This document shows positions 1 to 64,000 of a stretch of DNA of 64,000 nt, piece after piece. Positions within the stretch are counted from its first letter, which is position 1. Every line of letters starts with the position of its first letter. The notes beneath the pieces were generated by a model. The model was not told where the DNA came from. It was given only the letters and a program-made list of their open reading frames with translations, and ran no database searches. The DNA is taken from NCBI GenBank assembly GCA_951217055.1, contig OX578281.1, positions 27,762,101-27,826,100 on the forward strand, in the 5' to 3' direction. Source of the DNA: Gerris lacustris. Its lineage: Eukaryota; Arthropoda; Insecta; Hemiptera; Gerridae. A program made the translations under genes and the position numbers.

Positions 1-61
1 CTGTATATGTATAATGTAATTATTCGGTTGATTCATATTTTGAATTGTGTACGTTTAACGT

Positions 62-232
62 TTAGCTGACAGCAATGCCGGTGACACTGTTGATCCATTC
101 CAAGTATAGGGCTACGTTCGTGAAGACAACTGGGTTATTCGATGAGCATTCCCCTACTCCCCAGGATACTGTGCCTATAACGACTGGCTCTCCATCTGTA
201 CCGTTCACTGTAAGAGGACCACCACTGTCTCC
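62..232 (-). CDS. Gene A last coding exon (GDSGGP exon)
   Basis: 171 bp, 56 codons plus TAA at 62-64. It starts in phase 0 directly with the GDSGGP motif after a TTACAG acceptor and carries catalytic Ser220. SWGVGEC follows (Trp215, Gly216, Cys220 in chymotrypsin numbering), then NPVV with Val at 226. The equivalent exons of genes B and C have the same length. Confidence 0.93.
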   Translation of the reverse strand, partial: GDSGGPLTVNGTDGEPVVIGTVSWGVGECSSNNPVVFTNVALYLEWINSVTGIAVS

Positions 233-1462
233 CTGTAACGTAAACAATATACGGTTATTTAAGCAAGATAAACTAGGCCCCGCGTGGCTCTATAATTGAA
301 GCGAGCGTATAGCAATGAATGTGTATTGAATATTGAGAAAATACTCGAATTTTTTTCAAACTTTTTTCCCGTCCTGAAATTCCAATTTTACATTTGAAGC
401 TCACGTTTATGCGAGCGTTGCTCGCGAACTCTTGGAAGGTCAACGCTGTCCAACGAACTTAGCCTGAGCATTAGTAAAAAAGAACATGTATACCAAATTT
501 CAACATAATCTGTCAACTTTTACTCAAGTCATTGAGTGAACGTTACACACACACAGACAGACAGACAGGCAGAATGCTCATTTAAATTAAATGAGTTGAG
601 AAATAAAAAGGAAACTAAAGAACAAGAGTAAGCAGGATGACCAGGTAAATAAAAAGTGAAAAAATTAGAAGACTACGAATACAATTGGAATTATGTAAAG
701 AAAAGGAAATGTTTATAGGAGAAAGAAAAGTAAAGAGAATATTAAATAGTCGAAAATATTGGGGAAGGGAAAGAGGATAAAGATAAAGAAAATGGATAAA
801 ACAGAGAGAAAAAAAAAGAAAAGAAAATCCTTTTGCAAAATCATTCCGTCAGTAACGGAGTTATACTTACATGACAAGGCCCGGAGTACACAACCCTTTT
901 ATCAGTACAAATCATTCCGTCAGTAACATTGTTGACATTCTTGTAATAGGTGACACACTCTCTATGTGGGTACACGTTGATAGTCCTGTACTGCAGGATC
1001 TGGTGGATTCCTTGCTCAACTAAAACCATCAAGTAATAATGATTATAACCATATCATTGTTTTATATAGATCACACATCATACTAATTAGGTAGTAGGGG
1101 GCCTGGGTGGCTCCCAGGCTAGAGCGCTTGCCTTGCGATAAGTCAAGTTAATCAGCCTCGAGCAGGGTTTGGATGGGTGGCCGCTTCTGACCACAGCTCT
1201 GGGTTTGATTCCCGGACCGGGCTCCCCGCTCAATGTCCACACAGCATTGTTTAAACAAATGGGAAGCTCCTGGAAAGAGTAGCGCCACCAGGTTTCGGCC
1301 TGGAAACCATGATGATGACACTCTTGGTTGTAATACAACCAGGAGGGGAGTCATGGTTAACGACCATATCGTCACACGAGTGTGAAGATTTCGGTCCCTA
1401 ACCTGGGTTTGCTCAATGGACCCACCTAAGTGGTCTGCGTCATCGGGTGTAAAAGCCCCCCG

Positions 1463-1511
<49 letters not shown>

Positions 1512-1515
1512 TATA

Positions 1516-1605
<90 letters not shown>

Positions 1606-4600
1606 AGTAAAGTAAATGAATTGATTTTTCGTAAAGTGATAGATTTGTCCCTTTGTCAATATTTTCATATTGACTAGGGGGATGTAGCACCCTTTGGCAA
1701 CCACATTGCTTCCAAGCTGACCAAAGGTAACGGGAGTATTGTGCACGGCCTGGAGATGTCAAAAGTTTTTTGTCTCCAAATTTAAAATTCTCAAGACATA
1801 AATCAGTGTCAGACATCAGGGAACATTATTGGTCTTGTGTCTGTCTCTCGTTCAACATTTTTATTTTTGCGAACTGCCATATCTTTAAAACTATTTGTCA
1901 GATTTTGTTGGTCCCATTTTCAACCAATCTGCGTATTGCATTATGGTATCAATCATGTAAAAACAAATTAATTTTGACAGATTTTTTTAAAATATAGTCT
2001 GCTACTAGTGTGGTACATAGCTTCCTTGCGTTCTTTTATCGTATTCAAATAATGCTATTTTACAATCCATTATTGCCTCTAATTTATTCATTTTTTTCCA
2101 CCTTTTATTTTAAATGTATCAAAATTGTTTTGCTTTTTTTCATAAATAATAGTATGAATTTAGCAAAATTTAAAGAGTGCAGACGGTTGAAATTAATCTG
2201 GGGCTACTTTCGACAAACTATCCAAATCTCATAAAAATGAGGTGAGTAATTTTAAAAATATAGGTGTAAATAAATGTATGCATGTGCGCATTTGGAAGAG
2301 AAACTAATGGGTGCCGAAGGTTGGAACTTATATGGGACCAACAATGGGCTAATTTTAACTTAACATCCAAATTTAATTATTAGCAGAAAAGTAGTTTTTA
2401 AGACATGTTGGTCCGCAAAAATGTTGAACGATAGACAGACACAAGACCAAAAATGTTCCTTGATGTCTGAAATAGATTTCATCTTGGTATTTTTGAAATC
2501 GGAGAAATAAAATCTGCGTTCTTCAAAACGAGAACGATCACCCGTTATCTTCAGTCAGCTCGGAAGCAAAATAGTTCTGAGAATGCTAAATGATCTGGTT
2601 TAAATTATAATTGAGATTCATAGTTCATTGTAGCCTTAATCAAGTCAATGATCAATTCCAGCCGTCTATGAACAAAGGTCGAGGGCACGAGGGCACGGGT
2701 TCGATTTTGAGCCTTACCACTTTAATTTACATAGCTCACATTTGAACACAACGCTATGGCTTTTAGATTTAGTGTATAATGTGGCTGAGCTTCTTTAGGG
2801 GCTAGAAAGCAGGGCGCAAAAATATGGCTCAATTGATAGATTCGAATATGTGATTTCACCTTCCAGTTCCAGTTCTGCTAATAGATAATGTTCTAGTACA
2901 TATAAAATAATAATTATATCAGCAGTTGAAATCGACATTCGCACCCGATTAGAGTCCATTTCACTTATGTAGCTAACCATTTATATTGCTGGGTGAACAC
3001 TGAGAGTGGGGCTCACTGGCGGAGTTAGGAATCGAACGTTCCTCCGTATTCCAAAACACAGAAGATACTTAAAAAAAATACAGGAACCCTAAAGTTCATA
3101 CAACAATTAAAAGATGATTAGTGCAATAGCTTACTGTCTTGTGTCTGTCCCCAGCCAGAAGCAGTGACCATCTGGTTGTCAAAGGTATCAGAATTAGCTT
3201 GAGCCTTCTTTGGCAGATTTATTGGGCTCACATATTCTGAAACAATACTAGAGAATAAATACATGTTGGCTTCCGAGCTAAAATAGAACGAATATTTATT
3301 TCGTACATTTTTGCGACCAACCAAACCTTAAAAATTAATTTTTAAAAATTTGGATGGTTTGTCAAAAGTTGTTTACAGATGATGCCATAATAATTTCAAA
3401 CTACTGCTTCCATCGCTTTATCTTCAGCATGCGCACGAACATTAATTTTACTAACACTTTATACCTCAAAAATAGTTCAACCTAAGAAATTTGGATAATA
3501 TGTTTAAAGTAACCCACAGATAGTTACATATTTCTTTTAACCCTCTTTGCACATTAAGCATTGAATAAAAATAAATGTTACTCCTCTGGGAATCGAAAAA
3601 GGTTCAAACAACCAATACCTATTGGGAAATAATTTTATACTCATGGGACCATTCGTCCAATAATAGGATGCGAGGAAGCTGCTACACTAATTAGCAGACA
3701 ATTTAAAAAGTATAGCTACGTATGGTTACTGAATGAATACCGCATGTATAGTTAATTTAAGGTTTTGTATAGTTAATTTAATTCCTTACCTGTAGTTTTC
3801 ACATTGCTGGGTAGTTTAAGAAGAGCGATGTCGTTCTGGGCGTTAGTAGGGTTGTACTCAGGATGAACATGGTGGTCAGGTTCGGTTACAGAATACTGAG
3901 TGACCTCTGTATCATCAGCAGTATTAACTAAACCAACGTACACTGTAGTGAAATTTATCCTGGGGACAAGGAACAAAAAAAACATCATAAGCTAATTGAT
4001 AAATATGATTGCGCCATCATAATACTTCGTCTTATGGCCATTCTTCACTATGGCCCACGCAGGGCTGATAATTGGTGACGTTGGAAATGGTGGTGGGGAA
4101 GGATGGCTTTGGGAACGTTTTTCTCCCCCACATCAAAGAGGACCAGCCTGCACTGCACATCCATAGTTTTCAGTAGCTAGGTGACGTGTCCACACACTTG
4201 GCATCTTTGGCCGTCCGTTAGTTATCAGCAGAGACCTTCAAATGCCTTTTTGCCATGGCGCCATACTAAAATGCCTCATTTTGCCTATTTTTCGGTAAAA
4301 TGCCACACTTTGTGCCACATTTTGCCTTATTTGGGCCAAGTTCTGAGAAAAAAAAAAATAGAAATATTCTAAAGGGTTCTGCTACAACCCATAAAACCAG
4401 GTAAGATTAAGATACGCCCTTGCAGGGCAGGATTCCCCAAGTGACGTGAGGGATTCCTATCTTAGGGTAGTACCTCACTTCGTCAGCCAAGCTACCAATG
4501 AGAATAGAATGCAACCTGCCACACGAGGAGGCGCCACCCGCCGGGTAGCACTACTTGGTCGACCGTCCAACGCAACGGTCTAGCCGCCACCTGCAGGTGA

Positions 4601-7600
4601 CGCCACACGGTCAGCCCATTATTTTCAATTGAACCCGTCAGATATTGCCACTGCCACTCAGCCCCCACAACTCAAATCAACCAACTTCAATCAAATCTAG
4701 AGGAAATCAAATCAGGGGCTAACTGCATCCCTGATGTAAGTGTCTTTACTGGTCAAACTGTTCTTCAATATTCTAAGCAATTCGTTGAAAGTACCATGCG
4801 ACATTCAACAAAAATTGTTACTGTCCTCATTGTCTTAAAGAGTGGATCCTTTAGGGTAAATCGAAAAAAAAAACAAAAAACTACATCAGTTTTTTAGTCG
4901 GCAACGTTTCGGCCTAGCCGGCCATTCTCAAGCCTAAAAACAAATATTTATTTGATGTTAACCACAAATGAACGTAAAGATAATGAACATAATACATTAT
5001 CAGCAATTAGTATCTTTAGCATATTAAAAACAATAAAACATTCTAGGTACCTTGTAGTTTTGCACTAGGGTAAGTGAGGTCAGTAATAAAAAATCTAAAA
5101 ATCAGAACTATAAAGTTCTCTCGTCTCATACATACTGCTTCTACACATTACCACAGATTGACTTAATCTAATATAACACATTGCAACATAAAACACAAAA
5201 TTTAACAATAAAAACAATGGTAACAATTTAAAAATCACAGGTTTAACTGACAAAAAACGTAAGGTAGTAGATAATGGGTTATCAGTCCCTTATCATTCCT
5301 GTTATCATACAGTGGTAAAATATTAGTAATAATTAATAAATAAAATTTGAATAATCAGATTTTATGCTAGGCAAGAATTAAAGAATCGTTTCCTTGTAAC
5401 ATAATCAAAGTATATTTATATATTTATGAAATGTAGATAATTGAAATGAAAACTAACATATTAATAATAATAACATTGACAGATTATGTCAATACATATC
5501 AATCCTCCTCCGCAAATCTAGAGGAGCGGATCTGGTTGACATGTCGCCTAACCTCGTCCCCACTGTCCAACGTCACGGTGTAGTGAAGTCTTCCCTCTCT
5601 TCTCTTCACCTTTCCAAATGCCCATTTTTGAGAGGACCCATAACTGCGCACTTGCACTCTCTCCCCTACCTCAAATTTTCGAGTTTTATCTATTGTTTTT
5701 TCTTTACTCTTATTAGTTGTTGTTTTGGGCCTATCTCCTATCATCAAGTCAATGCGAGTGCGTATGTTTCTACCAAACAATAAGTGATACGCATTGTCTC
5801 CTGTTGAGTTTGGTGCTTTTCTTAATTGCATGAGCAACCGACATAGTTTGAGTTGAATATCCCCTCCTTCCTCAGTCATTGCTTGCAAACCTTTTTTTAC
5901 TGTTTGGACAAACCTTTCGGCTTGTCCATTTGTAGCCGGATGGTAAGGCGCTGTTGTTCGATGTATTATTCCGTTATTCTGTAGAAATTGTTCAAATTTA
6001 TACGATTTAAATTGTGGTCCATTGTCGGATACCAGAAACATAGGTAAGCCAAAAGAAGTAAATATATGTCTAAGGTTTTTAATGCACCACTCCGTAGTCG
6101 TACTCTTCGTAGGGATGACTTCTACCCATTTTGAGTATCCGTCTACGATGATGAAGAAATAGTAGCCTAGCATTATTTTTATACCTCACACTCAAAAAAT
6201 AAATCAGATTTGAATAATTTAATAATATAAGTACACTACAAGCAAAGGAAAGAGCGAGGTACTACCTTAACTCACTGCTGCAACATTAAAAGGTAAGAAT
6301 GAATAATCTCAAGCCTCCTGATCCAGGGGGCCTTCCAAGTGTAATGTTTGACAACAAATGTCAAAATGAATCAAATGTAAAAAGAAATAAAAGATCAAGG
6401 ACTACCAATGAAGTGATTCCTACACCCACAGCCCCTAAACCGAATTTGTCATTTCTAATAGTAAAAAGAGCTGACGGAGAGTCTATAAGTAATGTATCAC
6501 CGTTTCTCTTAGAAAAATTACTTACAACTTCCTGTGGTGCTGTAAAAAATGCAAAAAAACTAAAAGATGGATCACTTCTTATTGAGACATTCTCAACAAA
6601 GCAAGGTGAAGCGCTAATAAACAATTTACCTCGAAATATACATTTGCCTCTCGTTGTAGAGCCTCACAAAACTCTTAATAGAGTTCGCGGGGTTATTTCT
6701 TGCCAAGATTTAAACACAGTACCCCTTGACGAGATAAAAGAACACCTGAAATTCCAAGGAGTAACTGATATAGAATCAATCGGAAAATCAACGGCTCTTT
6801 GGAAAAAACAAATTCATATGTTCTCACATTAAGTCTAGCTTCACTCCCTGACAGATTAAAAATAGGATATTACTCAGTCCCAATGAGACCGTATATACCT
6901 CTGCCCATCAGATGTAGAAAATGTTTGAAATTCAATCATGTTGAACTAAATTGTAAAGGAAAGACTTTCACGAGCCCTGAGTGTTCAGACCCCATGCATG
7001 ATGCAGAGTGTACAAATGCCAAGAAATGTGTCAACTGTGGAGGCCCTCATTCCACCTTGGACAGAGACTGTCCAAGATGGAAATTAGAAAAGAAAATTAC
7101 AGAAATTAAAATAACCGAAAAAGTATCATATGTAGAAGCTAAGAGAAAAATAATTTCGCAACAGATAGAACAATCAAGATCATATGCTAGCATGGTAGAA
7201 GCTAAACCGAAAACAACTAAGGAACAAGGGATCCAATGTGATATACCACCACTAGGGTTAACCACCAAAACAATCACGCCATCTCAATCACAAACTGTAT
7301 CTATCACGCCACCACCTCAATTAACAACCTTATCTGTCACACCTTCACCAGAGCAATCAACCTCCACTACCACTCTAGAAAGACAACCAAAAAAAGATCC
7401 AAAGAAAGACAAAAGAAAAACAAATCATTAAAAGCTGCAGAAGAAAAGAAAACAGGATGTGGATTGGAAGAATCGCCAAAAGATTCGCACTCAAAACATC
7501 TAAAAGACAGTATTATTAATACACAAGAAGAGAATCGCATGATGTGGGCTAACGACTGGGATTCGACCTTGGAGAATGATGACGATGACAGACAAAGCAA

Positions 7601-10600
7601 TTCTAGTACTGCAACATGCACGGAGTCCAGCACATTATCTCTTGGTTCAGGGTCAAAGGAAAATTCCTGTAAGATGAGAAAGAGGAAATCAACTAGACGC
7701 GGACGCCGCTAGTTGATTTCTTCCTTCCCTACTTTTATTTTATCCTTTAGATTAATTACATAAATACCCCTCTATCTATCTATCTATCTCTATCTATCTT
7801 TATCTATCTATTATTTTTTTATATACTTTTTATATATTATCTTTATAAATAAATAAAATAATGAATAATCAAATGACAAAAATTTGCAGTTGGAACTGTA
7901 AAGGAGTTAGATCTAGAAGTACTGACATTAAACTACTACTAAAGGAAGAAAGCTTGCAAGTTTTACTAGCTCAAGAAACTCACTTACCTTCAATAACCTC
8001 AATAAGAATTCCTGGGTACAAAATATACCGACTTGATCCAACCAATGGGCGAAAAGGAGGACTTGCAACTATAGTGTCCAACAATTTACCCAGCCGACGA
8101 ATCCCGATTAACTCTAACCTACAAATTATGGCAATCAGAATTGGGGGGGACATATCCAATAACAGTAGGAAACATTTATCTAGAAAGTAACCAAAAATTA
8201 TATAGATCAGAAATAAAAGAAATTGTGAAACAACTACCAAAACCGTTTATCCTAGCAGGCGACTTTAACGCTCACAGCACACTGTGGGGTTCTTCAAAAC
8301 TAGATCGTAGAGGCACAATAATCGAGTCGATACTAGACGACCTTAATCTTTTCCTCTACAATGAGGACCAACCAACTTATATAGATGCTCGAACAGGAAA
8401 AAGTGACGCCATAGACTTAATGATAACTTCACGTGGCCTATCCCAAATTTCCAAATTCCAGGTATCACATTTATTTTCTGTATGGAAGTGACCATTTCCC
8501 ACTTTTCGTCACACTATTCCCTAATGGAACCTCCCCAAACAAATCACCCACCCGATGGTTGTTCAAAAATGCCGACTGGGACTTATTTCACAGTAGCCTA
8601 ATAAAAACACCTGAATTCCAGACTAAAACCCACGTGATGCAATCAGAAGAACTCCTACAATATATTGTGAATGCTGTGTTAGATGCTGCCCACAAGGCTA
8701 TCCCAAGAACTACCCAAAGAAATAAACGTTTGCCAGTACCCTGGTGGAACGAGGCGTGTAAAGTTGCCCTGAGAGAACGAAGAAGAGCTTTAAAGCGATT
8801 CAACGCGAATTCTACTCAAGAAAACTTAAGGTTATATAAAAAAGCTAGATCAAATTGCAGAGACGTATTCACAGAATCTAAAACAAAATCATTAGGCCAG
8901 TACAAATAAGCAAAAAAGGGGGGAAAAATTAAATACTAAACTTTCTTTACACCATCGTTTAGAAGGGGTTTAGGGAAGCATTTTCCATATTATCATATCG
9001 AGTGCCACCGCTTGCTTCCCCCACCACCCCCTATTGAAGACCCAAATTTGGCCTATTCACTGTAACGCCAATATCTCCGGAACAAAGAGTGATAACGATG
9101 TGCGGTGTTTTTTAAAGTCTTCTATACACTGTCCTCTTTAATTTGATACCCATATCAATTTGCTTTTCGTAGTCAAAGTGTACCAAAAGTTATAAAATAT
9201 GGTAAAAAATCGACATTTCTTTTTTCTACTCTGAACAATTTTGATAATAACTTTTTTCCACGGGGTCGGCTTAAATAAAACGTGTAGATTATTTTATTAC
9301 CTTTAATTCGATGTATAATATGTCATAGCAACTCTAATGCAAGAGGGGGAAAAAAGCGGAAATAGCGGATGCGTGTAGTATGGAAAGCTGCTAATAGTGT
9401 TGACTGTGAACTCTATTTAGTCCAGGAAAATAAGGAATAATAGGGTAAATGATTTATAAAGTATTGAAACTTTGCGAAAAAACTCTTAAGGGTGTAGTAG
9501 TAAGAAACAGTAAAGTTCCCACCTCTTGAGGGAGGGGGGGGGGGGAGTGGCCCCCTTCCTCCACCATAAAATCTAAAAATAATAATTTTTTAACCTTATC
9601 TCGCAAAACAGTTTATTTTTTTTAAGAGAAATGTTTTTGACAAAAATATTTTCCCACAATTCTGCATAAAAAAGGTCCTATGCATGTTTAAAGTGACACA
9701 AACCGAGATATTGTAGTTGGAAAAAGATAAAAAATTGTAAACCGCATTTCTGCGAACCAACATAAATATCTTAAAAACTACTCCTCCGATTTTAATGAAA
9801 TTTAAATCGTAGGTCACCATTAGGCAATTGATGGTCCCAAATAAGTTTCAACCTTATTTTCACCTATATCTTCAAAAGTACTAAAATTTTAAACTTTGCA
9901 CATCAACATTCTTTTAACTGTGATACTTTTGTGTGTAATTCAGTTTGTACATAAGTGCCTATATTAATTTGAATATTTTTCCGTTCATGTTATTGTTACT
10001 AACTTGTTTTTACTACGCCTACAGCAACTTCTAATTGCTGAAAATTTTATTATTTATCTCTCCGTCATTGTTGTTATCGATGTGTATGGTCCTACTTAAA
10101 CCACTTTTAAATTTTATTGTGACCTTTAACCGCATGTAGTACTAACTGTGAAGCAAGCTATAATTTGATAAAAAAAAAAAACCTGACACTGACCACACCA
10201 CAACCACAACTACAACCTCAACCACAACCGTAACCACAACCACAACCATCACCACAATCACAACCATCACCACAACCAAAACCACAACCATAACAAATAC
10301 CACAACCACAAAAAATACCACAACCACAACAAATACAAATACCACAACAAATACAAATACCACAACAAATACAAATACCACAACCACAAAAAATACCACA
10401 ACCTAAACTACAACAAATACCACAACAACAATTACCACACCACAACCACAACAAATACTACAACCATCAACACAACCACACCACAACCACAACCACAACA
10501 AATACCACAACAAATACAAATACCACAACCACAACAAATACCACAACCACAAAAAAATACCACAACCTAAACTACAACAAATACCACAACCACTCAACTA

Positions 10601-13600
10601 CAACAAATGGGGGAAAAATTAAATACTAAACTATCTTTACACCATCGTTTAGAAGGGGTTTAGGGAAGCATTTTCCATATTATCATATCGAGTGCCACCG
10701 CTTGCTTCCCCCACCACCCCCTATTGAAGACCCAAATTTGGCCTATTCACTGTAACGCCAATATCTCCGGAACAAAGAGTGATAACGATGTGCGGTGTTT
10801 TTTTAAAGTCTTCTATACACTGTCCTCTTTAATTTAATACCCATATCAATTTGCTTTTCGTAGTCAAAGTGTACCAAAAGATATAAAATATGGTAAAAAA
10901 TCGACATTTCTTTTTTCTACTCTGAACAATTTTGATAATAACTTTTTTCCACGGGGTCAAATACACAACAAATATTACAACCACAACCACAACCACTACA
11001 AATACCACAACCACAACCACAACCACAACCACAACCACAACAACCACAACCACAACAACAACCACAACCACAACCACAACAACAACAAATACCACAACAA
11101 ATACTACAACCACAACCACAACAAATACCACAACCACAACAAAACCACAACCACAACAAATACCACAACCACAACAAATACCACAACCACAACCACAACA
11201 AATACCACAACCACAACCACAACAAATACCACAACCACAACTACAACAAATACCACAACCACAACCACAACAAATACCACAACCACAACAAATACCACAA
11301 CAACAACAAATACCACAACCACAACAAATACCACAACCACAACCACAACAAATACCACAACCACAACAAACACCACACCACAACCACAACCACACCAAAT
11401 ACCACAACCACAACAAATACCACAACCACACCACAACCACAACCACAACCACAACAAATACCACAACAACAAATACCACAACCACAACCACAACAAATAC
11501 ACAACCACAACAAATACCACAACCACAACCACACCACAACCACTACCACAACCACAACAACAACCATAACCACAACCACAACAAATACCACCACCACAAC
11601 AAATACCACAACCACATCCACCACAAATACCACAACCACAACAAATACCACAACCAGAACAAATACCACAACCACAACCACAACCATAACCACAACAAAT
11701 ACCACAACCACAACCACAACAAATACCACAACCACAACCACAACAACAACAACAACCACACCACAACCACAACCACAACTACAACAACAACAACAACAAC
11801 AACCACAACCACAACCACAACCACCACAAATACCACAACCACAACCACAACAAATACCACAACCACAACAAATACCACAACCACAACCACAACAAATACC
11901 ACAACCACAACCACAAAAATACCACAACCACAACCACAACAAATACCACAACCACAACCACAAAAATACCACAACCACAACTACAACAAATACCACAACC
12001 ACAAAAATACAACATTACAACCACAACCATCACCACAACCAGAACCATCACCACAACCACAACCATCACACAACTATCACCACAACCACAACCATCACAC
12101 AACTATCACCACAACTACAAGCTACTACTCTAGCTATTGGCGAGCTGCTTAAGGGCTTCAAGTAGAGTCTTGAATTTCTCTCTACCAACTCGATTTTGAC
12201 AGCTTGTGAGCGTTTATTCCTCTTAAAAAAAAATTAAAAAATAATTTAAAAAATAATTAATAGAAAAAAAAGAAATAATACAAATAATGAAACACCACCC
12301 CCTATTGAAGACCCAAATTTGGCCTATTCACTGTAACGCCAATATCTCCGGAACAAAGAGTGATAACGATGTGCGGTGTTTTTTAAAGTTGTAACGGGGA
12401 AGCCAAGTCTAGAATATTCTAGGAAAGCAGTGTAGACCTTAGGCTAGCAAAGGCTCGAATTTCTGTCTAGTGGTGCTTTCCCCCACCAAGAATCTAACAG
12501 ACTAAGCCCTAGCATAGAGTCACACGGGGAGTCCGATCTTAGCTCTGGAGGTGTACACATCTTACAACAATCACTCACACACATTCATATACAAATAAAT
12601 ATATATATCAAACATTTATTATCTACTTTATTCCACTCACCAAATCCCCGTTACATTGGTGGCAGTGGAGGATTCACCCCCACACAATTTCACAATCAAA
12701 TAACAATTTCAAACATATAACAAATTTTATTATTATTCAATTATTATTATTATCTAAACTTACACCTCCAGAGACGCGAGTGAACATCAACAATTCAACA
12801 ATTCAATCACCATTCAACACCATTCTCATCATCATCATCATCAAAAATCACAAGCACAGTCGGATTCAAACATAAGGTAAGAACTTATCATAATTATTTA
12901 AATATATAATAATAATACATTTATTCACTTTTTTTTATCAACTAAAACACACAATATGTATGATTATTTAACAATTTATGCCTGTCAATACTGCCAGAAA
13001 TTATCCCACTTAGCCAGTAACTGCCCACACAATCCTCGAAACACTATTTGTCAATTATGCGACCAACAAGGGCATACGGCAGAAAAATGTAACAAATATA
13101 AAATAATATATTGCAAATTTTGTAACCAAGCTGGTCACGGAGTGTTCGAATGTAGCAAACTTAGACAAAGTTTAAAAACTTCAGAACCAGTTCAACCAAA
13201 ATCCATCACCACAACACCAATTCAAAACACTGAGTTAATGTTACATGGGCATGAGGCAAAACAGTGCAACAAACATGAAATTATATATTGCAAATTTTGT
13301 AATCAAGCTGGCCACGGAGTGTTTGACTGCAGCAAAATGCGGCAAATGTTGAAGACTCCAGAACAAAATAAACTAAATTCTACAACATTTACACAATTCC
13401 CACGTATGCAGAACAAAAACACCACATTAAATTGTCAACAAACAAAAATCACCGGGAACAAAGACAAAATCATTAATACTAAGACAAAACCGCAACAAGT
13501 CAACAGACAAATGACAAAAGTCCTTAATGATTCTAAGACAGAACAGAAGAAAGATTATCAAGTTTATACAACACAAACAACACAATTTTCCCCAACAGTA

Positions 13601-14919
13601 ATAACCAAACCATCAGTAAATTTAGCTGATAAACCGGCAATCATGAAGGCAAAGTTAAACAAAATTCCATTAGGGAGAGTCTTAGATAAAAGTTCAGCGA
13701 TATCAGTTACTCACCCCAGTTTGTTCACAAGGACTAAAGTCACCAACCCGGTAGATACCGCACTCATAGGTAAATCAGGTCAGATCATGATTGTGCAAGG
13801 ACAGACAAACACAAACATCATTTTAGGCCACAAGAGACAGTTTACCTATTCATTTTTAATCTCAGAGTTTGACAATATTAAATTTAGTCTTATCTTAGGA
13901 ATAGGCCGGTTTAACAAGTATAATGGCATAATTAACTTTCAGCTATCGGAAATGTCATTTAAATTTACAAACAATACATTTGTTGACCAAATAAAAAGTA
14001 GGTTAAAGAAACAGCTGATTGACCTCCTACATCGCAAACCATATGACATAGGAGATGGAGATAAACAAACAGCTGGTATAGTAGAATTGCATACGTTACT
14101 AGGGAACACAGGACAACAAACTAGTGGATCAGCAGATTCCTTTACACAGCTGGACTCACTCACTCAAACTAACATGCACGGAACCCAACACAAACTTATA
14201 TAGAACCACCAAATAGCCACACCCCCACAAATATACACGACATTTTTTTATTTATCATATCTGTATTTTTAATTCAACCAGGAACACTCAGTTTAAAAAA
14301 AAAAAAAAAAAAAACTTTAAGCGCTCATAATTATTATCTCAATACTAACACTATTCTTCTGTTTTAGATAAAAATTGCCTTATACAGAAGCACATGTGCA
14401 GACTGCAGATGAAGGGTCAAAGCACCTTTCAACAACTAATTAATATAAACATTATGCATTTTTTTCAGCTTCCATAAATTTTCCCACCAAACCATATTTT
14501 CCTGCCATATCCAATTCCCAACCAGACTTGCAATTTTGCAATAATACTTCACACGTACTTACTGGATCGTATTTCTTTTTAATTTTATGCCTATTGTATT
14601 TATTTTTCCTGCCTTACCCAGGCAAATGATCCATTTAATCACATAAGTGTAAAACGATCCTTCAAGACACTGAAGGCATACTGTATATCAAGTTCCTAGT
14701 CAGCATTTCCATTATCTCCCAGACGGAGTAGATCTATAACAAGATTGTGCAAACAGATTGTTTTTTAAACCGACTCAGATTAATCATAATTTATGTCAAT
14801 TCATAAGAAAAGCTTATAAAATTAATTTATCCATAATCATGTAATTTTTTTTATTTTAAAGTTAAAAGAACATATTATTTAAGATTTCATAATTGCTTCA
14901 CACACTCTGTCAAGTTTTA

Positions 14920-14953
<34 letters not shown>

Positions 14954-17900
14954 GTATAGATAATAACGTAGTCATTTAAATTGTAAGCCAAAGCTATTTA
15001 AGGAATGTGGAACGGACAGAAAAAAAAGATAAAGAAAGACTGAGCTCATCAAAATCACAATCAGCTGATCTTCAAAACAAAAGAAGGTAAACAAACGTAT
15101 CCCTCTCTCTTTCTTTTTATTCACCATAACATAAAACACGAAACTGTAACAACGTTGTGCTTTTATGGGCCAACAGCAGAACTTCTCCTTCCATCAAGTC
15201 CTTCCTTAAACTCCAATGGGAAGTATTATTTCATTTTTCATCCCCAGGGACAAAAATGAAGGGTGATCAGTCTCACCATGGATCATCACTACTGTATCAT
15301 CTCGCGAATGAGACATACAGTCGGGGTTTATCCCCTTACATGGATCATCACTACTGTATCATCTCGCGAATGAGACATACAGTCGGGGTTTAACCCCTCA
15401 CATGGAATTCAGGGAGTGCACAAACCTCCCTGATTCGACAACAACAATCTTCAACACCATTGACTGACCCCCAAAAATAGAAAACTCCCACTAATCTTAC
15501 CAATAACCTTATCCTTGAAAACCTACGTTCACTTTACCCTTAACCCATCGGAGAACCTCAATTCTGCTTGAATTGGTTTCACTAATGCACAGGCTAGACC
15601 AAACAGTTAAAATACCACACAACACGAAAATTTAAAAAGAAACGAGAGAGGGAGACGTGATATCAGCATGCTCAGTAATAGCCTTTCCACAATCCTCAGT
15701 AATAGCCTTTCCACAATCCTCAACCAAGCTAGATAAATAGTTAGTAGTATATTCAAATTAATAATTGAAGAATAAATTGAATTCGAATAATAAGAGGAAA
15801 TTATTTTATTATATAATAAACAAAGATATATAACCTAATAATAATCATTATAATTGTAAGAAATCATTAATTAAAATTTTAAATAACTAACTAAAATGTA
15901 ATACTACTGTGATATGTGTAAAAATATTGAAATCAAACACACAACTAAGTACACACTCCGACATATGTAAGTGAACGGAGAGAGACCCTAACACCCCACA
16001 TCTGACTCACTCAACAACGAACTGCCAGGACCATCCATCAACAATGGCCTGGTCACCAACTGCCAGGACCATCACTCACTCAACAATGGCCTGGTCACCA
16101 ACTGCCAGGACCATCACTCACTCAACAATGGCCTGGTCACCAACTGCCAGGACCATCACTCACTCAACAATGGCCTGGTCACCAACTGCCAGGACCATCC
16201 CACTCAACAATGGCCTGGTCACCAACTGCCAGGACCATCCCACTCAACAATGTCCTGGTCACCAACTACCAGGACCATCCCTCAACAACAACCTGGTCAC
16301 CAACTGCCACGGCCAATTCCCAATCACCACGCTACCATCACCCATCATCCCAGGACCACTCCAATTCATCGACACATAAGGTCTCTCCTCCATTCCGCGA
16401 CACACTAAATTAAGTATACACCATCAGCTCAAAGTCGCTGTCCAAATCAATATAAACACTTACACTGCCTTGGCTACTTCCTTCTTTTGGGAGTAACCTG
16501 TTCGCAGGAGCTCACTCTCCAAAGAAGGGGGTCTGTAACGGGGAAGCCAAGTCTAGAATATTCTAGGAAAGCAGTGTAGACCTTAGGCTAGCAAAGGCTC
16601 GAATTTCTGTCTAGTGGTGCTTTCCCCCACCAAGAATCTAACAGACTAAGCCCTAGCATAGAGTCACACGGGGAGTCCGATCTTAGCTCTGGAGGTGTAC
16701 ACATCTTACAACAATAACTCACACACATTCATATACAAATAAATATATATATCAAACATTTATTATCTACTTTATTCCACTCACCAAATCCCCGTTACAA
16801 AGTCTTCTATACACTGTCCTCTTTAATTTAATACCCATATCAATTTGCTTTTTGTAGTCAAAGTGTACCAAAAGTTATAAAATATGGTAAAAAATCGACA
16901 TTTCTTTTTTCTACTCTGAACAATTTTGATAATAACTTTTTTCCACGGGGCCAAATACACAACAAATATTACAACCACAACCACAACCACAACAAATACC
17001 ACAACCACAACCACAACCACAACCACAACCCCAACCACAACCACAACCACAACAACAACCACAATCACAACCACAACAAATACCGCAACCACAACCACAA
17101 CCAAAACAAATACCACAACCACAACAAATACCACAACCATTAGGTCCTTAAGGTCCTGTAGGTCCTTTTGGTCCTCTAGGTCCTATAGGTCCTTTAGGTC
17201 CTAGGACCTATAGGTATTGGGTAATAGGACCTATAGGTTTTAGGTCCTAAGACCTATGGGTCCTAGGTCGTAGGTCATATAGGTCCTAGGTCGTAGGTCC
17301 ACCACCACAACCACAACAAATACCACAACCACAACCACAACAAATACCACAACCACAACCACAACTACAACCACAACCACAACAAATACCACAACCACAA
17401 CCACAACCAGAACTCAACAAATACCACAACCACAACCACAACAAATACCACAACCACAACCACAACCACAACCACAACTATCACCACAACCATCACCACA
17501 ACCACAACCACCACCACAACCACAACAACAACCACAGCCAAAACCACAACCACAACCACAACAAATCCTCCATAGACTCTAAATACCACAACCACAACTA
17601 CAACAAATACCACAACCACAAAAATACAACATTACAACCACAACCATCACCACAACCACAACCATCACCACAACCACAACCATCACACAACTATCACCAC
17701 AACTACAAGCTACTACTCTAGCTATTGGCGAGCTGCTTAAGGGCTTCAAGTAGAGTCTTGGATCTCTCTCTACCAACTCGATTTTGACAGCTTGTGAGCG
17801 TTTATTCCTCATAAAAAAAAAATTAAAAAATAATTTAAAAAATAAATATAGAAAAAAAAGAAATAATACAAATAATGAAACACCACCCCCTATTGAAGAC

Positions 17901-20900
17901 CCAAATTTGGCCTATTCACTGTAACGCCAATATCTCCGGAACAAAGAGTGATAACGATGTGCGGTGTTTTTTAAAGTCTTCTATACACTGTCCTCTTTAA
18001 TGTAATACCCATATCAATTTGCTTTTCGTAGTCAAAGTGTACCAAAAGTTATAAAATATGGTAAAAAATCGACATTTCTTTTTTCTACTCTGAACAATTT
18101 TAATAATAACTTTTTTCCACGGGGTCAAATACACAACAAATATTACAACCACAACCACTACAAATACCACAACCACAACCACAACCACAACCACAACAAC
18201 AACCACAACAACCACAACCACAACAACAACCACAACCACAACCACAACAACAACAAATACCACAACAAAAACTACAACAAATACTACAACCACAACCACA
18301 ACAAATACCACAACCACAACCACAGCCACAACCACAACAAATACCACAACCACAACCACAACAACAACAAATACCACAACAAATACAAATACCACAACCA
18401 CAACAACAACCACAACCACAACCACTACCACAACAAATACCACAACCACAAAATACAAATACCACAACCACACCACAACCGCAACCACAACCACACCACA
18501 ACCGCAACCACAACCACAACCACAACAAATACCACAACCACAACCAAAACAAATAACACAACCTCAACCACAACCACAACAAATACCACAACCACAACCA
18601 CAACAAATACTACAACCACAACAAATACCACACCACAACCACAACCACACCAAATACCACAACCACAACAAATACCACAACCACAACCACACCACAACCA
18701 CAACCACAATCACAACCACAACAAATACCACAACAACAAATACCACAACCACAACAAATACCACAACAACAAATACCACAACCACAACAAATACCACAAC
18801 CACAACAAATACCACAACCACAACAAATACCACAACCACAACAACAACCATAACCACAACCACAACCACAACCACAACAAATACCACAACCACAACAAAT
18901 ACCACAACCACAACAAATACCACAACCACAACAAATACCACAACCACAACAAATACAAATACCACAACCACACCACCACCGCAACCACAACCACAACAAA
19001 TACCACAACCACAACCACAACAAATACCACAACCACAACAAATACCACAACCACAACAAATACCACAACCACACCACAACCACAACCACAACAACAACCA
19101 TAACCACAACCACAACCACAACCACAACAAATACCACAACCACAACAAATACCACAACCACAACAAATACCACAACCACAACAAATACAAATACCACAAC
19201 AAATACAAATACCACAACAAATACAAATACCACAACCACACCACCACCGCAACCACAACCACAACCACAACAAATACCACAACCACAACAAATACCACAA
19301 CCACAACCACAACAAATACCACAACAAATACCACAACCACACCACAACCACAACCACAACAACAACCATAACCACAACCACAACCACAACCACAACAAAT
19401 ACCACAACCACAACAAATACCACAACCACAACAAATACCACAACCACAACAAATACCACAACCACAACAACAACCATAACCACAACCACAACCACAACCA
19501 CAACAAATACCACAACCACAACAAATACCACAACCACAACAAATACCACAACCACAACAAATACCACAACCACAACAAATACAAATACCACAACCACACC
19601 ACCATCGCAACCACAACCACAACAAATACCACAACCACAACAAATACCACAACCACAACCACAACAAATACCACAACCACAACAAATACCACAACCACAA
19701 CAAATACCACAACCACACCACAACCACAACCACAACAACAACCATAACCACAACCACAACCACAACCACAACAAATACCACAACCACAACAAATACCACA
19801 ACCACAACAAATACCACAACCACAACAAATACAAATACCACAACAAATACAAATACCACAACAAATACAAATACCACAACCACACCACCACCGCAACCAC
19901 AACCACAACCACAACAAATACCACAACCACAACAAATACCACAACCACAACCACAACAAATACCACAACAAATACCACAACCACACCACAACCACAACCA
20001 CAACAACAACCATAACCACAACCACAACCACAACCACAACAAATACCACAACCACAACAAATACCACCACCACAACAAATACCACAACCACAACAAATAC
20101 AAATACCACAACAAATACAAATACCACAACCACACCACCACCGCAACCACAACCACAACCACAACAAATACCACAACCACAACAAATACCACAACCACAA
20201 CCACAACAAATACCACAACCACAACCACAACAAATACCACAACCACAACCACAACAAATACCACAACAACAACCACAACAACAACCACAACAACAACAAC
20301 AACCACAACAACAACAACAACTACAACCACAACAACAACCACAACCACACCACACCAACAACCACAACTACAACAACAACAACAACCACAACCACCACAA
20401 ATACCACAACCACAACCACAACAAATACCACAACCATAACAAATATCACAACCACAACCACAACAAATACCACAACCACAACCACAAAAATACCACAACC
20501 ACAATTACAACAAATACCACAACCACAAAAATACAACATTACAACCACAACCATCACCACAACCACAACCATCACCACAACCACAACCATCACACAACTA
20601 TCACCACAACCACAACCATCACACAACTATCACCACAACTACAGGCTACTATTCTAGCTATTGGCGAGCTGCTTAAGGGCTTCAAGTAGAGTCTTGAATC
20701 TCTCTCTACCAACTCGATTTTGACAGCTTGTGAGCGTTTATTCCTCATAAAAAAAAAAATTAAAAAATAATTTAAAAAATAATTAATAGAAAAAAAAGAA
20801 ATAATACAAATAATGAAACACCACCCGCTATTGAAGACCCAAATTTGGCCTATTCACTGTAACGCCAATATCTCCGGAACAAAGAGTGATAACGATGTGC

Positions 20901-23900
20901 GGTGTTTTTTAAAGTCTTCTATACACTGTCCTCTTTAATTTAATTCCCATATCAATTTGCTTTTCGTAGTCAAAGTGTACCAAAAGTTATAAAATATGGT
21001 AAAAAATCGACATTTCTTTTTTCTACTCTGAACAATTTTGATAATAACTTTTTTCCACGGGGTCAAATACACAACAAATATTACAACCACAACCACAACC
21101 ACTACAAATACCACAACCACAACCACAACAACAACCACAACCACAACAACCACAACCACAACAACAACCACAACCACAACCACAACAACAACAAATACCA
21201 CAACAAATACTACAACCACAACCACAACAAATACCACAACAAATACCACAACAAATACTACAACCACAACCACAACAAATACCACAACCACAACCAAAAC
21301 AACAACCACAACAAATACCACAACCACAACCACATCAACAACCACAACCACAACCACTACTACAACAAATACCACAACCACAACAAATACAAATACCACA
21401 ACCACACCACAACCGCAACCACAACCACAACCACAACAAATACCACAACCACAACCACAACAAATACCACAACCACAACAAATACCACAACCACAACAAA
21501 TACCACAACCACAACCACAACAAATACCACAACCACAACCACAACAAATACTACAACCACAACAAATACCACACCACAACCACAACCACACCAAATACCA
21601 CAACCACAACAAATACCACAACCACAACCACACCACAACCACAACCACAACCACAATCACAACCACAACAAATACCACAACAACAAATACCACAACAACA
21701 AATACCACAACCACAACAAATACTACAACCACAACAAATACCACAACCACAACAAATACCACAATCACAACCACAACAACAACCATAACCACAACCACAA
21801 CCACAACAAATACCACAACCACAACAAATACCACAACCACAACAAATACCACAACCACAACAAATACAAATACCACAACAAATACAAATACCACAACCAC
21901 ACCACCACCGCAACCACAACCACAACCAAAACAAATACCACAACCACAACAAATACCACAACCACAACCACAACAACAACCACAACAACAACAACAACCA
22001 CAACCACACCACAACCACAACTACAACAACAACAACCACAACCACCACAAATACCACAACCACAACCACAACAAATACCACAACCAGAACAAATATCACA
22101 ACTACAACCACAACAAATACCACAGCCACAACCACAAAAATACCACAACCACAAACAACAAATACCACAACCACAAAAATACAACATTACAACCACAACC
22201 ATCACCACAACCACAACCATCACCACAACCATCACACAACTATCACCACAACCACAACCATCACACAACTATCACCACAACTACAAGCTACTACTCTAGC
22301 TATTGGCGAGCTGCTTAAGGGCTTCAAGTAGAGTCTTGAATCTCTCTCTACCAACTCGATTTTGACAGCTTGTGAGCGTTTATTCCTCATAAAAAAAAAA
22401 TTAAAAAATAATTTAAAAAATAATTAATAGAAAAAAAAGAAATAATACAAATAATGAAACACTACCCCCTATTGAAGACCCAAATTTGGCCTATTCACTG
22501 TAACGCCAATATCTCCGGAACAAAGAGTAATAACGATGTGCGGTGTTTTTTAAAGTCTTCTATACACTGTCCTCTTTAATTTAATACCCATAAAGTGGTC
22601 CAATTTAAAACAATTACGAAAAATAGAAAAATGTAGAAGAATAGAATAAAGATTTTACGATATTAACGAGCGGGAGGGCTAATTAAATAAAACTGACAAC
22701 AAATTAAAAATGTAGTATGTAAAAAAGATTTTAATAAGCTTTGATTTAATCTTATCTTTAGATGATTATCTAAGGTAGATAAGAAGTCCAGGTGTCCCCT
22801 AGTGTTTTTAGACATAGTGTTTTTATCACTTTCTACCTACTGTTCTATTACCTTCTCACTTATTTCTCAACTTTTACTTTGTCACTTATTTCCATATCTG
22901 CATTTTCATCCCTCTTATCTCCCTTACTACACACCCCTCCGATTTATTTTTTTTATTTAAAACTCAAAAACACAGAATGATTTTGCGGTTCCGTTTACAG
23001 TTCATACTAATATTTCTGCTGCAATTATTTCTTACTGCTTCCCGTTATTTTAATTTAATATAATATTATAATAAATATAATATTATTTTTATTTATTTCA
23101 CTTTTTTTAAATTTTTAGTTTAAGCTACTTGCAAAAGATTGCTAAACAAAAAATGTATAAGGAATCTGCCGGATTCGCCGGCGCCTCGTCCTAGGCTGCG
23201 CCACATGCGGCCGCATGTCTCGCATGGCCCTTGCGCCGGCCCTGTCAGTATCAGTATCCGTATCAATGTCAGTATCCCGTATCAGTATCTCGTATCAGTA
23301 TCCAGTATCCGTATCAGTATCCGTATCAGCACCCGCAGTATCCCTATCAGTATCCTGTTGTATCCGTATCAGTATCCCGTATCAGTTTCCCGTATTAGTA
23401 TCCGTATCAGTTTCCCGTATTAGTATCCGGATCAGTATCCCGTAGTATCAGTATCAGTATCCGTATCAGTATGTCGTATCAGTATCAGTATCCGTATTAG
23501 TACCAGTATCCGTATCAGTATCCCATATCAGTATCCGTATTAATATCCCGTAGTACCTGTATCACTATCAGTATACGTATCAGTATCCATTATCAGTATA
23601 CCTTATCACGTATCCGTATCAGAATCCGTATCAGTATCCGTATCAGTATCCGTATCAGTATCCGTATCAGTATCCGTATCAGTATTCATATGTATCCGTA
23701 TCAGTATCCCGTATCAGTATCTGTATGTCTCCCGTGGTATCCATCAGTATCTCAGTAGGGTATCAGTATCCCGTAGTATCCATCTGAATCTGAATCTGAA
23801 TCTGAATCTAAATCTGAAACCGAATAAGAATGGGAATCGGAATCTGAATCGGACTAGGAATCGGAATCGGAATTGGAATCTGAATAGGAATCGGAATCTT

Positions 23901-26900
23901 ATTCTGAATAGGAATCAGAATCAGAATCGAAATCTGAATCTGAATCTGAATCAGAGATAACGACGACGACGACGACGACATGATGACGAAGCCTGCCGAC
24001 GACATGATGACGACACGATGATGACGATTACATGATGACGTTATGATGACATGATGACGACACGATGCCGCCGTGATGACGACACGATGATGACACGATA
24101 ATGACGATAACGACACGACGAGGACATTATGACGACATGACGACGACATTATGACGACATGACGCCGACATTATGACGACATGACGCCGACATTATGACA
24201 ACATGACGCCGACATTATGACGACATGACTATATGAACGACGACATAATTACAACATTATGACGACATGTCGACACTATGACGACACTATGCTGACACTA
24301 TGACGACACTATGACGACACTATGACGACACTATGACGACACTATGACGACACTATGACGACACTATGACGACACTATGACGACACTATGACGACACTAT
24401 GACGACACTATGACGACACTATGACGACACTATGACGACACTATAACGACACTATGACGACACTATGACGACACTATGACGACACACAACCACAACCACA
24501 ACCACAACCACAACCACAAGCACAACTACAACCACAACCACAACCACAACAAATACCATCACCACAACCACAACCATCACTACAACCACAACCACAACCA
24601 CAACCTTCACCACAACCACAACAAATACAATAACCACAACCACAACCACAACCACACCCACCACCACAATCATTCCACAACCACAACCACAACCACAACC
24701 ACTACCATCACCACAACCACAACAAATACAATAACCGCAACCACAAGAAATACCACAACCACAACTATCACCACAACCATCACCACAACCACAACCACCA
24801 CCTCAACCACAACAACAACCACAGCCAAAACCACAACCACAACCACAACAAATACTACAACCATAACCACAAAATACTAAAACCACCATCCTAGGACCTA
24901 GGACCTATAGGTCTTGGGTAATATAGGACCTTAGACCACAACCATCACCAAAACCACAACCAAAACCATCACCACAACCACAACCATCACCACAACCACA
25001 ACAACAACCACAACAACAACCACAGACCTAGGACCTAGGGTCTAGGGCCTTGGACCTAGGACCTTCGACCTAGGACCTAAGACCTAGGACCTAGGACCTA
25101 TAGGTCTAAGGACCTATATTACCTAGGACCTATAGGACCTATAGGACCTAGGATTTATAGGACCTAGGACCTATAGGACCAAGGATTTATAGGACCTAGG
25201 TCCTATAAAACCTAGGATTTATAGGACCTAGGATTTATAGGACCTAGGTCCTATAGGTCTAAGTTCCTATATTACCTAGGACCTATAGGACCTACGACAT
25301 AGGACCTATATGACCTAGGACCTAGGACCCATGGGTCTTAGGTCCTAGGACCTACAGGACCTTAAGGACCTAATGGTTCACAAACCACAACCACAACCAC
25401 AACAAATACCACAACCACAACCACAACCACAACCACAACCACAACCACAACCACAACCACAACCACAACCACAACCACAACCACAACCACAATCACAATC
25501 ACAACCACAACCACAACCACAACCACAACCACAACCACACCACAACCACAACCACAACCACAACCACAACCACAACCACAACCACAACCACAACCACAAC
25601 CACAACCACAACCACAACCACAACCACAACCACAACCACAACCACAACCACAACCACAACCACAACCACAACCACAACCACTAACACAACCACAACCACA
25701 ACCACAACCACAACCACAACCACAACCACAACCACAACCACAACCACAACCACAACCACAACCACAACCACAACCACAACCACAACCACAAACACAACCA
25801 CAACCACAACCACAACCACAACCACAACCACAACTACAACCACAACCACAACCACAACCACAAACACAACCACAACCACAACCACAACAAATACCACAAC
25901 CACAACCAATAGGTCCTTAAGGTCCTGTAGGTCCTTTTGGTCCTCTAGGTCCTATAGGTCCTTTAGCCCTACACCTACCCCTACACCTACACCTCACCTT
26001 CACATATACCTACTTCTACTCCTACACCTACTCCTACACCTACCCTTACACACCCACCTACCCCTACACCTACACTCATAAACGAGTTCATAACACATAG
26101 CCCAGCATATTTTTTTGTATTTACTAGTTTTTGTAGGTAAATATTATTATTATTGAAGTATCCGTATCAGTATCCCTATCAGTATCCGACGACATGACTA
26201 TATGAACGACGACATAATGACAACATGATGACGACATGACGACATGACGACATTATTACGTCATTATGACGACACTATGACGACACGATGAAGACACCAT
26301 GATGACGATGACGACACGACTAGGACATTATGACGACATGACGACGACATTATGACGACATTAGGACGACATTATGACGACATTATGCCGACATTATGAC
26401 GACACTATGACGACATTATGACGACATGACTATATGAACGACGACATAATGAAAACATGATGACGACATGACGACATGATGAAAACACGACATTATGACG
26501 ACACTATGACGACATTATGACGACACTATAACGACATTATGACGACACTATGACGACACTATAAAGACACGATGATGACAACACGACGAGGACATTATGA
26601 CGACATTATGCCGATATTATGACGACACTATGACGACATTATGACGACATGACTATATGAACGACGACAATGAAAACATGATGACGACATGACGACATGA
26701 CTATATGAACGACGACATGATGAAAACACGACATTATGACGACACTATGACGACATTATGACGACACTATGACGGCACTATAAGGACACGATGATGACAA
26801 CACGACGAGGACATTATGACGACATGACGCCGAAATTATGACATAATTACAACATTATGACGACATGTCGACACTATGACGACACTATGACGACACTATG

Positions 26901-29900
26901 ACGACACTATGCCGACACTATGCCGACACTATGACGACACTATGACGACACTATGACGACACTATGACGACACTATGACGACACTATGACGACACTATGA
27001 CGACACTATGACGACACTATGACGACACTATGACGACACTATGACGACACTATGACGACACTACGACGACATTATAACGGCATTATAACGACATTATGAC
27101 GACATTATGACATTATCACATTATCATAGTGTCGTTATAGTGTCGTCATAGTGTCGTCATAGTGTCGTCATAGTGTCGTCATAGTGTCGTCATAGTGTCG
27201 TCATAGTGTCGTCATAGTGTCGTCATAGTGTCGTCATAGTGTCGTCATAGTGTCGTCATAGTGTCGTCATAGTGTCGTCATAGTGTCGTCATAGTGTCGG
27301 CATAGTGTCGGGCCGACACTATGCCGACACTGTCGGCATAGTGTCGTCATAGTGTCGTCATAGTGTCGACATGTCGTCATAATGTTGTAATTATGTCATA
27401 ATTTCGGCGTCATGTCGTCATAATGTCCTCGTCGTGTTGTCATCATCGTGTCCTTATAGTGCCGTCATAGTGTCGTCATAATGTCGTCATAGTGTCGTCA
27501 TAATGTCGTGTTTTCATCATGTCGTCGTTCATATAGTCATGTCGTCATGTCGTCATCATGTTTTCATTGTCGTCGTTCATATAGTCATGTCGTCATAATG
27601 TCGTCATAGTGTCGTCATAATATCGGCATAATGTCGTCATAATGTCCTCGTCGTGTTGTCATCATCGTGTCTTTATAGTGTCGTCATAGTGTCGTCATAA
27701 TGTCGTTATAGTGTCGTCATAATGTCGTCATAGTGTCGTCATAATGTCGTGTTTTCATCATGTCGTCATGTCGTCATCATGTTTTCATTATGTCGTCGTT
27801 CATATAGTCATGTCGTCATAATGTCGTCATAGTGTCGTCATAATGTCGGCATAATGTCGTCATAATGTCGTCCTAATGTCGTCATAATGTCGTCGTCATG
27901 TCGTCATAATGTCCTAGTCGTGTCGTCATCGTCATCATGGTGTCTTCATCGTGTCGTCATAGTGTCGTCATAATGACGTAATAATGTCGTCATGTCGTCA
28001 TGTCGTCATCATGTTGTCATTATGTCGTCGTTCATATAGTCATGTCGTCGGATACTGATAGGGATACTGATACGGATACTTCAATAATAATAATATTTAC
28101 CTACAAAAACTAGTAAATACAAAAAAATATGCTGGGCTATGTGTTATGAACTCGTTTATGAGTGTAGGTGTAGGGGTAGGTGGGTGTGTAAGGGTAGGTG
28201 TAGGAGTAGGTGTAGGAGTAGAAGTAGGTATATGTGAAGGTGAGGTGTAGGTGTAGGGGTAGGTGTAGGGCTAAAGGACCTATAGGACCTAGAGGACCAA
28301 AAGGACCTACAGGACCTTAAGGACCTATTGGTTGTGGTTGTGGTATTTGTTGTGGTTGTGGTTGTGGTTGTGTTTGTGGTTGTGTTTGTGGTTGTGGTTG
28401 TGGTTGTGGTTGTAGTTGTGGTTGTGGTTGTGGTTGTGGTTGTGGTTGTGGTTGTGGTTGTGGTTGTGGTTGTGGTTGTGGTTGTGGTTGTGGTTGTGGT
28501 TGTGGTTGTGGTTGTGGTTGTGGTTGTGGTTGTGGTTGTGGTTGTGGTTGTGGTTGTGGTTGTGGTTGTGGTTGTGGTTGTGGTTGTGGTTGTGGTTGTG
28601 GTTGTGGTGTGGTTGTGGTTGTGGTTGTGATTGTGGTTGTGGTTGTGGTTGTGGTTGTGGTTGTGGTTGTGGTTGTGGTTGTGGTTGTGGTTGTGGTTGT
28701 GGTTGTGGTTGTGGTTGTGGTTGTGGTTGTGGTTGTGGTTGTGGTATTTGTTGTGGTTGTGGTTGTGGTTTGTGAACCATTAGGTCCTTAAGGTCCTGTA
28801 GGTCCTAGGACCTAAGACCCATGGGTCCTAGGTCCTAGGTCATATAGGTCCTATGTCGTAGGTCCTATAGGTCCTAGGTAATATAGGAACTTAGACCTAT
28901 AGGACCTAGGTCCTATAAATCCTAGGTCCTATAAATCCTAGGTTTTATAGGACCTAGGTCCTATAAATCCTTGGTCCTATAGGTCCTAGGTCCTATAAAT
29001 CCTAGGTCCTATAGGTCCTATAGGTCCTAGGTAATATAGGTCCTTAGACCTATAGGTCCTAGGTCCTAGGTCTTAGGTCCTAGGTCGAAGGTCCTAGGTC
29101 CAAGGCCCTAGACCCTAGGTCCTAGGTCTGTGGTTGTTGTTGTGGTTGTTGTTGTGGTTGTGGTGATGGTTGTGGTTGTGGTGATGGTTTTGGTTGTGGT
29201 TTTGGTGATGGTTGTGGTCTAAGGTCCTATATTACCCAAGACCTATAGGTCCTAGGTCCTAGGATGGTGGTTTTAGTATTTTGTGGTTATGGTTGTAGTA
29301 TTTGTTGTGGTTGTGGTTGTGGTTTTGGCTGTGGTTGTTGTTGTGGTTGAGGTGGTGGTTGTGGTTGTGGTGATGGTTGTGGTGATAGTTGTGGTTGTGG
29401 TATTTCTTGTGGTTGCGGTTATTGTATTTGTTGTGGTTGTGGTGATGGTAGTGGTTGTGGTTGTGGTTGTGGTTGTGGAATGATTGTGGTGGTGGGTGTG
29501 GTTGTGGTTGTGGTTGTGGTTATTGTATTTGTTGTGGTTGTGGTGAAGGTTGTGGTTGTGGTTGTGGTTGTAGTGATGGTTGTGGTTGTGGTGATGGTAT
29601 TTGTTGTGGTTGTGGTTGTGGTTGTGGTTGTGGTTGTGGTTGTGGTTGTGGTTGTGGTTGTGGTTGTGGTTGTGGTTGTGGTTGTGGTTGTGGTTGTGGT
29701 TGTGGTTGTGGTTGTGGTTGTGGTTGTGGTTGTGGTTGTGGTTGTGGTTGTGGTTGTGGTTGTGGTTGTGGTTGTGGTTGTGGTTGTGGTGTGGTTGTGG
29801 TATTTGTTGTGGTTGTGGTTGTGGTTCACAACCACAACCATTAGGTCCTTAAGGTCCTGTAGGTCCTAGGACCTAAGACCCATGGGTCCTAGGTCATATA

Positions 29901-32900
29901 GGTCCTAGGTCGTAGGTCCTATAGGTCCTAGGTAATATAGGAACTTAGACCTATAGGACCTAGGTCCTATAAATCCTAGGTCCTATAAATCCTTGGTCCT
30001 ATAGGTCCTAGGTCCTATAAATCCTAGGTCCTATAGGTCCTATAGGTCCTAGGTAATATAGGTCCTTAGACCTATAGGTCCTAGGTCCTAGGTCTTAGGT
30101 CCTAGGTCGAAGGTCCTAGGTCCAAGGCCCTAGACCCTAGGTCCAAGGCCCTAGACCCTAGGTCCTAGGTCTGTGGTTGTTGTTGTGGTTGTGGTGATGG
30201 TTGTGGTTTTGGTGATGGTTGTGGTCTAAGGTCCTATATTACCCAAGACCTATAGGTCCTAGGTCCTAGGATGGTGGTTTTAGTATTTTGTGGTTATGGT
30301 TGTAGTATTTGTTGTGGTTGTGGTTGTGGTTTTGGCTGTGGTTGTTGTTGTGGTTGTGGTGGTATCAAATTAAAGAGGACAGTGTATAGAAGACTTTAAA
30401 AAACACCGCACATTGTTATCACTCTTTGTTCCGGAGATATTGGCGTTACAGTGAATAGGCCAAATTTGGGTCTAAAATTGGGGGTGGTGGGGGAAGCAAG
30501 CGGTGGCACTCGATATGATAATATGGAAAATGCTTCCCTAAACACCTTCTAAACGATGGTGTAAAGAAAGTTTAGTATTTACTTTTTCCCCCCTTTAGGC
30601 CCTTTTCTGTCTATTTGTACTGAGCTATAATTATCAGCCTCAAAACAATATAGGCTTTTTAGAAAAAAATTACTAAACAAGTCTAACCAGCGGCGCCGGC
30701 GTTAATAAGAATTTTCTCCGAGCAAAATTTGCGGGATTAATATAACCGATGAAATTTAAGGGAATATTTTTTAGGAATTAGTAGAAATCAAAATGCCAAA
30801 CTGTAATCCCGGATAACAATGCGTATGTTCTTGTTAAATTGTTATTTATATCCCTTGTTATGTTACTTAACAGTATGTTATCTATTTAATTAATATGTTT
30901 TTGGTCTTTGGTGTGGGTATTTACTTAGAAAAACATAAAAATTACCAACCCGCATTTTTGCGAACCATCATATCTTAAAAACTACACTTCCGATTTTAAT
31001 GAAATTTAAATGGTAGGTCACATTAGGCAAATTTTGGTCCCAAATAAGTTTCAAGCTTCTGCGCCTATTATTTTTATCTTCCACATGCACACATACATTT
31101 ATTTAACAGCAATTTCTCGAAAACGGTTTGTCTCACTTTAAACATGCATAGGACCTTTTTTGTGCAGAATTATGGAAAAAATATTTTTGATAAAACATTT
31201 CTCTTAAAAAAAATTAACTGTTTTGCGAGAAAAGTTAAAAAAATGTAAATTTTAGACTTTAAGGAGGAGGGAGGGGGACCCCCCCCCCTCCCTAAGTGTG
31301 GGGAACTTTTTTTTTTTTTTTTTGTTTCTTACTACTACACCCTTAAGAGTGTTTTCACAAAGTTTCAATACTTTATAAATTATTTTCCCTATTATTCCTT
31401 ATTTTAACTCCTAATTTTTTAACTTAGAAGGGAACAAGGAGCAAGGTTAAAATAGATGGTTGTTTATCGCCCTCCTTTGAGGTTAGAAGAGGGCTGAGGC
31501 AGGGAGATGTTCTGTCAGCAACTCTTTTTAACCTTGTGCTGGAAAGAGCTGTCAGGAAAATACCTGGCAACCCAGGAGGAGCCTTGTTTAACCGGCAAAC
31601 CCAATGTCTTGCGTATGCAGATGACGTTGGACTCTTGGCAAGATCTAAAAGAGCCTTGGAGGAGGCTTACATGCCATTGAAGCAAGAAGCTGCTGATCTG
31701 GGACTAAATATTAACAAAAATAAAACAGAATATATGCTAATGACTCGCAGAGAAGGAAGAGAACCTCTGGAAGATGTGTTGTTAGGAGGTGATTTATTTA
31801 AGTCAACTAACAACTTCAAATATTTAGGAACCCAAATCACTAATGACAACACCGTATCGGAGGAAGTAAGAGCTAGACTAACGGCAGGAAATAGGTGCTA
31901 CTTCTCCTTGATGAGGATACTAAAAAGTAGACTCTTAAGTCGAGACTTGAAGATCAAAGTTTATCTAACTGTCATCCGGCCTGTTGTATTATATGGATCA
32001 GAGGCCTGGACTCTTACCAACTCTGATGAAAGCTGCTTACGGCGTTGGGAGAGAAAACTATTGAGAAGAATCTTTGGCCCAGTGAACGAGGATGGAAGAT
32101 GGAGACTTAGGCACAATGATGAGCTACATATTCTCTACGGCAAACCGGACCTGGTGGCTGAGATTAAGAAAAATAGGCTGCGATGGCTAGGTCACGTTGA
32201 GAGAATGCCAGAGAATAAGGCGGCTAAAAAGTTGTATGATGGTAAACCTGGCGGAAAAAGACTTAGAGGGCGTCCAAGACTGAGATGGCTAGATCAGGTG
32301 GAGAACGATCTGAGGAGGATAGGAGTGAGGAGGTGGAGGGCTGTTGCACAACAGCGGGAACTCTGGAGGAGCGAAGTGTTGCAGGCCCAGGCTCTTCGAG
32401 AGCTGTAGTGATGATGATGATGATGATTATTCCTTATTTTCCTGGACTAAATAGAGTTCACAGTTGACTCTATTAGCAGCTTTTCTTACTACACGCATCT
32501 GCTATTTCCGCTTTTTTACCCCTCCTGCATTAGAGTTGCTATGACATATTATACATCGAATTATAGGTAATAAAATAAGCTACACGTTTTATTTCACCAC
32601 ATTTTTAGTGCCGACCCCGTGGAAAAAAGTTATTATCAAAATTGTTCAGAGTAGAAAAAAGAAATGTCGATTTTTTACCATATTTTATTAATTTTTGGTA
32701 CATTTTTACTGCAAAAAGCATATTGATATGGGTATCAAATTAAAGAGGAAAGTGTATAGAAGACTTTAAAAAACACCCCACGTCGTTATCACTCTTTGTT
32801 CCGGAGATATTGGCGTTACAGTGAATAGGCCAAATTTGGGTCATCAATAGGGGGTGGTGGGGGAAGCAAGTGGTGGCACTCGATATGATAATATGGAAAA

Positions 32901-35900
32901 TGCTTCTCTAAACACCTTCTAAACGATGGCGTAAAGAAAGTTTAGTATTTAATTTTTCCCCCCTTTAGGCCCTTTTTATGTCTATTTGTACTGGGCTACA
33001 TGGAGAAATTACATTTCATCAATCAATCAAAACACACCAGTTTCGGAAATTTGGAAAAAAGTAAAATCTATATCAGGAAAACCAAATTCTGACACCATCC
33101 CATCACTGAAAATTGCTAACAAAGAAATTACAAATCCCCAAGACGTAGCAGAAACGTTAGCAAATCACTTTGCTGAGGTAAGCTCCAATAAGTCATACCC
33201 TCAAGAATTTCAAACAAAAAAGTCGGTCGCAGAAAGCCACAGTGTATTTGATGAAAGCGAAACAGATGAGGAGCAATACAATACAAATTTCACCATTTGG
33301 GAACTAGAATCAGCAATAAAATCATTAAATTTAACAGCACCTGGCCCTGATCAAATTCACAACATCATGATTAAAAACCTGCCTCTTAAATTCAAAGGGT
33401 ATCTCCTAAAACTCTACAATATTCTTTGGACTGAGCGTAAATACCCTGAAGACTGGAGGGACTCAATCCTCATTGCAGTTCCCAAGCCAGGGAAGAATCC
33501 GACAGACCCAACATCTTACAGGCCTATAGCTCTTTCTAATACGTTAGGGAAACTTTTAGAAAAAATGGTAAATTCGAGACTAGTTTGGGAACTAGAGTCT
33601 AGAAATTTGCTGTCAAAATACCAAAGTGGGTTTAGGAAAAACAGATCTACAATGGACAATCTGGTTCGAATAGCTACTTATATTCAAGATGGTTTTGTAC
33701 AAGACAAAGAAACAATAGGGATATTTTTCGATTGCGAAAAAGCGTATGATAAGACCTGGAGACACTTAATATTGCAACAACTAAAGAAATATGGATTTAA
33801 AGGACATTTACCTATATTTATCAAGAACTTCCTAGCTGAGCGAAGATTCAAAGTAAAAGTAGGAAACACCCTTTCGCAACCAAAAGTACAAGAAAATGGA
33901 GTCCCGCAAGGAGCAGTTTTAAGTGTAACCCTATTTATTCTGGCTGTCAATGAGGTAGAAGAAGTTATACCAGCAGGTGTAGAAAAATGCTTCTTTGTAG
34001 ATGACATGACGATTTTACTAAGGTCAAAAGATAGAAGACATGCCACCGCTGTTTTACAGACGTGTATAGAAAGAATGGACAATTGGGCTAAAAGAAATGG
34101 TCTCAGCTTCTCAACCTCAAAAACACAGTGCATGCTATTCAGTCGCAAAAGAAATAGTAGGAAAAGACCTCAACCAACACAAATTAGACTTTTCTTAAGT
34201 GGACATCCAATACCCTTAGTGACTACAGTGCCCTACCTCGGACTTATATTAGATCAAAAGCTAACTTGGAAAAACCATATAGAGCATATCAGAGCTAGAT
34301 GTAATAAAAACTTGAATTTACTGCGAATGTTACGTGGACTTAGGTGGGGAGCAGACAGGCAATCACTTCTCTACATTTACCACCAGGTAGTTAGAAGCAA
34401 ACTGGACTATGGTTGTGCCATTTACGGCTCAGCGAAACAAAGGGTTTTACAAAGGTTAGAGCCAATCCAAAACTCTAGCATACGACTGGCAACTGGAGCG
34501 TTTAAAACAAGCCCCGTAGAAAGCCTTCAAGTAGAAGCCAATACTCCGCATTGGATACAGGCTCCTTCAATTCCCAAACAATTTGACAAGAAAGAATTTT
34601 AAATCTCCAAACTACCTGGAACTTTATGAAACAAAGCCAAGCCTACCACAACCACCTGGAGTGCGTTTTAAAAAACTAGTATCTGTGTACCAAATTGACC
34701 AGACACAGCAGATTACACAGTTTAACTTGCCAAATATACCACCATATATTCTGCAAAAACCGTGCGTACACTATCTGTGCAAATCACATTCTAAGTCAGA
34801 GACCCAACTGGAGAAGTACTTACAAGAATTCAGGCGCCACAAATCAAAACATCAGGAGGAAAAACATTTTTATACAGATGGATCCAAAAACTCAATAGGA
34901 ACAGGCTGTGCGTTTGTAGTCAATGATACCTTTAAGCAATTCAAATGTAACAAGCTGAGCTCAATATGTGCAGTGGAGTTAGAGGCAATTTATGAATCAA
35001 TTAAACACGCAGTCAGGGAGAGAATGGACAGAATTGTGATATACTCAGACTCAAAAAGTGCATTACAAAGTCTAGAAAACCTTCAGTGTCATAACCCCGT
35101 GGTATCAAAGATTCTCACTTACATACACCTAACTAATCTCAAGGTAAAGTTCTGCTGGATACCTAGTCACATAGGTATTCCAGGAAATTCCAAAGCAGAC
35201 CATCTAGCTCAAGCCGCAGTTACAGTGGGAGAACCACTAGAAACTACAGTTACGGCCAAAGATCTTAATGGAAATATTAGAACAGCCTTACAAAGACACT
35301 GGCAAAACCAATGGACAAATAGTTTAAATGATAAGTTAAAATATGTAAAACCGCTAGTATCAGATTGGCAAACAAGTTACAGAAAGGTTAGACACGAAGA
35401 AATTGTACTTGCAAGACTAAGGATTGGACACACTAGACTGACTCACGGATATTTAATAACAAAACAAGACAGACCCATATGTACCCTCTGTGGCCAGAGA
35501 CTGACTGTATTCCACATTTTATGTGAATGTCAACAATTAGAACCTCTACGAAATCAAAATTCACTCCCCCAAAATATGCCTGACATTTTAAAAGACGACG
35601 AGACGAACATACAAAAGCTACTCCAATATCTACATCAAGCTGTGCTTATGGAAGAAATATATTTTTTTTCAGATTTTTACCCATTACAATACAAATTATA
35701 ATTAATCACCCTACTACACGCACATCTATAACAACACACACAAAAACTACTTAATACTAGTAAATTCATCCATTCATTAATACCAATATCCATTTATTTT
35801 TATGTATTTATATTTATTTGCTCTCTATTCATTTTTATAAATATTTCTAAATATTCTCGGAGGAAAATAACCTCAGCAGTTAAACCTCCAAAAAACAAAA

Positions 35901-38900
35901 AAAAATAAAAAAAAAATAAAAAAAATAAATAAAATTTGATATATAATTAACATTAATTAGTATTTAATAGCTGTAATATAGTGGGTGATATAATTTTAAA
36001 ACCATAAAAACTTTTAACATAAATAAAAGACAAATTAAGGTAACATAGGTAATCAAGGAGGCAACTGTATTATGACTGTATTATCGGCGGGAATTTTGAT
36101 TTGATAGGTCTTGATATATCCCACTGTAATATTTATTCAGAGACCGGGAATCAGTTTTAATATTGACTGTTCTATCTGATTTAATGGCGATGTTCAGCGC
36201 CTCTATCATTTTCCTTCTATTAGATTTAGTCTCTCTCACTAAAATCTTGGTCTCTTCAAAAAGAAACTTATGATTAGTGGCCATGGAGTGACTAGACAGG
36301 GCTGTATTGGTATTGCCTTTATTCTGGTCATATTTGTGTTGTTCAATCCTATTGTTGATAAGTTGATTGCTTTCACCGATATACGTTTTATTGCACTGGC
36401 CACAAGGTATTTCGTATATGGTGCCTATTGACTGTTCAAATGGAATTTTATCTTTTAAATTGTGATAAAGATTCTCAGTTTTATTAAGGGGTTTCAGTCC
36501 GAATTTGATCTCAGGGCAATCAAATTTACCCATAAGATGTTGTACCTTCTCTGACAACCCTTTTAGGTACGGCATACTGACATGTTTAGTGGGTCTACTT
36601 GTACTCATACCTGCAATGGTGTTGTCTTTATTATTATTGTAGTTAGGGTTTAAGTGTTTATACCAGTATTTATTTATAATGTTCTGGGGGTAAAAGTTAT
36701 CTTTTAATTTTTTAAAAATTTTATTTTTAACTGTCTTCAAATGACCATGATCAGTCAACGAAAGACCTTTTTGATTAGGTTGCTAGCTGTATTGATTTTT
36801 TGATGAGTGGGGTGACAGGATCTGAAATTTAGGAATCTATTGCTCTTACATTCTTTTTCAAACCATTTGGTTGACAAAGAACCATTTTTATTTCTAATTA
36901 CTGTTAAGTCTAGGAAATTTAGCATATTGTTTTAAATACAACAATAAGTTTTATGCACATCATGAATCTTGAGTAGTCGCTTAGCTTCGGAACGAGTTAC
37001 ATCGAGCACCGTATAATTCTTTAATTTGAAATAGTAAAAAATGGTATTTATAATGATATTTCGGTAAAATGTTTCATTAAGAATTACTGTTACGTTTGGT
37101 TTGAAGTAAATCGGAGTATTAGAAGCGATGTTATGAATATTTCAATATATGTATAATAATTATACGGGCTTATTTTATATTAACATAAAATTAAATTAAG
37201 CTCCGCTGTAAAACACAAGTTGTTTAGCACGAATTTTCAGCTAGTTTTATATAATAACGCTGTTCTGTGATATGTTATTTTTTCAAATGTTAAGTGTAAA
37301 TTAAAAGGCTGTATATGAAAGAATGTGGTATAGAGATTTTTCATGGGGAACTAAAAAAATGTTGACATCTTCGTGCAAATACTTACTGATAAGCGCAGTG
37401 AGCAGCTGTCATGACCCACTGATTTGAGATAAGAGAACCACCACAGAAAGAAAATCCAATTTCTTCTTTCTGTCTTTGAAGAGTCTGATAAGGAAATTGA
37501 CCTTTCACTGCATTGTAACCATTGTAGATTTTCTCCTCGACAGCTACAACAATTTGATTTAAAATTATTGTTTAAATATACTTCCTGAAAAAGTCTCTAG
37601 GATTGAAAAATAAATAAGTTCCCTTCTTTTATTTTTATACGATTTTTTTTTTAGCTTTCAATATTTTTCAGGGACTATAATATACATATATTTAAACACT
37701 TTCCCGACTACCTAAGTAGCTGAAATTTGCACAGAATATGTACTCCTGATGACAGTACAATAATCAGTCATTAGTTTTACAAAATCGTATTAGCCGATTG
37801 ATCAGTAAATGTCCGAAAACGTTTAGTAGTAATATTAGAAAAAAACTGTAAACAACGACGACCACTAAAAGTTTAGTGAGGTTATGGATTAGATTACAAG
37901 ATTTAATTTAACGAAGACTTCAAATATTATAAAATAATATTATATTTTACAAACAATAAATAAAAACACTCTATTATAAAACATACACTAAAAAGATAAA
38001 ATTAATTTAATTTACAGCTACAGTACTATGAGCGATCACAGTATATGCTTGTCACTGGAGATAAAAGAGATAAAAAAAAACACTAGAGATAAAAAATCGT
38101 GAGGCGCATTAAATAGGTTTTGTCATTTGGTGATAGCTCCTACGCTTTTATTTATTTTATTTGAGTGACATACGCGTATACAATCGTAATGTGTCTATAT
38201 TAATAAATAAATTTCTTCTTTTTAGTGAATATTTTATAAAAACGTGTTTTTGTTTCAAACATAATATTTACACTTTGTCTTATACGTAATATGTATAAAG
38301 AAAATAGATTGTGTTTTAAAAAAGTCGGTCTATCGTCTGTACCAGTTGTAGAGCCAAAAACTACTGGGCCGATTTAAATACAATTTGGCATAGTTGTTAA
38401 GAAAAGATTATACCTTAAGGCGAAACCATAGAACTTAATTTGATCTCCTAATTTAGGCACTGTCCTCCTAAAGCTTCGAAAATACGTAAAACAATTTGTT
38501 TTAAACAATTTCTTCTGACGATTTTAATGAAAGAAAATCTGAAATTTCGTCAATTTAAATACAAATAAAGTAGCTGGGAAAAATCTAGTTCCTGAGAAAA
38601 TAGATTCCCCACCGAGGAGGAGTTATTTCTAGGGTCAATTTTGATAAAATGTTCAATAATAATTAAATGTAATCATTAAAACTCGAAACATCTAATAAAT
38701 TGATTACCCTCGACCAATTAATTATGAACTTGCATATGAGAAAGTTTAATAAGTTTTTTTATTATGAGAAGTTTTAAGTTTAATATTTTGCCACACTAAT
38801 TGGCAGACTATATGTATATAGACTTAATTTGATTTACCTGCTCCATCAACTGCTACCTGCCCCAGTCCGATAATTAGCACCTGAAATAAAAAAAAATAAA

Positions 38901-41900
38901 GAAACCATTTTGACATTTTCATGTCTTGGCTTTGCTACATAAAATCGAAAAGCGTTACTAAAAATCTAAGCCAAAAACGTTACCGTGTGTAACAAGGAGT
39001 TAGAAAGATATAGGAGGTGTGCAATCCAATCTCCAGTTGTAGGGCCTTCCCCTACCGCTCTTGGTAGGGCCGAAGGAAGTCGAAAAGAGTTACACTGCTA
39101 CCAGGAAGTTAGAAAGTTGCAGGAGGTAGTTCGTAGTCGCATAGTATAGTCTAGTCTAGAGAGAGCCTTCCCTATTTTTGACATAATTTTTTTTGACATT
39201 TTCATGTCTTTACTTAGACATGTTACCAAAAAACGACAACAAAAAGCGTTACATGAAAATGTCTCTCTGTCTTGAAGACTCGTATGCAAGCAATTTGGTG
39301 TGCGCATTTCCCTATATATTTATTTTACCATTTTAATTGAGTCTTCAAGGGGGGATTAATTGATATATTTTTTAAAATTTTAGAAAGATGATATTTCATC
39401 CCTTACATTCATCCCCCTATTTTTTTCATTATTAGGTACAGCCATTTTTTTTTTCTTCTTTTTATTATTATATAATAATTAAAAAATGTAAAGAAATAAA
39501 TACAAATGTAAAAATAGATCTGCCAATCAATTAGTGCAGCTTCCTCGTATTCTACCACATACTTTATTGATGTCATGCTTTTACGACCCATATTGTCTAA
39601 TTTATTCAATTGTTGAGCCTTTTTTTTTTATTTTGGACCATTATTTTTTAAGTTATGTTGGTTCGAAAAAATTGAACGACACACAGAATAACAGACACAA
39701 GACTATATATACAGTGGCGCACCCAGGATTTATTTTTGGGAGGGGCACAGATTAAAAAAATAGGGGGGGGGGGGGGATGTAATGTGGGCTTAGCGTAATC
39801 ACTGACAATTAACCAGTCTGGTTTTCTTTGTTCTTAAATTACTTCATATCATGGGCGGATCCAGGCAATTTTGAAGGGGGGCTGGGCTCTCTTTTAGGGG
39901 GGTCCGGGGGCCCTCCCCCGGGAAAATTTTTATAGTTTGCGTTACTTGATAACGTCTTTTTAGCCTATTCTAAGAGCATCTAAAATGTTATTATATACAA
40001 ATAAATTTAAGTTTTTATAAACGGGACATGAAGACCGGGGTATTTTATTTAAACAAAATTATATACATACTAATAATATTTTATTATTAAAAGTTGTACA
40101 TTATATAATAGATTAATGTTTTATTTTAGTAGCCAAAAAAATAGATTGGTACATTTTATATTTTAGTTATGTGAATTAACAAAAAAAAAAAAATACGTAC
40201 GCCAAATATTTTGAGTTTAACAGAAATTAGCTGATAGTATTAGGTTAAAAATAAACATAGTAGGGTATATAATAGTCCAGTCATAAGTACAAAAAATAGT
40301 CTTCCTTGCGAAAGGTCGGGTATCTGCAATTTTTAAAATCTTATTCTACAATTGAACCCTTTTCCAAATTCATTAATATTAATTATTCGATAATTAAAAA
40401 CTATTTTAATGACTGCTACTAACTATTTTAATTAAATTTAATTAATATATTAAAGTAAAACTTTAGATTAAAATAAAAACCCTTAAAACAAGAACAATTT
40501 AATTAAAAACTTGATTTAAAAATGTTTTATTGTAACCTTTCATTCAAAATAAACAATGAATAATAGTCGAAAAGAAATTCGTCCCACTAAAATGTTCTGA
40601 CCATGCGCAGTCGCAATTTTATGCAGATTTTTCCAAGTTCAATAGACGACACTTTTTTTACCCAGGAGCTCCATCCCTATTTTATAGATCCTTAACCTAA
40701 ACGGGTTGATAGCTTAACTTACTTCTATTCTTTTTCTTCATCTTCTTTTTAAACACCAAAAAAAAAAAAATATGTCGGTCAAAACTAGGTAGACTATTAC
40801 TTATTTATTAAGTGATACTGACTTATTTAAAATACTTACTTATTTGCATACTTAAATTTTAAATCTATGGCTTTGATGGAGGGGGGGGGGGGCACGTCCT
40901 TTTAAACGCCAAAAAAATATGTCGGGCTAAACTAGGTATATAATTACTTATTTATTTATTTTTTTCACTATTACTTTAACATGTGCTGCGAAATTGCATA
41001 CTTAAATTTTACGTCTTTGGCTTTGGGGGAGGGGGGGGGGGGGGGGGGGGCACGTCTTTTTAAACGCAAAAAAAAAAAAAAAAATGTCGGGCTAAACTAG
41101 GTATATAATTACTTATTTATTTATTTATTTATTTTTTTTTTTTACTCTCACAACACTATTACTTTTACACGTGCTGCGGAATTGCATACTTTAATTTTAG
41201 GTCTGGCTTTGGGGGGGGCACGTGCCCCCCGTGCCCCCCCCTGGGTGCGCCACTGTATATATATATATATAATATAAAAAAATTCAAAATGTTAAACTTA
41301 CATAACAATAGATTGAGATAACGATAATCTTATTATCGTTTATTCACTATCAATGTATACATTTTCCTTCCGAGCTTACCGAAGGTAACGGAAGCTATGT
41401 GATCATTCTGAAGATCGAAAATATTTTATGTCTCCGATTTCATCCAAGACAAAAATCCGATTCAGACATCAGGGAACATTTTTTCCGTGTCAGTCTGTCG
41501 CTCAATTTTTGCGAACTAACTTATCGTAAAAACTACTTTGGATAGTAGGTCATAATTAGCCTATTGTTGGTCCCATATAAGTTTCTACCTTATGCACCCA
41601 TTTCCTTCTCTTCCACAAACATACATTTATTTATACCTATATCTTTAAAAGTACTTATCTGATTTTTATGAAATTTTGATGGTTCGTCGAAAGTAGCCCG
41701 CAGATAGCCCCAGATTAATTTCAAGCGTCTGTGGCCTTTAAATTTTGCTAAATTGATACTTTAATAAGTTTAAAAAATCAAAACAATTGTGACAGATTTA
41801 AAAAACGGGGGAAAAATTAAATAAATTATGATAATAGGTTTTAAAAGCATAAAATCATTAAATTTTACGAAATAGGATGCTTGGAAGCTATGTGCCACAC

Positions 41901-43408
41901 TAAATGGCAGAGTATTTTATAAGGCCATTTTAAAAATAACCATAATCAGGAAATTGGTCGATTTAAAGGCCCCCCCCCCCCCCATACACGGTCAACATTT
42001 TTTGTCGTGTATGGGGCTGTTTGCTGTTTGCGCAAACATCATGTTTGACGTGTAGGACCTAAATTTGCATGACATGAGGTTTGCCCAAACATCATGTTTG
42101 CGCAAAATGTTTGATCGTGTATAGGCCTTTATAGAACTTTTGACTACAATAATATTAAACATTCATTATAACGTACATAAATTTAATTCACAGATAAGAA
42201 AAAATAATACATAACTGACAGAGCTAACAAAAACAAACTGCCACTAAACCTTCAATACAGAGTTGACAGTAAGAGTGAAATATAACTTAAATCAAACTCC
42301 CGCGAATAAAGCTCAACACTGTATTTTACCCATTATTATGGGTAACTTTGCAATGTTTCTCTTGAAGCGGTGTTTTTGAGAAGATATCAGATTCCATCTC
42401 CCCTGTAGATAAAGAAACTATGACATCTTTTGCCGTGACGTCACGCATGAAATGTGCTTTAAGGCGAAGATACACACAACGTCAAATTGGGGAAGTAGCT
42501 TGCCAAAAGAAGATATGTGCAAGTAACTGGCATGCCAAGGATTTTTATTAAGTTTTTATCTGTTTGCTTGCCAGCTACAGGCATGCCATTTGACCTATCC
42601 ACGTGCAAGTAGCTTGCACGTGTAAGTAGCTGGCATGTTTTTGTTCAAGCAACAGGCATATGTATTTCCGCCTTTAATATCTATCTATATGATCTTTCAA
42701 TCTCGAACTTTTTACTGGATTGGTCACTAAATGCTGGGCCACCTGACTGTCATTGAAAAAATTAAAATAGATTATAATCATAGATTTAAAGTGAGTTCAC
42801 AACTTGCGGATCTGGGCGCGTATCCGTCTATATAGTTAACAATATATTCATGAAACCGTGGAGACGTATTCGCTGGTTTTTCCCTCGCCGTTCAGTCAGG
42901 TGTCAGGTTATAAACAAAACATTGCCGATTAATCTGTTTATCTACTGTTCTGAAGGGATAATTTCCGCTATTTCCTTACATCCTACTTTTTCTTGTGATT
43001 TAACAATAAACTTTTTTAAACAGTTCAATTTACGCTGTTGTTCATAGTTATTCCTTCAAGAAATTCTATGCATCAAACATAATTATAATGCAAGTAACTG
43101 GCATAGACAGTATTAAATTTAAGTTATTATCTTTCACTGATTTTTTTTATTCTTTTGATTGATATCTTTAGAAGACATTTTTAAGCACTTTTATTATAGT
43201 ATATAAAAAGAGGAATATGAATATGCCAAACCCGCACAAAGATTGTGCGGGTTTGGCATATTCAATTGCACAGCACACCATAACGTTCAAAATATTATTC
43301 CCTTCGTCCACATCCCGGGCAAAGTCGGTTATGTCAGCTAGTAATATATAATAAATAAATTAAAAACATAACACTTACTGCTCTAAATAATATTGTAGAC
43401 TTCATCAT
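62..43408 (-). CDS. Gene A: secreted S1A serine protease, 7 coding exons
   Basis: Coding exons, 5' to 3' on the minus strand, are 43408-43379, 38880-38838, 37543-37387, 3959-3790, 3236-3135, 1019-871 and 232-62. All junctions have AG acceptors and GT donors, and the phases fit, giving a precursor of 273 residues. It has a signal peptide (about residues 1-23), a short propeptide ending in Lys29, and a mature start at Ile30 (IYNG instead of IVGG). The catalytic triad is His73 (TAAHC), Asp120 (NDIALL) and Ser220 (GDSGGP). Three standard cysteine pairs are visible: 42-58, 168-182 and 191-220 in chymotrypsin numbering. Residue 189 is Gly, 216 Gly and 226 Val, so a chymotrypsin- or elastase-like preference is inferred, not trypsin. 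Family members are secreted digestive or salivary enzymes, but the site of expression cannot be read here. Intron 4 is 33.4 kb and filled with transposons, so correct splicing of this copy is plausible but unproven. Confidence 0.85.
362..590 (-). repeat. Dispersed repeat with (GACA)n end, minus-strand copy
   Basis: The reverse complement matches 53780-54010 along its length: a GTCT tetranucleotide run, then a stretch containing GATGAAATTTGGTAGACATG and a region of GCG-rich hairpin-like words near 410-430. It is a diverged interspersed repeat with no coding potential. Its superfamily is not identified. Confidence 0.6.
841..867 (-). pseudogene. Remnant of a duplicated exon fragment in gene A intron
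   Basis: Just past the donor of the 871-1019 exon, the minus strand again spells a diverged copy of the exon's own VTDGMI segment. Gene B has a longer version of the same duplication (48046-48110), so the event probably predates the A/B gene duplication. Confidence 0.6.
871..1019 (-). CDS. Gene A exon 7
   Basis: 149 bp, entering in phase 1 and leaving in phase 0 (CAT then GTAAGTAT donor). It encodes the EQGIHQILQ to GPCH segment with Cys168, Cys182 and Cys191. Residues G-P-C-H before GDSGGP place Gly at position 189, the floor of the S1 pocket. Confidence 0.92.
1088..1464 (+). mobile_element. tRNA-derived SINE copy
   Basis: The left part resembles a tRNA gene: an A-box-like TGGCTCCCAGGCTAGAGC near 1106 and a B-box-like GGGTTTGATTCCCGG near 1200. 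A tRNA-unrelated body and a simple (AT)n tail follow. Related copies sit at 48470-49800 and 58850-59190. RNA polymerase III transcription is inferred from the boxes only. It is too diverged and too long to be a working tRNA gene. Confidence 0.65.
1465..1602. repeat. (AT)n microsatellite
   Basis: About 138 bp of alternating A and T with one GTACATATATATATGTA interruption at about 1507-1524. It serves as the 3' tail of the preceding SINE. Confidence 0.95.
1708..1935 (+). repeat. R550 dispersed repeat, 5' part
   Basis: Starts with the family's TTCCAAGCTGACCAAAGGTAAC-like beginning and continues through TCAGACATCAGGGAACAT and TTTTTGCGAACTGCCATATC. The same word order recurs in about a dozen places in this window. 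It faces an inverted copy at 2005-2575. Confidence 0.6.
2005..2575 (-). repeat. R550 dispersed repeat, near-complete minus copy
   Basis: On the minus strand it runs from CTCGGAAG through CAGACATCAAGGAACA, GCGAACCAACATGTC and the CATGCGCA block to a terminal GCAAGGAAGCTATGTACCACAC. It forms a tail-to-tail inverted pair with 1708-1935. The best forward reference copy is 41370-41915. Confidence 0.65.
2640..2765 (+). repeat. tRNA-like repeat fragment shared with gene B
   Basis: Contains a B-box-like ACGGGTTCGATTTTGAG near 2690. The surrounding 100 bp aligns with 48370-48470, which lies in the equivalent intron of gene B. The element was therefore probably already present in the ancestral gene. 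Confidence 0.5.
3135..3236 (-). CDS. Gene A exon 6
   Basis: 102 bp, phase 1 in and phase 1 out. It encodes the segment from YVSPINLP to SGWGQTQD, corresponding to the I-x-LP and GWG strands after the catalytic Asp in S1A proteases. Acceptor TTTCAG, donor GTAAGC. Confidence 0.92.
3330..3700 (+). repeat. Degenerate R550 copy
   Basis: Weak but collinear matches: TTTGGATGGTTTGTC, then CATGCGCACGAACATTAATT, then AATAGGATGCGAGGAAGCTG near 3662. It fills most of the 554-bp intron between exons 5 and 6 of gene A. Confidence 0.45.
3790..3959 (-). CDS. Gene A exon 5 (catalytic Asp)
   Basis: 170 bp, entering in phase 2 and leaving in phase 1 (G then GTAAGG donor). It encodes [10 protein letters not shown] through NDIALLKLP, containing catalytic Asp120. 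An N-F-T glycosylation sequon is present. The upstream exon lies 33.4 kb away at 37387-37543. The split codon CA|G closes to Gln exactly as the split codon does in gene B. Confidence 0.92.
3960..4380. other. Left edge of gene A intron 4, no recognised feature
   Basis: Non-coding sequence with a TGCC-rich stretch near 4240-4330. I see no gene and no repeat boundary that I can define. Confidence 0.5.
4381..4855 (+). other. Unidentified retroelement-like remnant
   Basis: Higher in GC than its surroundings. A plus-strand frame from about 4668 to 4855 is open for about 60 codons (Q-rich start, then a segment ending in [12 protein letters not shown]) without a recognisable motif. The word AGGGTAGTACCTCAC near 4463 is the inverse of GTGAGGTACTACC-like sequence at the 5' edge of the LINE near 6255. 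A link to that element is possible but weak. Confidence 0.3.
4861..4945 (-). mobile_element. Penelope-like element terminal fragment
   Basis: The minus strand carries GGCCGAAACGTTGCCGAC, a word I associate with termini of Penelope-like elements, next to an A-rich stretch. No coding sequence is attached. Confidence 0.4.
4946..5498. other. AT-rich sequence, nothing recognised
   Basis: Mostly AT-rich with no motif or long frame that I can assign. It lies between the Penelope-like fragment and the gypsy integrase remnant. Confidence 0.5.
5499..6173 (-). pseudogene. Ty3/gypsy integrase fragment
   Basis: An uninterrupted 224-residue frame of a gypsy-type integrase core plus C-terminal region. The catalytic acidic residues are visible as Asp11 (IIVDGYSKW), Asp50 (LVSDNGPQF) and Glu86 (NGQAERF), with 35 residues between the last two, as in DDE integrases. 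A basic stretch and an SH3-like tail (EVGERVQVR, then [13 protein letters not shown]) follow. The N-terminal zinc-binding domain, the reverse transcriptase and both LTRs are absent, so this is a truncated copy. It belongs to an LTR retrotransposon, not to a host gene. Confidence 0.85.
6299..7712 (+). pseudogene. LINE ORF1 (gag-like, zinc knuckles), two frameshifts
   Basis: Nucleic-acid-binding ORF1 of the LINE. It starts at ATG 6299. The frame shifts near 6800 (in a run of A after CTTTGG) and again near 7415, and it ends at 7712. The middle part holds cysteine/histidine knuckles ([14 protein letters not shown], then [15 protein letters not shown]) followed by a basic amphipathic stretch typical of I-type ORF1 proteins. 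A T/P/S-rich linker and an acidic tail ending in RKSTRRGRR follow. The domain order fits an RNA-binding protein that packages the LINE transcript. The frameshifts make this copy inactive. Confidence 0.8.
7713..7860 (+). repeat. Inter-ORF spacer with (TCTA)n
   Basis: Short AT-rich spacer between ORF1 and ORF2 of the LINE, including a TCTA tetranucleotide microsatellite at about 7770-7812. Confidence 0.8.
7861..8892 (+). pseudogene. LINE ORF2, endonuclease part, two frameshifts
   Basis: N-terminal apurinic-like endonuclease of ORF2. Visible motifs in order are [28 protein letters not shown] and GSDHFPLF, which supply the catalytic Asn, Glu, Asp/Asn and Asp-His residues of the family. The frame breaks in a G7 run near 8146 and again near 8485. 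It starts at ATG 7861. The reading frame runs into the 24.1-kb insertion at 8892 and meets a stop shortly after. The reverse transcriptase part lies at 33001-35701. Confidence 0.85.
8890..8892. other. Target-site duplication CAT, left copy
   Basis: Direct triplet that with 32999-33001 brackets the 24.1-kb element. The choice of CAT is supported because one copy left in the LINE gives the continuous codons AAA TCA TGG AGA. Confidence 0.75.
8893..9718. repeat. Left terminal inverted repeat
   Basis: About 826 bp matching the reverse complement of 31122-32998 once the RTE-like fragment is removed. The match is clear through the GGGGAAAAATTAAATAC start, the TATTGAAGACCCAAATTTGG block, the TTTTTTCCACGGGGTCGGC block and down to ACAAACCGAGATATTG at 9718, with scattered substitutions and small indels in a G-run near 9530. 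Confidence 0.85.
9719..10189. other. Spacer inside the composite element
   Basis: Contains an R550 fragment (about 9740-9860, plus orientation) and AT-rich sequence with no frame of interest. It lies between the left TIR and the first hexamer array. Confidence 0.5.
10190..10605. repeat. (CCACAA)n-related array M0
   Basis: A/C-only low-complexity array of CCACAA and ACAAATACC words on the plus strand. It is the leftmost of the hexamer arrays and is followed directly by a second copy of the TIR outer part. Confidence 0.9.
10609..10957. repeat. Internal direct copy of the left TIR outer part
   Basis: GGGGAAAAATTAAATAC to CACGGGGTC repeats about 350 bp of the left TIR (8920-9265) in the same orientation and with few differences, but lacks the outermost 25 bp. 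It leads into macrosatellite unit 1. Confidence 0.85.
10712..12292. repeat. Macrosatellite unit 1
   Basis: Unit order: TIR-derived segment (CACCACCCCCTATTG to CACGGGGTC), an A/C hexamer array (10958-12120), then a unique tail (GCTACTACTCTAGCTATTGG to CAAATAATGAAA, 12121-12292). Units 2 to 4 repeat the same order. Long open frames across the array are a by-product of its composition. Confidence 0.9.
12390..12655 (+). repeat. 5' LTR
   Basis: 266 bp, TG..CA ends, 10-bp terminal inverted motif. Near-identical to 16534-16799. AT-rich ATATATATATC stretch near its 3' part. Confidence 0.95.
12657..12675 (+). promoter_or_regulatory. Primer-binding site of LTR element
   Basis: TGGTGGCAGTGGAGGATTC begins one base after the 5' LTR. 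The TGG start and the following bases fit a tRNA 3' end. From memory of tRNA 3' ends, a leucine tRNA is the nearest fit, but this is only an inference. Confidence 0.7.
12956..14203 (+). CDS. Gag-like zinc-knuckle protein with degenerate protease
   Basis: An intact frame of 415 residues starting at ATG 12956. There is no capsid domain. The protein opens directly with CCHC knuckles at residues 10-23, 32-45 and 53-66. A duplicated half-knuckle plus full knuckle follows (GHEAKQC at 98-104, CKFC..C at 112-125). A lysine-rich linker comes next. The C-terminal part resembles a retropepsin ([16 protein letters not shown] near 242, then [15 protein letters not shown]), but the catalytic D-[ST]-G triplet reads D244-K-S, so it should be inactive. 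Family knowledge suggests nucleic acid binding in a retrotransposon particle. The role without capsid or active protease is unknown. Confidence 0.75.
   Translation: MYDYLTIYACQYCQKLSHLASNCPHNPRNTICQLCDQQGHTAEKCNKYKIIYCKFCNQAGHGVFECSKLRQSLKTSEPVQPKSITTTPIQNTELMLHGHEAKQCNKHEIIYCKFCNQAGHGVFDCSKMRQMLKTPEQNKLNSTTFTQFPRMQNKNTTLNCQQTKITGNKDKIINTKTKPQQVNRQMTKVLNDSKTEQKKDYQVYTTQTTQFSPTVITKPSVNLADKPAIMKAKLNKIPLGRVLDKSSAISVTHPSLFTRTKVTNPVDTALIGKSGQIMIVQGQTNTNIILGHKRQFTYSFLISEFDNIKFSLILGIGRFNKYNGIINFQLSEMSFKFTNNTFVDQIKSRLKKQLIDLLHRKPYDIGDGDKQTAGIVELHTLLGNTGQQTSGSADSFTQLDSLTQTNMHGTQHKLI
14204..15276 (+). other. Non-coding interior of LTR element
   Basis: AT-rich, with two poly(A) runs (14295-14314 and 14923-14950). 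This is where pol would be expected. I see no reverse transcriptase or integrase motif in any frame. Confidence 0.7.
15277..15403 (+). repeat. 62-bp tandem repeat, two copies
   Basis: Two consecutive units beginning CATGGATCATCACTACTGTA at 15277 and 15339, nearly identical, with a third start at about 15401. They lie inside the LTR element. Confidence 0.9.
15404..16011 (+). other. LTR-element interior with short duplication
   Basis: Contains two copies of CCTCAGTAATAGCCTTTCCA within about 15670-15720 and otherwise AT-rich sequence. No coding signal. Confidence 0.6.
16012..16312 (+). repeat. 42-bp minisatellite, about six copies
   Basis: Repeating unit AATGGCCTGGTCACCAACTG plus CCAGGACCATCACTCACTCAA, at first 42-43 bp and later about 40 bp. 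An open frame of repeated [14 protein letters not shown] runs through part of it but lacks support as a gene. Confidence 0.9.
16519..16532 (+). promoter_or_regulatory. Polypurine tract of LTR element
   Basis: AAAGAAGGGGG lies just before the 3' LTR, at the position of a plus-strand primer. Confidence 0.7.
16534..16799 (+). repeat. 3' LTR
   Basis: Identical to the 5' LTR except for A at 16716, and followed by the AAGT duplication. Confidence 0.95.
17138..17300. repeat. AGGTCCT/AGGACCT heptamer block
   Basis: Tandem heptamers in both orientations (for example AGGTCCTATAGGTCC, CCTAGGACCTATAGG), interrupting the hexamer array of unit 2. Related blocks flank and lie inside the large palindrome. 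Confidence 0.85.
17881..20818. repeat. Macrosatellite unit 3 (longest)
   Basis: TIR-derived segment 17881-18125, A/C array 18126-20644, unique tail to 20818. The array has an intermediate order: blocks of about 110-360 bp start with a CAACCATAACC word (near 18846, 19094, 19366, 19474, 19740 and 20010), and most carry a CCACCACCGCAACC-type word (near 18970, 19242, 19600, 19888 and 20140). Confidence 0.9.
20819..22459. repeat. Macrosatellite unit 4
   Basis: Same order as unit 1: TIR-derived segment to about 21063, A/C array 21064-22287, tail to 22459. Its length is close to that of unit 1. Confidence 0.9.
22460..22592. repeat. Macrosatellite unit 5, truncated
   Basis: Only the first 133 bp of the TIR-derived segment, ending at AATTTAATACCCATAAAG, where unrelated sequence begins. 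It marks the right edge of the macrosatellite. Confidence 0.9.
22593..23240. other. Single-copy AT-rich segment inside the composite element
   Basis: No tandem structure and no protein motif. Short open frames (for example 22792-22980) are T-rich and unconvincing. Confidence 0.5.
23241..23780. repeat. (CAGTATCCGTAT)n satellite
   Basis: About 0.5 kb of degenerate 6- to 12-bp units built on GTATCCGTATCA. Confidence 0.9.
23781..23955. repeat. (GAATCTGAATCG)n block
   Basis: Hexamer-like GAATCT/GAATCG repeats following the CAGTATC block. Confidence 0.9.
23956..24480. repeat. GACGACATGATGACGA and 11-bp ACTATGACGAC satellite
   Basis: Irregular GACGACAT units pass into a clean tandem array of the 11-mer ACTATGACGAC (about 24265-24480). 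The same 11-mer makes up the centre of the palindrome. Confidence 0.9.
25381..25905. repeat. Pure (CCACAA)n array, left palindrome arm
   Basis: About 525 bp of CCACAA hexamers with few substitutions. The right-arm counterpart (28332-28773) is 442 bp. Confidence 0.95.
28332..28773. repeat. Pure (TTGTGG)n array, right palindrome arm
   Basis: Inverse of 25381-25905, shorter by 84 bp. Confidence 0.95.
29597..29826. repeat. Pure (TTGTGG)n array outside the palindrome
   Basis: Homology to the left arm ends near 29612 and a pure hexamer array continues to 29826. A strand switch follows (GTGGTTCACAACCAC), where hexamers flip orientation before a CCATTAGGTCC word. Confidence 0.9.
29838..30361. repeat. 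Direct duplicate of 28779-29350
   Basis: CCATTAGGTCCTTAAGGTCC and the following AGGTCCT, TTGTGG and ATGGTGGTTTTAG blocks repeat the right palindrome arm in the same order with small deletions and one extra CCAAGGCCCTAGACC unit. The right arm has therefore been partly duplicated in tandem. Confidence 0.85.
30363..30627. repeat. Internal inverted copy of the TIR terminus
   Basis: The reverse complement starts TAGCTCAGTACAAATAGACA at 30627 and follows the left TIR for about 265 bp, including the GATATTGGCGTTACAG block. It is a second right terminus inside the element and suggests nesting or internal duplication. Confidence 0.85.
30628..31121. other. Spacer inside the right end of the composite element
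   Basis: Mostly single-copy sequence with an R550 fragment in plus orientation (about 30950-31100). No frame of interest. Confidence 0.5.
31406..32425 (+). mobile_element. 5'-truncated RTE-like LINE fragment
   Basis: About 1,020 bp inserted in the right TIR. It is flanked by a 15-bp direct repeat ATTATTCCTTATTTT (31391-31405 and 32426-32440). The matching left TIR has this site once, without the insert. The 3' end is a short (GAT)n run, typical of RTE-type tails rather than poly(A). Confidence 0.88.
31446..32408 (+). pseudogene. RTE-like reverse transcriptase, C-terminal part
   Basis: Contains the RT motifs [11 protein letters not shown] and LAYADD, the latter holding the catalytic aspartates, then the thumb. 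The conserved C-terminal region has [13 protein letters not shown] and [12 protein letters not shown]. The first RT motifs and the endonuclease are lost by 5' truncation, so the copy was dead on arrival. The visible part has no internal stop up to 32408. Confidence 0.88.
32999..33001. other. Target-site duplication CAT, right copy
   Basis: Partner of 8890-8892. Confidence 0.75.
33001..35701 (+). pseudogene. LINE ORF2: reverse transcriptase, RNase H, zinc finger
   Basis: Reverse transcriptase motifs in order: [43 protein letters not shown] and [10 protein letters not shown], with the catalytic aspartates in FDCEKAYD and FVDD. The frame breaks by one base near 34548, so the first frame stops at 34602 and the second continues to 35701. 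RNase H follows with [22 protein letters not shown] and GNSKADHLA, giving the D-E-D-D set. The end carries a cysteine/histidine finger ([17 protein letters not shown]). RNase H in ORF2 places the element in the I group. It converts LINE RNA to DNA at the nicked target in living copies. Confidence 0.9.
33001..35935 (+). mobile_element. I-group LINE, 3' half
   Basis: Continuation of the LINE that starts near 6240. It holds the reverse transcriptase, RNase H and terminal zinc-finger parts of ORF2, a short 3' UTR and an A-rich tail (about 35889-35935). Confidence 0.85.
36081..36925 (-). pseudogene. Penelope-like element: RT tail and GIY-YIG endonuclease
   Basis: The minus strand from 36925 encodes [10 protein letters not shown] and [12 protein letters not shown], the conserved end of a Penelope-type reverse transcriptase. 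The frame then shifts near 36765. The second frame runs to 36081 with a linker and a GIY-YIG nuclease ([17 protein letters not shown], then NNRIEQH). Penelope-like elements use this nuclease to open the target. The copy is 5' truncated and frameshifted. Confidence 0.85.
36926..37386 (-). other. Right edge of gene A intron 4
   Basis: AT-rich. The first 200 bp may be further decayed Penelope-like sequence. The remainder shows nothing recognisable. Confidence 0.4.
37387..37543 (-). CDS. Gene A exon 4 (catalytic His)
   Basis: 157 bp, phase 1 in and phase 2 out (CA then GTAAGT). It encodes [11 protein letters not shown] to TAAHCAYQ. It contains the Lys29-Ile30 activation site, the 42-58 cysteine pair and catalytic His73. 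Confidence 0.93.
37544..38837 (-). other. Gene A intron 3
   Basis: AT-rich. A segment near 38325-38460 (AACTACTGGGCCGATTTAAA, then AATTTGGCATAG) resembles 57815-57885 and may be a Helitron-related or other dispersed repeat. Otherwise nothing recognised. Confidence 0.4.
38838..38880 (-). CDS. Gene A exon 3 (signal peptide, second part)
   Basis: 43 bp, phase 0 in and phase 1 out. It encodes [14 protein letters not shown], the hydrophobic end of the signal peptide. Too short for an open-frame search. Identified by exact correspondence with gene B exon 52342-52384. Confidence 0.88.
38881..39711 (-). other. Gene A intron 2, proximal part
   Basis: Contains a repeated TTTGACATTTTCATGTCTT word (about 38909 and 39193) with similar flanks, suggesting a diverged tandem duplication of about 285 bp, and an R550 fragment in minus orientation (about 39640-39703). 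Confidence 0.4.
39712..41255. mobile_element. hAT-like non-autonomous element, 1.54 kb
   Basis: Ends CAGTGGCGCACCCAGG and CCTGGGTGCGCCACTG are perfect inverted repeats. Flanking TATATATA on both sides would be an 8-bp duplication, although low complexity weakens this. The interior has several G-runs, a nested related piece (GGGCGGATCCAGG near 39854) and three repeats of an ATGTCGG(G/T)C(T/A)AAACTAGGTA-like segment (about 40771, 40919 and 41083). No transposase. Confidence 0.75.
41370..41915 (+). repeat. R550 dispersed repeat, best complete copy
   Basis: Starts TTCCGAGCTTACCGAAGGTA, includes TCAGACATCAGGGAACATTT and ATTGTTGGTCCCATATAAGT, and ends GGAAGCTATGTGCCACACTA. No frame and no obvious terminal inverted repeats. 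Used here as the reference for the family. Confidence 0.75.
41964..42131. mobile_element. MITE, about 165 bp
   Basis: Termini AAAGGCCCC..ATACACGGTCAACATTTT and the inverse AAAATGTTTGATCGTGTATAGGCCTTT are imperfect inverted repeats around GTTTGCGCAAACATCATG repeats. The target duplication is unclear, possibly TA. Confidence 0.6.
42459..42677. mobile_element. MITE with AAGGCG termini, about 220 bp
   Basis: TTAAGGCGAAGATAC at the left and the inverse of TTAAAGGCGGAAATAC at the right. The interior has repeated GCAAGTAGCTTGC and GGCATGCC words that can fold back. Confidence 0.55.
42678..43218 (-). other. Gene A intron 2, no recognised feature
   Basis: AT-rich with a short frame (42850-43047) that shows no family resemblance. 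Confidence 0.4.
43219..43263. other. Perfect 21-bp hairpin with 3-nt loop
   Basis: Arm GAATATGCCAAACCCGCACAA, loop AGA, and the exact inverse arm. It is intronic to gene A. It could be a small foldback repeat. A Helitron-like end (CCCGGGCAAAGTCGG, then CAGCTAGT near 43313-43342) follows within 100 bp, so it may belong to a mobile element. Confidence 0.8.
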
Positions 43409-43429
43409 CTTCCGCTAATTTATTGCTTC
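43379..43429 (-). CDS. Gene A exon 2 with start codon
   Basis: The exon runs from the TTTCTAG acceptor (exon start 43429) to a GTAAGTGT donor after 43379. Coding begins at ATG 43408, with a second in-frame ATG at 43405. It encodes [10 protein letters not shown], the first part of the signal peptide. The gene B counterpart has a single ATG, aligned with the second Met here. Confidence 0.85.
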
Positions 43430-44744
43430 CTAGAAATAAAAACGAAAATATGATAGGTAAAATTTATATTACTTAATGAAATGTTCTTTTAACATACACT
43501 CGTAGTTTAAAAATATTTATAAACATCGAGTTTGCTGTACTCGGTAATCGGGTCTTCTCCTGCTCTAAAGAATAAAGTTATTTTTTTAATACTAATGAAA
43601 AATAAGATTTATCATATAAATTGTACATTCCAAAAACTATCATTAGATTCGAAAAACGGTTGAAGAAAGATCTTAATTTCTTTTATATATATTTGGTATG
43701 TGAAACACCAACCTGCTGGAAAAATTTAAGATGTAGGTTATAATAAATTATATAAAAGAAATTGAGATAATTTTTTATTGGTTTTTGTAATAACTTTACC
43801 ACTACATATAAGGAACATGCAATGCTTGAGTTGATAGTACACACTGGTACCTCTGACGGAAAAAAATCAGAACCAAAACGCAGATTTTGAGATGTGGTAT
43901 GATAAACGTGATAAGCAGTGACGTTCCCAAATTAATCTTATCATTACTGACGGTAGAGCCTCTCTGTTAACAAAAACTGTCTCTTCTTTACTTGGTGTGA
44001 AGTTAAATGGCTCACGACTGAGAGTAGGGACATACAACTTCCGTTAATCATTACATATTCCAAATATGTAATTGTAAAGTTATTACTAATTACTAAGTAA
44101 CTATCATTTCTAAAGCATCACTACAGCAAATTCCTCAAATTAGTTAAGTAAGGACACCTATTAGTTTTAGAAGGAGATTACTTTAAATTTATCTCTGACC
44201 ACCTCTAACCACCTCTAACCGTCTCTAACCACCTTTAACCACCTCTAACCATCTCTAACCACATCTAACCACCTCTGACCACCTCTAACCACCTCTAACC
44301 TTCTCTAACCACCTCTAACCATCTCTGACCACCTTAAATAATCTCCTTAATTTTTATTTCTACCTGTAGCGCAACCACCCCTAGAAGACATATATGGGAC
44401 GAACAATAGGCTAATTATAACCTACCATTAAAATACTTAAGATTTCATGGTTCACAAAATGTTGAGCGACAGACAGACAGACTCGGGACCAAATATCTAT
44501 CTATAGGATTTATTTTAATTGGAGACCTAGATTGAAATTAAATTAAATTAAATCCACTAATTAAAAAAACTTCATAATATTTTGTTAGCTTCTGTAAACT
44601 CGCAAGCAAAAGTCATTTGTCACTTTGTAAGGCAAGTTATAAACAAATGAAAAGTGAAATAAATATAATAAAATAAAAGAAAGTATAAATAATAAATTTT
44701 CTTTTTATAAAATTATCAAAAAAAAAATAGTAAATAAATCTTAC
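43430..44744 (-). other. Gene A intron 1
   Basis: AT-rich. Holds an ACCACCTCTA minisatellite (44192-44335) and a minus-strand R550 fragment (44385-44505). Nothing else recognised. Confidence 0.5.
44192..44335. repeat. (ACCACCTCTA)n minisatellite
   Basis: About fourteen 10-bp units, variants of TCTCTAACCACC and CTCTGACC. Confidence 0.9.
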
Positions 44745-44786
44745 CTACTATTCCTAGATAGTAGAAAATGAGATTAACCTTTTATA
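44745..44786 (-). promoter_or_regulatory. Gene A TATA box and untranslated exon 1
   Basis: TATAAAAGG on the minus strand (44786-44778) lies about 40 bp before a strong donor (GTAG then GTAAG, exon end 44745). Gene B has the same layout. The exact start site is not fixed. Confidence 0.6.
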
Positions 44787-44799
44787 ATTATTTTATTGT

Positions 44800-45660
44800 T
44801 AATACGATTAAATTAGTCACGGATTAATTAATAAGTTAAATTTATAAGTTATTCATCCAAAGTAAAGAAAAGAGAATACATATATAGCTAATATCACCAA
44901 GAATATCTTTTAACTCATTCATATTATTCTACTTTATTACTTAAATATAAAAATTTGATTTCAGTTTTTATCAATTTAACTGTCAATTTATAGTTTATTG
45001 TTTTTTTGTTTTTTGGAATATTATTTTATTTCTGTTTTTATTGAGGTATAATAAGTGTAGTATGTATAGTATTCCATTTTGGAGGATTTACCATTGGGTA
45101 ATATCTCCCCTAATTGTTTATATATTATGTAATGTATTATACCTATAGTTGCAAATAAAGAAAGAAATTAAAAAAAATGATAAGTGTTGTTATAAGATTG
45201 TTTTGATATATATAATAGAAAGTATTAAAAATATGAAAATAATTGCTCTATTACCGCTAATTAAAAATCATTAAAAATTATATAGTTTCTGTTTTAAGAG
45301 AAAGTAACTTTAAATGTCTCTGAAAAGAAAAATTATTTGATAGAAATCTGTTTCTGACATTAGAAAACTGAGAAAATAAACTTTAACCAAAGAAAACCGT
45401 CCTCCGAAAAACGTGTTCTGCACAATTCATTCTAATTTGGATCAATATAAGCCGAATTTTACCTACATTGAGCCGATCGTTCCCTCGAAAGTTCGGCGAT
45501 CTGCTACAATCATGGTAAAATTTTTGGTTTAAAATTTGTCTGAAAAGCCATTCAGCTTAATTTAATGTCACCTGAAATATTCCGAAATTAAAGCTTCATG
45601 CTTATAAGGCTCATTTGAAGCCAAATGCTTTTCGAGATTTAGTGTTTATGAATTTAATCA
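44800..45660. other. Intergenic, upstream of gene A
   Basis: AT-rich sequence with no recognised gene or repeat. Confidence 0.5.
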
Positions 45661-45663
45661 TAT

Positions 45664-46312
45664 TGCTTCCGAGCTTGCCAAAGGTAACAGTAGCAAAAAA
45701 TATCAAATGTTCCCAAGGTAAAATATTCGACCTGAAGAAAACCTTCTTCTGCCATAATTTGCCCACTGTTAGTCCCATATTAATTTTAACCTTTGCGACC
45801 ATTGGTTTCTCTTCCATATGCCCAAGAACGTTTGTTTTTATTAACATGCGAATCTTTAATAGTTTTTATCAGATTATTCACTAAATTTGGACGGTTTATC
45901 GAAAATAGCTAACAGATAGTGCCACGTTAATTTCAACCTGCAGCGCCGAGAGCATTTGATCTTTTAATCATGTCTCTTCCACATGCGCACAAACATACAT
46001 TTATTTACACCTATACCTTTAAATGTACTCATTTTTATAAAATTTGGTTGCTTTGTCGAAAGTTGGCCGCAGATAATTAGTCAAGGGGCTACTTTTGTAG
46101 ATAGCCCTAAATTAATTACACCCGACTGCGCTCTTTACATTTTCTTAAATTGATACTTTAAATTCATGTAAAATATCTAAATAATTTTGACAGATTTAAA
46201 AAAACGGGAAATGAAATAAATTTGTCAATAGTAGGTTGTAAAAGCATAAAATCATTGAAGTATACAAAATAGGATATGAGGAAACTATGTGCCACTTTAA
46301 TTTGAAGACTAT
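45664..46312 (+). repeat. R550 copy (plus) of an inverted pair
   Basis: TTCCGAGCTTGCCAAAGGTA start, CATGCGCACAAACATACATT middle, and an end near AGGAAACTATGTGCCAC. It faces a minus copy at 46330-46720. Confidence 0.65.
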
Positions 46313-46329
46313 TTTACATGAAATTGAAG

Positions 46330-46720
46330 TAACCGAGTACTTTTGATGTTGTAGAAGAAGATAAATGTATGTTTGTGCGCATGTGGTAGAGAAAGAAAAA
46401 ATGGGTGCAGAAGGTTAAAACTTATATAACGGACCAACAATAACTACCCCATATCTCACTGTTATTAATTCTGTTCTTGAATTATTTCTTTTTCTTGTAT
46501 TCTTTCTAAGGTGTTGTATTAGGAGGAGTGGTATTTACAACTCATAACCCTATTGATTGTTCTTCGTCTCCTATTGACTTTTCCCATCGTGGCTAATTAT
46601 GACCCGCCGTCCAAATTTCATAAAAATCGGACGTGTAGTTTTTACAACATGTTGGTTCGCAAAATTGAGTGACAGACAGACACGGAAACAAAAATGTCTC
46701 CTTATCTATAATATACTCCA
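46330..46720 (-). repeat. R550 copy (minus) of an inverted pair
   Basis: Minus orientation, with an unrelated insert of about 160 bp (about 46441-46598). The fragments carry ATGTTGGTTCGCAAAATTG and GACAGACACGG. Confidence 0.6.
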
Positions 46721-46986
46721 TATCAAATGTTCGTTCTTCGGAAAAATCGCACATCTTATAAAATATTTTTAATATAAATATTTTGAATAATCTGATTGAG
46801 ACATGATTGAAGGCCATTTATTATATATTATATTATATTTATTTATTTATATTTAAAAGGCTTATTTATTTATGTAGGAATAGGAATGAAAAGAAATAAA
46901 CACAATTGTATATGTATCATGAAATTCAGGTGATTCATGTTTTGCATTGAGTACGTTTAATATTTTGAAATTTGTACGTTCAACGT

Positions 46987-47157
46987 CTAGCTGACAGCAA
47001 TACCGGTGACACTATTGATCCATTTCAAGTAGTAGGCTACGTTGGCGTAGGCAACAGGGTTGTTTGATGAGCAGTTTCCTACTCCCCAGGACACTGCACC
47101 TACAACGACTGGCTTCCCATCTGTACCGTTCACTGTAAGAGGACCACCACTATCTCC
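46987..47157 (-). CDS. Gene B last coding exon
   Basis: 171 bp, phase 0, TAG stop at 46987-46989. It starts with GDSGGP (Ser221) and contains SWGVGNC and NPVAY. Confidence 0.93.
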   Translation of the reverse strand, partial: GDSGGPLTVNGTDGKPVVVGAVSWGVGNCSSNNPVAYANVAYYLKWINSVTGIAVS

Positions 47158-50100
47158 CTGTAACAGTGTAAACATTACGTAAGGTTATTTAAACAAGAGA
47201 AATTGGAAAATAATAAGAACAATTCATTGTGTCAAGGAGCGAGATTGAAAGGGAAAATTATTTGCAGGAAAACAATATAAGGAAGTGATTATAGCATCAA
47301 GAACAAGAAAAAGATCGGATGATCGAAATTAATAAAATTAAGCAAAGAAATACAAACAGATAAATAAATTCATAATTAGGATGATGAGAAGAAATTAAAG
47401 TGAGCAGAAAAATGATAACATAGAAGATAATGAAAAAGAAATCAACGTGAGGAGGGAAAGAAAAAGAAGTCGAAGATGATGATGAGAAACTAAAAGAGCA
47501 GGAAACAAAATTAAGATTAGTAAGCAGGGTAATTAGGTGGGGTTAGAGATATTATATGTAGTCTGTAAAGTGTAACTGGGAAGACAAGGCTTGAATTTTT
47601 TGAGAAGCAGTGAAGACCTTAACTCTGAATACATACTAATTTCTCACTGTGTGATTACTCTGTCATGTCTTACGAAAAAGTTAGGAGTACTATCACTATC
47701 ATGGCATAGAGTACAACTTGCGGCAGCCGCATTTTTTTTTTTTTTTTTAATCTATTTATGATTATCGCCTACTACATTATTTGTTTTCTATGGTACATGG
47801 AAAACAGATCTCGCAGACAACGAATGCGGTAAGTTGCTTTATGAATACACAATTATTTTTGTTTACTATAAATACACTGAAAGCCTTCACCCTATACTGC
47901 ACGTGGGGCTAGGAATCAGCGGCTGTGTTTCCTATTATACATATAATTTAGACCATGCGATTAAATGAAAAGTCTAAGTAGTTTCGTTTAGCCTTTATAG
48001 AAACGAATCAGGACTAATTTTATATATAATTCATTCCAATATTCACATGACAAGGTCTGACGTTGACAACTCTCTTATTAAAACAAATCATTCTGTTAGT
48101 AACAGTGTTATACTTACATGACAAGGTCCGGCGTACACAACTCTCTTATCAGTACAAATCATTCCGTCAGTAACAGTGTTGACATTCTTGTAATAGGTGA
48201 CACACTGGCTATGTGCGTATACGTTGATAGTCCTGTACTGCAGGATCTGGTGGATTCCTTGCTCAGCTAAAACCATGAAGTAAGAATTATAACTATATTC
48301 TTGATTTTCAAAGATTATACATTATATTAATATTGTAGCAAAGGGTTTAGAAAAACCTCGATCGTTATGGCAATGAACAATTCCAGCCGTATATAAATAA
48401 ATGTTGAGGACTAGGGTTCGACCCCATGTCTTAGCACATTTATTTACATAGATGGCACCGCATTTGCTTCGGTGGTACTTTGGTGTCCTTCACGAGCGTG
48501 TAGGAGAGCATTTGGCTCTCCTATCTATAAAGTTAATCAGCATCGGGGGACACAACTTGGATGGTGACCACATATCTGGGTTCAATTCCCAGACCGAGCC
48601 CCCTTCCCAAAATTGCCATATGAACAGTGGCGTAGGAATTCATTTTTGACGGGGGTGGCTCGGCTCCTCCGCTAAAGGGGGGGGGGGGCCCCCCACCCCC
48701 TCTCTATAGAAGGGGGGTCCGGGGGTCCCCCCCCGGGAAAATTTTGGAAAATAAACTTTCAAAAACAGCATTTTAAGCAGTTGTAGACATATTTTAGAGC
48801 AGTTCTAATATTCGTAGGTTTCGACTTTTTAGAGAACAAATTTAAATAAGTATTTCGTCTTTTTCTCATGATGTCTATCAAAATTTAATAAATGTATAAG
48901 AATAAATTGTATACACTGTTTAAAAAGTAAAAATTAGATTTTATGCACTATTTGAAAGTATGAAAATAAATAAATTGAGATTGAGGTAAAGTGAATGGAG
49001 TCAAAAACAATTTACCATTCTCAGTTTGACACGATTCGCGAGAGAGCTAGGACCTGACTAAAGAATCAAAAAAGGCCGGGTAAAGACGACAGAGAAGAGA
49101 AGTCTCCTTATCTAGCTAAAATTCATAGTTGATAATGTCTAAAAGAATAAGGGTGGTTCAACCCCCTACTACGACCGTGGTTGTTTTTTGATAAACGGGG
49201 TTTGAGCCGCGCTTCTGAAACTACTGATAGCAAGTTGACAAAAATCAGTCTGATAAATCGAACGAAACTTCCTTGTCATCAACGACAGAGCAGGTGCTAT
49301 TTATTATGATTGACTCAGTTCATCACGTCATTTAGATTTTATTTAGTTTAGTGTTGGTGAGAAATAGAAGTCATGATAACTCTTTGTGATGTGCCGACTG
49401 CCGACTTGTTGGCTTTACTAGCCGCCCTTATCTTCCTATTTAAACCCACCCGTCGGTACTTCAAATAAATTAAATGTTTATAATATATACCATTTTATTA
49501 ATGTTAAAAACATTTATTTGAAATAAAATATAAAGGTATTATTTTCCAAATCATTCAACAAAATTTTAAGCATGTACTAATTTTTATTTTATTTGTAATT
49601 TTTTTGCCCCTTCAAATCTGACGGGGGGGGGCTCGAGCCCGATAGCCCCCCCCGTTCCTACGCCACTGCATATGAATGGGTAGTGGTGGTGACTAACTGG
49701 TTTCACATGCTGACGGAGTGACATACTGACCCTGTGCATCCATTACATCTATAGTCTTATAAGCCCTTAGGCACAGGATACCACAGATGAGCAATCAGGA
49801 ATCTGTAGTACCTACTTCCCTTAAAAATGATTTAGGGTAATAACTTACTATCTTGTGTTTGTCCCCAGCCAGAAGCAGTAACCCTTTGGTTGTCAAATGT
49901 TGCAGAATTAGCTTGAGCCATCTTCGGCAGCTTTATGGTGCCCACATATTCTAAAAACAATAGTAAGGATATTAATAAATTTTTGTTTATAAGCTGAAAT
50001 CACATTCTTACTCAACTGAAAAATGACATTTATTATGTCTTATAAATCAAGGAACATTTATGGTTTCGTGTCTGTTAGTCCGTCAACATTTTTGCGAACT

Positions 50101-52791
50101 ACCATATCTTAATAACTATTCGTCCGAATATAATCGTTGGTTGCAATTAGCCCAATGTTTCCGAATTACAATTAGCTTTCTTCGTCAAATACATTATCTT
50201 TCACATGCTCTCAGTCTCTGTTTTATTGAAGCTTGGTACCAACATACCAGGCAACAAAGTGTTGGCAACATGTTGGCGTTGAAGTTGCTGTCATGTATTC
50301 CATCAACAAGTCACAAGCTGATAGATACTCTTCAATGTCCGTTTTCGGGTCTTGGGACAAGAACAAGCAGAAGATTTTATTAAGAGTGATTAATCTTTGA
50401 AAATTGAATTGTTTTGGAATTTACGCATATAGGCTACTCCATCTCTGGACGAATTGTATAATATGCTTACTAAATTAAATCACATGTTCAGTTAATTTAA
50501 GGTTTAATTACTTACGGCTAGTTTGAACCATGCTGGGTAGTTTAAGAAGAGCTAAGTCGTTCTGGTAGTTATTAGGATTGTACTGAGGGTGAATTTTGTG
50601 GTTCGGCTTCGTTACAGTGTACTGAGTGACTCCCGTACCATCAGCCGTGTTCACTAAGCCAACGTACACTGTAGTTACGTTTACTCTGCAGACAAAAAAC
50701 AAATTACTAACTATTGTGGTTAGTTTATCAAATAGATTAAATAAAAGAAAACATCGATCAGATAAATCTAACCAAACTTTCTCATTGATTCATTGTTTCC
50801 GAGCTTTGGTAAGCTCAGAGGTCTCTTAGGTCGGAGCTTTTAGGTCCCATGTCTGTCTGTCTTCGTCTGTCTAACATTTTTGAGAACCAACACATTTTAA
50901 AAATTACACGTCTAAATTTAATGACATTTGGGTGGTAGTTTCCAATAGTTGCTCCATAGAAGTTTCAACCCTCTACGCATTCCATATGCCCACAAAGTTT
51001 TTTTTTTTATTAAAAACTATATCTTTAAAAGTTCTCATCTAATTTTTATTTTTTTTTTTTTTCTAGATATTTGGATGGTTTTTTTTAATGTAGCCCACAA
51101 ATGATCTCATAATAATTTCAGCCATCTACGCTCATTAAATTTTGCTAAATTTATATTTTATTCGTGTAAAAAGTCAAAACAATTTTGACAGATCTTAAAA
51201 ATGGAGGCGAAAATTAAATGCAATAGAGATTAGGCTGGGCGCACATTAAGACACAGGCGACACAGGGCAAGGCAGCTCAGAGCAGGACAGTTAAGAAATA
51301 TACAAGACCACGCAAATTGAGACGCAGAGCAAGGCAGAGCAGTACTGCGCTTTACGAGGCCTGCTCAACTACCTCGCACGAGCAAAGCGTTTCATACAGT
51401 TTCTGCGTCAGATCCACAAGTGAGGGGCAGTACTGCACTGCACTGCCCTGCTCTGCGCCTCCATTCGCGTCTCAAGACTCGTATATTTCTGTAATTCACA
51501 AAAACCTGTCCTGCTCTGTGCTCCCCAGCCCTGTGTCACCTGCGTCTTAATGTGCGCCAGATTCGTGTCGGTACTTACTGATAAGCGCAGTGAGCAGCTG
51601 TCATGACCCACTGAGTTGAGATAAGGGAACCACCACAGAAAGCAAATCCTCCATCTACTTCGGATTGCTGAATTTGAAGAGTCTGATAAGGGAATTGACC
51701 TCTCACTGCATTGTAACCATTATAGATTTCCTGCTCGATAGCTGAAACGAATTTGTAATAAATGTCTTAAATAACTTTATCTAGATATTCTCTAAGAATT
51801 GAACAATAAATAAATTACCTCCCTTTCATTATTTTTCAGTTTATTTAAAAAAATATGTCATAAAAATTGTCTCCCACAGATGAAATACCTTAATAATTTC
51901 TAACATCTTTACACATTTAATATTGAATATATATAAATCTGACCACAGTGGAAATCAAACAGGTTCAACAACCACAATTTCAATTCTCAGTGGTGTCACG
52001 TTATTTTATATTCTCTGTGTTAGACGATTCTTTCAATCATAAGTCGCGTAGAAGTTACCACACACAAAAATTCTATGAGAGTGCACATAAGATTGATGTT
52101 GTAGGCCGCATTCAGAAACTGGCCAAGTGTTAAACAGTAAAAACAAAAGAACAGTGTTAGTGTTGCTCATGAAAGTAGGAACGTAGTGAGGCTGTGAATT
52201 AAAAAGAGAGCAGACTTGTAGAAAGGCCACAATGTAGATATCACTACTTTGTTAGGCTGTCTTTATTTGGAAGGTGTCTGGAACTTGGGCTTTTTTTCAT
52301 GGTTTTTCAGAGGATATACTATAAGACTTAATTTGATTTACCTGCTCCATTAACTGCTCCCTGCCCTAGCCCGACAATAAGCACCTGAAATAAAAAAAAT
52401 ATATAAAAAAAATGTTAAACACACGTAAGACTAGATTATGATAAGGGTTTTTTATCCGTGTCATCGTCATGTTTTATGGTAAATTTCTACAAATTTAAAT
52501 TTTTTATCAAGGCTATTATGAAATAACCACAATAAGACAATGTAAGGGAAACTAAGAAAGTTGTATATAAATCCACGAAGGCTTGTCGATGAAATGGCTA
52601 AAAATATAATTATTATAATTACAGTAAGCCTACTGATAAGGTTTGGATAATTACGGGTTTATCAAAGTTAAATCATTACGTAATTCAATGACAATTGAAC
52701 AACTAATAAAGCTTCTTTATCGGGTAAATTGAAAAATCCATTGGTGCAAATTGCCTCTAACATCCACTCAACATACACACACTCATTTATA

Positions 52792-52890
<99 letters not shown>

Positions 52891-53128
52891 TCACAATCAC
52901 CTCATATTAACGGCGTCTTGACTTCTACAATGTCGGCCTAGGTGGTTTTCGAGGAGGACAAATTCTTTAGATTATGTCTCATCATCAGATGAGGTTCGTG
53001 TCTTGATGATGAGATATTGTATAGAGGTTTGCTACGGAGATATTATATAATAATATTACAAATAAAGTAAAAAAAAATTAATAAATAAAAACACAACTTA
53101 CAGCTATAAATAATATTGTAGTCTTCAT
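46987..53128 (-). CDS. Gene B: secreted S1A serine protease, 7 coding exons
   Basis: Coding exons are 53128-53102, 52384-52342, 51741-51579, 50685-50516, 49950-49849, 48266-48118 and 47157-46987, with intron phases identical to gene A. The precursor has 274 residues. It has a signal peptide ([14 protein letters not shown] start), a propeptide ending QE28, and a mature start at Ile29 (IYNG). The triad is His74, Asp121 and Ser221. Cysteine pairs 42-58, 168-182 and 191-220 are present. Gly189, Gly216 and Val226 argue against trypsin specificity. The P1 residue of the expected activation site is Glu, not Lys as in gene A, so activation by trypsin would not be expected. It shares gene A's layout but is compact at under 8 kb. 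All frames and splice sites are intact, so it looks functional. Confidence 0.9.
47158..48045 (-). other. Gene B last intron
   Basis: Purine-rich near 47200-47540 like the matching intron of gene A. No repeat boundary seen, apart from a poly(T) run at 47732-47749. Confidence 0.5.
48046..48110 (-). pseudogene. Partial duplicate of exon 7 in the intron
   Basis: The minus strand encodes [21 protein letters not shown], a diverged copy of the last 21 codons of the adjacent exon ([18 protein letters not shown]). The former donor position reads GTGAAT instead of GTAAGT. It is 7 bp downstream of the true donor's intron sequence. Confidence 0.8.
48118..48266 (-). CDS. Gene B exon 7
   Basis: 149 bp, phase 1 in and phase 0 out. 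EQGIHQILQ to YAGPCH, with the same Gly189-Pro190 as gene A. Confidence 0.92.
48370..48470 (+). repeat. tRNA-like repeat fragment shared with gene A
   Basis: B-box-like AGGGTTCGACC and flanks match 2640-2765 in the same intron of gene A. Confidence 0.5.
48470..49800 (+). mobile_element. tRNA-derived SINE, interrupted by a hAT-like element
   Basis: Left piece 48470-48624 has AGTTAATCAGCATCG and the B-box-like GGGTTCAATTCCCAG. The right piece resumes at 49677 with TGGGTAGTGGTGGTGACT. Related to copies at 1088 and 58850. Confidence 0.6.
48625..49668. mobile_element. hAT-like non-autonomous element, 1.04 kb
   Basis: Inverted ends CAGTGGCGTAGGAA and TTCCTACGCCACTG, flanked by the exact 8-bp duplication CATATGAA (48617-48624 and 49669-49676). 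G- and C-runs lie near both ends. No transposase frame. The TIR and duplication length fit the hAT superfamily. Confidence 0.85.
49849..49950 (-). CDS. Gene B exon 6
   Basis: 102 bp, phase 1 in and out. YVGTIKLP to SGWGQTQD. Confidence 0.92.
50000..50230 (+). repeat. R550 fragment
   Basis: ATCAAGGAACATTTATGG, then TTTTTGCGAACTACCATATC, then TTCACATGCTCTC. Plus orientation in a gene B intron. Confidence 0.55.
50516..50685 (-). CDS. Gene B exon 5 (catalytic Asp)
   Basis: 170 bp, phase 2 in (CA|A Gln) and phase 1 out. [10 protein letters not shown] to NDLALLKLP, containing Asp121 and an N-V-T sequon. The preceding intron is only 0.9 kb, against 33.4 kb in gene A. Confidence 0.92.
50798..51225 (+). 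repeat. R550 copy
   Basis: TTTCCGAGCTTTGGTAAGC start, GTCTGTCTGTC, then CATATGCCCACAAAG. Plus orientation. Confidence 0.6.
51233..51560. mobile_element. MITE with 32-bp inverted ends, 328 bp
   Basis: GGCGCACATTAAGACACAGG near 51236 and the inverse of GCGCACATTAAGACGCAGGT at the other end. The GC-rich centre carries AGAGCAGGACAG-type words. The target duplication is not clear. It abuts gene B exon 4 within 20 bp of its donor. Confidence 0.7.
51579..51741 (-). CDS. Gene B exon 4 (catalytic His)
   Basis: 163 bp, phase 1 in and phase 2 out. [11 protein letters not shown] to TAAHCAYQ. Two codons longer than in gene A, in the loop before FCGGS. Confidence 0.93.
51742..52341 (-). other. Gene B intron 3
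   Basis: No recognised repeat. A 61-codon plus-strand frame at 51948-52133 has no family resemblance. Confidence 0.5.
52342..52384 (-). CDS. Gene B exon 3 (signal peptide, second part)
   Basis: 43 bp, phase 0 in and phase 1 out. [14 protein letters not shown]. Confidence 0.88.
52795..52888. repeat. (AT)n microsatellite
   Basis: 94 bp of perfect AT repeats in gene B intron 2. Confidence 0.97.
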
Positions 53129-53152
53129 CGTCCTCCACTAATTTATTACTTC
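53102..53152 (-). CDS. Gene B exon 2 with start codon
   Basis: Acceptor TTTCTAG before 53152, start ATG at 53128, donor GTAAGTTG after 53102. Encodes MKTTILFIA. Confidence 0.88.
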
Positions 53153-53704
53153 CTAGAAATGTATTAATCGAAATATCACATTAAAATTATATTAGGTATT
53201 TTTTATTTATTTTACATCAAGCCTGGATTATTATTTATACAAGACTTAGAATCTGTTTCCCTCAGATTTTAAATTGTAATAAAATAAAAATTGTGGTGTA
53301 CTTTTCTTTTTCGGTTTTTCTTAAAAATAATTTGTTTGACCTTTTGTTGTTGTGGCTTATGGGCTTCCCTAAATTTTTTCTGCGTGTTGTTTATTATGCA
53401 CGAATAGGTGCACGCTAACGACAGACAGATAAAGAGACAAATGCAGAAAATGATAAAATTCTTTAGTTTTTCCTATGGACTCTAGTAATAGGGGTTTCCT
53501 TATCTCTAAACAAATTATTTGTTTGAGTTTTGCCACTGTTGAAACAAGGTTGAGACGTTAAAATCAAAGATTTTAAGCAAAATAGCTGACTCCCTCACTT
53601 TGTACCCTTCAGTCCATGAATTAGCCATTTTCAGGTACAAATCCTTCCATGATTTCTTTTGGGACCAATCCTATCCACTAGTCAACAGTCTGATTTCTCG
53701 TTCC

Positions 53705-54010
53705 ACTTAGGTCTCCGATTTTAAAAATTCCAAGACAGAAATCCGTTTCAGACATCAGGGAACGTTTTTGGTCTCGTGTCTGTCTGTCTGTCTGTCTGTC
53801 TGTCGGTCTGTGTGTCAGCGAATTATGAAACGTGTGACGATAACTTGAGTAAATGTTGACCGATTTTGATGAAATTTGGTAGACATGTTCATTTTACCAA
53901 TGCTCAGGACGAGTTCGTTGGACAACATTATCCGTCCAAGCGTTCAAGCGCAACGCTCGCGTAAACGTGAACTTCAAATTTAAAATTGGAATTTTATGTC
54001 GGGAAAACCA
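53705..54010 (+). repeat. R550 start joined to (GTCT)n dispersed repeat
   Basis: TCAGACATCAGGGAACGTTTT passes into a GTCT run and then the same non-coding segment found inverted at 362-590. It lies in gene B intron 1. Confidence 0.55.
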
Positions 54011-54340
54011 GGCGTGCTCCTCTATTATATCTTATTCCTAAACCATACTTTCCTACACAAGATTCTTTTCCTTTTTCCCCGACATTAACATTGAAATCGC
54101 CCATTATTACCTCTTAGATAACTAGATTATATATATGTATTTTAATTTCCTGATATTATTTTATTTTATCTTTCCATCACACAAAATAAATTTTGTCTCA
54201 ATTCAGTAAGTGCTATCTCTGAATAGTTCCTTACATCATGTCGTTTTTCGGTCACACAGTTTACATTGTATTGCTTATAGCAATAGTGTTGCATCCAAGT
54301 ATTTTATAGGGTTTCTTAGATTACTAAGCATATCCGATAT

Positions 54341-54461
<121 letters not shown>

Positions 54462-54714
54462 TTGAGTTTTAAAATAATAGATAAATAATATTTATAATTA
54501 TAAATTGAATGAATTTTGATACATGTTTTATGACCAAAGAAACCCTTTTAGTAGCTTGCTAGGAAGTACTCGATAGGATTCATCTATTTAATTTGTATAA
54601 AAGATATCAAGATATACAAACTAAAATAAAATAAGTAGGTATAATAAAATAAAATAAAGAAAAAAAATAATACCTAATAATAATAAACTAAAAACAAAAA
54701 GAAATCTCACTTAC

Positions 54715-54762
54715 TATATTCCCAGATTGTAAAGAATGAAGTGAAAACCCGTTGACTTTATA
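54715..54762 (-). promoter_or_regulatory. Gene B TATA box and untranslated exon 1
   Basis: TATAAAG at 54762-54756 on the minus strand, then TTCACTTC, an initiator-like word with its A at 54732, exactly 30 bp on. The exon would end at 54715 before GTAAGTGAG. The agreement with gene A supports this as the core promoter. Confidence 0.7.
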
Positions 54763-55765
54763 CTAAATTATATATAAAACTAATTTTATGTTGCTAATTT
54801 CTTATCACCAAGGACAAAGTTACTTTGATAACAGCATATCTAACCTTAATTTTATATTGCTTAAATATTATTAGGGGGTTAATTTGATTGTATTTTTTTT
54901 TTTTAGCAAAAAAAAAGATTATACATGGTTCATAATTAAGTATTAAGTAATTCCATCAACTATGCATTTAAATTATTAATATATTTCTACGTTTTTACAT
55001 TATTATCAAAATTTGATTTTAGTTTTATCAATTGAATTTTATGATTGTTGTTTTTAAAATTATTAAAGAAATTATAGTAATAATTGCTTTATTGCCATAT
55101 TTTCAAATATAATGATATTGATATTGTGTGGTGTTAAAGAGGAATGTTACTTTATTGTTTACATTCCTTATCTAGTTCTAGACGTCAAGTGGTAATCATA
55201 TTTATTTTTTTTAAAAATGTGTCAATTAGTGTGGCAGATAGGCACATAGCTTCCTATATTATTGGACGACTAGTCACATTAGTATAAATTAAAGTATGTA
55301 TTAGGAAAGTTATCAAATTTATTATGATAATAATAATTACAAACGTCAGGGCACATAAATTTAATCTATATATGCATATAATATTAAAGTTTTGTCTGTA
55401 CATTAATCATATTATAAAATTGTTCCATACTTTTTCATTTTAAAAATTATGAAAACCAAAACCAGTCTTTACTTCTAACCTGAGTTATTAAATTTAATAA
55501 TAAGATATTTGTGAGATTAAATTCAATTTTGCTAATAAATGATTTTATCTACGATTGTTGCGAAATATAAACATTGTACCTTTGTTTAGATGCGTAGAAA
55601 GTGATTCTTTACGTACTTGTATTCTGTACGTACTTGCGCTTCTTCGCGTACTTTGTTCGTTTTGTTTTGCGCATGCGTGTTTCATAATTCTGAAGAATTC
55701 CTCTTTCTTTCCACCCTAGGGCGGTAAAAAAGAAGAATTATTGAACATTAATTTTAGTTAATACA
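54763..55765. other. Intergenic between genes B and C
   Basis: AT-rich with a R550 trace near 55215-55260 (GTGTGGCAGATAGGCACATAGC). No gene seen. Confidence 0.5.
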
Positions 55766-55830
55766 TATGTTATTATCTTTATTAATACGACACATAGTTA
55801 TTAACTATGTTATATTAATAAAGATAACAT
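55766..55830. repeat. Inverted repeat hairpin
   Basis: ATCTTTATTAATA and the inverse TATTAATAAAGAT flank a second, smaller palindrome (ATAGTTATTAACTAT). Confidence 0.75.
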
Positions 55831-55894
55831 TTTAGCAGCTTCATTTTTCTGCCGCAAGTAGATAAAATATTGTATGCAACAAGGCAGCAAAGGA

Positions 55895-55990
55895 AACATT
55901 TCTGCCTCGTTTATTCATTGCCTGCCTCGGTTTCGCCTCGGCAGTCAAATAGGTAAATTACCTGCCTCGGCTTCGCCTCGGCAGTTAATT
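55895..55990. repeat. CTGCCTCGG..CGCCTCGGCAGT tandem duplicate
   Basis: Two copies of about 50 bp containing CTGCCTCGGNTTCGCCTCGG. Locally GC-rich in AT-rich surroundings. Confidence 0.7.
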
Positions 55991-56629
55991 ATCGTGGCCT
56001 GTCCTCGCCTTTTGCTCATAGGCTAATCTAATCACTCGTCAGTAAAATTCCATTTTGCTGCCTAGTTACATAAATAACAATTTTTGCACTCGTAATTAGA
56101 TGTTGGCAACAGATGAAGATATATAATGAGTATTTAGCAACGAGGTTAAAGTTATCTATATGGTTCTGAAAATCCAGTGTTTATCCTTAAATTGCTGCGA
56201 TATAAGTGAAATACATATTATGTGTAAAATGTTGTTTTAACTATAATATTTAAATTGAGAAAACAAACTAAATCAAGTTTGTTGTGTGAAGCCTATGGGA
56301 ATTCAGAGAATAAAATCATCAAAAGAGACAATGGATATGACGATGCAGACTAAATTTTCGAAATTTAGAATAAAATTAAACACTTAAATAAAAGGAATAG
56401 ATAGATATTCAGAAGTTGTTAACTAGTTGGAACATGTCGGCGTGGTCGAAACGTGCCTACACCTAATTAAGAGAGCAAAAAAAATGTTTACCCAGTATTA
56501 CCCACAATAGTATCCACCTACAAGTATATTTAATTTTCTTAGCAGTTTTGGAACCCTTTATTTTCAATGTTGATATAATAAAACATCATGAATCATGATG
56601 ATACACGGATAATCATAATAATCAAATTA

Positions 56630-57030
56630 TTAAAAACTACGTAGACCTATTATTTTTAATGAAATTTCGATGGTAGGCCTTAATTAGCCCATTGTTGGTC
56701 CGATATATGTTTCAACCTTCTGCACCCACTTGTTTCTCTTTCAGCGCACAAATGCACAGTTATTTACATTTATATCTTTAAAAGTACTCAAACAATTTAT
56801 AAGGAATTTGGATGGTTTATCAAATGCTCAGATCAGATTAATTCCAAACATCTTTGCACATTTAATATCACTGAATTCTTACTTTAATTTGTGTAATAAA
56901 ATTAACAATTAAATTAACTAGACAATATTGTCTAGAATATATTAGACAGTTGTAAAAGCATAACATCAATAAAATACGAGATAGGATGCAAGGAAGCTAT
57001 GTGCCACACTAATTGGCAGACTATTTTTAA
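56630..57030 (+). repeat. R550 copy
   Basis: AAAAACTACGTAGACCTATT, TTGTTGGTCCGATAT, then AGGAAGCTATGTGCCACACT. It lacks the first part of the family consensus. Confidence 0.65.
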
Positions 57031-57044
57031 TTTTTTTTTTGTTA

Positions 57045-57385
57045 ATATTTGTATGATGTCAAGGCTTTTTAACGACCTTACAATATAATTTTGCCTATTA
57101 TTGTTTAAAAACAAATTCCGATATTTTTTTTTAAGTAATAAACAGTTACATAATTTTATCGATGTTTCATGCATTGACCTTAATAAACTTAATCCTTAAA
57201 AAAAATACTAGAACTTTATTTATTACACTGTAATTTAAGTATTAATATTTTTTCTAGTTGAATTATAATTATATTTGTGTTAGTGCGTTGTTTTAAATTG
57301 TTAGACATTAAAAGCTTTTGAATTGTTAGATAATCTAATTGGAATGGAATTTTTTTTGGATTATCTCCAAAATTATAATTATTGG
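57045..57385 (+). repeat. Diverged direct repeat, copy 1
   Basis: Shares TATTACACTGTAATTTAAGTATTAAT-like, AAAGCTTTTGAATTGTTAGATAATCTAATTG-like and flanking words with 58085-58420 in the same order. Confidence 0.65.
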
Positions 57386-58084
57386 ATGTTTATTAAGGCT
57401 CTACCGCTCTTTGAGGTTAGAAAAATCATTAAATTGAAAATTTTATTGGTTCTAAGCAAGATATCAAAAATCTAATCACAGGCTTCATTCCTAATTTTAA
57501 TTCTGTACAATTTGAGCCCTATTGCAACTTCCTATGATAAATAGTACAGGCGCCATTTCAATACAACGATAAAACTAGTTTAAAACTACTTGGCATAGTG
57601 TGGACGCGCCTTAAGACTCACTACCTCCTAACATTTTGGTTTTAATTAACACTTTTCATCATTTCGGTAGGCTTTCTTCCTTTATTAATCCTCCTTTCTG
57701 TAATTAGCTAATTTTGTTTCTTATTTGTATGATGCTTTATTTATTTTTTCTTAACTATTATTTGGTGGTTAACTATTTATTTGGTTTAAAAGTGGTTTTT
57801 AAAAAATGTCTGCGTCTGTGCAGACGCGTTGAGCCTAAACTACAGGACCGATTTTATTTTTGTAATTTGGCTCACATGTTCATAACAATCATAATCCAAG
57901 TCTGTAATAAAAATTGCAAAATCGAGAAATTAAGTTTTGCTAGAAATTAACTCTTGAAAACGGTTCCGTAAATTTTGATGTTTCAAATAAATCAATTAAA
58001 TGTGATACAGGATACAGTATCAATATGAGAAAGTTTATTTTTCAATTTATCGGACCGATTTTATATTATTATTGGTGTCATTAT
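57386..58084. other. Sequence between the two direct repeats
   Basis: Contains a segment near 57815-57885 (AACTACAGGACCGATTTTAT) similar to 38325-38400 in gene A intron 3. No gene. Confidence 0.4.
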
Positions 58085-58420
58085 TATTTTATGATGACAA
58101 GGTTTTTTACCGTCTTATTTAAGTTCGTATAACTATGTTGAAACAAAGAATTCAGTTTTTTAAAAAAAATAATGAACAATTAAATAAAAATCATTATATC
58201 GAAGTTTCATGTAATGACCTCAATTAACTTAATCCCTTAATTAAAGAATAGTACTTTATATATTACACTGTAATTAAAATATCAATAATTTTAATAGTTC
58301 GAATTGTAATTATACTTGCGTTAGCGTTAGTTTAAATTATTAGACATTTAAAGCTTTTAATTGTTAGATAATCTAATTGAAGTGGTAAAGCTTTTCGGAT
58401 TAAATATTTTTGTATTATCT
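58085..58420 (+). repeat. Diverged direct repeat, copy 2
   Basis: Partner of 57045-57385, about 1.04 kb apart. An old segmental duplication or two copies of one element. Confidence 0.65.
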
Positions 58421-58849
58421 CAAATTATACATAGTTTTTTTTTTTTTTTTTTATATCCTCTTTGGCCAATTACTTAAATAGGCACACCTGTTCAGGCTAA
58501 CTTTACTTTTGACCAGGGACTTGATTTTTGTGGTTTTATAAGGTAACTGCAGGAGAATAGGTGAACCACTTGTTCAAATCTACTAAGTAAACCATTCAGG
58601 TCCTTTTTACTATTACTACTCCCATCAGAGGCTCCCACAAGCTATATTAGCTTGTGTTACCCAAGCGAATTCGATATCATTCATAACTCATAACCAAAGA
58701 ATTCCATTTGATAAGAAGTGACCAGTATTACTCAACCCCTGTTACAGTTTGAAGTCGAGCATTTAAAAATCTTAAAAACCCTTTCACAAACTTATAAAAC
58801 CTACTACTAACTTCTAAAATTTGGGGTTGACGATAATGTTTTAGAGATG

Positions 58850-59190
58850 GGCCTCGATAGCGCTTATAAGAGAGTAGTTGACTCTTCTATATATTAAGTT
58901 AAACAGCATCGGAAGAGGTCTCAACTTGAATGGTGACCATCTGGGTTTCGTTCCCAGATCGGGCCTCCCACCCGGTGTTTATCCAGCAAAACGTTTTGTA
59001 AAACTGGTTTAATGTTTCGTGTGGCTGGTATTCATTGTTTTAACATTTTATTATTCATTGCTGTGAGCAGTTGTAAAAAAACTGTTTATGGGCTGCTCTC
59101 ACTGAAAAAGTCTACGTGTGACTGCCAACTATGTACGACTGAATTATTAGAATTCATTTTTCGGTGTCCATGATTCTAAACGTAAGTTGC
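58850..59190 (+). mobile_element. tRNA-derived SINE copy
   Basis: AGTTAAACAGCATCGGAAGA, TTGAATGGTGACC and the B-box-like CTGGGTTTCGTTCCCAG, then a conserved body ending near 59190. Same family as 1088 and 48470. Confidence 0.65.
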
Positions 59191-59589
59191 TGACAACGCT
59201 AGACTGACTTTTCCACTGAAGTGAGGGTTTGAATAATAACTTAAAATTTGAATAATTGAACAATAAATCTATTGACTTTTAAATTCTAATCCGAACGCAT
59301 CAACAGACAATAAGCTTCCAAAAATACGAAAAGATTTTAAGGATTGTTCATGGGGGCCTTAAGGAATATGATGTAAACGATAGTTTGTTAGAAGATCCGA
59401 CATAACTTTTGTTCATAACGCTTACTTTTTCCATACGTGGGGTATGCTAACATAGGGACTCGTCTTATGAATATCCTGAGGACCAAGTCGTGCTAATTGG
59501 GAATAAGAAAGGAAAATACAAATAAATTCTAATCGTTTATATTAAGTGCAATATAATTCAGTTGTTTGACGATATCCTTGATTAGTAGT

Positions 59590-59760
59590 TTAGCTGACAG
59601 CAATACCGCTGACACTATTGATCCATTTCAGGTAGTAGGCTACGTTTGTGAAAACAACTGGGTTGGTATTTGAACAGTTTCCTACCCCCCAGGACACTGC
59701 GCCGATAGCTACTGGCAATCCATCAGTACCGTTCAGTGTAAGAGGACCACCACTGTCTCC
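59590..59760 (-). CDS. Gene C: last exon of a third S1A serine protease
   Basis: 171 bp, TAA at 59590-59592, acceptor TTGCAG. It encodes [14 protein letters not shown] through SWGVGNC to SVSGIAVS, close to genes A and B. The next exon upstream would be expected within about 1 kb but is absent, and a copia element starts at 60682. The remaining exons, if present, lie beyond the window. Confidence 0.9.
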   Translation of the reverse strand, partial: GDSGGPLTLNGTDGLPVAIGAVSWGVGNCSNTNPVVFTNVAYYLKWINSVSGIAVS

Positions 59761-60681
59761 CTGCAACAATATAAACATTACATTAGCCCAGTAAGCTTAG
59801 TGTGACCGGAACAGAAGGGTTAAAATGTGAACTTTGATTTTATAAGGCTATTACCGTGTAAATAAAGGTTCATTCTATGTGCTCTTTTCATATCGTATTG
59901 CTATAAATTCAATTATGTTGTTTTTCAAAAATCTAAAAAATGGATCGTATAGATAAATAGTAATAACCATGATAATTGTAAGTGAACTATAATAATTTGT
60001 ATACTTTACTAATTATTGATTCATGGTATTAGAAAGATATCCGATATAAATATAACCGTGATGAAGACTAAGATGACAATGAATGGATGGAACCAAATAA
60101 CCTCAGTCGATGCCAACTTCAAGCTAAACCTGAAGTTACAGAAGGTAACGGTGAAACTATAGTAAATGAGCCAATTATACTCTTTTTACAATTAGTATTA
60201 AATTTGAAACTCAGATTGGCCCTATAAGAGGAAAAAAATAAAGCCACTAGGCCAATGACATTTTTATTTGCCTAGTTGGGCCGACCTTTTCGAATTCAAA
60301 ATCCAGTACTCTCATTAGCTCTCCTCAACATTTCCACGATTTTCCCGCGCTGTAAAAGTTAATTCTAATGTAAAAAGAGTATAGTGACTGAATTAATGAT
60401 ACAATTGGTCACATTATCTCCATCGACGTCATTAGATTATGTTCAGCAGTCACCAACCAACTACGAGCACAAACCAACAGATTCAAAAGTTATAGTTGGG
60501 AAGTTTTCGGCACCCCTACTTGAAATGATAGAAAATTTCTAACAACAAGTAAAAACATTTCCTTAACACTTGTACATTGATAATTTGTTTTCCTCGTTCA
60601 TGCTTTTGTATATTATCTGCCCAAAAATAGTCATCAACAAAATTCTTAATATTAGTAGTTTCCTAATAGTTTGAGAAGATG
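59761..60681 (-). other. Gene C intron remnant
   Basis: No exon, no clear repeat. A CTGAAGTTACAGAAGGTAACGG word near 60130 recalls the R550 start. Confidence 0.4.
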
Positions 60682-61264
60682 TGTTGGCAGATTATGTAAA
60701 TCGGTTACATGATATAAAACTGTATAAAATGCGACATCAGTTCTATACTGACTATTTTGCGATATATTATACACGTATATTTATTCAATGTTTGGTAATA
60801 AATATTATATATTTTTTACTACGTTTTTATTAGCTTGCTCTCTTGTTTGTTTGTCCGGTACAAATCTGGCAATCGATTTCAAACTAACTTCCCGAATAGC
60901 TATACATTTGAAACTTTTAGCATAGCTCAGAACACGATAACAATGCATTATTTTAATACTTTTAGCCATCTTTTAGCAGAATTTAATTGGATTTCAGTAA
61001 ATTTTTCTGTACGGAAAGTTAGTTCGGAAAAAATCCACAAGTTATTTTATTTGTTTTTGTTGAAGAGAAAATGAACTTGCATATATATATAAACATAAAT
61101 ATATATATATTCTTACTGTGCATATTTTGATATGACAGTATAGATGACTTTGTTAATTTGATTTGTATTTTTGTCAAATCACTTTCTGTTTTAATCTTGA
61201 TGTTACATTTGTATTGAAAATATATTTAGTGCTTTCTTTCCTCCACTGAAATCTTGTTTCATCA
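60682..61264 (+). repeat. Probable copia 5' LTR
   Basis: Starts TGTTGGCAGATTATG and ends CATCA directly before the primer site, about 583 bp. TATA-like GTATAAAATGCG near 60731. The start is inferred, because the second LTR is outside the window. Confidence 0.6.
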
Positions 61265-61280
61265 GGTCATGGGCCCAGTG
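61265..61280 (+). promoter_or_regulatory. Primer-binding site, initiator tRNA-Met half
   Basis: GGTCATGGGCCCAGTG is complementary, with few mismatches, to the anticodon-stem region of initiator methionine tRNA (CTGGGCCCATAACC). This is the half-tRNA priming known for copia elements. Confidence 0.75.
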
Positions 61281-61425
61281 TGATCAAGGAAGAAGAAATA
61301 AGTCGCCAAATTTTATCTCTTTTCAAAATTTCTTTTTTTTTTATAAGTTTTTTTTTTGAAGCTGTCAATTTATTTTTTTTTAAGAAAAAAAAGAAAAAGA
61401 AAAAAGAAAATACGTCTTGGAAATA

Positions 61426-64000
61426 ATGGAGCCAAAAGTGATTAACATTGAAAAACTAGAAGGCCAAAGTAATTGGTTAGACTGGAAGTTTCAGGTGAAG
61501 ATCCAACTTCAGGCATATGGTCTAATGCCAGCAGTAAGTGGAACTTTAGAAGCGCCAGCCTCACCCCAAGCTACAAGTAGTGCGGCAGAGATTGCAGACT
61601 ATAACGCAAGACTTGTGGCTTATAATAAAATAGAATTTATGGCTCAGAACATTATTGTGACAAGTGTAACATCGAAAGTGAGACAGCTGATTAACATGAC
61701 CACCTCGGCTAAAGAAATGTGGGAAAAGCTGAACGGGATTTTTGAGCAGCGGACTGAACAAAGGCAGGACAGGTTGTTCAATTTGTTCTTCGGCATCAAG
61801 GAAAAGGATCCAACTGAAAATGTAGCAACTCACATAGCCAAGTTAGAAAAACTGTGGACTGAGCTTCTCGACGAAACATGGAAGGAAGACAAGGTAAAAC
61901 TTCCAGAGTCCTTGTTTCTCAACCGTGTCCTCAATACGTTACCATCAGAATATTTAGAATTTACAAATGCATGGGAGTCCGTACCGAAGAAGGACAGAAC
62001 AGTCAGTATGCTAAGAGAGCGACTGTGTACGGTTGAACAGAGGTTATCGGAGAAGAACTGCAGCTCAAGCATGCAAGGTCTCGTTGCATCGCAGAGAAAT
62101 GAGAACGTCAAATTCTTCAAGAAATCCTCGAACAAGCGTCCAGATCAGACGAAACAGATGACACCTGATAAGAAGAACATAACCTGCTTCCAGTGTAACC
62201 AGGTTGGGCACTACAAAAACCAATGTCCTAGGAAAGGTAACCAGAGTAGGAAGTCGGGGGAAACTTCAGGCTATATCGGGATGTCTGTTAGTCAGGTAGA
62301 TATTACTGAAGGGTGGATAGCAGATTCTGGTGCTACTCAGCACATTACAAATAGGAGAGAATGGTTCTCTTCCTGGGAGGCTTTTGTAATACCTAGGGAC
62401 GTATTTATCGGGAATGGACAGAAAATGTCAGCTTTAGGGCAGGGGAACATTAATGTTCAGTTTGATGTTGGTAAGAAAAATGTTATCACCGGCTATTTAG
62501 AGAATGTTTGGTATGTGCCAGAGGCTAGTCATAATTTGTTCTCTATATTGTCCTCTTTAGATAAAGGAATGATAGCTGGTATGAATTCTAGAATTTGCAC
62601 GCTGAAGCAAGGAGCACAACTCAAGGCTGTAGCAGAGAGGAGAGGTGGACTTTATTATATGAAGTTAAAAGTCCTGGTACCTCAGGTCGCTGCTATAGTT
62701 AAAAACAGCGACACTCTGCAGATATGGCATGAGCGACTCTCCCACCAGAATAAGAGGTATATTAGATCCTACCTTAAAAATCAGGGCATTACGGTACACG
62801 GAGATGAAAAAGAAATCTGTGAGGCTTGCGTTTATGGCAAGCATCATAGACTTAGTTTTCGCGCTCGTAAAGATCAAAACAGGGGTCTTGAACCAGGGGA
62901 TATAATTCATGGGGATGTATGTGGACCTATGCCTGTTAGATCTTTAGGGGGAGCGAGGTATTTTGTTTGTTTTAAGGACGATTTTTCTAAATTTAGACAG
63001 GTTTATTTTTTAAAAGAAAAGTCTGAAGTTTCAACAAAATTAAAAGATTTTCTGTGTAAGGCTAAGGTTTTAGGTCATACGATAAAGGAGTTTTTAACAG
63101 ATGGAGGGCGTGAATTTGATTGCTCTCAAGTTAAAAACTTAGCATCGATGACAGGGTTAAATCACAGGATTGTCATGCCATATTGTCCCGAACAGAATGG
63201 AGCGGCTGAAAGGGAAAATAGAACCCTTGTTGAGGCTGCTAGAACCATGATCCATGCCAAAAACCTTCCCGAGTTTCTGTGGGCAGAAGCTGTAAATACA
63301 GCTTCCTATATTTTAAATAGGTCAGCACCAACACCTGTTGCTGGAAAAACACCTATAGAACTGTGGACAGGAAAGGCGGAAAGCTTGGATCATGTTAAAA
63401 TTTTTGGGACAGAGTGCTATGTGCATGTAGTGAGTCAAAATCGCAGGAAATGGGATAGAAAAGCCGTAAAGGGAGTCCTGGTAGGTTACTGTGGTTATGA
63501 CGGTTATAGGGTTTGGGTGCAAGATAAGAGAAGTGTTGTTTCTAGTAAACATGTCACATTTAGGGCCGAGAAGGCAGTAGAAACGGTAACACTAAAAGAT
63601 CAGGTTAGGGATCAGAGTGAACCAGAAATATTAGGTTCAGTTGTCACAATTCCAGTAGGGGAGGGTAGTGAAATTCACAATCTAGCAGTGTCTGAGGCAA
63701 GGGGGAGAGAAGTTAGAGTTTCAGATGTTACCTCTGACACTTTAGGTTCCACAACTCCAGCACCAGCTAGGGGGAGGCAAAGTGTGAGCGCTAAAGTGAG
63801 AGATTCAGACTTAACATTACACCCCTTAGGTTCCTCAACTCCAGCTCCAGATAGGGGGAGGCAAAGTGTAGACACTATAGAGAGTTCTGTCCAGACATCA
63901 GATGATGGGACAGACGAATCAGAAATCTCTCACTACTCACCTCCGCGCCTCAGGGATAGACAGAAATTAAAGAGGCCAGATTTTTACGGAATTGCTAATG
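61426..64000 (+). CDS. Copia gag-pol polyprotein, N-terminal 858 codons
   Basis: Open from ATG 61426 to the window end without a stop. Gag occupies about residues 1-250 (LEGQSNWLDWKFQ start). One CCHC knuckle follows at 254 (CFQCNQVGHYKNQC). The aspartic protease has Asp300 in DSGAT. The pre-integrase zinc domain shows HERLSHQ and CEACVYGKH. The integrase core has Asp497 (HGDVCGPM), Asp559 (LTDGGREF) and Glu595 (NGAAERENR), with 35 residues between the last two. After the core lies a linker with two diverged copies of a LGSxTPAPxRGRQSV unit. All motifs are intact, so the copy may be recent. Its tail (reverse transcriptase) lies outside. Confidence 0.95.
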   Translation, partial: MEPKVINIEKLEGQSNWLDWKFQVKIQLQAYGLMPAVSGTLEAPASPQATSSAAEIADYNARLVAYNKIEFMAQNIIVTSVTSKVRQLINMTTSAKEMWEKLNGIFEQRTEQRQDRLFNLFFGIKEKDPTENVATHIAKLEKLWTELLDETWKEDKVKLPESLFLNRVLNTLPSEYLEFTNAWESVPKKDRTVSMLRERLCTVEQRLSEKNCSSSMQGLVASQRNENVKFFKKSSNKRPDQTKQMTPDKKNITCFQCNQVGHYKNQCPRKGNQSRKSGETSGYIGMSVSQVDITEGWIADSGATQHITNRREWFSSWEAFVIPRDVFIGNGQKMSALGQGNINVQFDVGKKNVITGYLENVWYVPEASHNLFSILSSLDKGMIAGMNSRICTLKQGAQLKAVAERRGGLYYMKLKVLVPQVAAIVKNSDTLQIWHERLSHQNKRYIRSYLKNQGITVHGDEKEICEACVYGKHHRLSFRARKDQNRGLEPGDIIHGDVCGPMPVRSLGGARYFVCFKDDFSKFRQVYFLKEKSEVSTKLKDFLCKAKVLGHTIKEFLTDGGREFDCSQVKNLASMTGLNHRIVMPYCPEQNGAAERENRTLVEAARTMIHAKNLPEFLWAEAVNTASYILNRSAPTPVAGKTPIELWTGKAESLDHVKIFGTECYVHVVSQNRRKWDRKAVKGVLVGYCGYDGYRVWVQDKRSVVSSKHVTFRAEKAVETVTLKDQVRDQSEPEILGSVVTIPVGEGSEIHNLAVSEARGREVRVSDVTSDTLGSTTPAPARGRQSVSAKVRDSDLTLHPLGSSTPAPDRGRQSVDTIESSVQTSDDGTDESEISHYSPPRLRDRQKLKRPDFYGIAN

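Follow-up and report, generated by a model that had tools for sequence, protein, structure and literature searches.

A stretch of 64,000 nucleotides of the Gerris lacustris genome (the window) harbours an element of 24,106 bp, W, which in all probability is a giant non-autonomous DNA transposon of foldback build, moved in trans. Copies at unrelated sites share exact junctions of nested insertions; the large form therefore transposed, and existed before moving. The element moved as a unit of about 24-27 kb and was not merely enlarged after insertion.

An element with exact ends inside a LINE

The boundaries proposed in the first-pass annotation hold to the base: the element occupies positions 8893-32998 of the window, has inverted tips (TAGGCCAGTACAAATA and TAGCCCAGTACAAATA), is bordered by CAT on both sides and splits ORF2 of a LINE. 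The main features are as follows.

8893..32998, + strand: whole element W, the copy in the window, 24,106 bp
8890..8892, no strand: target-site duplication CAT, left copy, 3 bp
32999..33001, no strand: target-site duplication CAT, right copy, 3 bp
8893..9705, + strand: left terminal inverted repeat, starting with TAGGCCAGTACAAATAAGCA
31124..32998, - strand: right terminal inverted repeat, split by a LINE fragment
8075..8892, + strand: left piece of the host LINE ORF2, covering the endonuclease part in two overlapping frames
33002..35701, + strand: host LINE ORF2, right piece, reverse transcriptase (RT) and RNase H, two frames

Positions 23-813 of the left inverted repeat pair with positions 33-840 of the right one at 89.5%, the nested LINE fragment being excluded; this length of about 0.82 kb agrees with the 0.83 kb given earlier. 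The reading frame is kept across the joined LINE flanks, with K-S-W-R at the joint, once the element is removed. Of 635 homologous proteins, the best 120, picked by the right LINE piece only, were compared with the joined peptide, and the joint was gapless (within 10 residues) in 38 of the 39 alignments that crossed it with at least 30 residues on either side. Among these best 120 of 635 homologues, the animals named are spiders, sea slugs and a scorpion (identity 40-46%); two further entries bear Bacteroidota names, and another is labelled 'invertebrate metagenome'.

A satellite-rich interior with nested elements

Tandem repeats detected by TRF make up 57.2% of W versus 2.6% of its flanks. 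They are interspersed with copied pieces of the ends and with two nested retroelements.

10601..10958, + strand: internal direct copy of left-end positions 19-375, 98%
10977..12120, + strand: ACCACA-type satellite array
10192-10593, 16958-17139, 17299-17708, 24485-24872 and 25383-25908: further ACCACA-type arrays
12390..16799, + strand: nested LTR element of 4,410 bp with 266-bp LTRs (TGTAACGGGG..CCCCGTTACA) and a 4-bp duplication, AAGT
12902..14203, + strand: 433-aa frame within the nested LTR element
18145..22286, + strand: largest ACCACA satellite block, with higher-order units including copies of left-end positions 130-375
23245..24485, + strand: satellite arrays of GTATCC, ATCTGA and GACGACACTAT type
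24485..29668, no strand: central palindrome of 5.2 kb, composed of satellite arrays and matching its own reverse complement at 95.4%
30361..30627, - strand: inner copy of the right end, with its tip TAGCTCAGTACAAATA at 30612-30627, oriented as the outer end
31406..32425, + strand: nested 3' fragment of a LINE with an RT domain, 1,020 bp
31391-31405 and 32426-32440: 15-bp duplication ATTATTCCTTATTTT around the nested LINE fragment

The inner right-end copy is also found within two other giant copies, A and B. We considered it as the working end of a nested element and rejected this, W having no matching inner left end. The 433-aa frame weakly resembles nucleocapsid zinc knuckles (E 0.007) and a retroviral-like protease (E 0.0078); in a protein search with it, none of 2114 candidates reached E<=0.001. 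The description of the element as devoid of visible coding capacity must be amended: frames come with its nested insertions, both the LTR element, where the 433-aa frame sits, and the LINE fragment, while the part of the claim concerning a transposase stands for the sequence read. Phage records searched with positions 12400-17000 of the window, mostly LTR element, gave no match, and IMG/VR contigs searched with one 27-base inner pattern gave 0.

A family with the same ends across the genome

Within the window alone, the tip pattern is not significant (5 matches with at most 3 mismatches versus 2.9 expected). The genome-wide search suggested by the first-pass annotation yielded 346 occurrences of the terminus pattern and 0 of the reversed control, so that chance does not account for it, and left-right pairs and shorter copies are indeed present. 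Each of the 12 left-right pairs whose two ends were both read (W, A, B and nine pairs on C1) has a 3-bp duplication, where base composition predicts about 2% per pair. The duplications are CAT and TTA (two each), ACG, ATA, TTT, CTA, CAA, AAA, TGA and TTG.

Three giants only, W, A and B, were read from end to end. A and B measure 26.8 and 25.9 kb and lie on other chromosomes than W; a further copy, C, was read in part, over 29.9 kb. The first 100 places form 47 clusters, with 14 simple left-right pairs, 15 in which the right end is doubled as in the giants and 14 with single ends. The 15 span 13.1-60.6 kb, and the spans above those of the read giants were measured from end to end, their interiors being mostly unread. 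In all five short pairs examined (3.4-4.1 kb), the arms match over about 1.0-1.5 kb and continue through the site of the LINE fragment, which is absent from them. Pairs of 8.9, 14.4 and 17.0 kb are also present on C1. Four left-left pairs have no direct 3-bp match, and their flanks are mirrored in all four. At C4:34.25 Mb, a left end occurs three times in tandem, each time with the same flank.

Transposase search and proposed mechanism

Pfam was run on two plus ten frames from W, A, B and the stretch of C that was read, and only RVT_1, in the LINE fragment, reached the cut-off; none did among 10 of the 17 frames from the ends of short elements. No autonomous relative was found in the copies read, and no transposase-like frame was seen by eye in 1.5 kb at each end of the C1 pairs of 8.9, 14.4 and 17.0 kb. 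This absence is one of frames, judged partly by eye, and short, broken or spliced frames could escape.

A transposase made elsewhere in the genome would bind the TAG...CTA ends, excise the element and reinsert it with a 3-bp stagger. Amplified satellites and duplicated inverted-repeat segments would have enlarged the interior, and the resulting larger forms would have kept their mobility. At a guess, the repeated sub-terminal pieces might serve as extra binding sites.

The giant form moved as a unit

Comparison of the 1.5-kb flanks among W, A and B gave no match at E 1e-10, and the copies at these unrelated sites carry different duplications (CAT, ACG and ATA). Nevertheless, the junctions of the nested LINE fragment are identical in all three complete giants, and the nested LTR element occupies the same position in W, A and the partial copy C, although it is missing from B. 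One option left by the first-pass annotation, growth of a small element once inserted, is contradicted by these shared junctions, barring their duplication by the assembler. A small foldback element that entered the LINE and then expanded in place through satellites and nested insertions would fit the existence of short forms with the same ends and the variable interior length, but it would have to account for exact LINE-fragment junctions common to W, A and B at unrelated sites with different duplications, and for exact LTR junctions common to W, A and C; we consider it extremely unlikely. An assembly artefact or segmental duplication in place of transposition could be called upon for the tandem left ends at C4:34.25 Mb and for the four loci with mirrored ends and flanks. 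As an account of the giants it is highly improbable, given that W, A and B lie in flanks unrelated to one another, each with its own exact duplication, and that the LINE coding frame is restored at the W junction.

Composite movement, in which two short elements flanking satellite DNA were mobilized jointly by their outer ends, would explain the extra inner right end of the giants and the internal left-end copy of W. However, the inner copies are partial and oriented as the outer ends, and because W has only three tips, neither of its sides holds a complete short element with both a left and a right end; this scenario is very unlikely. Less easily set aside, if still on the unlikely side, is a self-sufficient family with a transposase in other members, from which W, A, B and C would be dependent derivatives. 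The C1 pairs of 8.9, 14.4 and 17.0 kb, and many more elsewhere, have unread interiors that could accommodate it, but nothing positive was seen, including in the 1.5-kb ends of those C1 pairs. In any case, it bears on the source of the transposase and not on the nature of W.

As for the age of the giant transposon, W and A differ by 13 substitutions across the 4.4-kb LTR element, and the right 2.6 kb shows 7 differences between W and A, 24 between W and B and 22 between A and B. These low counts mark recent movement. The interiors of the giants align only piecewise, at 78-99%, with large gaps; further length change following insertion is likely, if secondary.

Comparison with known transposons

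The first-pass annotation had described a single giant transposon, bounded by exact ends and a 3-bp duplication and with no transposase in the sequence read, and this stands; its view that the element fits no nameable family does not, as the build is that of a foldback element. The terminal inverted repeats are long (0.82 kb in W, about 1.0-1.5 kb in each of the five short pairs examined), the internal tandem repeats (57.2%) come with pieces of the left end, and a typical copy has no transposase, as judged from frames, partly by eye, in the whole of W, A and B and in 29.9 kb of C.

Several superfamilies can be set aside. PIF/Harbinger elements produce a 3-bp duplication of TWA type, but only two of the 12 duplications are TTA and the others are not of that type. 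CACTA/EnSpm elements have CACTA-like termini, unlike the TAGNNCAGTACAAATA found here. Polintons/Mavericks carry DNA polymerase, integrase and capsid genes, none of which is among the frames seen, and the duplication is of 3 rather than 6 bp. hAT elements generate 8-bp duplications. Helitrons have neither target-site duplication nor inverted termini, and W has both. The giant elements covered by one review (large retroelements, Helitrons, Polintons and Teratorn) carry genes.

The part available of the review that treats those giants also mentions En/Spm families of 16-20 kb with 4-5 ORFs in a red alga (PMC6431247). The element described here is likewise a mobile unit of tens of kilobases, but its interior is mostly satellite. 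A close likeness is with Tetris, a foldback element of Drosophila virilis that the consulted sections of its description place with Mutator, with 8-10-bp duplications and three structurally complete copies (PMC4079207). According to the same sections, both have long inverted repeats, an interior whose tandem repeats stem in part from these, a variable middle, no coding frame, no autonomous copy found and a link with satellite DNA; the 3-bp duplication, the 346 termini and the mobility of the whole 24-27-kb form set the present family apart. A Mutator-like foldback element, for which an 8-10-bp duplication is expected, was rejected on the 3 bp of 12 of 12 left-right pairs. From what the excerpt of PMC10045372 states, Zator elements share the 3-bp duplication. 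It is not specific to them, and membership would be decided by the transposase. Non-autonomous Helentrons with satellite-like arrays in oyster, as outlined in part of PMC7492417, are also mobile dispersers of tandem repeats. Rolling-circle elements leave no target-site duplication; the present element does, and has inverted termini.

Literature titles and abstract openings held no description of this transposon family, and searches with the terminus strings returned unrelated papers only, among the matches listed. The portions available of a TE-rich weevil genome paper (PMC8576890) and of PMC11071193 did not settle the superfamily.

Significance

The TAG...CTA ends and the 3-bp duplication of no fixed letters might, as a speculation that we rate as improbable, denote an undescribed transposase lineage that moves gene-free, satellite-filled units of up to about 60 kb and thereby, through cut-and-paste, plants satellite arrays across the chromosomes. 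Cut-and-paste transposons are reportedly less effective beyond about 6 kb of cargo, in the review section available (PMC6431247); in contrast, mostly satellite forms of 24-27 kb moved recently here with base-exact ends, and end pairs of the family lie up to 60.6 kb apart. A natural size series with the same tips in one genome, from 0.65 to 60 kb between ends, makes both the size limit of DNA transposons and their role as seeders of satellite arrays testable. The nested LTR and LINE pieces provide time stamps of the spread.

Boundaries of the window copy

The window copy, W, lies within ORF2 of an I-group LINE, with the following features in and around it.

5499-6185 (-), frame with an integrase core, near W
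8075-8892, left piece of the host LINE
8893-32998, W (24,106 bp)
12390-16799, nested LTR element
24485-29668, palindrome of satellite arrays
31406-32425, nested LINE 3' fragment
33002-35701, right piece of the host LINE
36081-36782 (-), GIY-YIG frame near W, presumably Penelope-like

The element starts at base 8893 and ends at base 32998, has the inverted tips TAGGCCAGTACAAATA and TAGCCCAGTACAAATA, and is flanked by CAT on either side. When its flanks are joined, the frame of the host LINE runs intact through K-S-W-R. Among the best 120 of 635 LINE homologues, obtained with the right LINE piece only as query, 39 protein alignments extend at least 30 residues on either side of this joint; 38 are gap-free for 10 residues around it. 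The arms of W match over ~0.82 kb at 89.5% identity, the nested LINE fragment excluded. The exact ends with their CAT duplication, the restored LINE codons and a 0.83-kb inverted repeat, all proposed in the first-pass annotation, are thus confirmed.

A family of elements in the genome

The 937-Mb assembly (69 contigs) containing the window was searched with the left 1 kb of W. Of 4024 first-look candidates, 40 were scored: the window, at 100%, and 39 other places at 96-98%. Alignments start exactly at element base 1 in 21 of the 40 and at most 3 bases off in 34; as for the others, four start up to 12 bases before, including the window's own, and two up to 5 bases after. The terminus pattern TAGNNCAGTACAAATARRCA occurs genome-wide 171 times in forward and 175 times in reverse orientation, and its reversed control not once in either. 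Linkage of the first 100 places listed at distances of up to 70 kb yields 47 clusters.

Clusters formed by the terminus pattern (first 100 places listed)
Arrangement; clusters of 47; span
Simple left-right pairs; 14; 652 bp to 17.0 kb
Doubled right end; 15; 13.1 to 60.6 kb
Single ends; 14
Other arrangements; 4

The tips therefore recur elsewhere, as the first-pass annotation had proposed to check, with 14 simple left-right pairs among these places, and W is one member of a family. Clusters with a doubled right end are absent from contig C1 (0/18) and make up 15/29 on C2-C4 (Fisher p 0.0002; selected list, reaching ~34.3 Mb on C4). The 40 scored left-end matches, again a selected list, all lie outside C1. 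As both lists are selected, this contrast in giant copies is a lead. Among the matches listed, giant-type left ends are often found in a mid-chromosome band.

Transposition as a giant

Three other giant copies were compared with W.

Giant copies
Copy; location; extent; duplication
W; window; 24,106 bp; CAT
A; C5; 26,824 bp, read whole; ACG
B; C3; 25,870 bp, read whole; ATA
C; C4; ends 40.5 kb apart, 29.9 kb read, right end excluded

W, A and B have the LINE 3' fragment in common, bordered in each by the same junctions and a 15-bp duplication. The 4.4-kb LTR element, with its 4-bp duplication, likewise has the same junctions in W, A and C, and is lacking from B. For W, A and B, pairwise comparison of 1.5 kb of flanking DNA gave no match at E 1e-10. 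Since the nested junctions are identical and the flanks unrelated, the nested pieces inserted once and were then carried to new sites, the element moving as a giant. The first-pass annotation had left the choice between a giant non-autonomous element and a small one grown after insertion; the junctions common to W, A and B and to W, A and C support the former and contradict mere growth after insertion, as the large form itself moved.

Over the LTR element, 13 substitutions and 44 gap positions separate W from A. Substitutions in the right 2.6 kb number 7 (W-A), 24 (W-B) and 22 (A-B), and the left 1 kb shows 8-11 differences between the pairs compared. So few differences show that the giants spread recently. 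Away from the ends, the interiors align only piecewise, at 78-99% and with large gaps, which shows that the satellite interior is fast-changing.

Tandem repeats (TRF) make up 57.2% of W vs 2.6% of its flanks, in arrays of the ACCACA, GTATCC, GACGACATTAT and TAGGTCC types. Inside W, satellite blocks are headed by further copies of two left inverted-repeat segments, positions 19-375 and 130-375. The middle is a 5.2-kb, almost spacer-free palindrome (95.4%); none of this size was found in A and B. The right end is repeated further in on the right side of W, and A and B show this inner copy as well. In five short pairs (3.4-4.1 kb), the arms match over ~1.0-1.5 kb, through the LINE-fragment site but without the fragment.

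Target-site duplication and mechanism

All 12 left-right pairs read at both ends (W, A, B and nine on C1) have a matching 3-bp duplication, expected by chance in ~2% per pair, and its letters differ between copies. Four left-left pairs lack a direct 3-bp match. Their left ends face each other and the flanks are mirrored in all four: over 321 bases at C1:78.80 Mb (L036/L037) and 182 bases at C1:95.21 Mb (L044/L045), with at most 3 mismatches, and as arms of ~5.1 kb at 97.2% at C4:23.98 Mb (L009-L010) and ~3.9 kb at 99.4% at C8:32.53 Mb (L011-L012). We take them as inverted duplications, perhaps made during repair, or assembly errors, rather than insertions. Three tandem left ends with a common flank, spaced by 15.4 and 20.2 kb (L024-L028, C4:34.25-34.30 Mb), represent either a segmental duplication or an assembly repeat.

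The evidence best supports a non-autonomous, foldback-type DNA transposon as the identity of the family. A transposase supplied in trans would move the element, leaving the 3-bp duplication. Pairs of Drosophila foldback elements are able to move very large segments; a naturally transposing 24-27-kb unit that is filled with satellite and has no genes itself would be unusual. Zator elements generate 3-bp duplications (PMC10045372), as the W family does, but Zator membership rests on the transposase, and none was found in the frames read. Mutator-type foldbacks such as Tetris differ, with duplications of 8-10 bp (PMC4079207) as against the 3 bp of this family. Among the papers listed in literature searches, none was seen to describe this transposon family.

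Coding content

In W, A, B and the 29.9 kb read of C, frames of at least 70 aa were listed after removal of low-complexity ones. These are the 433-aa frame of the LTR element, that of the LINE fragment, frames derived from repeats, and short ones. A Pfam search of 12 of these giant frames detected RVT_1 in the LINE fragment and nothing else above cut-off. Likewise, 10 of 17 distinct frames from short-element or single ends gave nothing above cut-off. No transposase was thus seen in the giant copies as far as read, which supply a minority of the family's interiors; broken or spliced pieces may escape such a search. The first-pass view of W as devoid of visible coding capacity thus holds for a transposase in the frames read, but not for frames altogether, given the 433-aa frame and the LINE fragment.

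The 4.4-kb LTR element has a zinc-knuckle and protease-like frame, for which a protein search found no relative; no RT frame was seen among its inspected frames. The inner parts of short copies L030, L040 and L052 have a frame in common, which we take to resemble the C-terminal cysteine motif of LINE ORF2; those of L030 and L040 have no Pfam match. The 3,556-bp short copy at L052/L053 (C1:100.54 Mb) has LINE-like frames on both sides and the duplication TGA. The right end L057, a single one at C1:147.25 Mb, is flanked on either side by frames that presumably resemble an ion-channel gene. One of these occupies the side expected to hold the element, so that L057 may be a very short copy within a gene.
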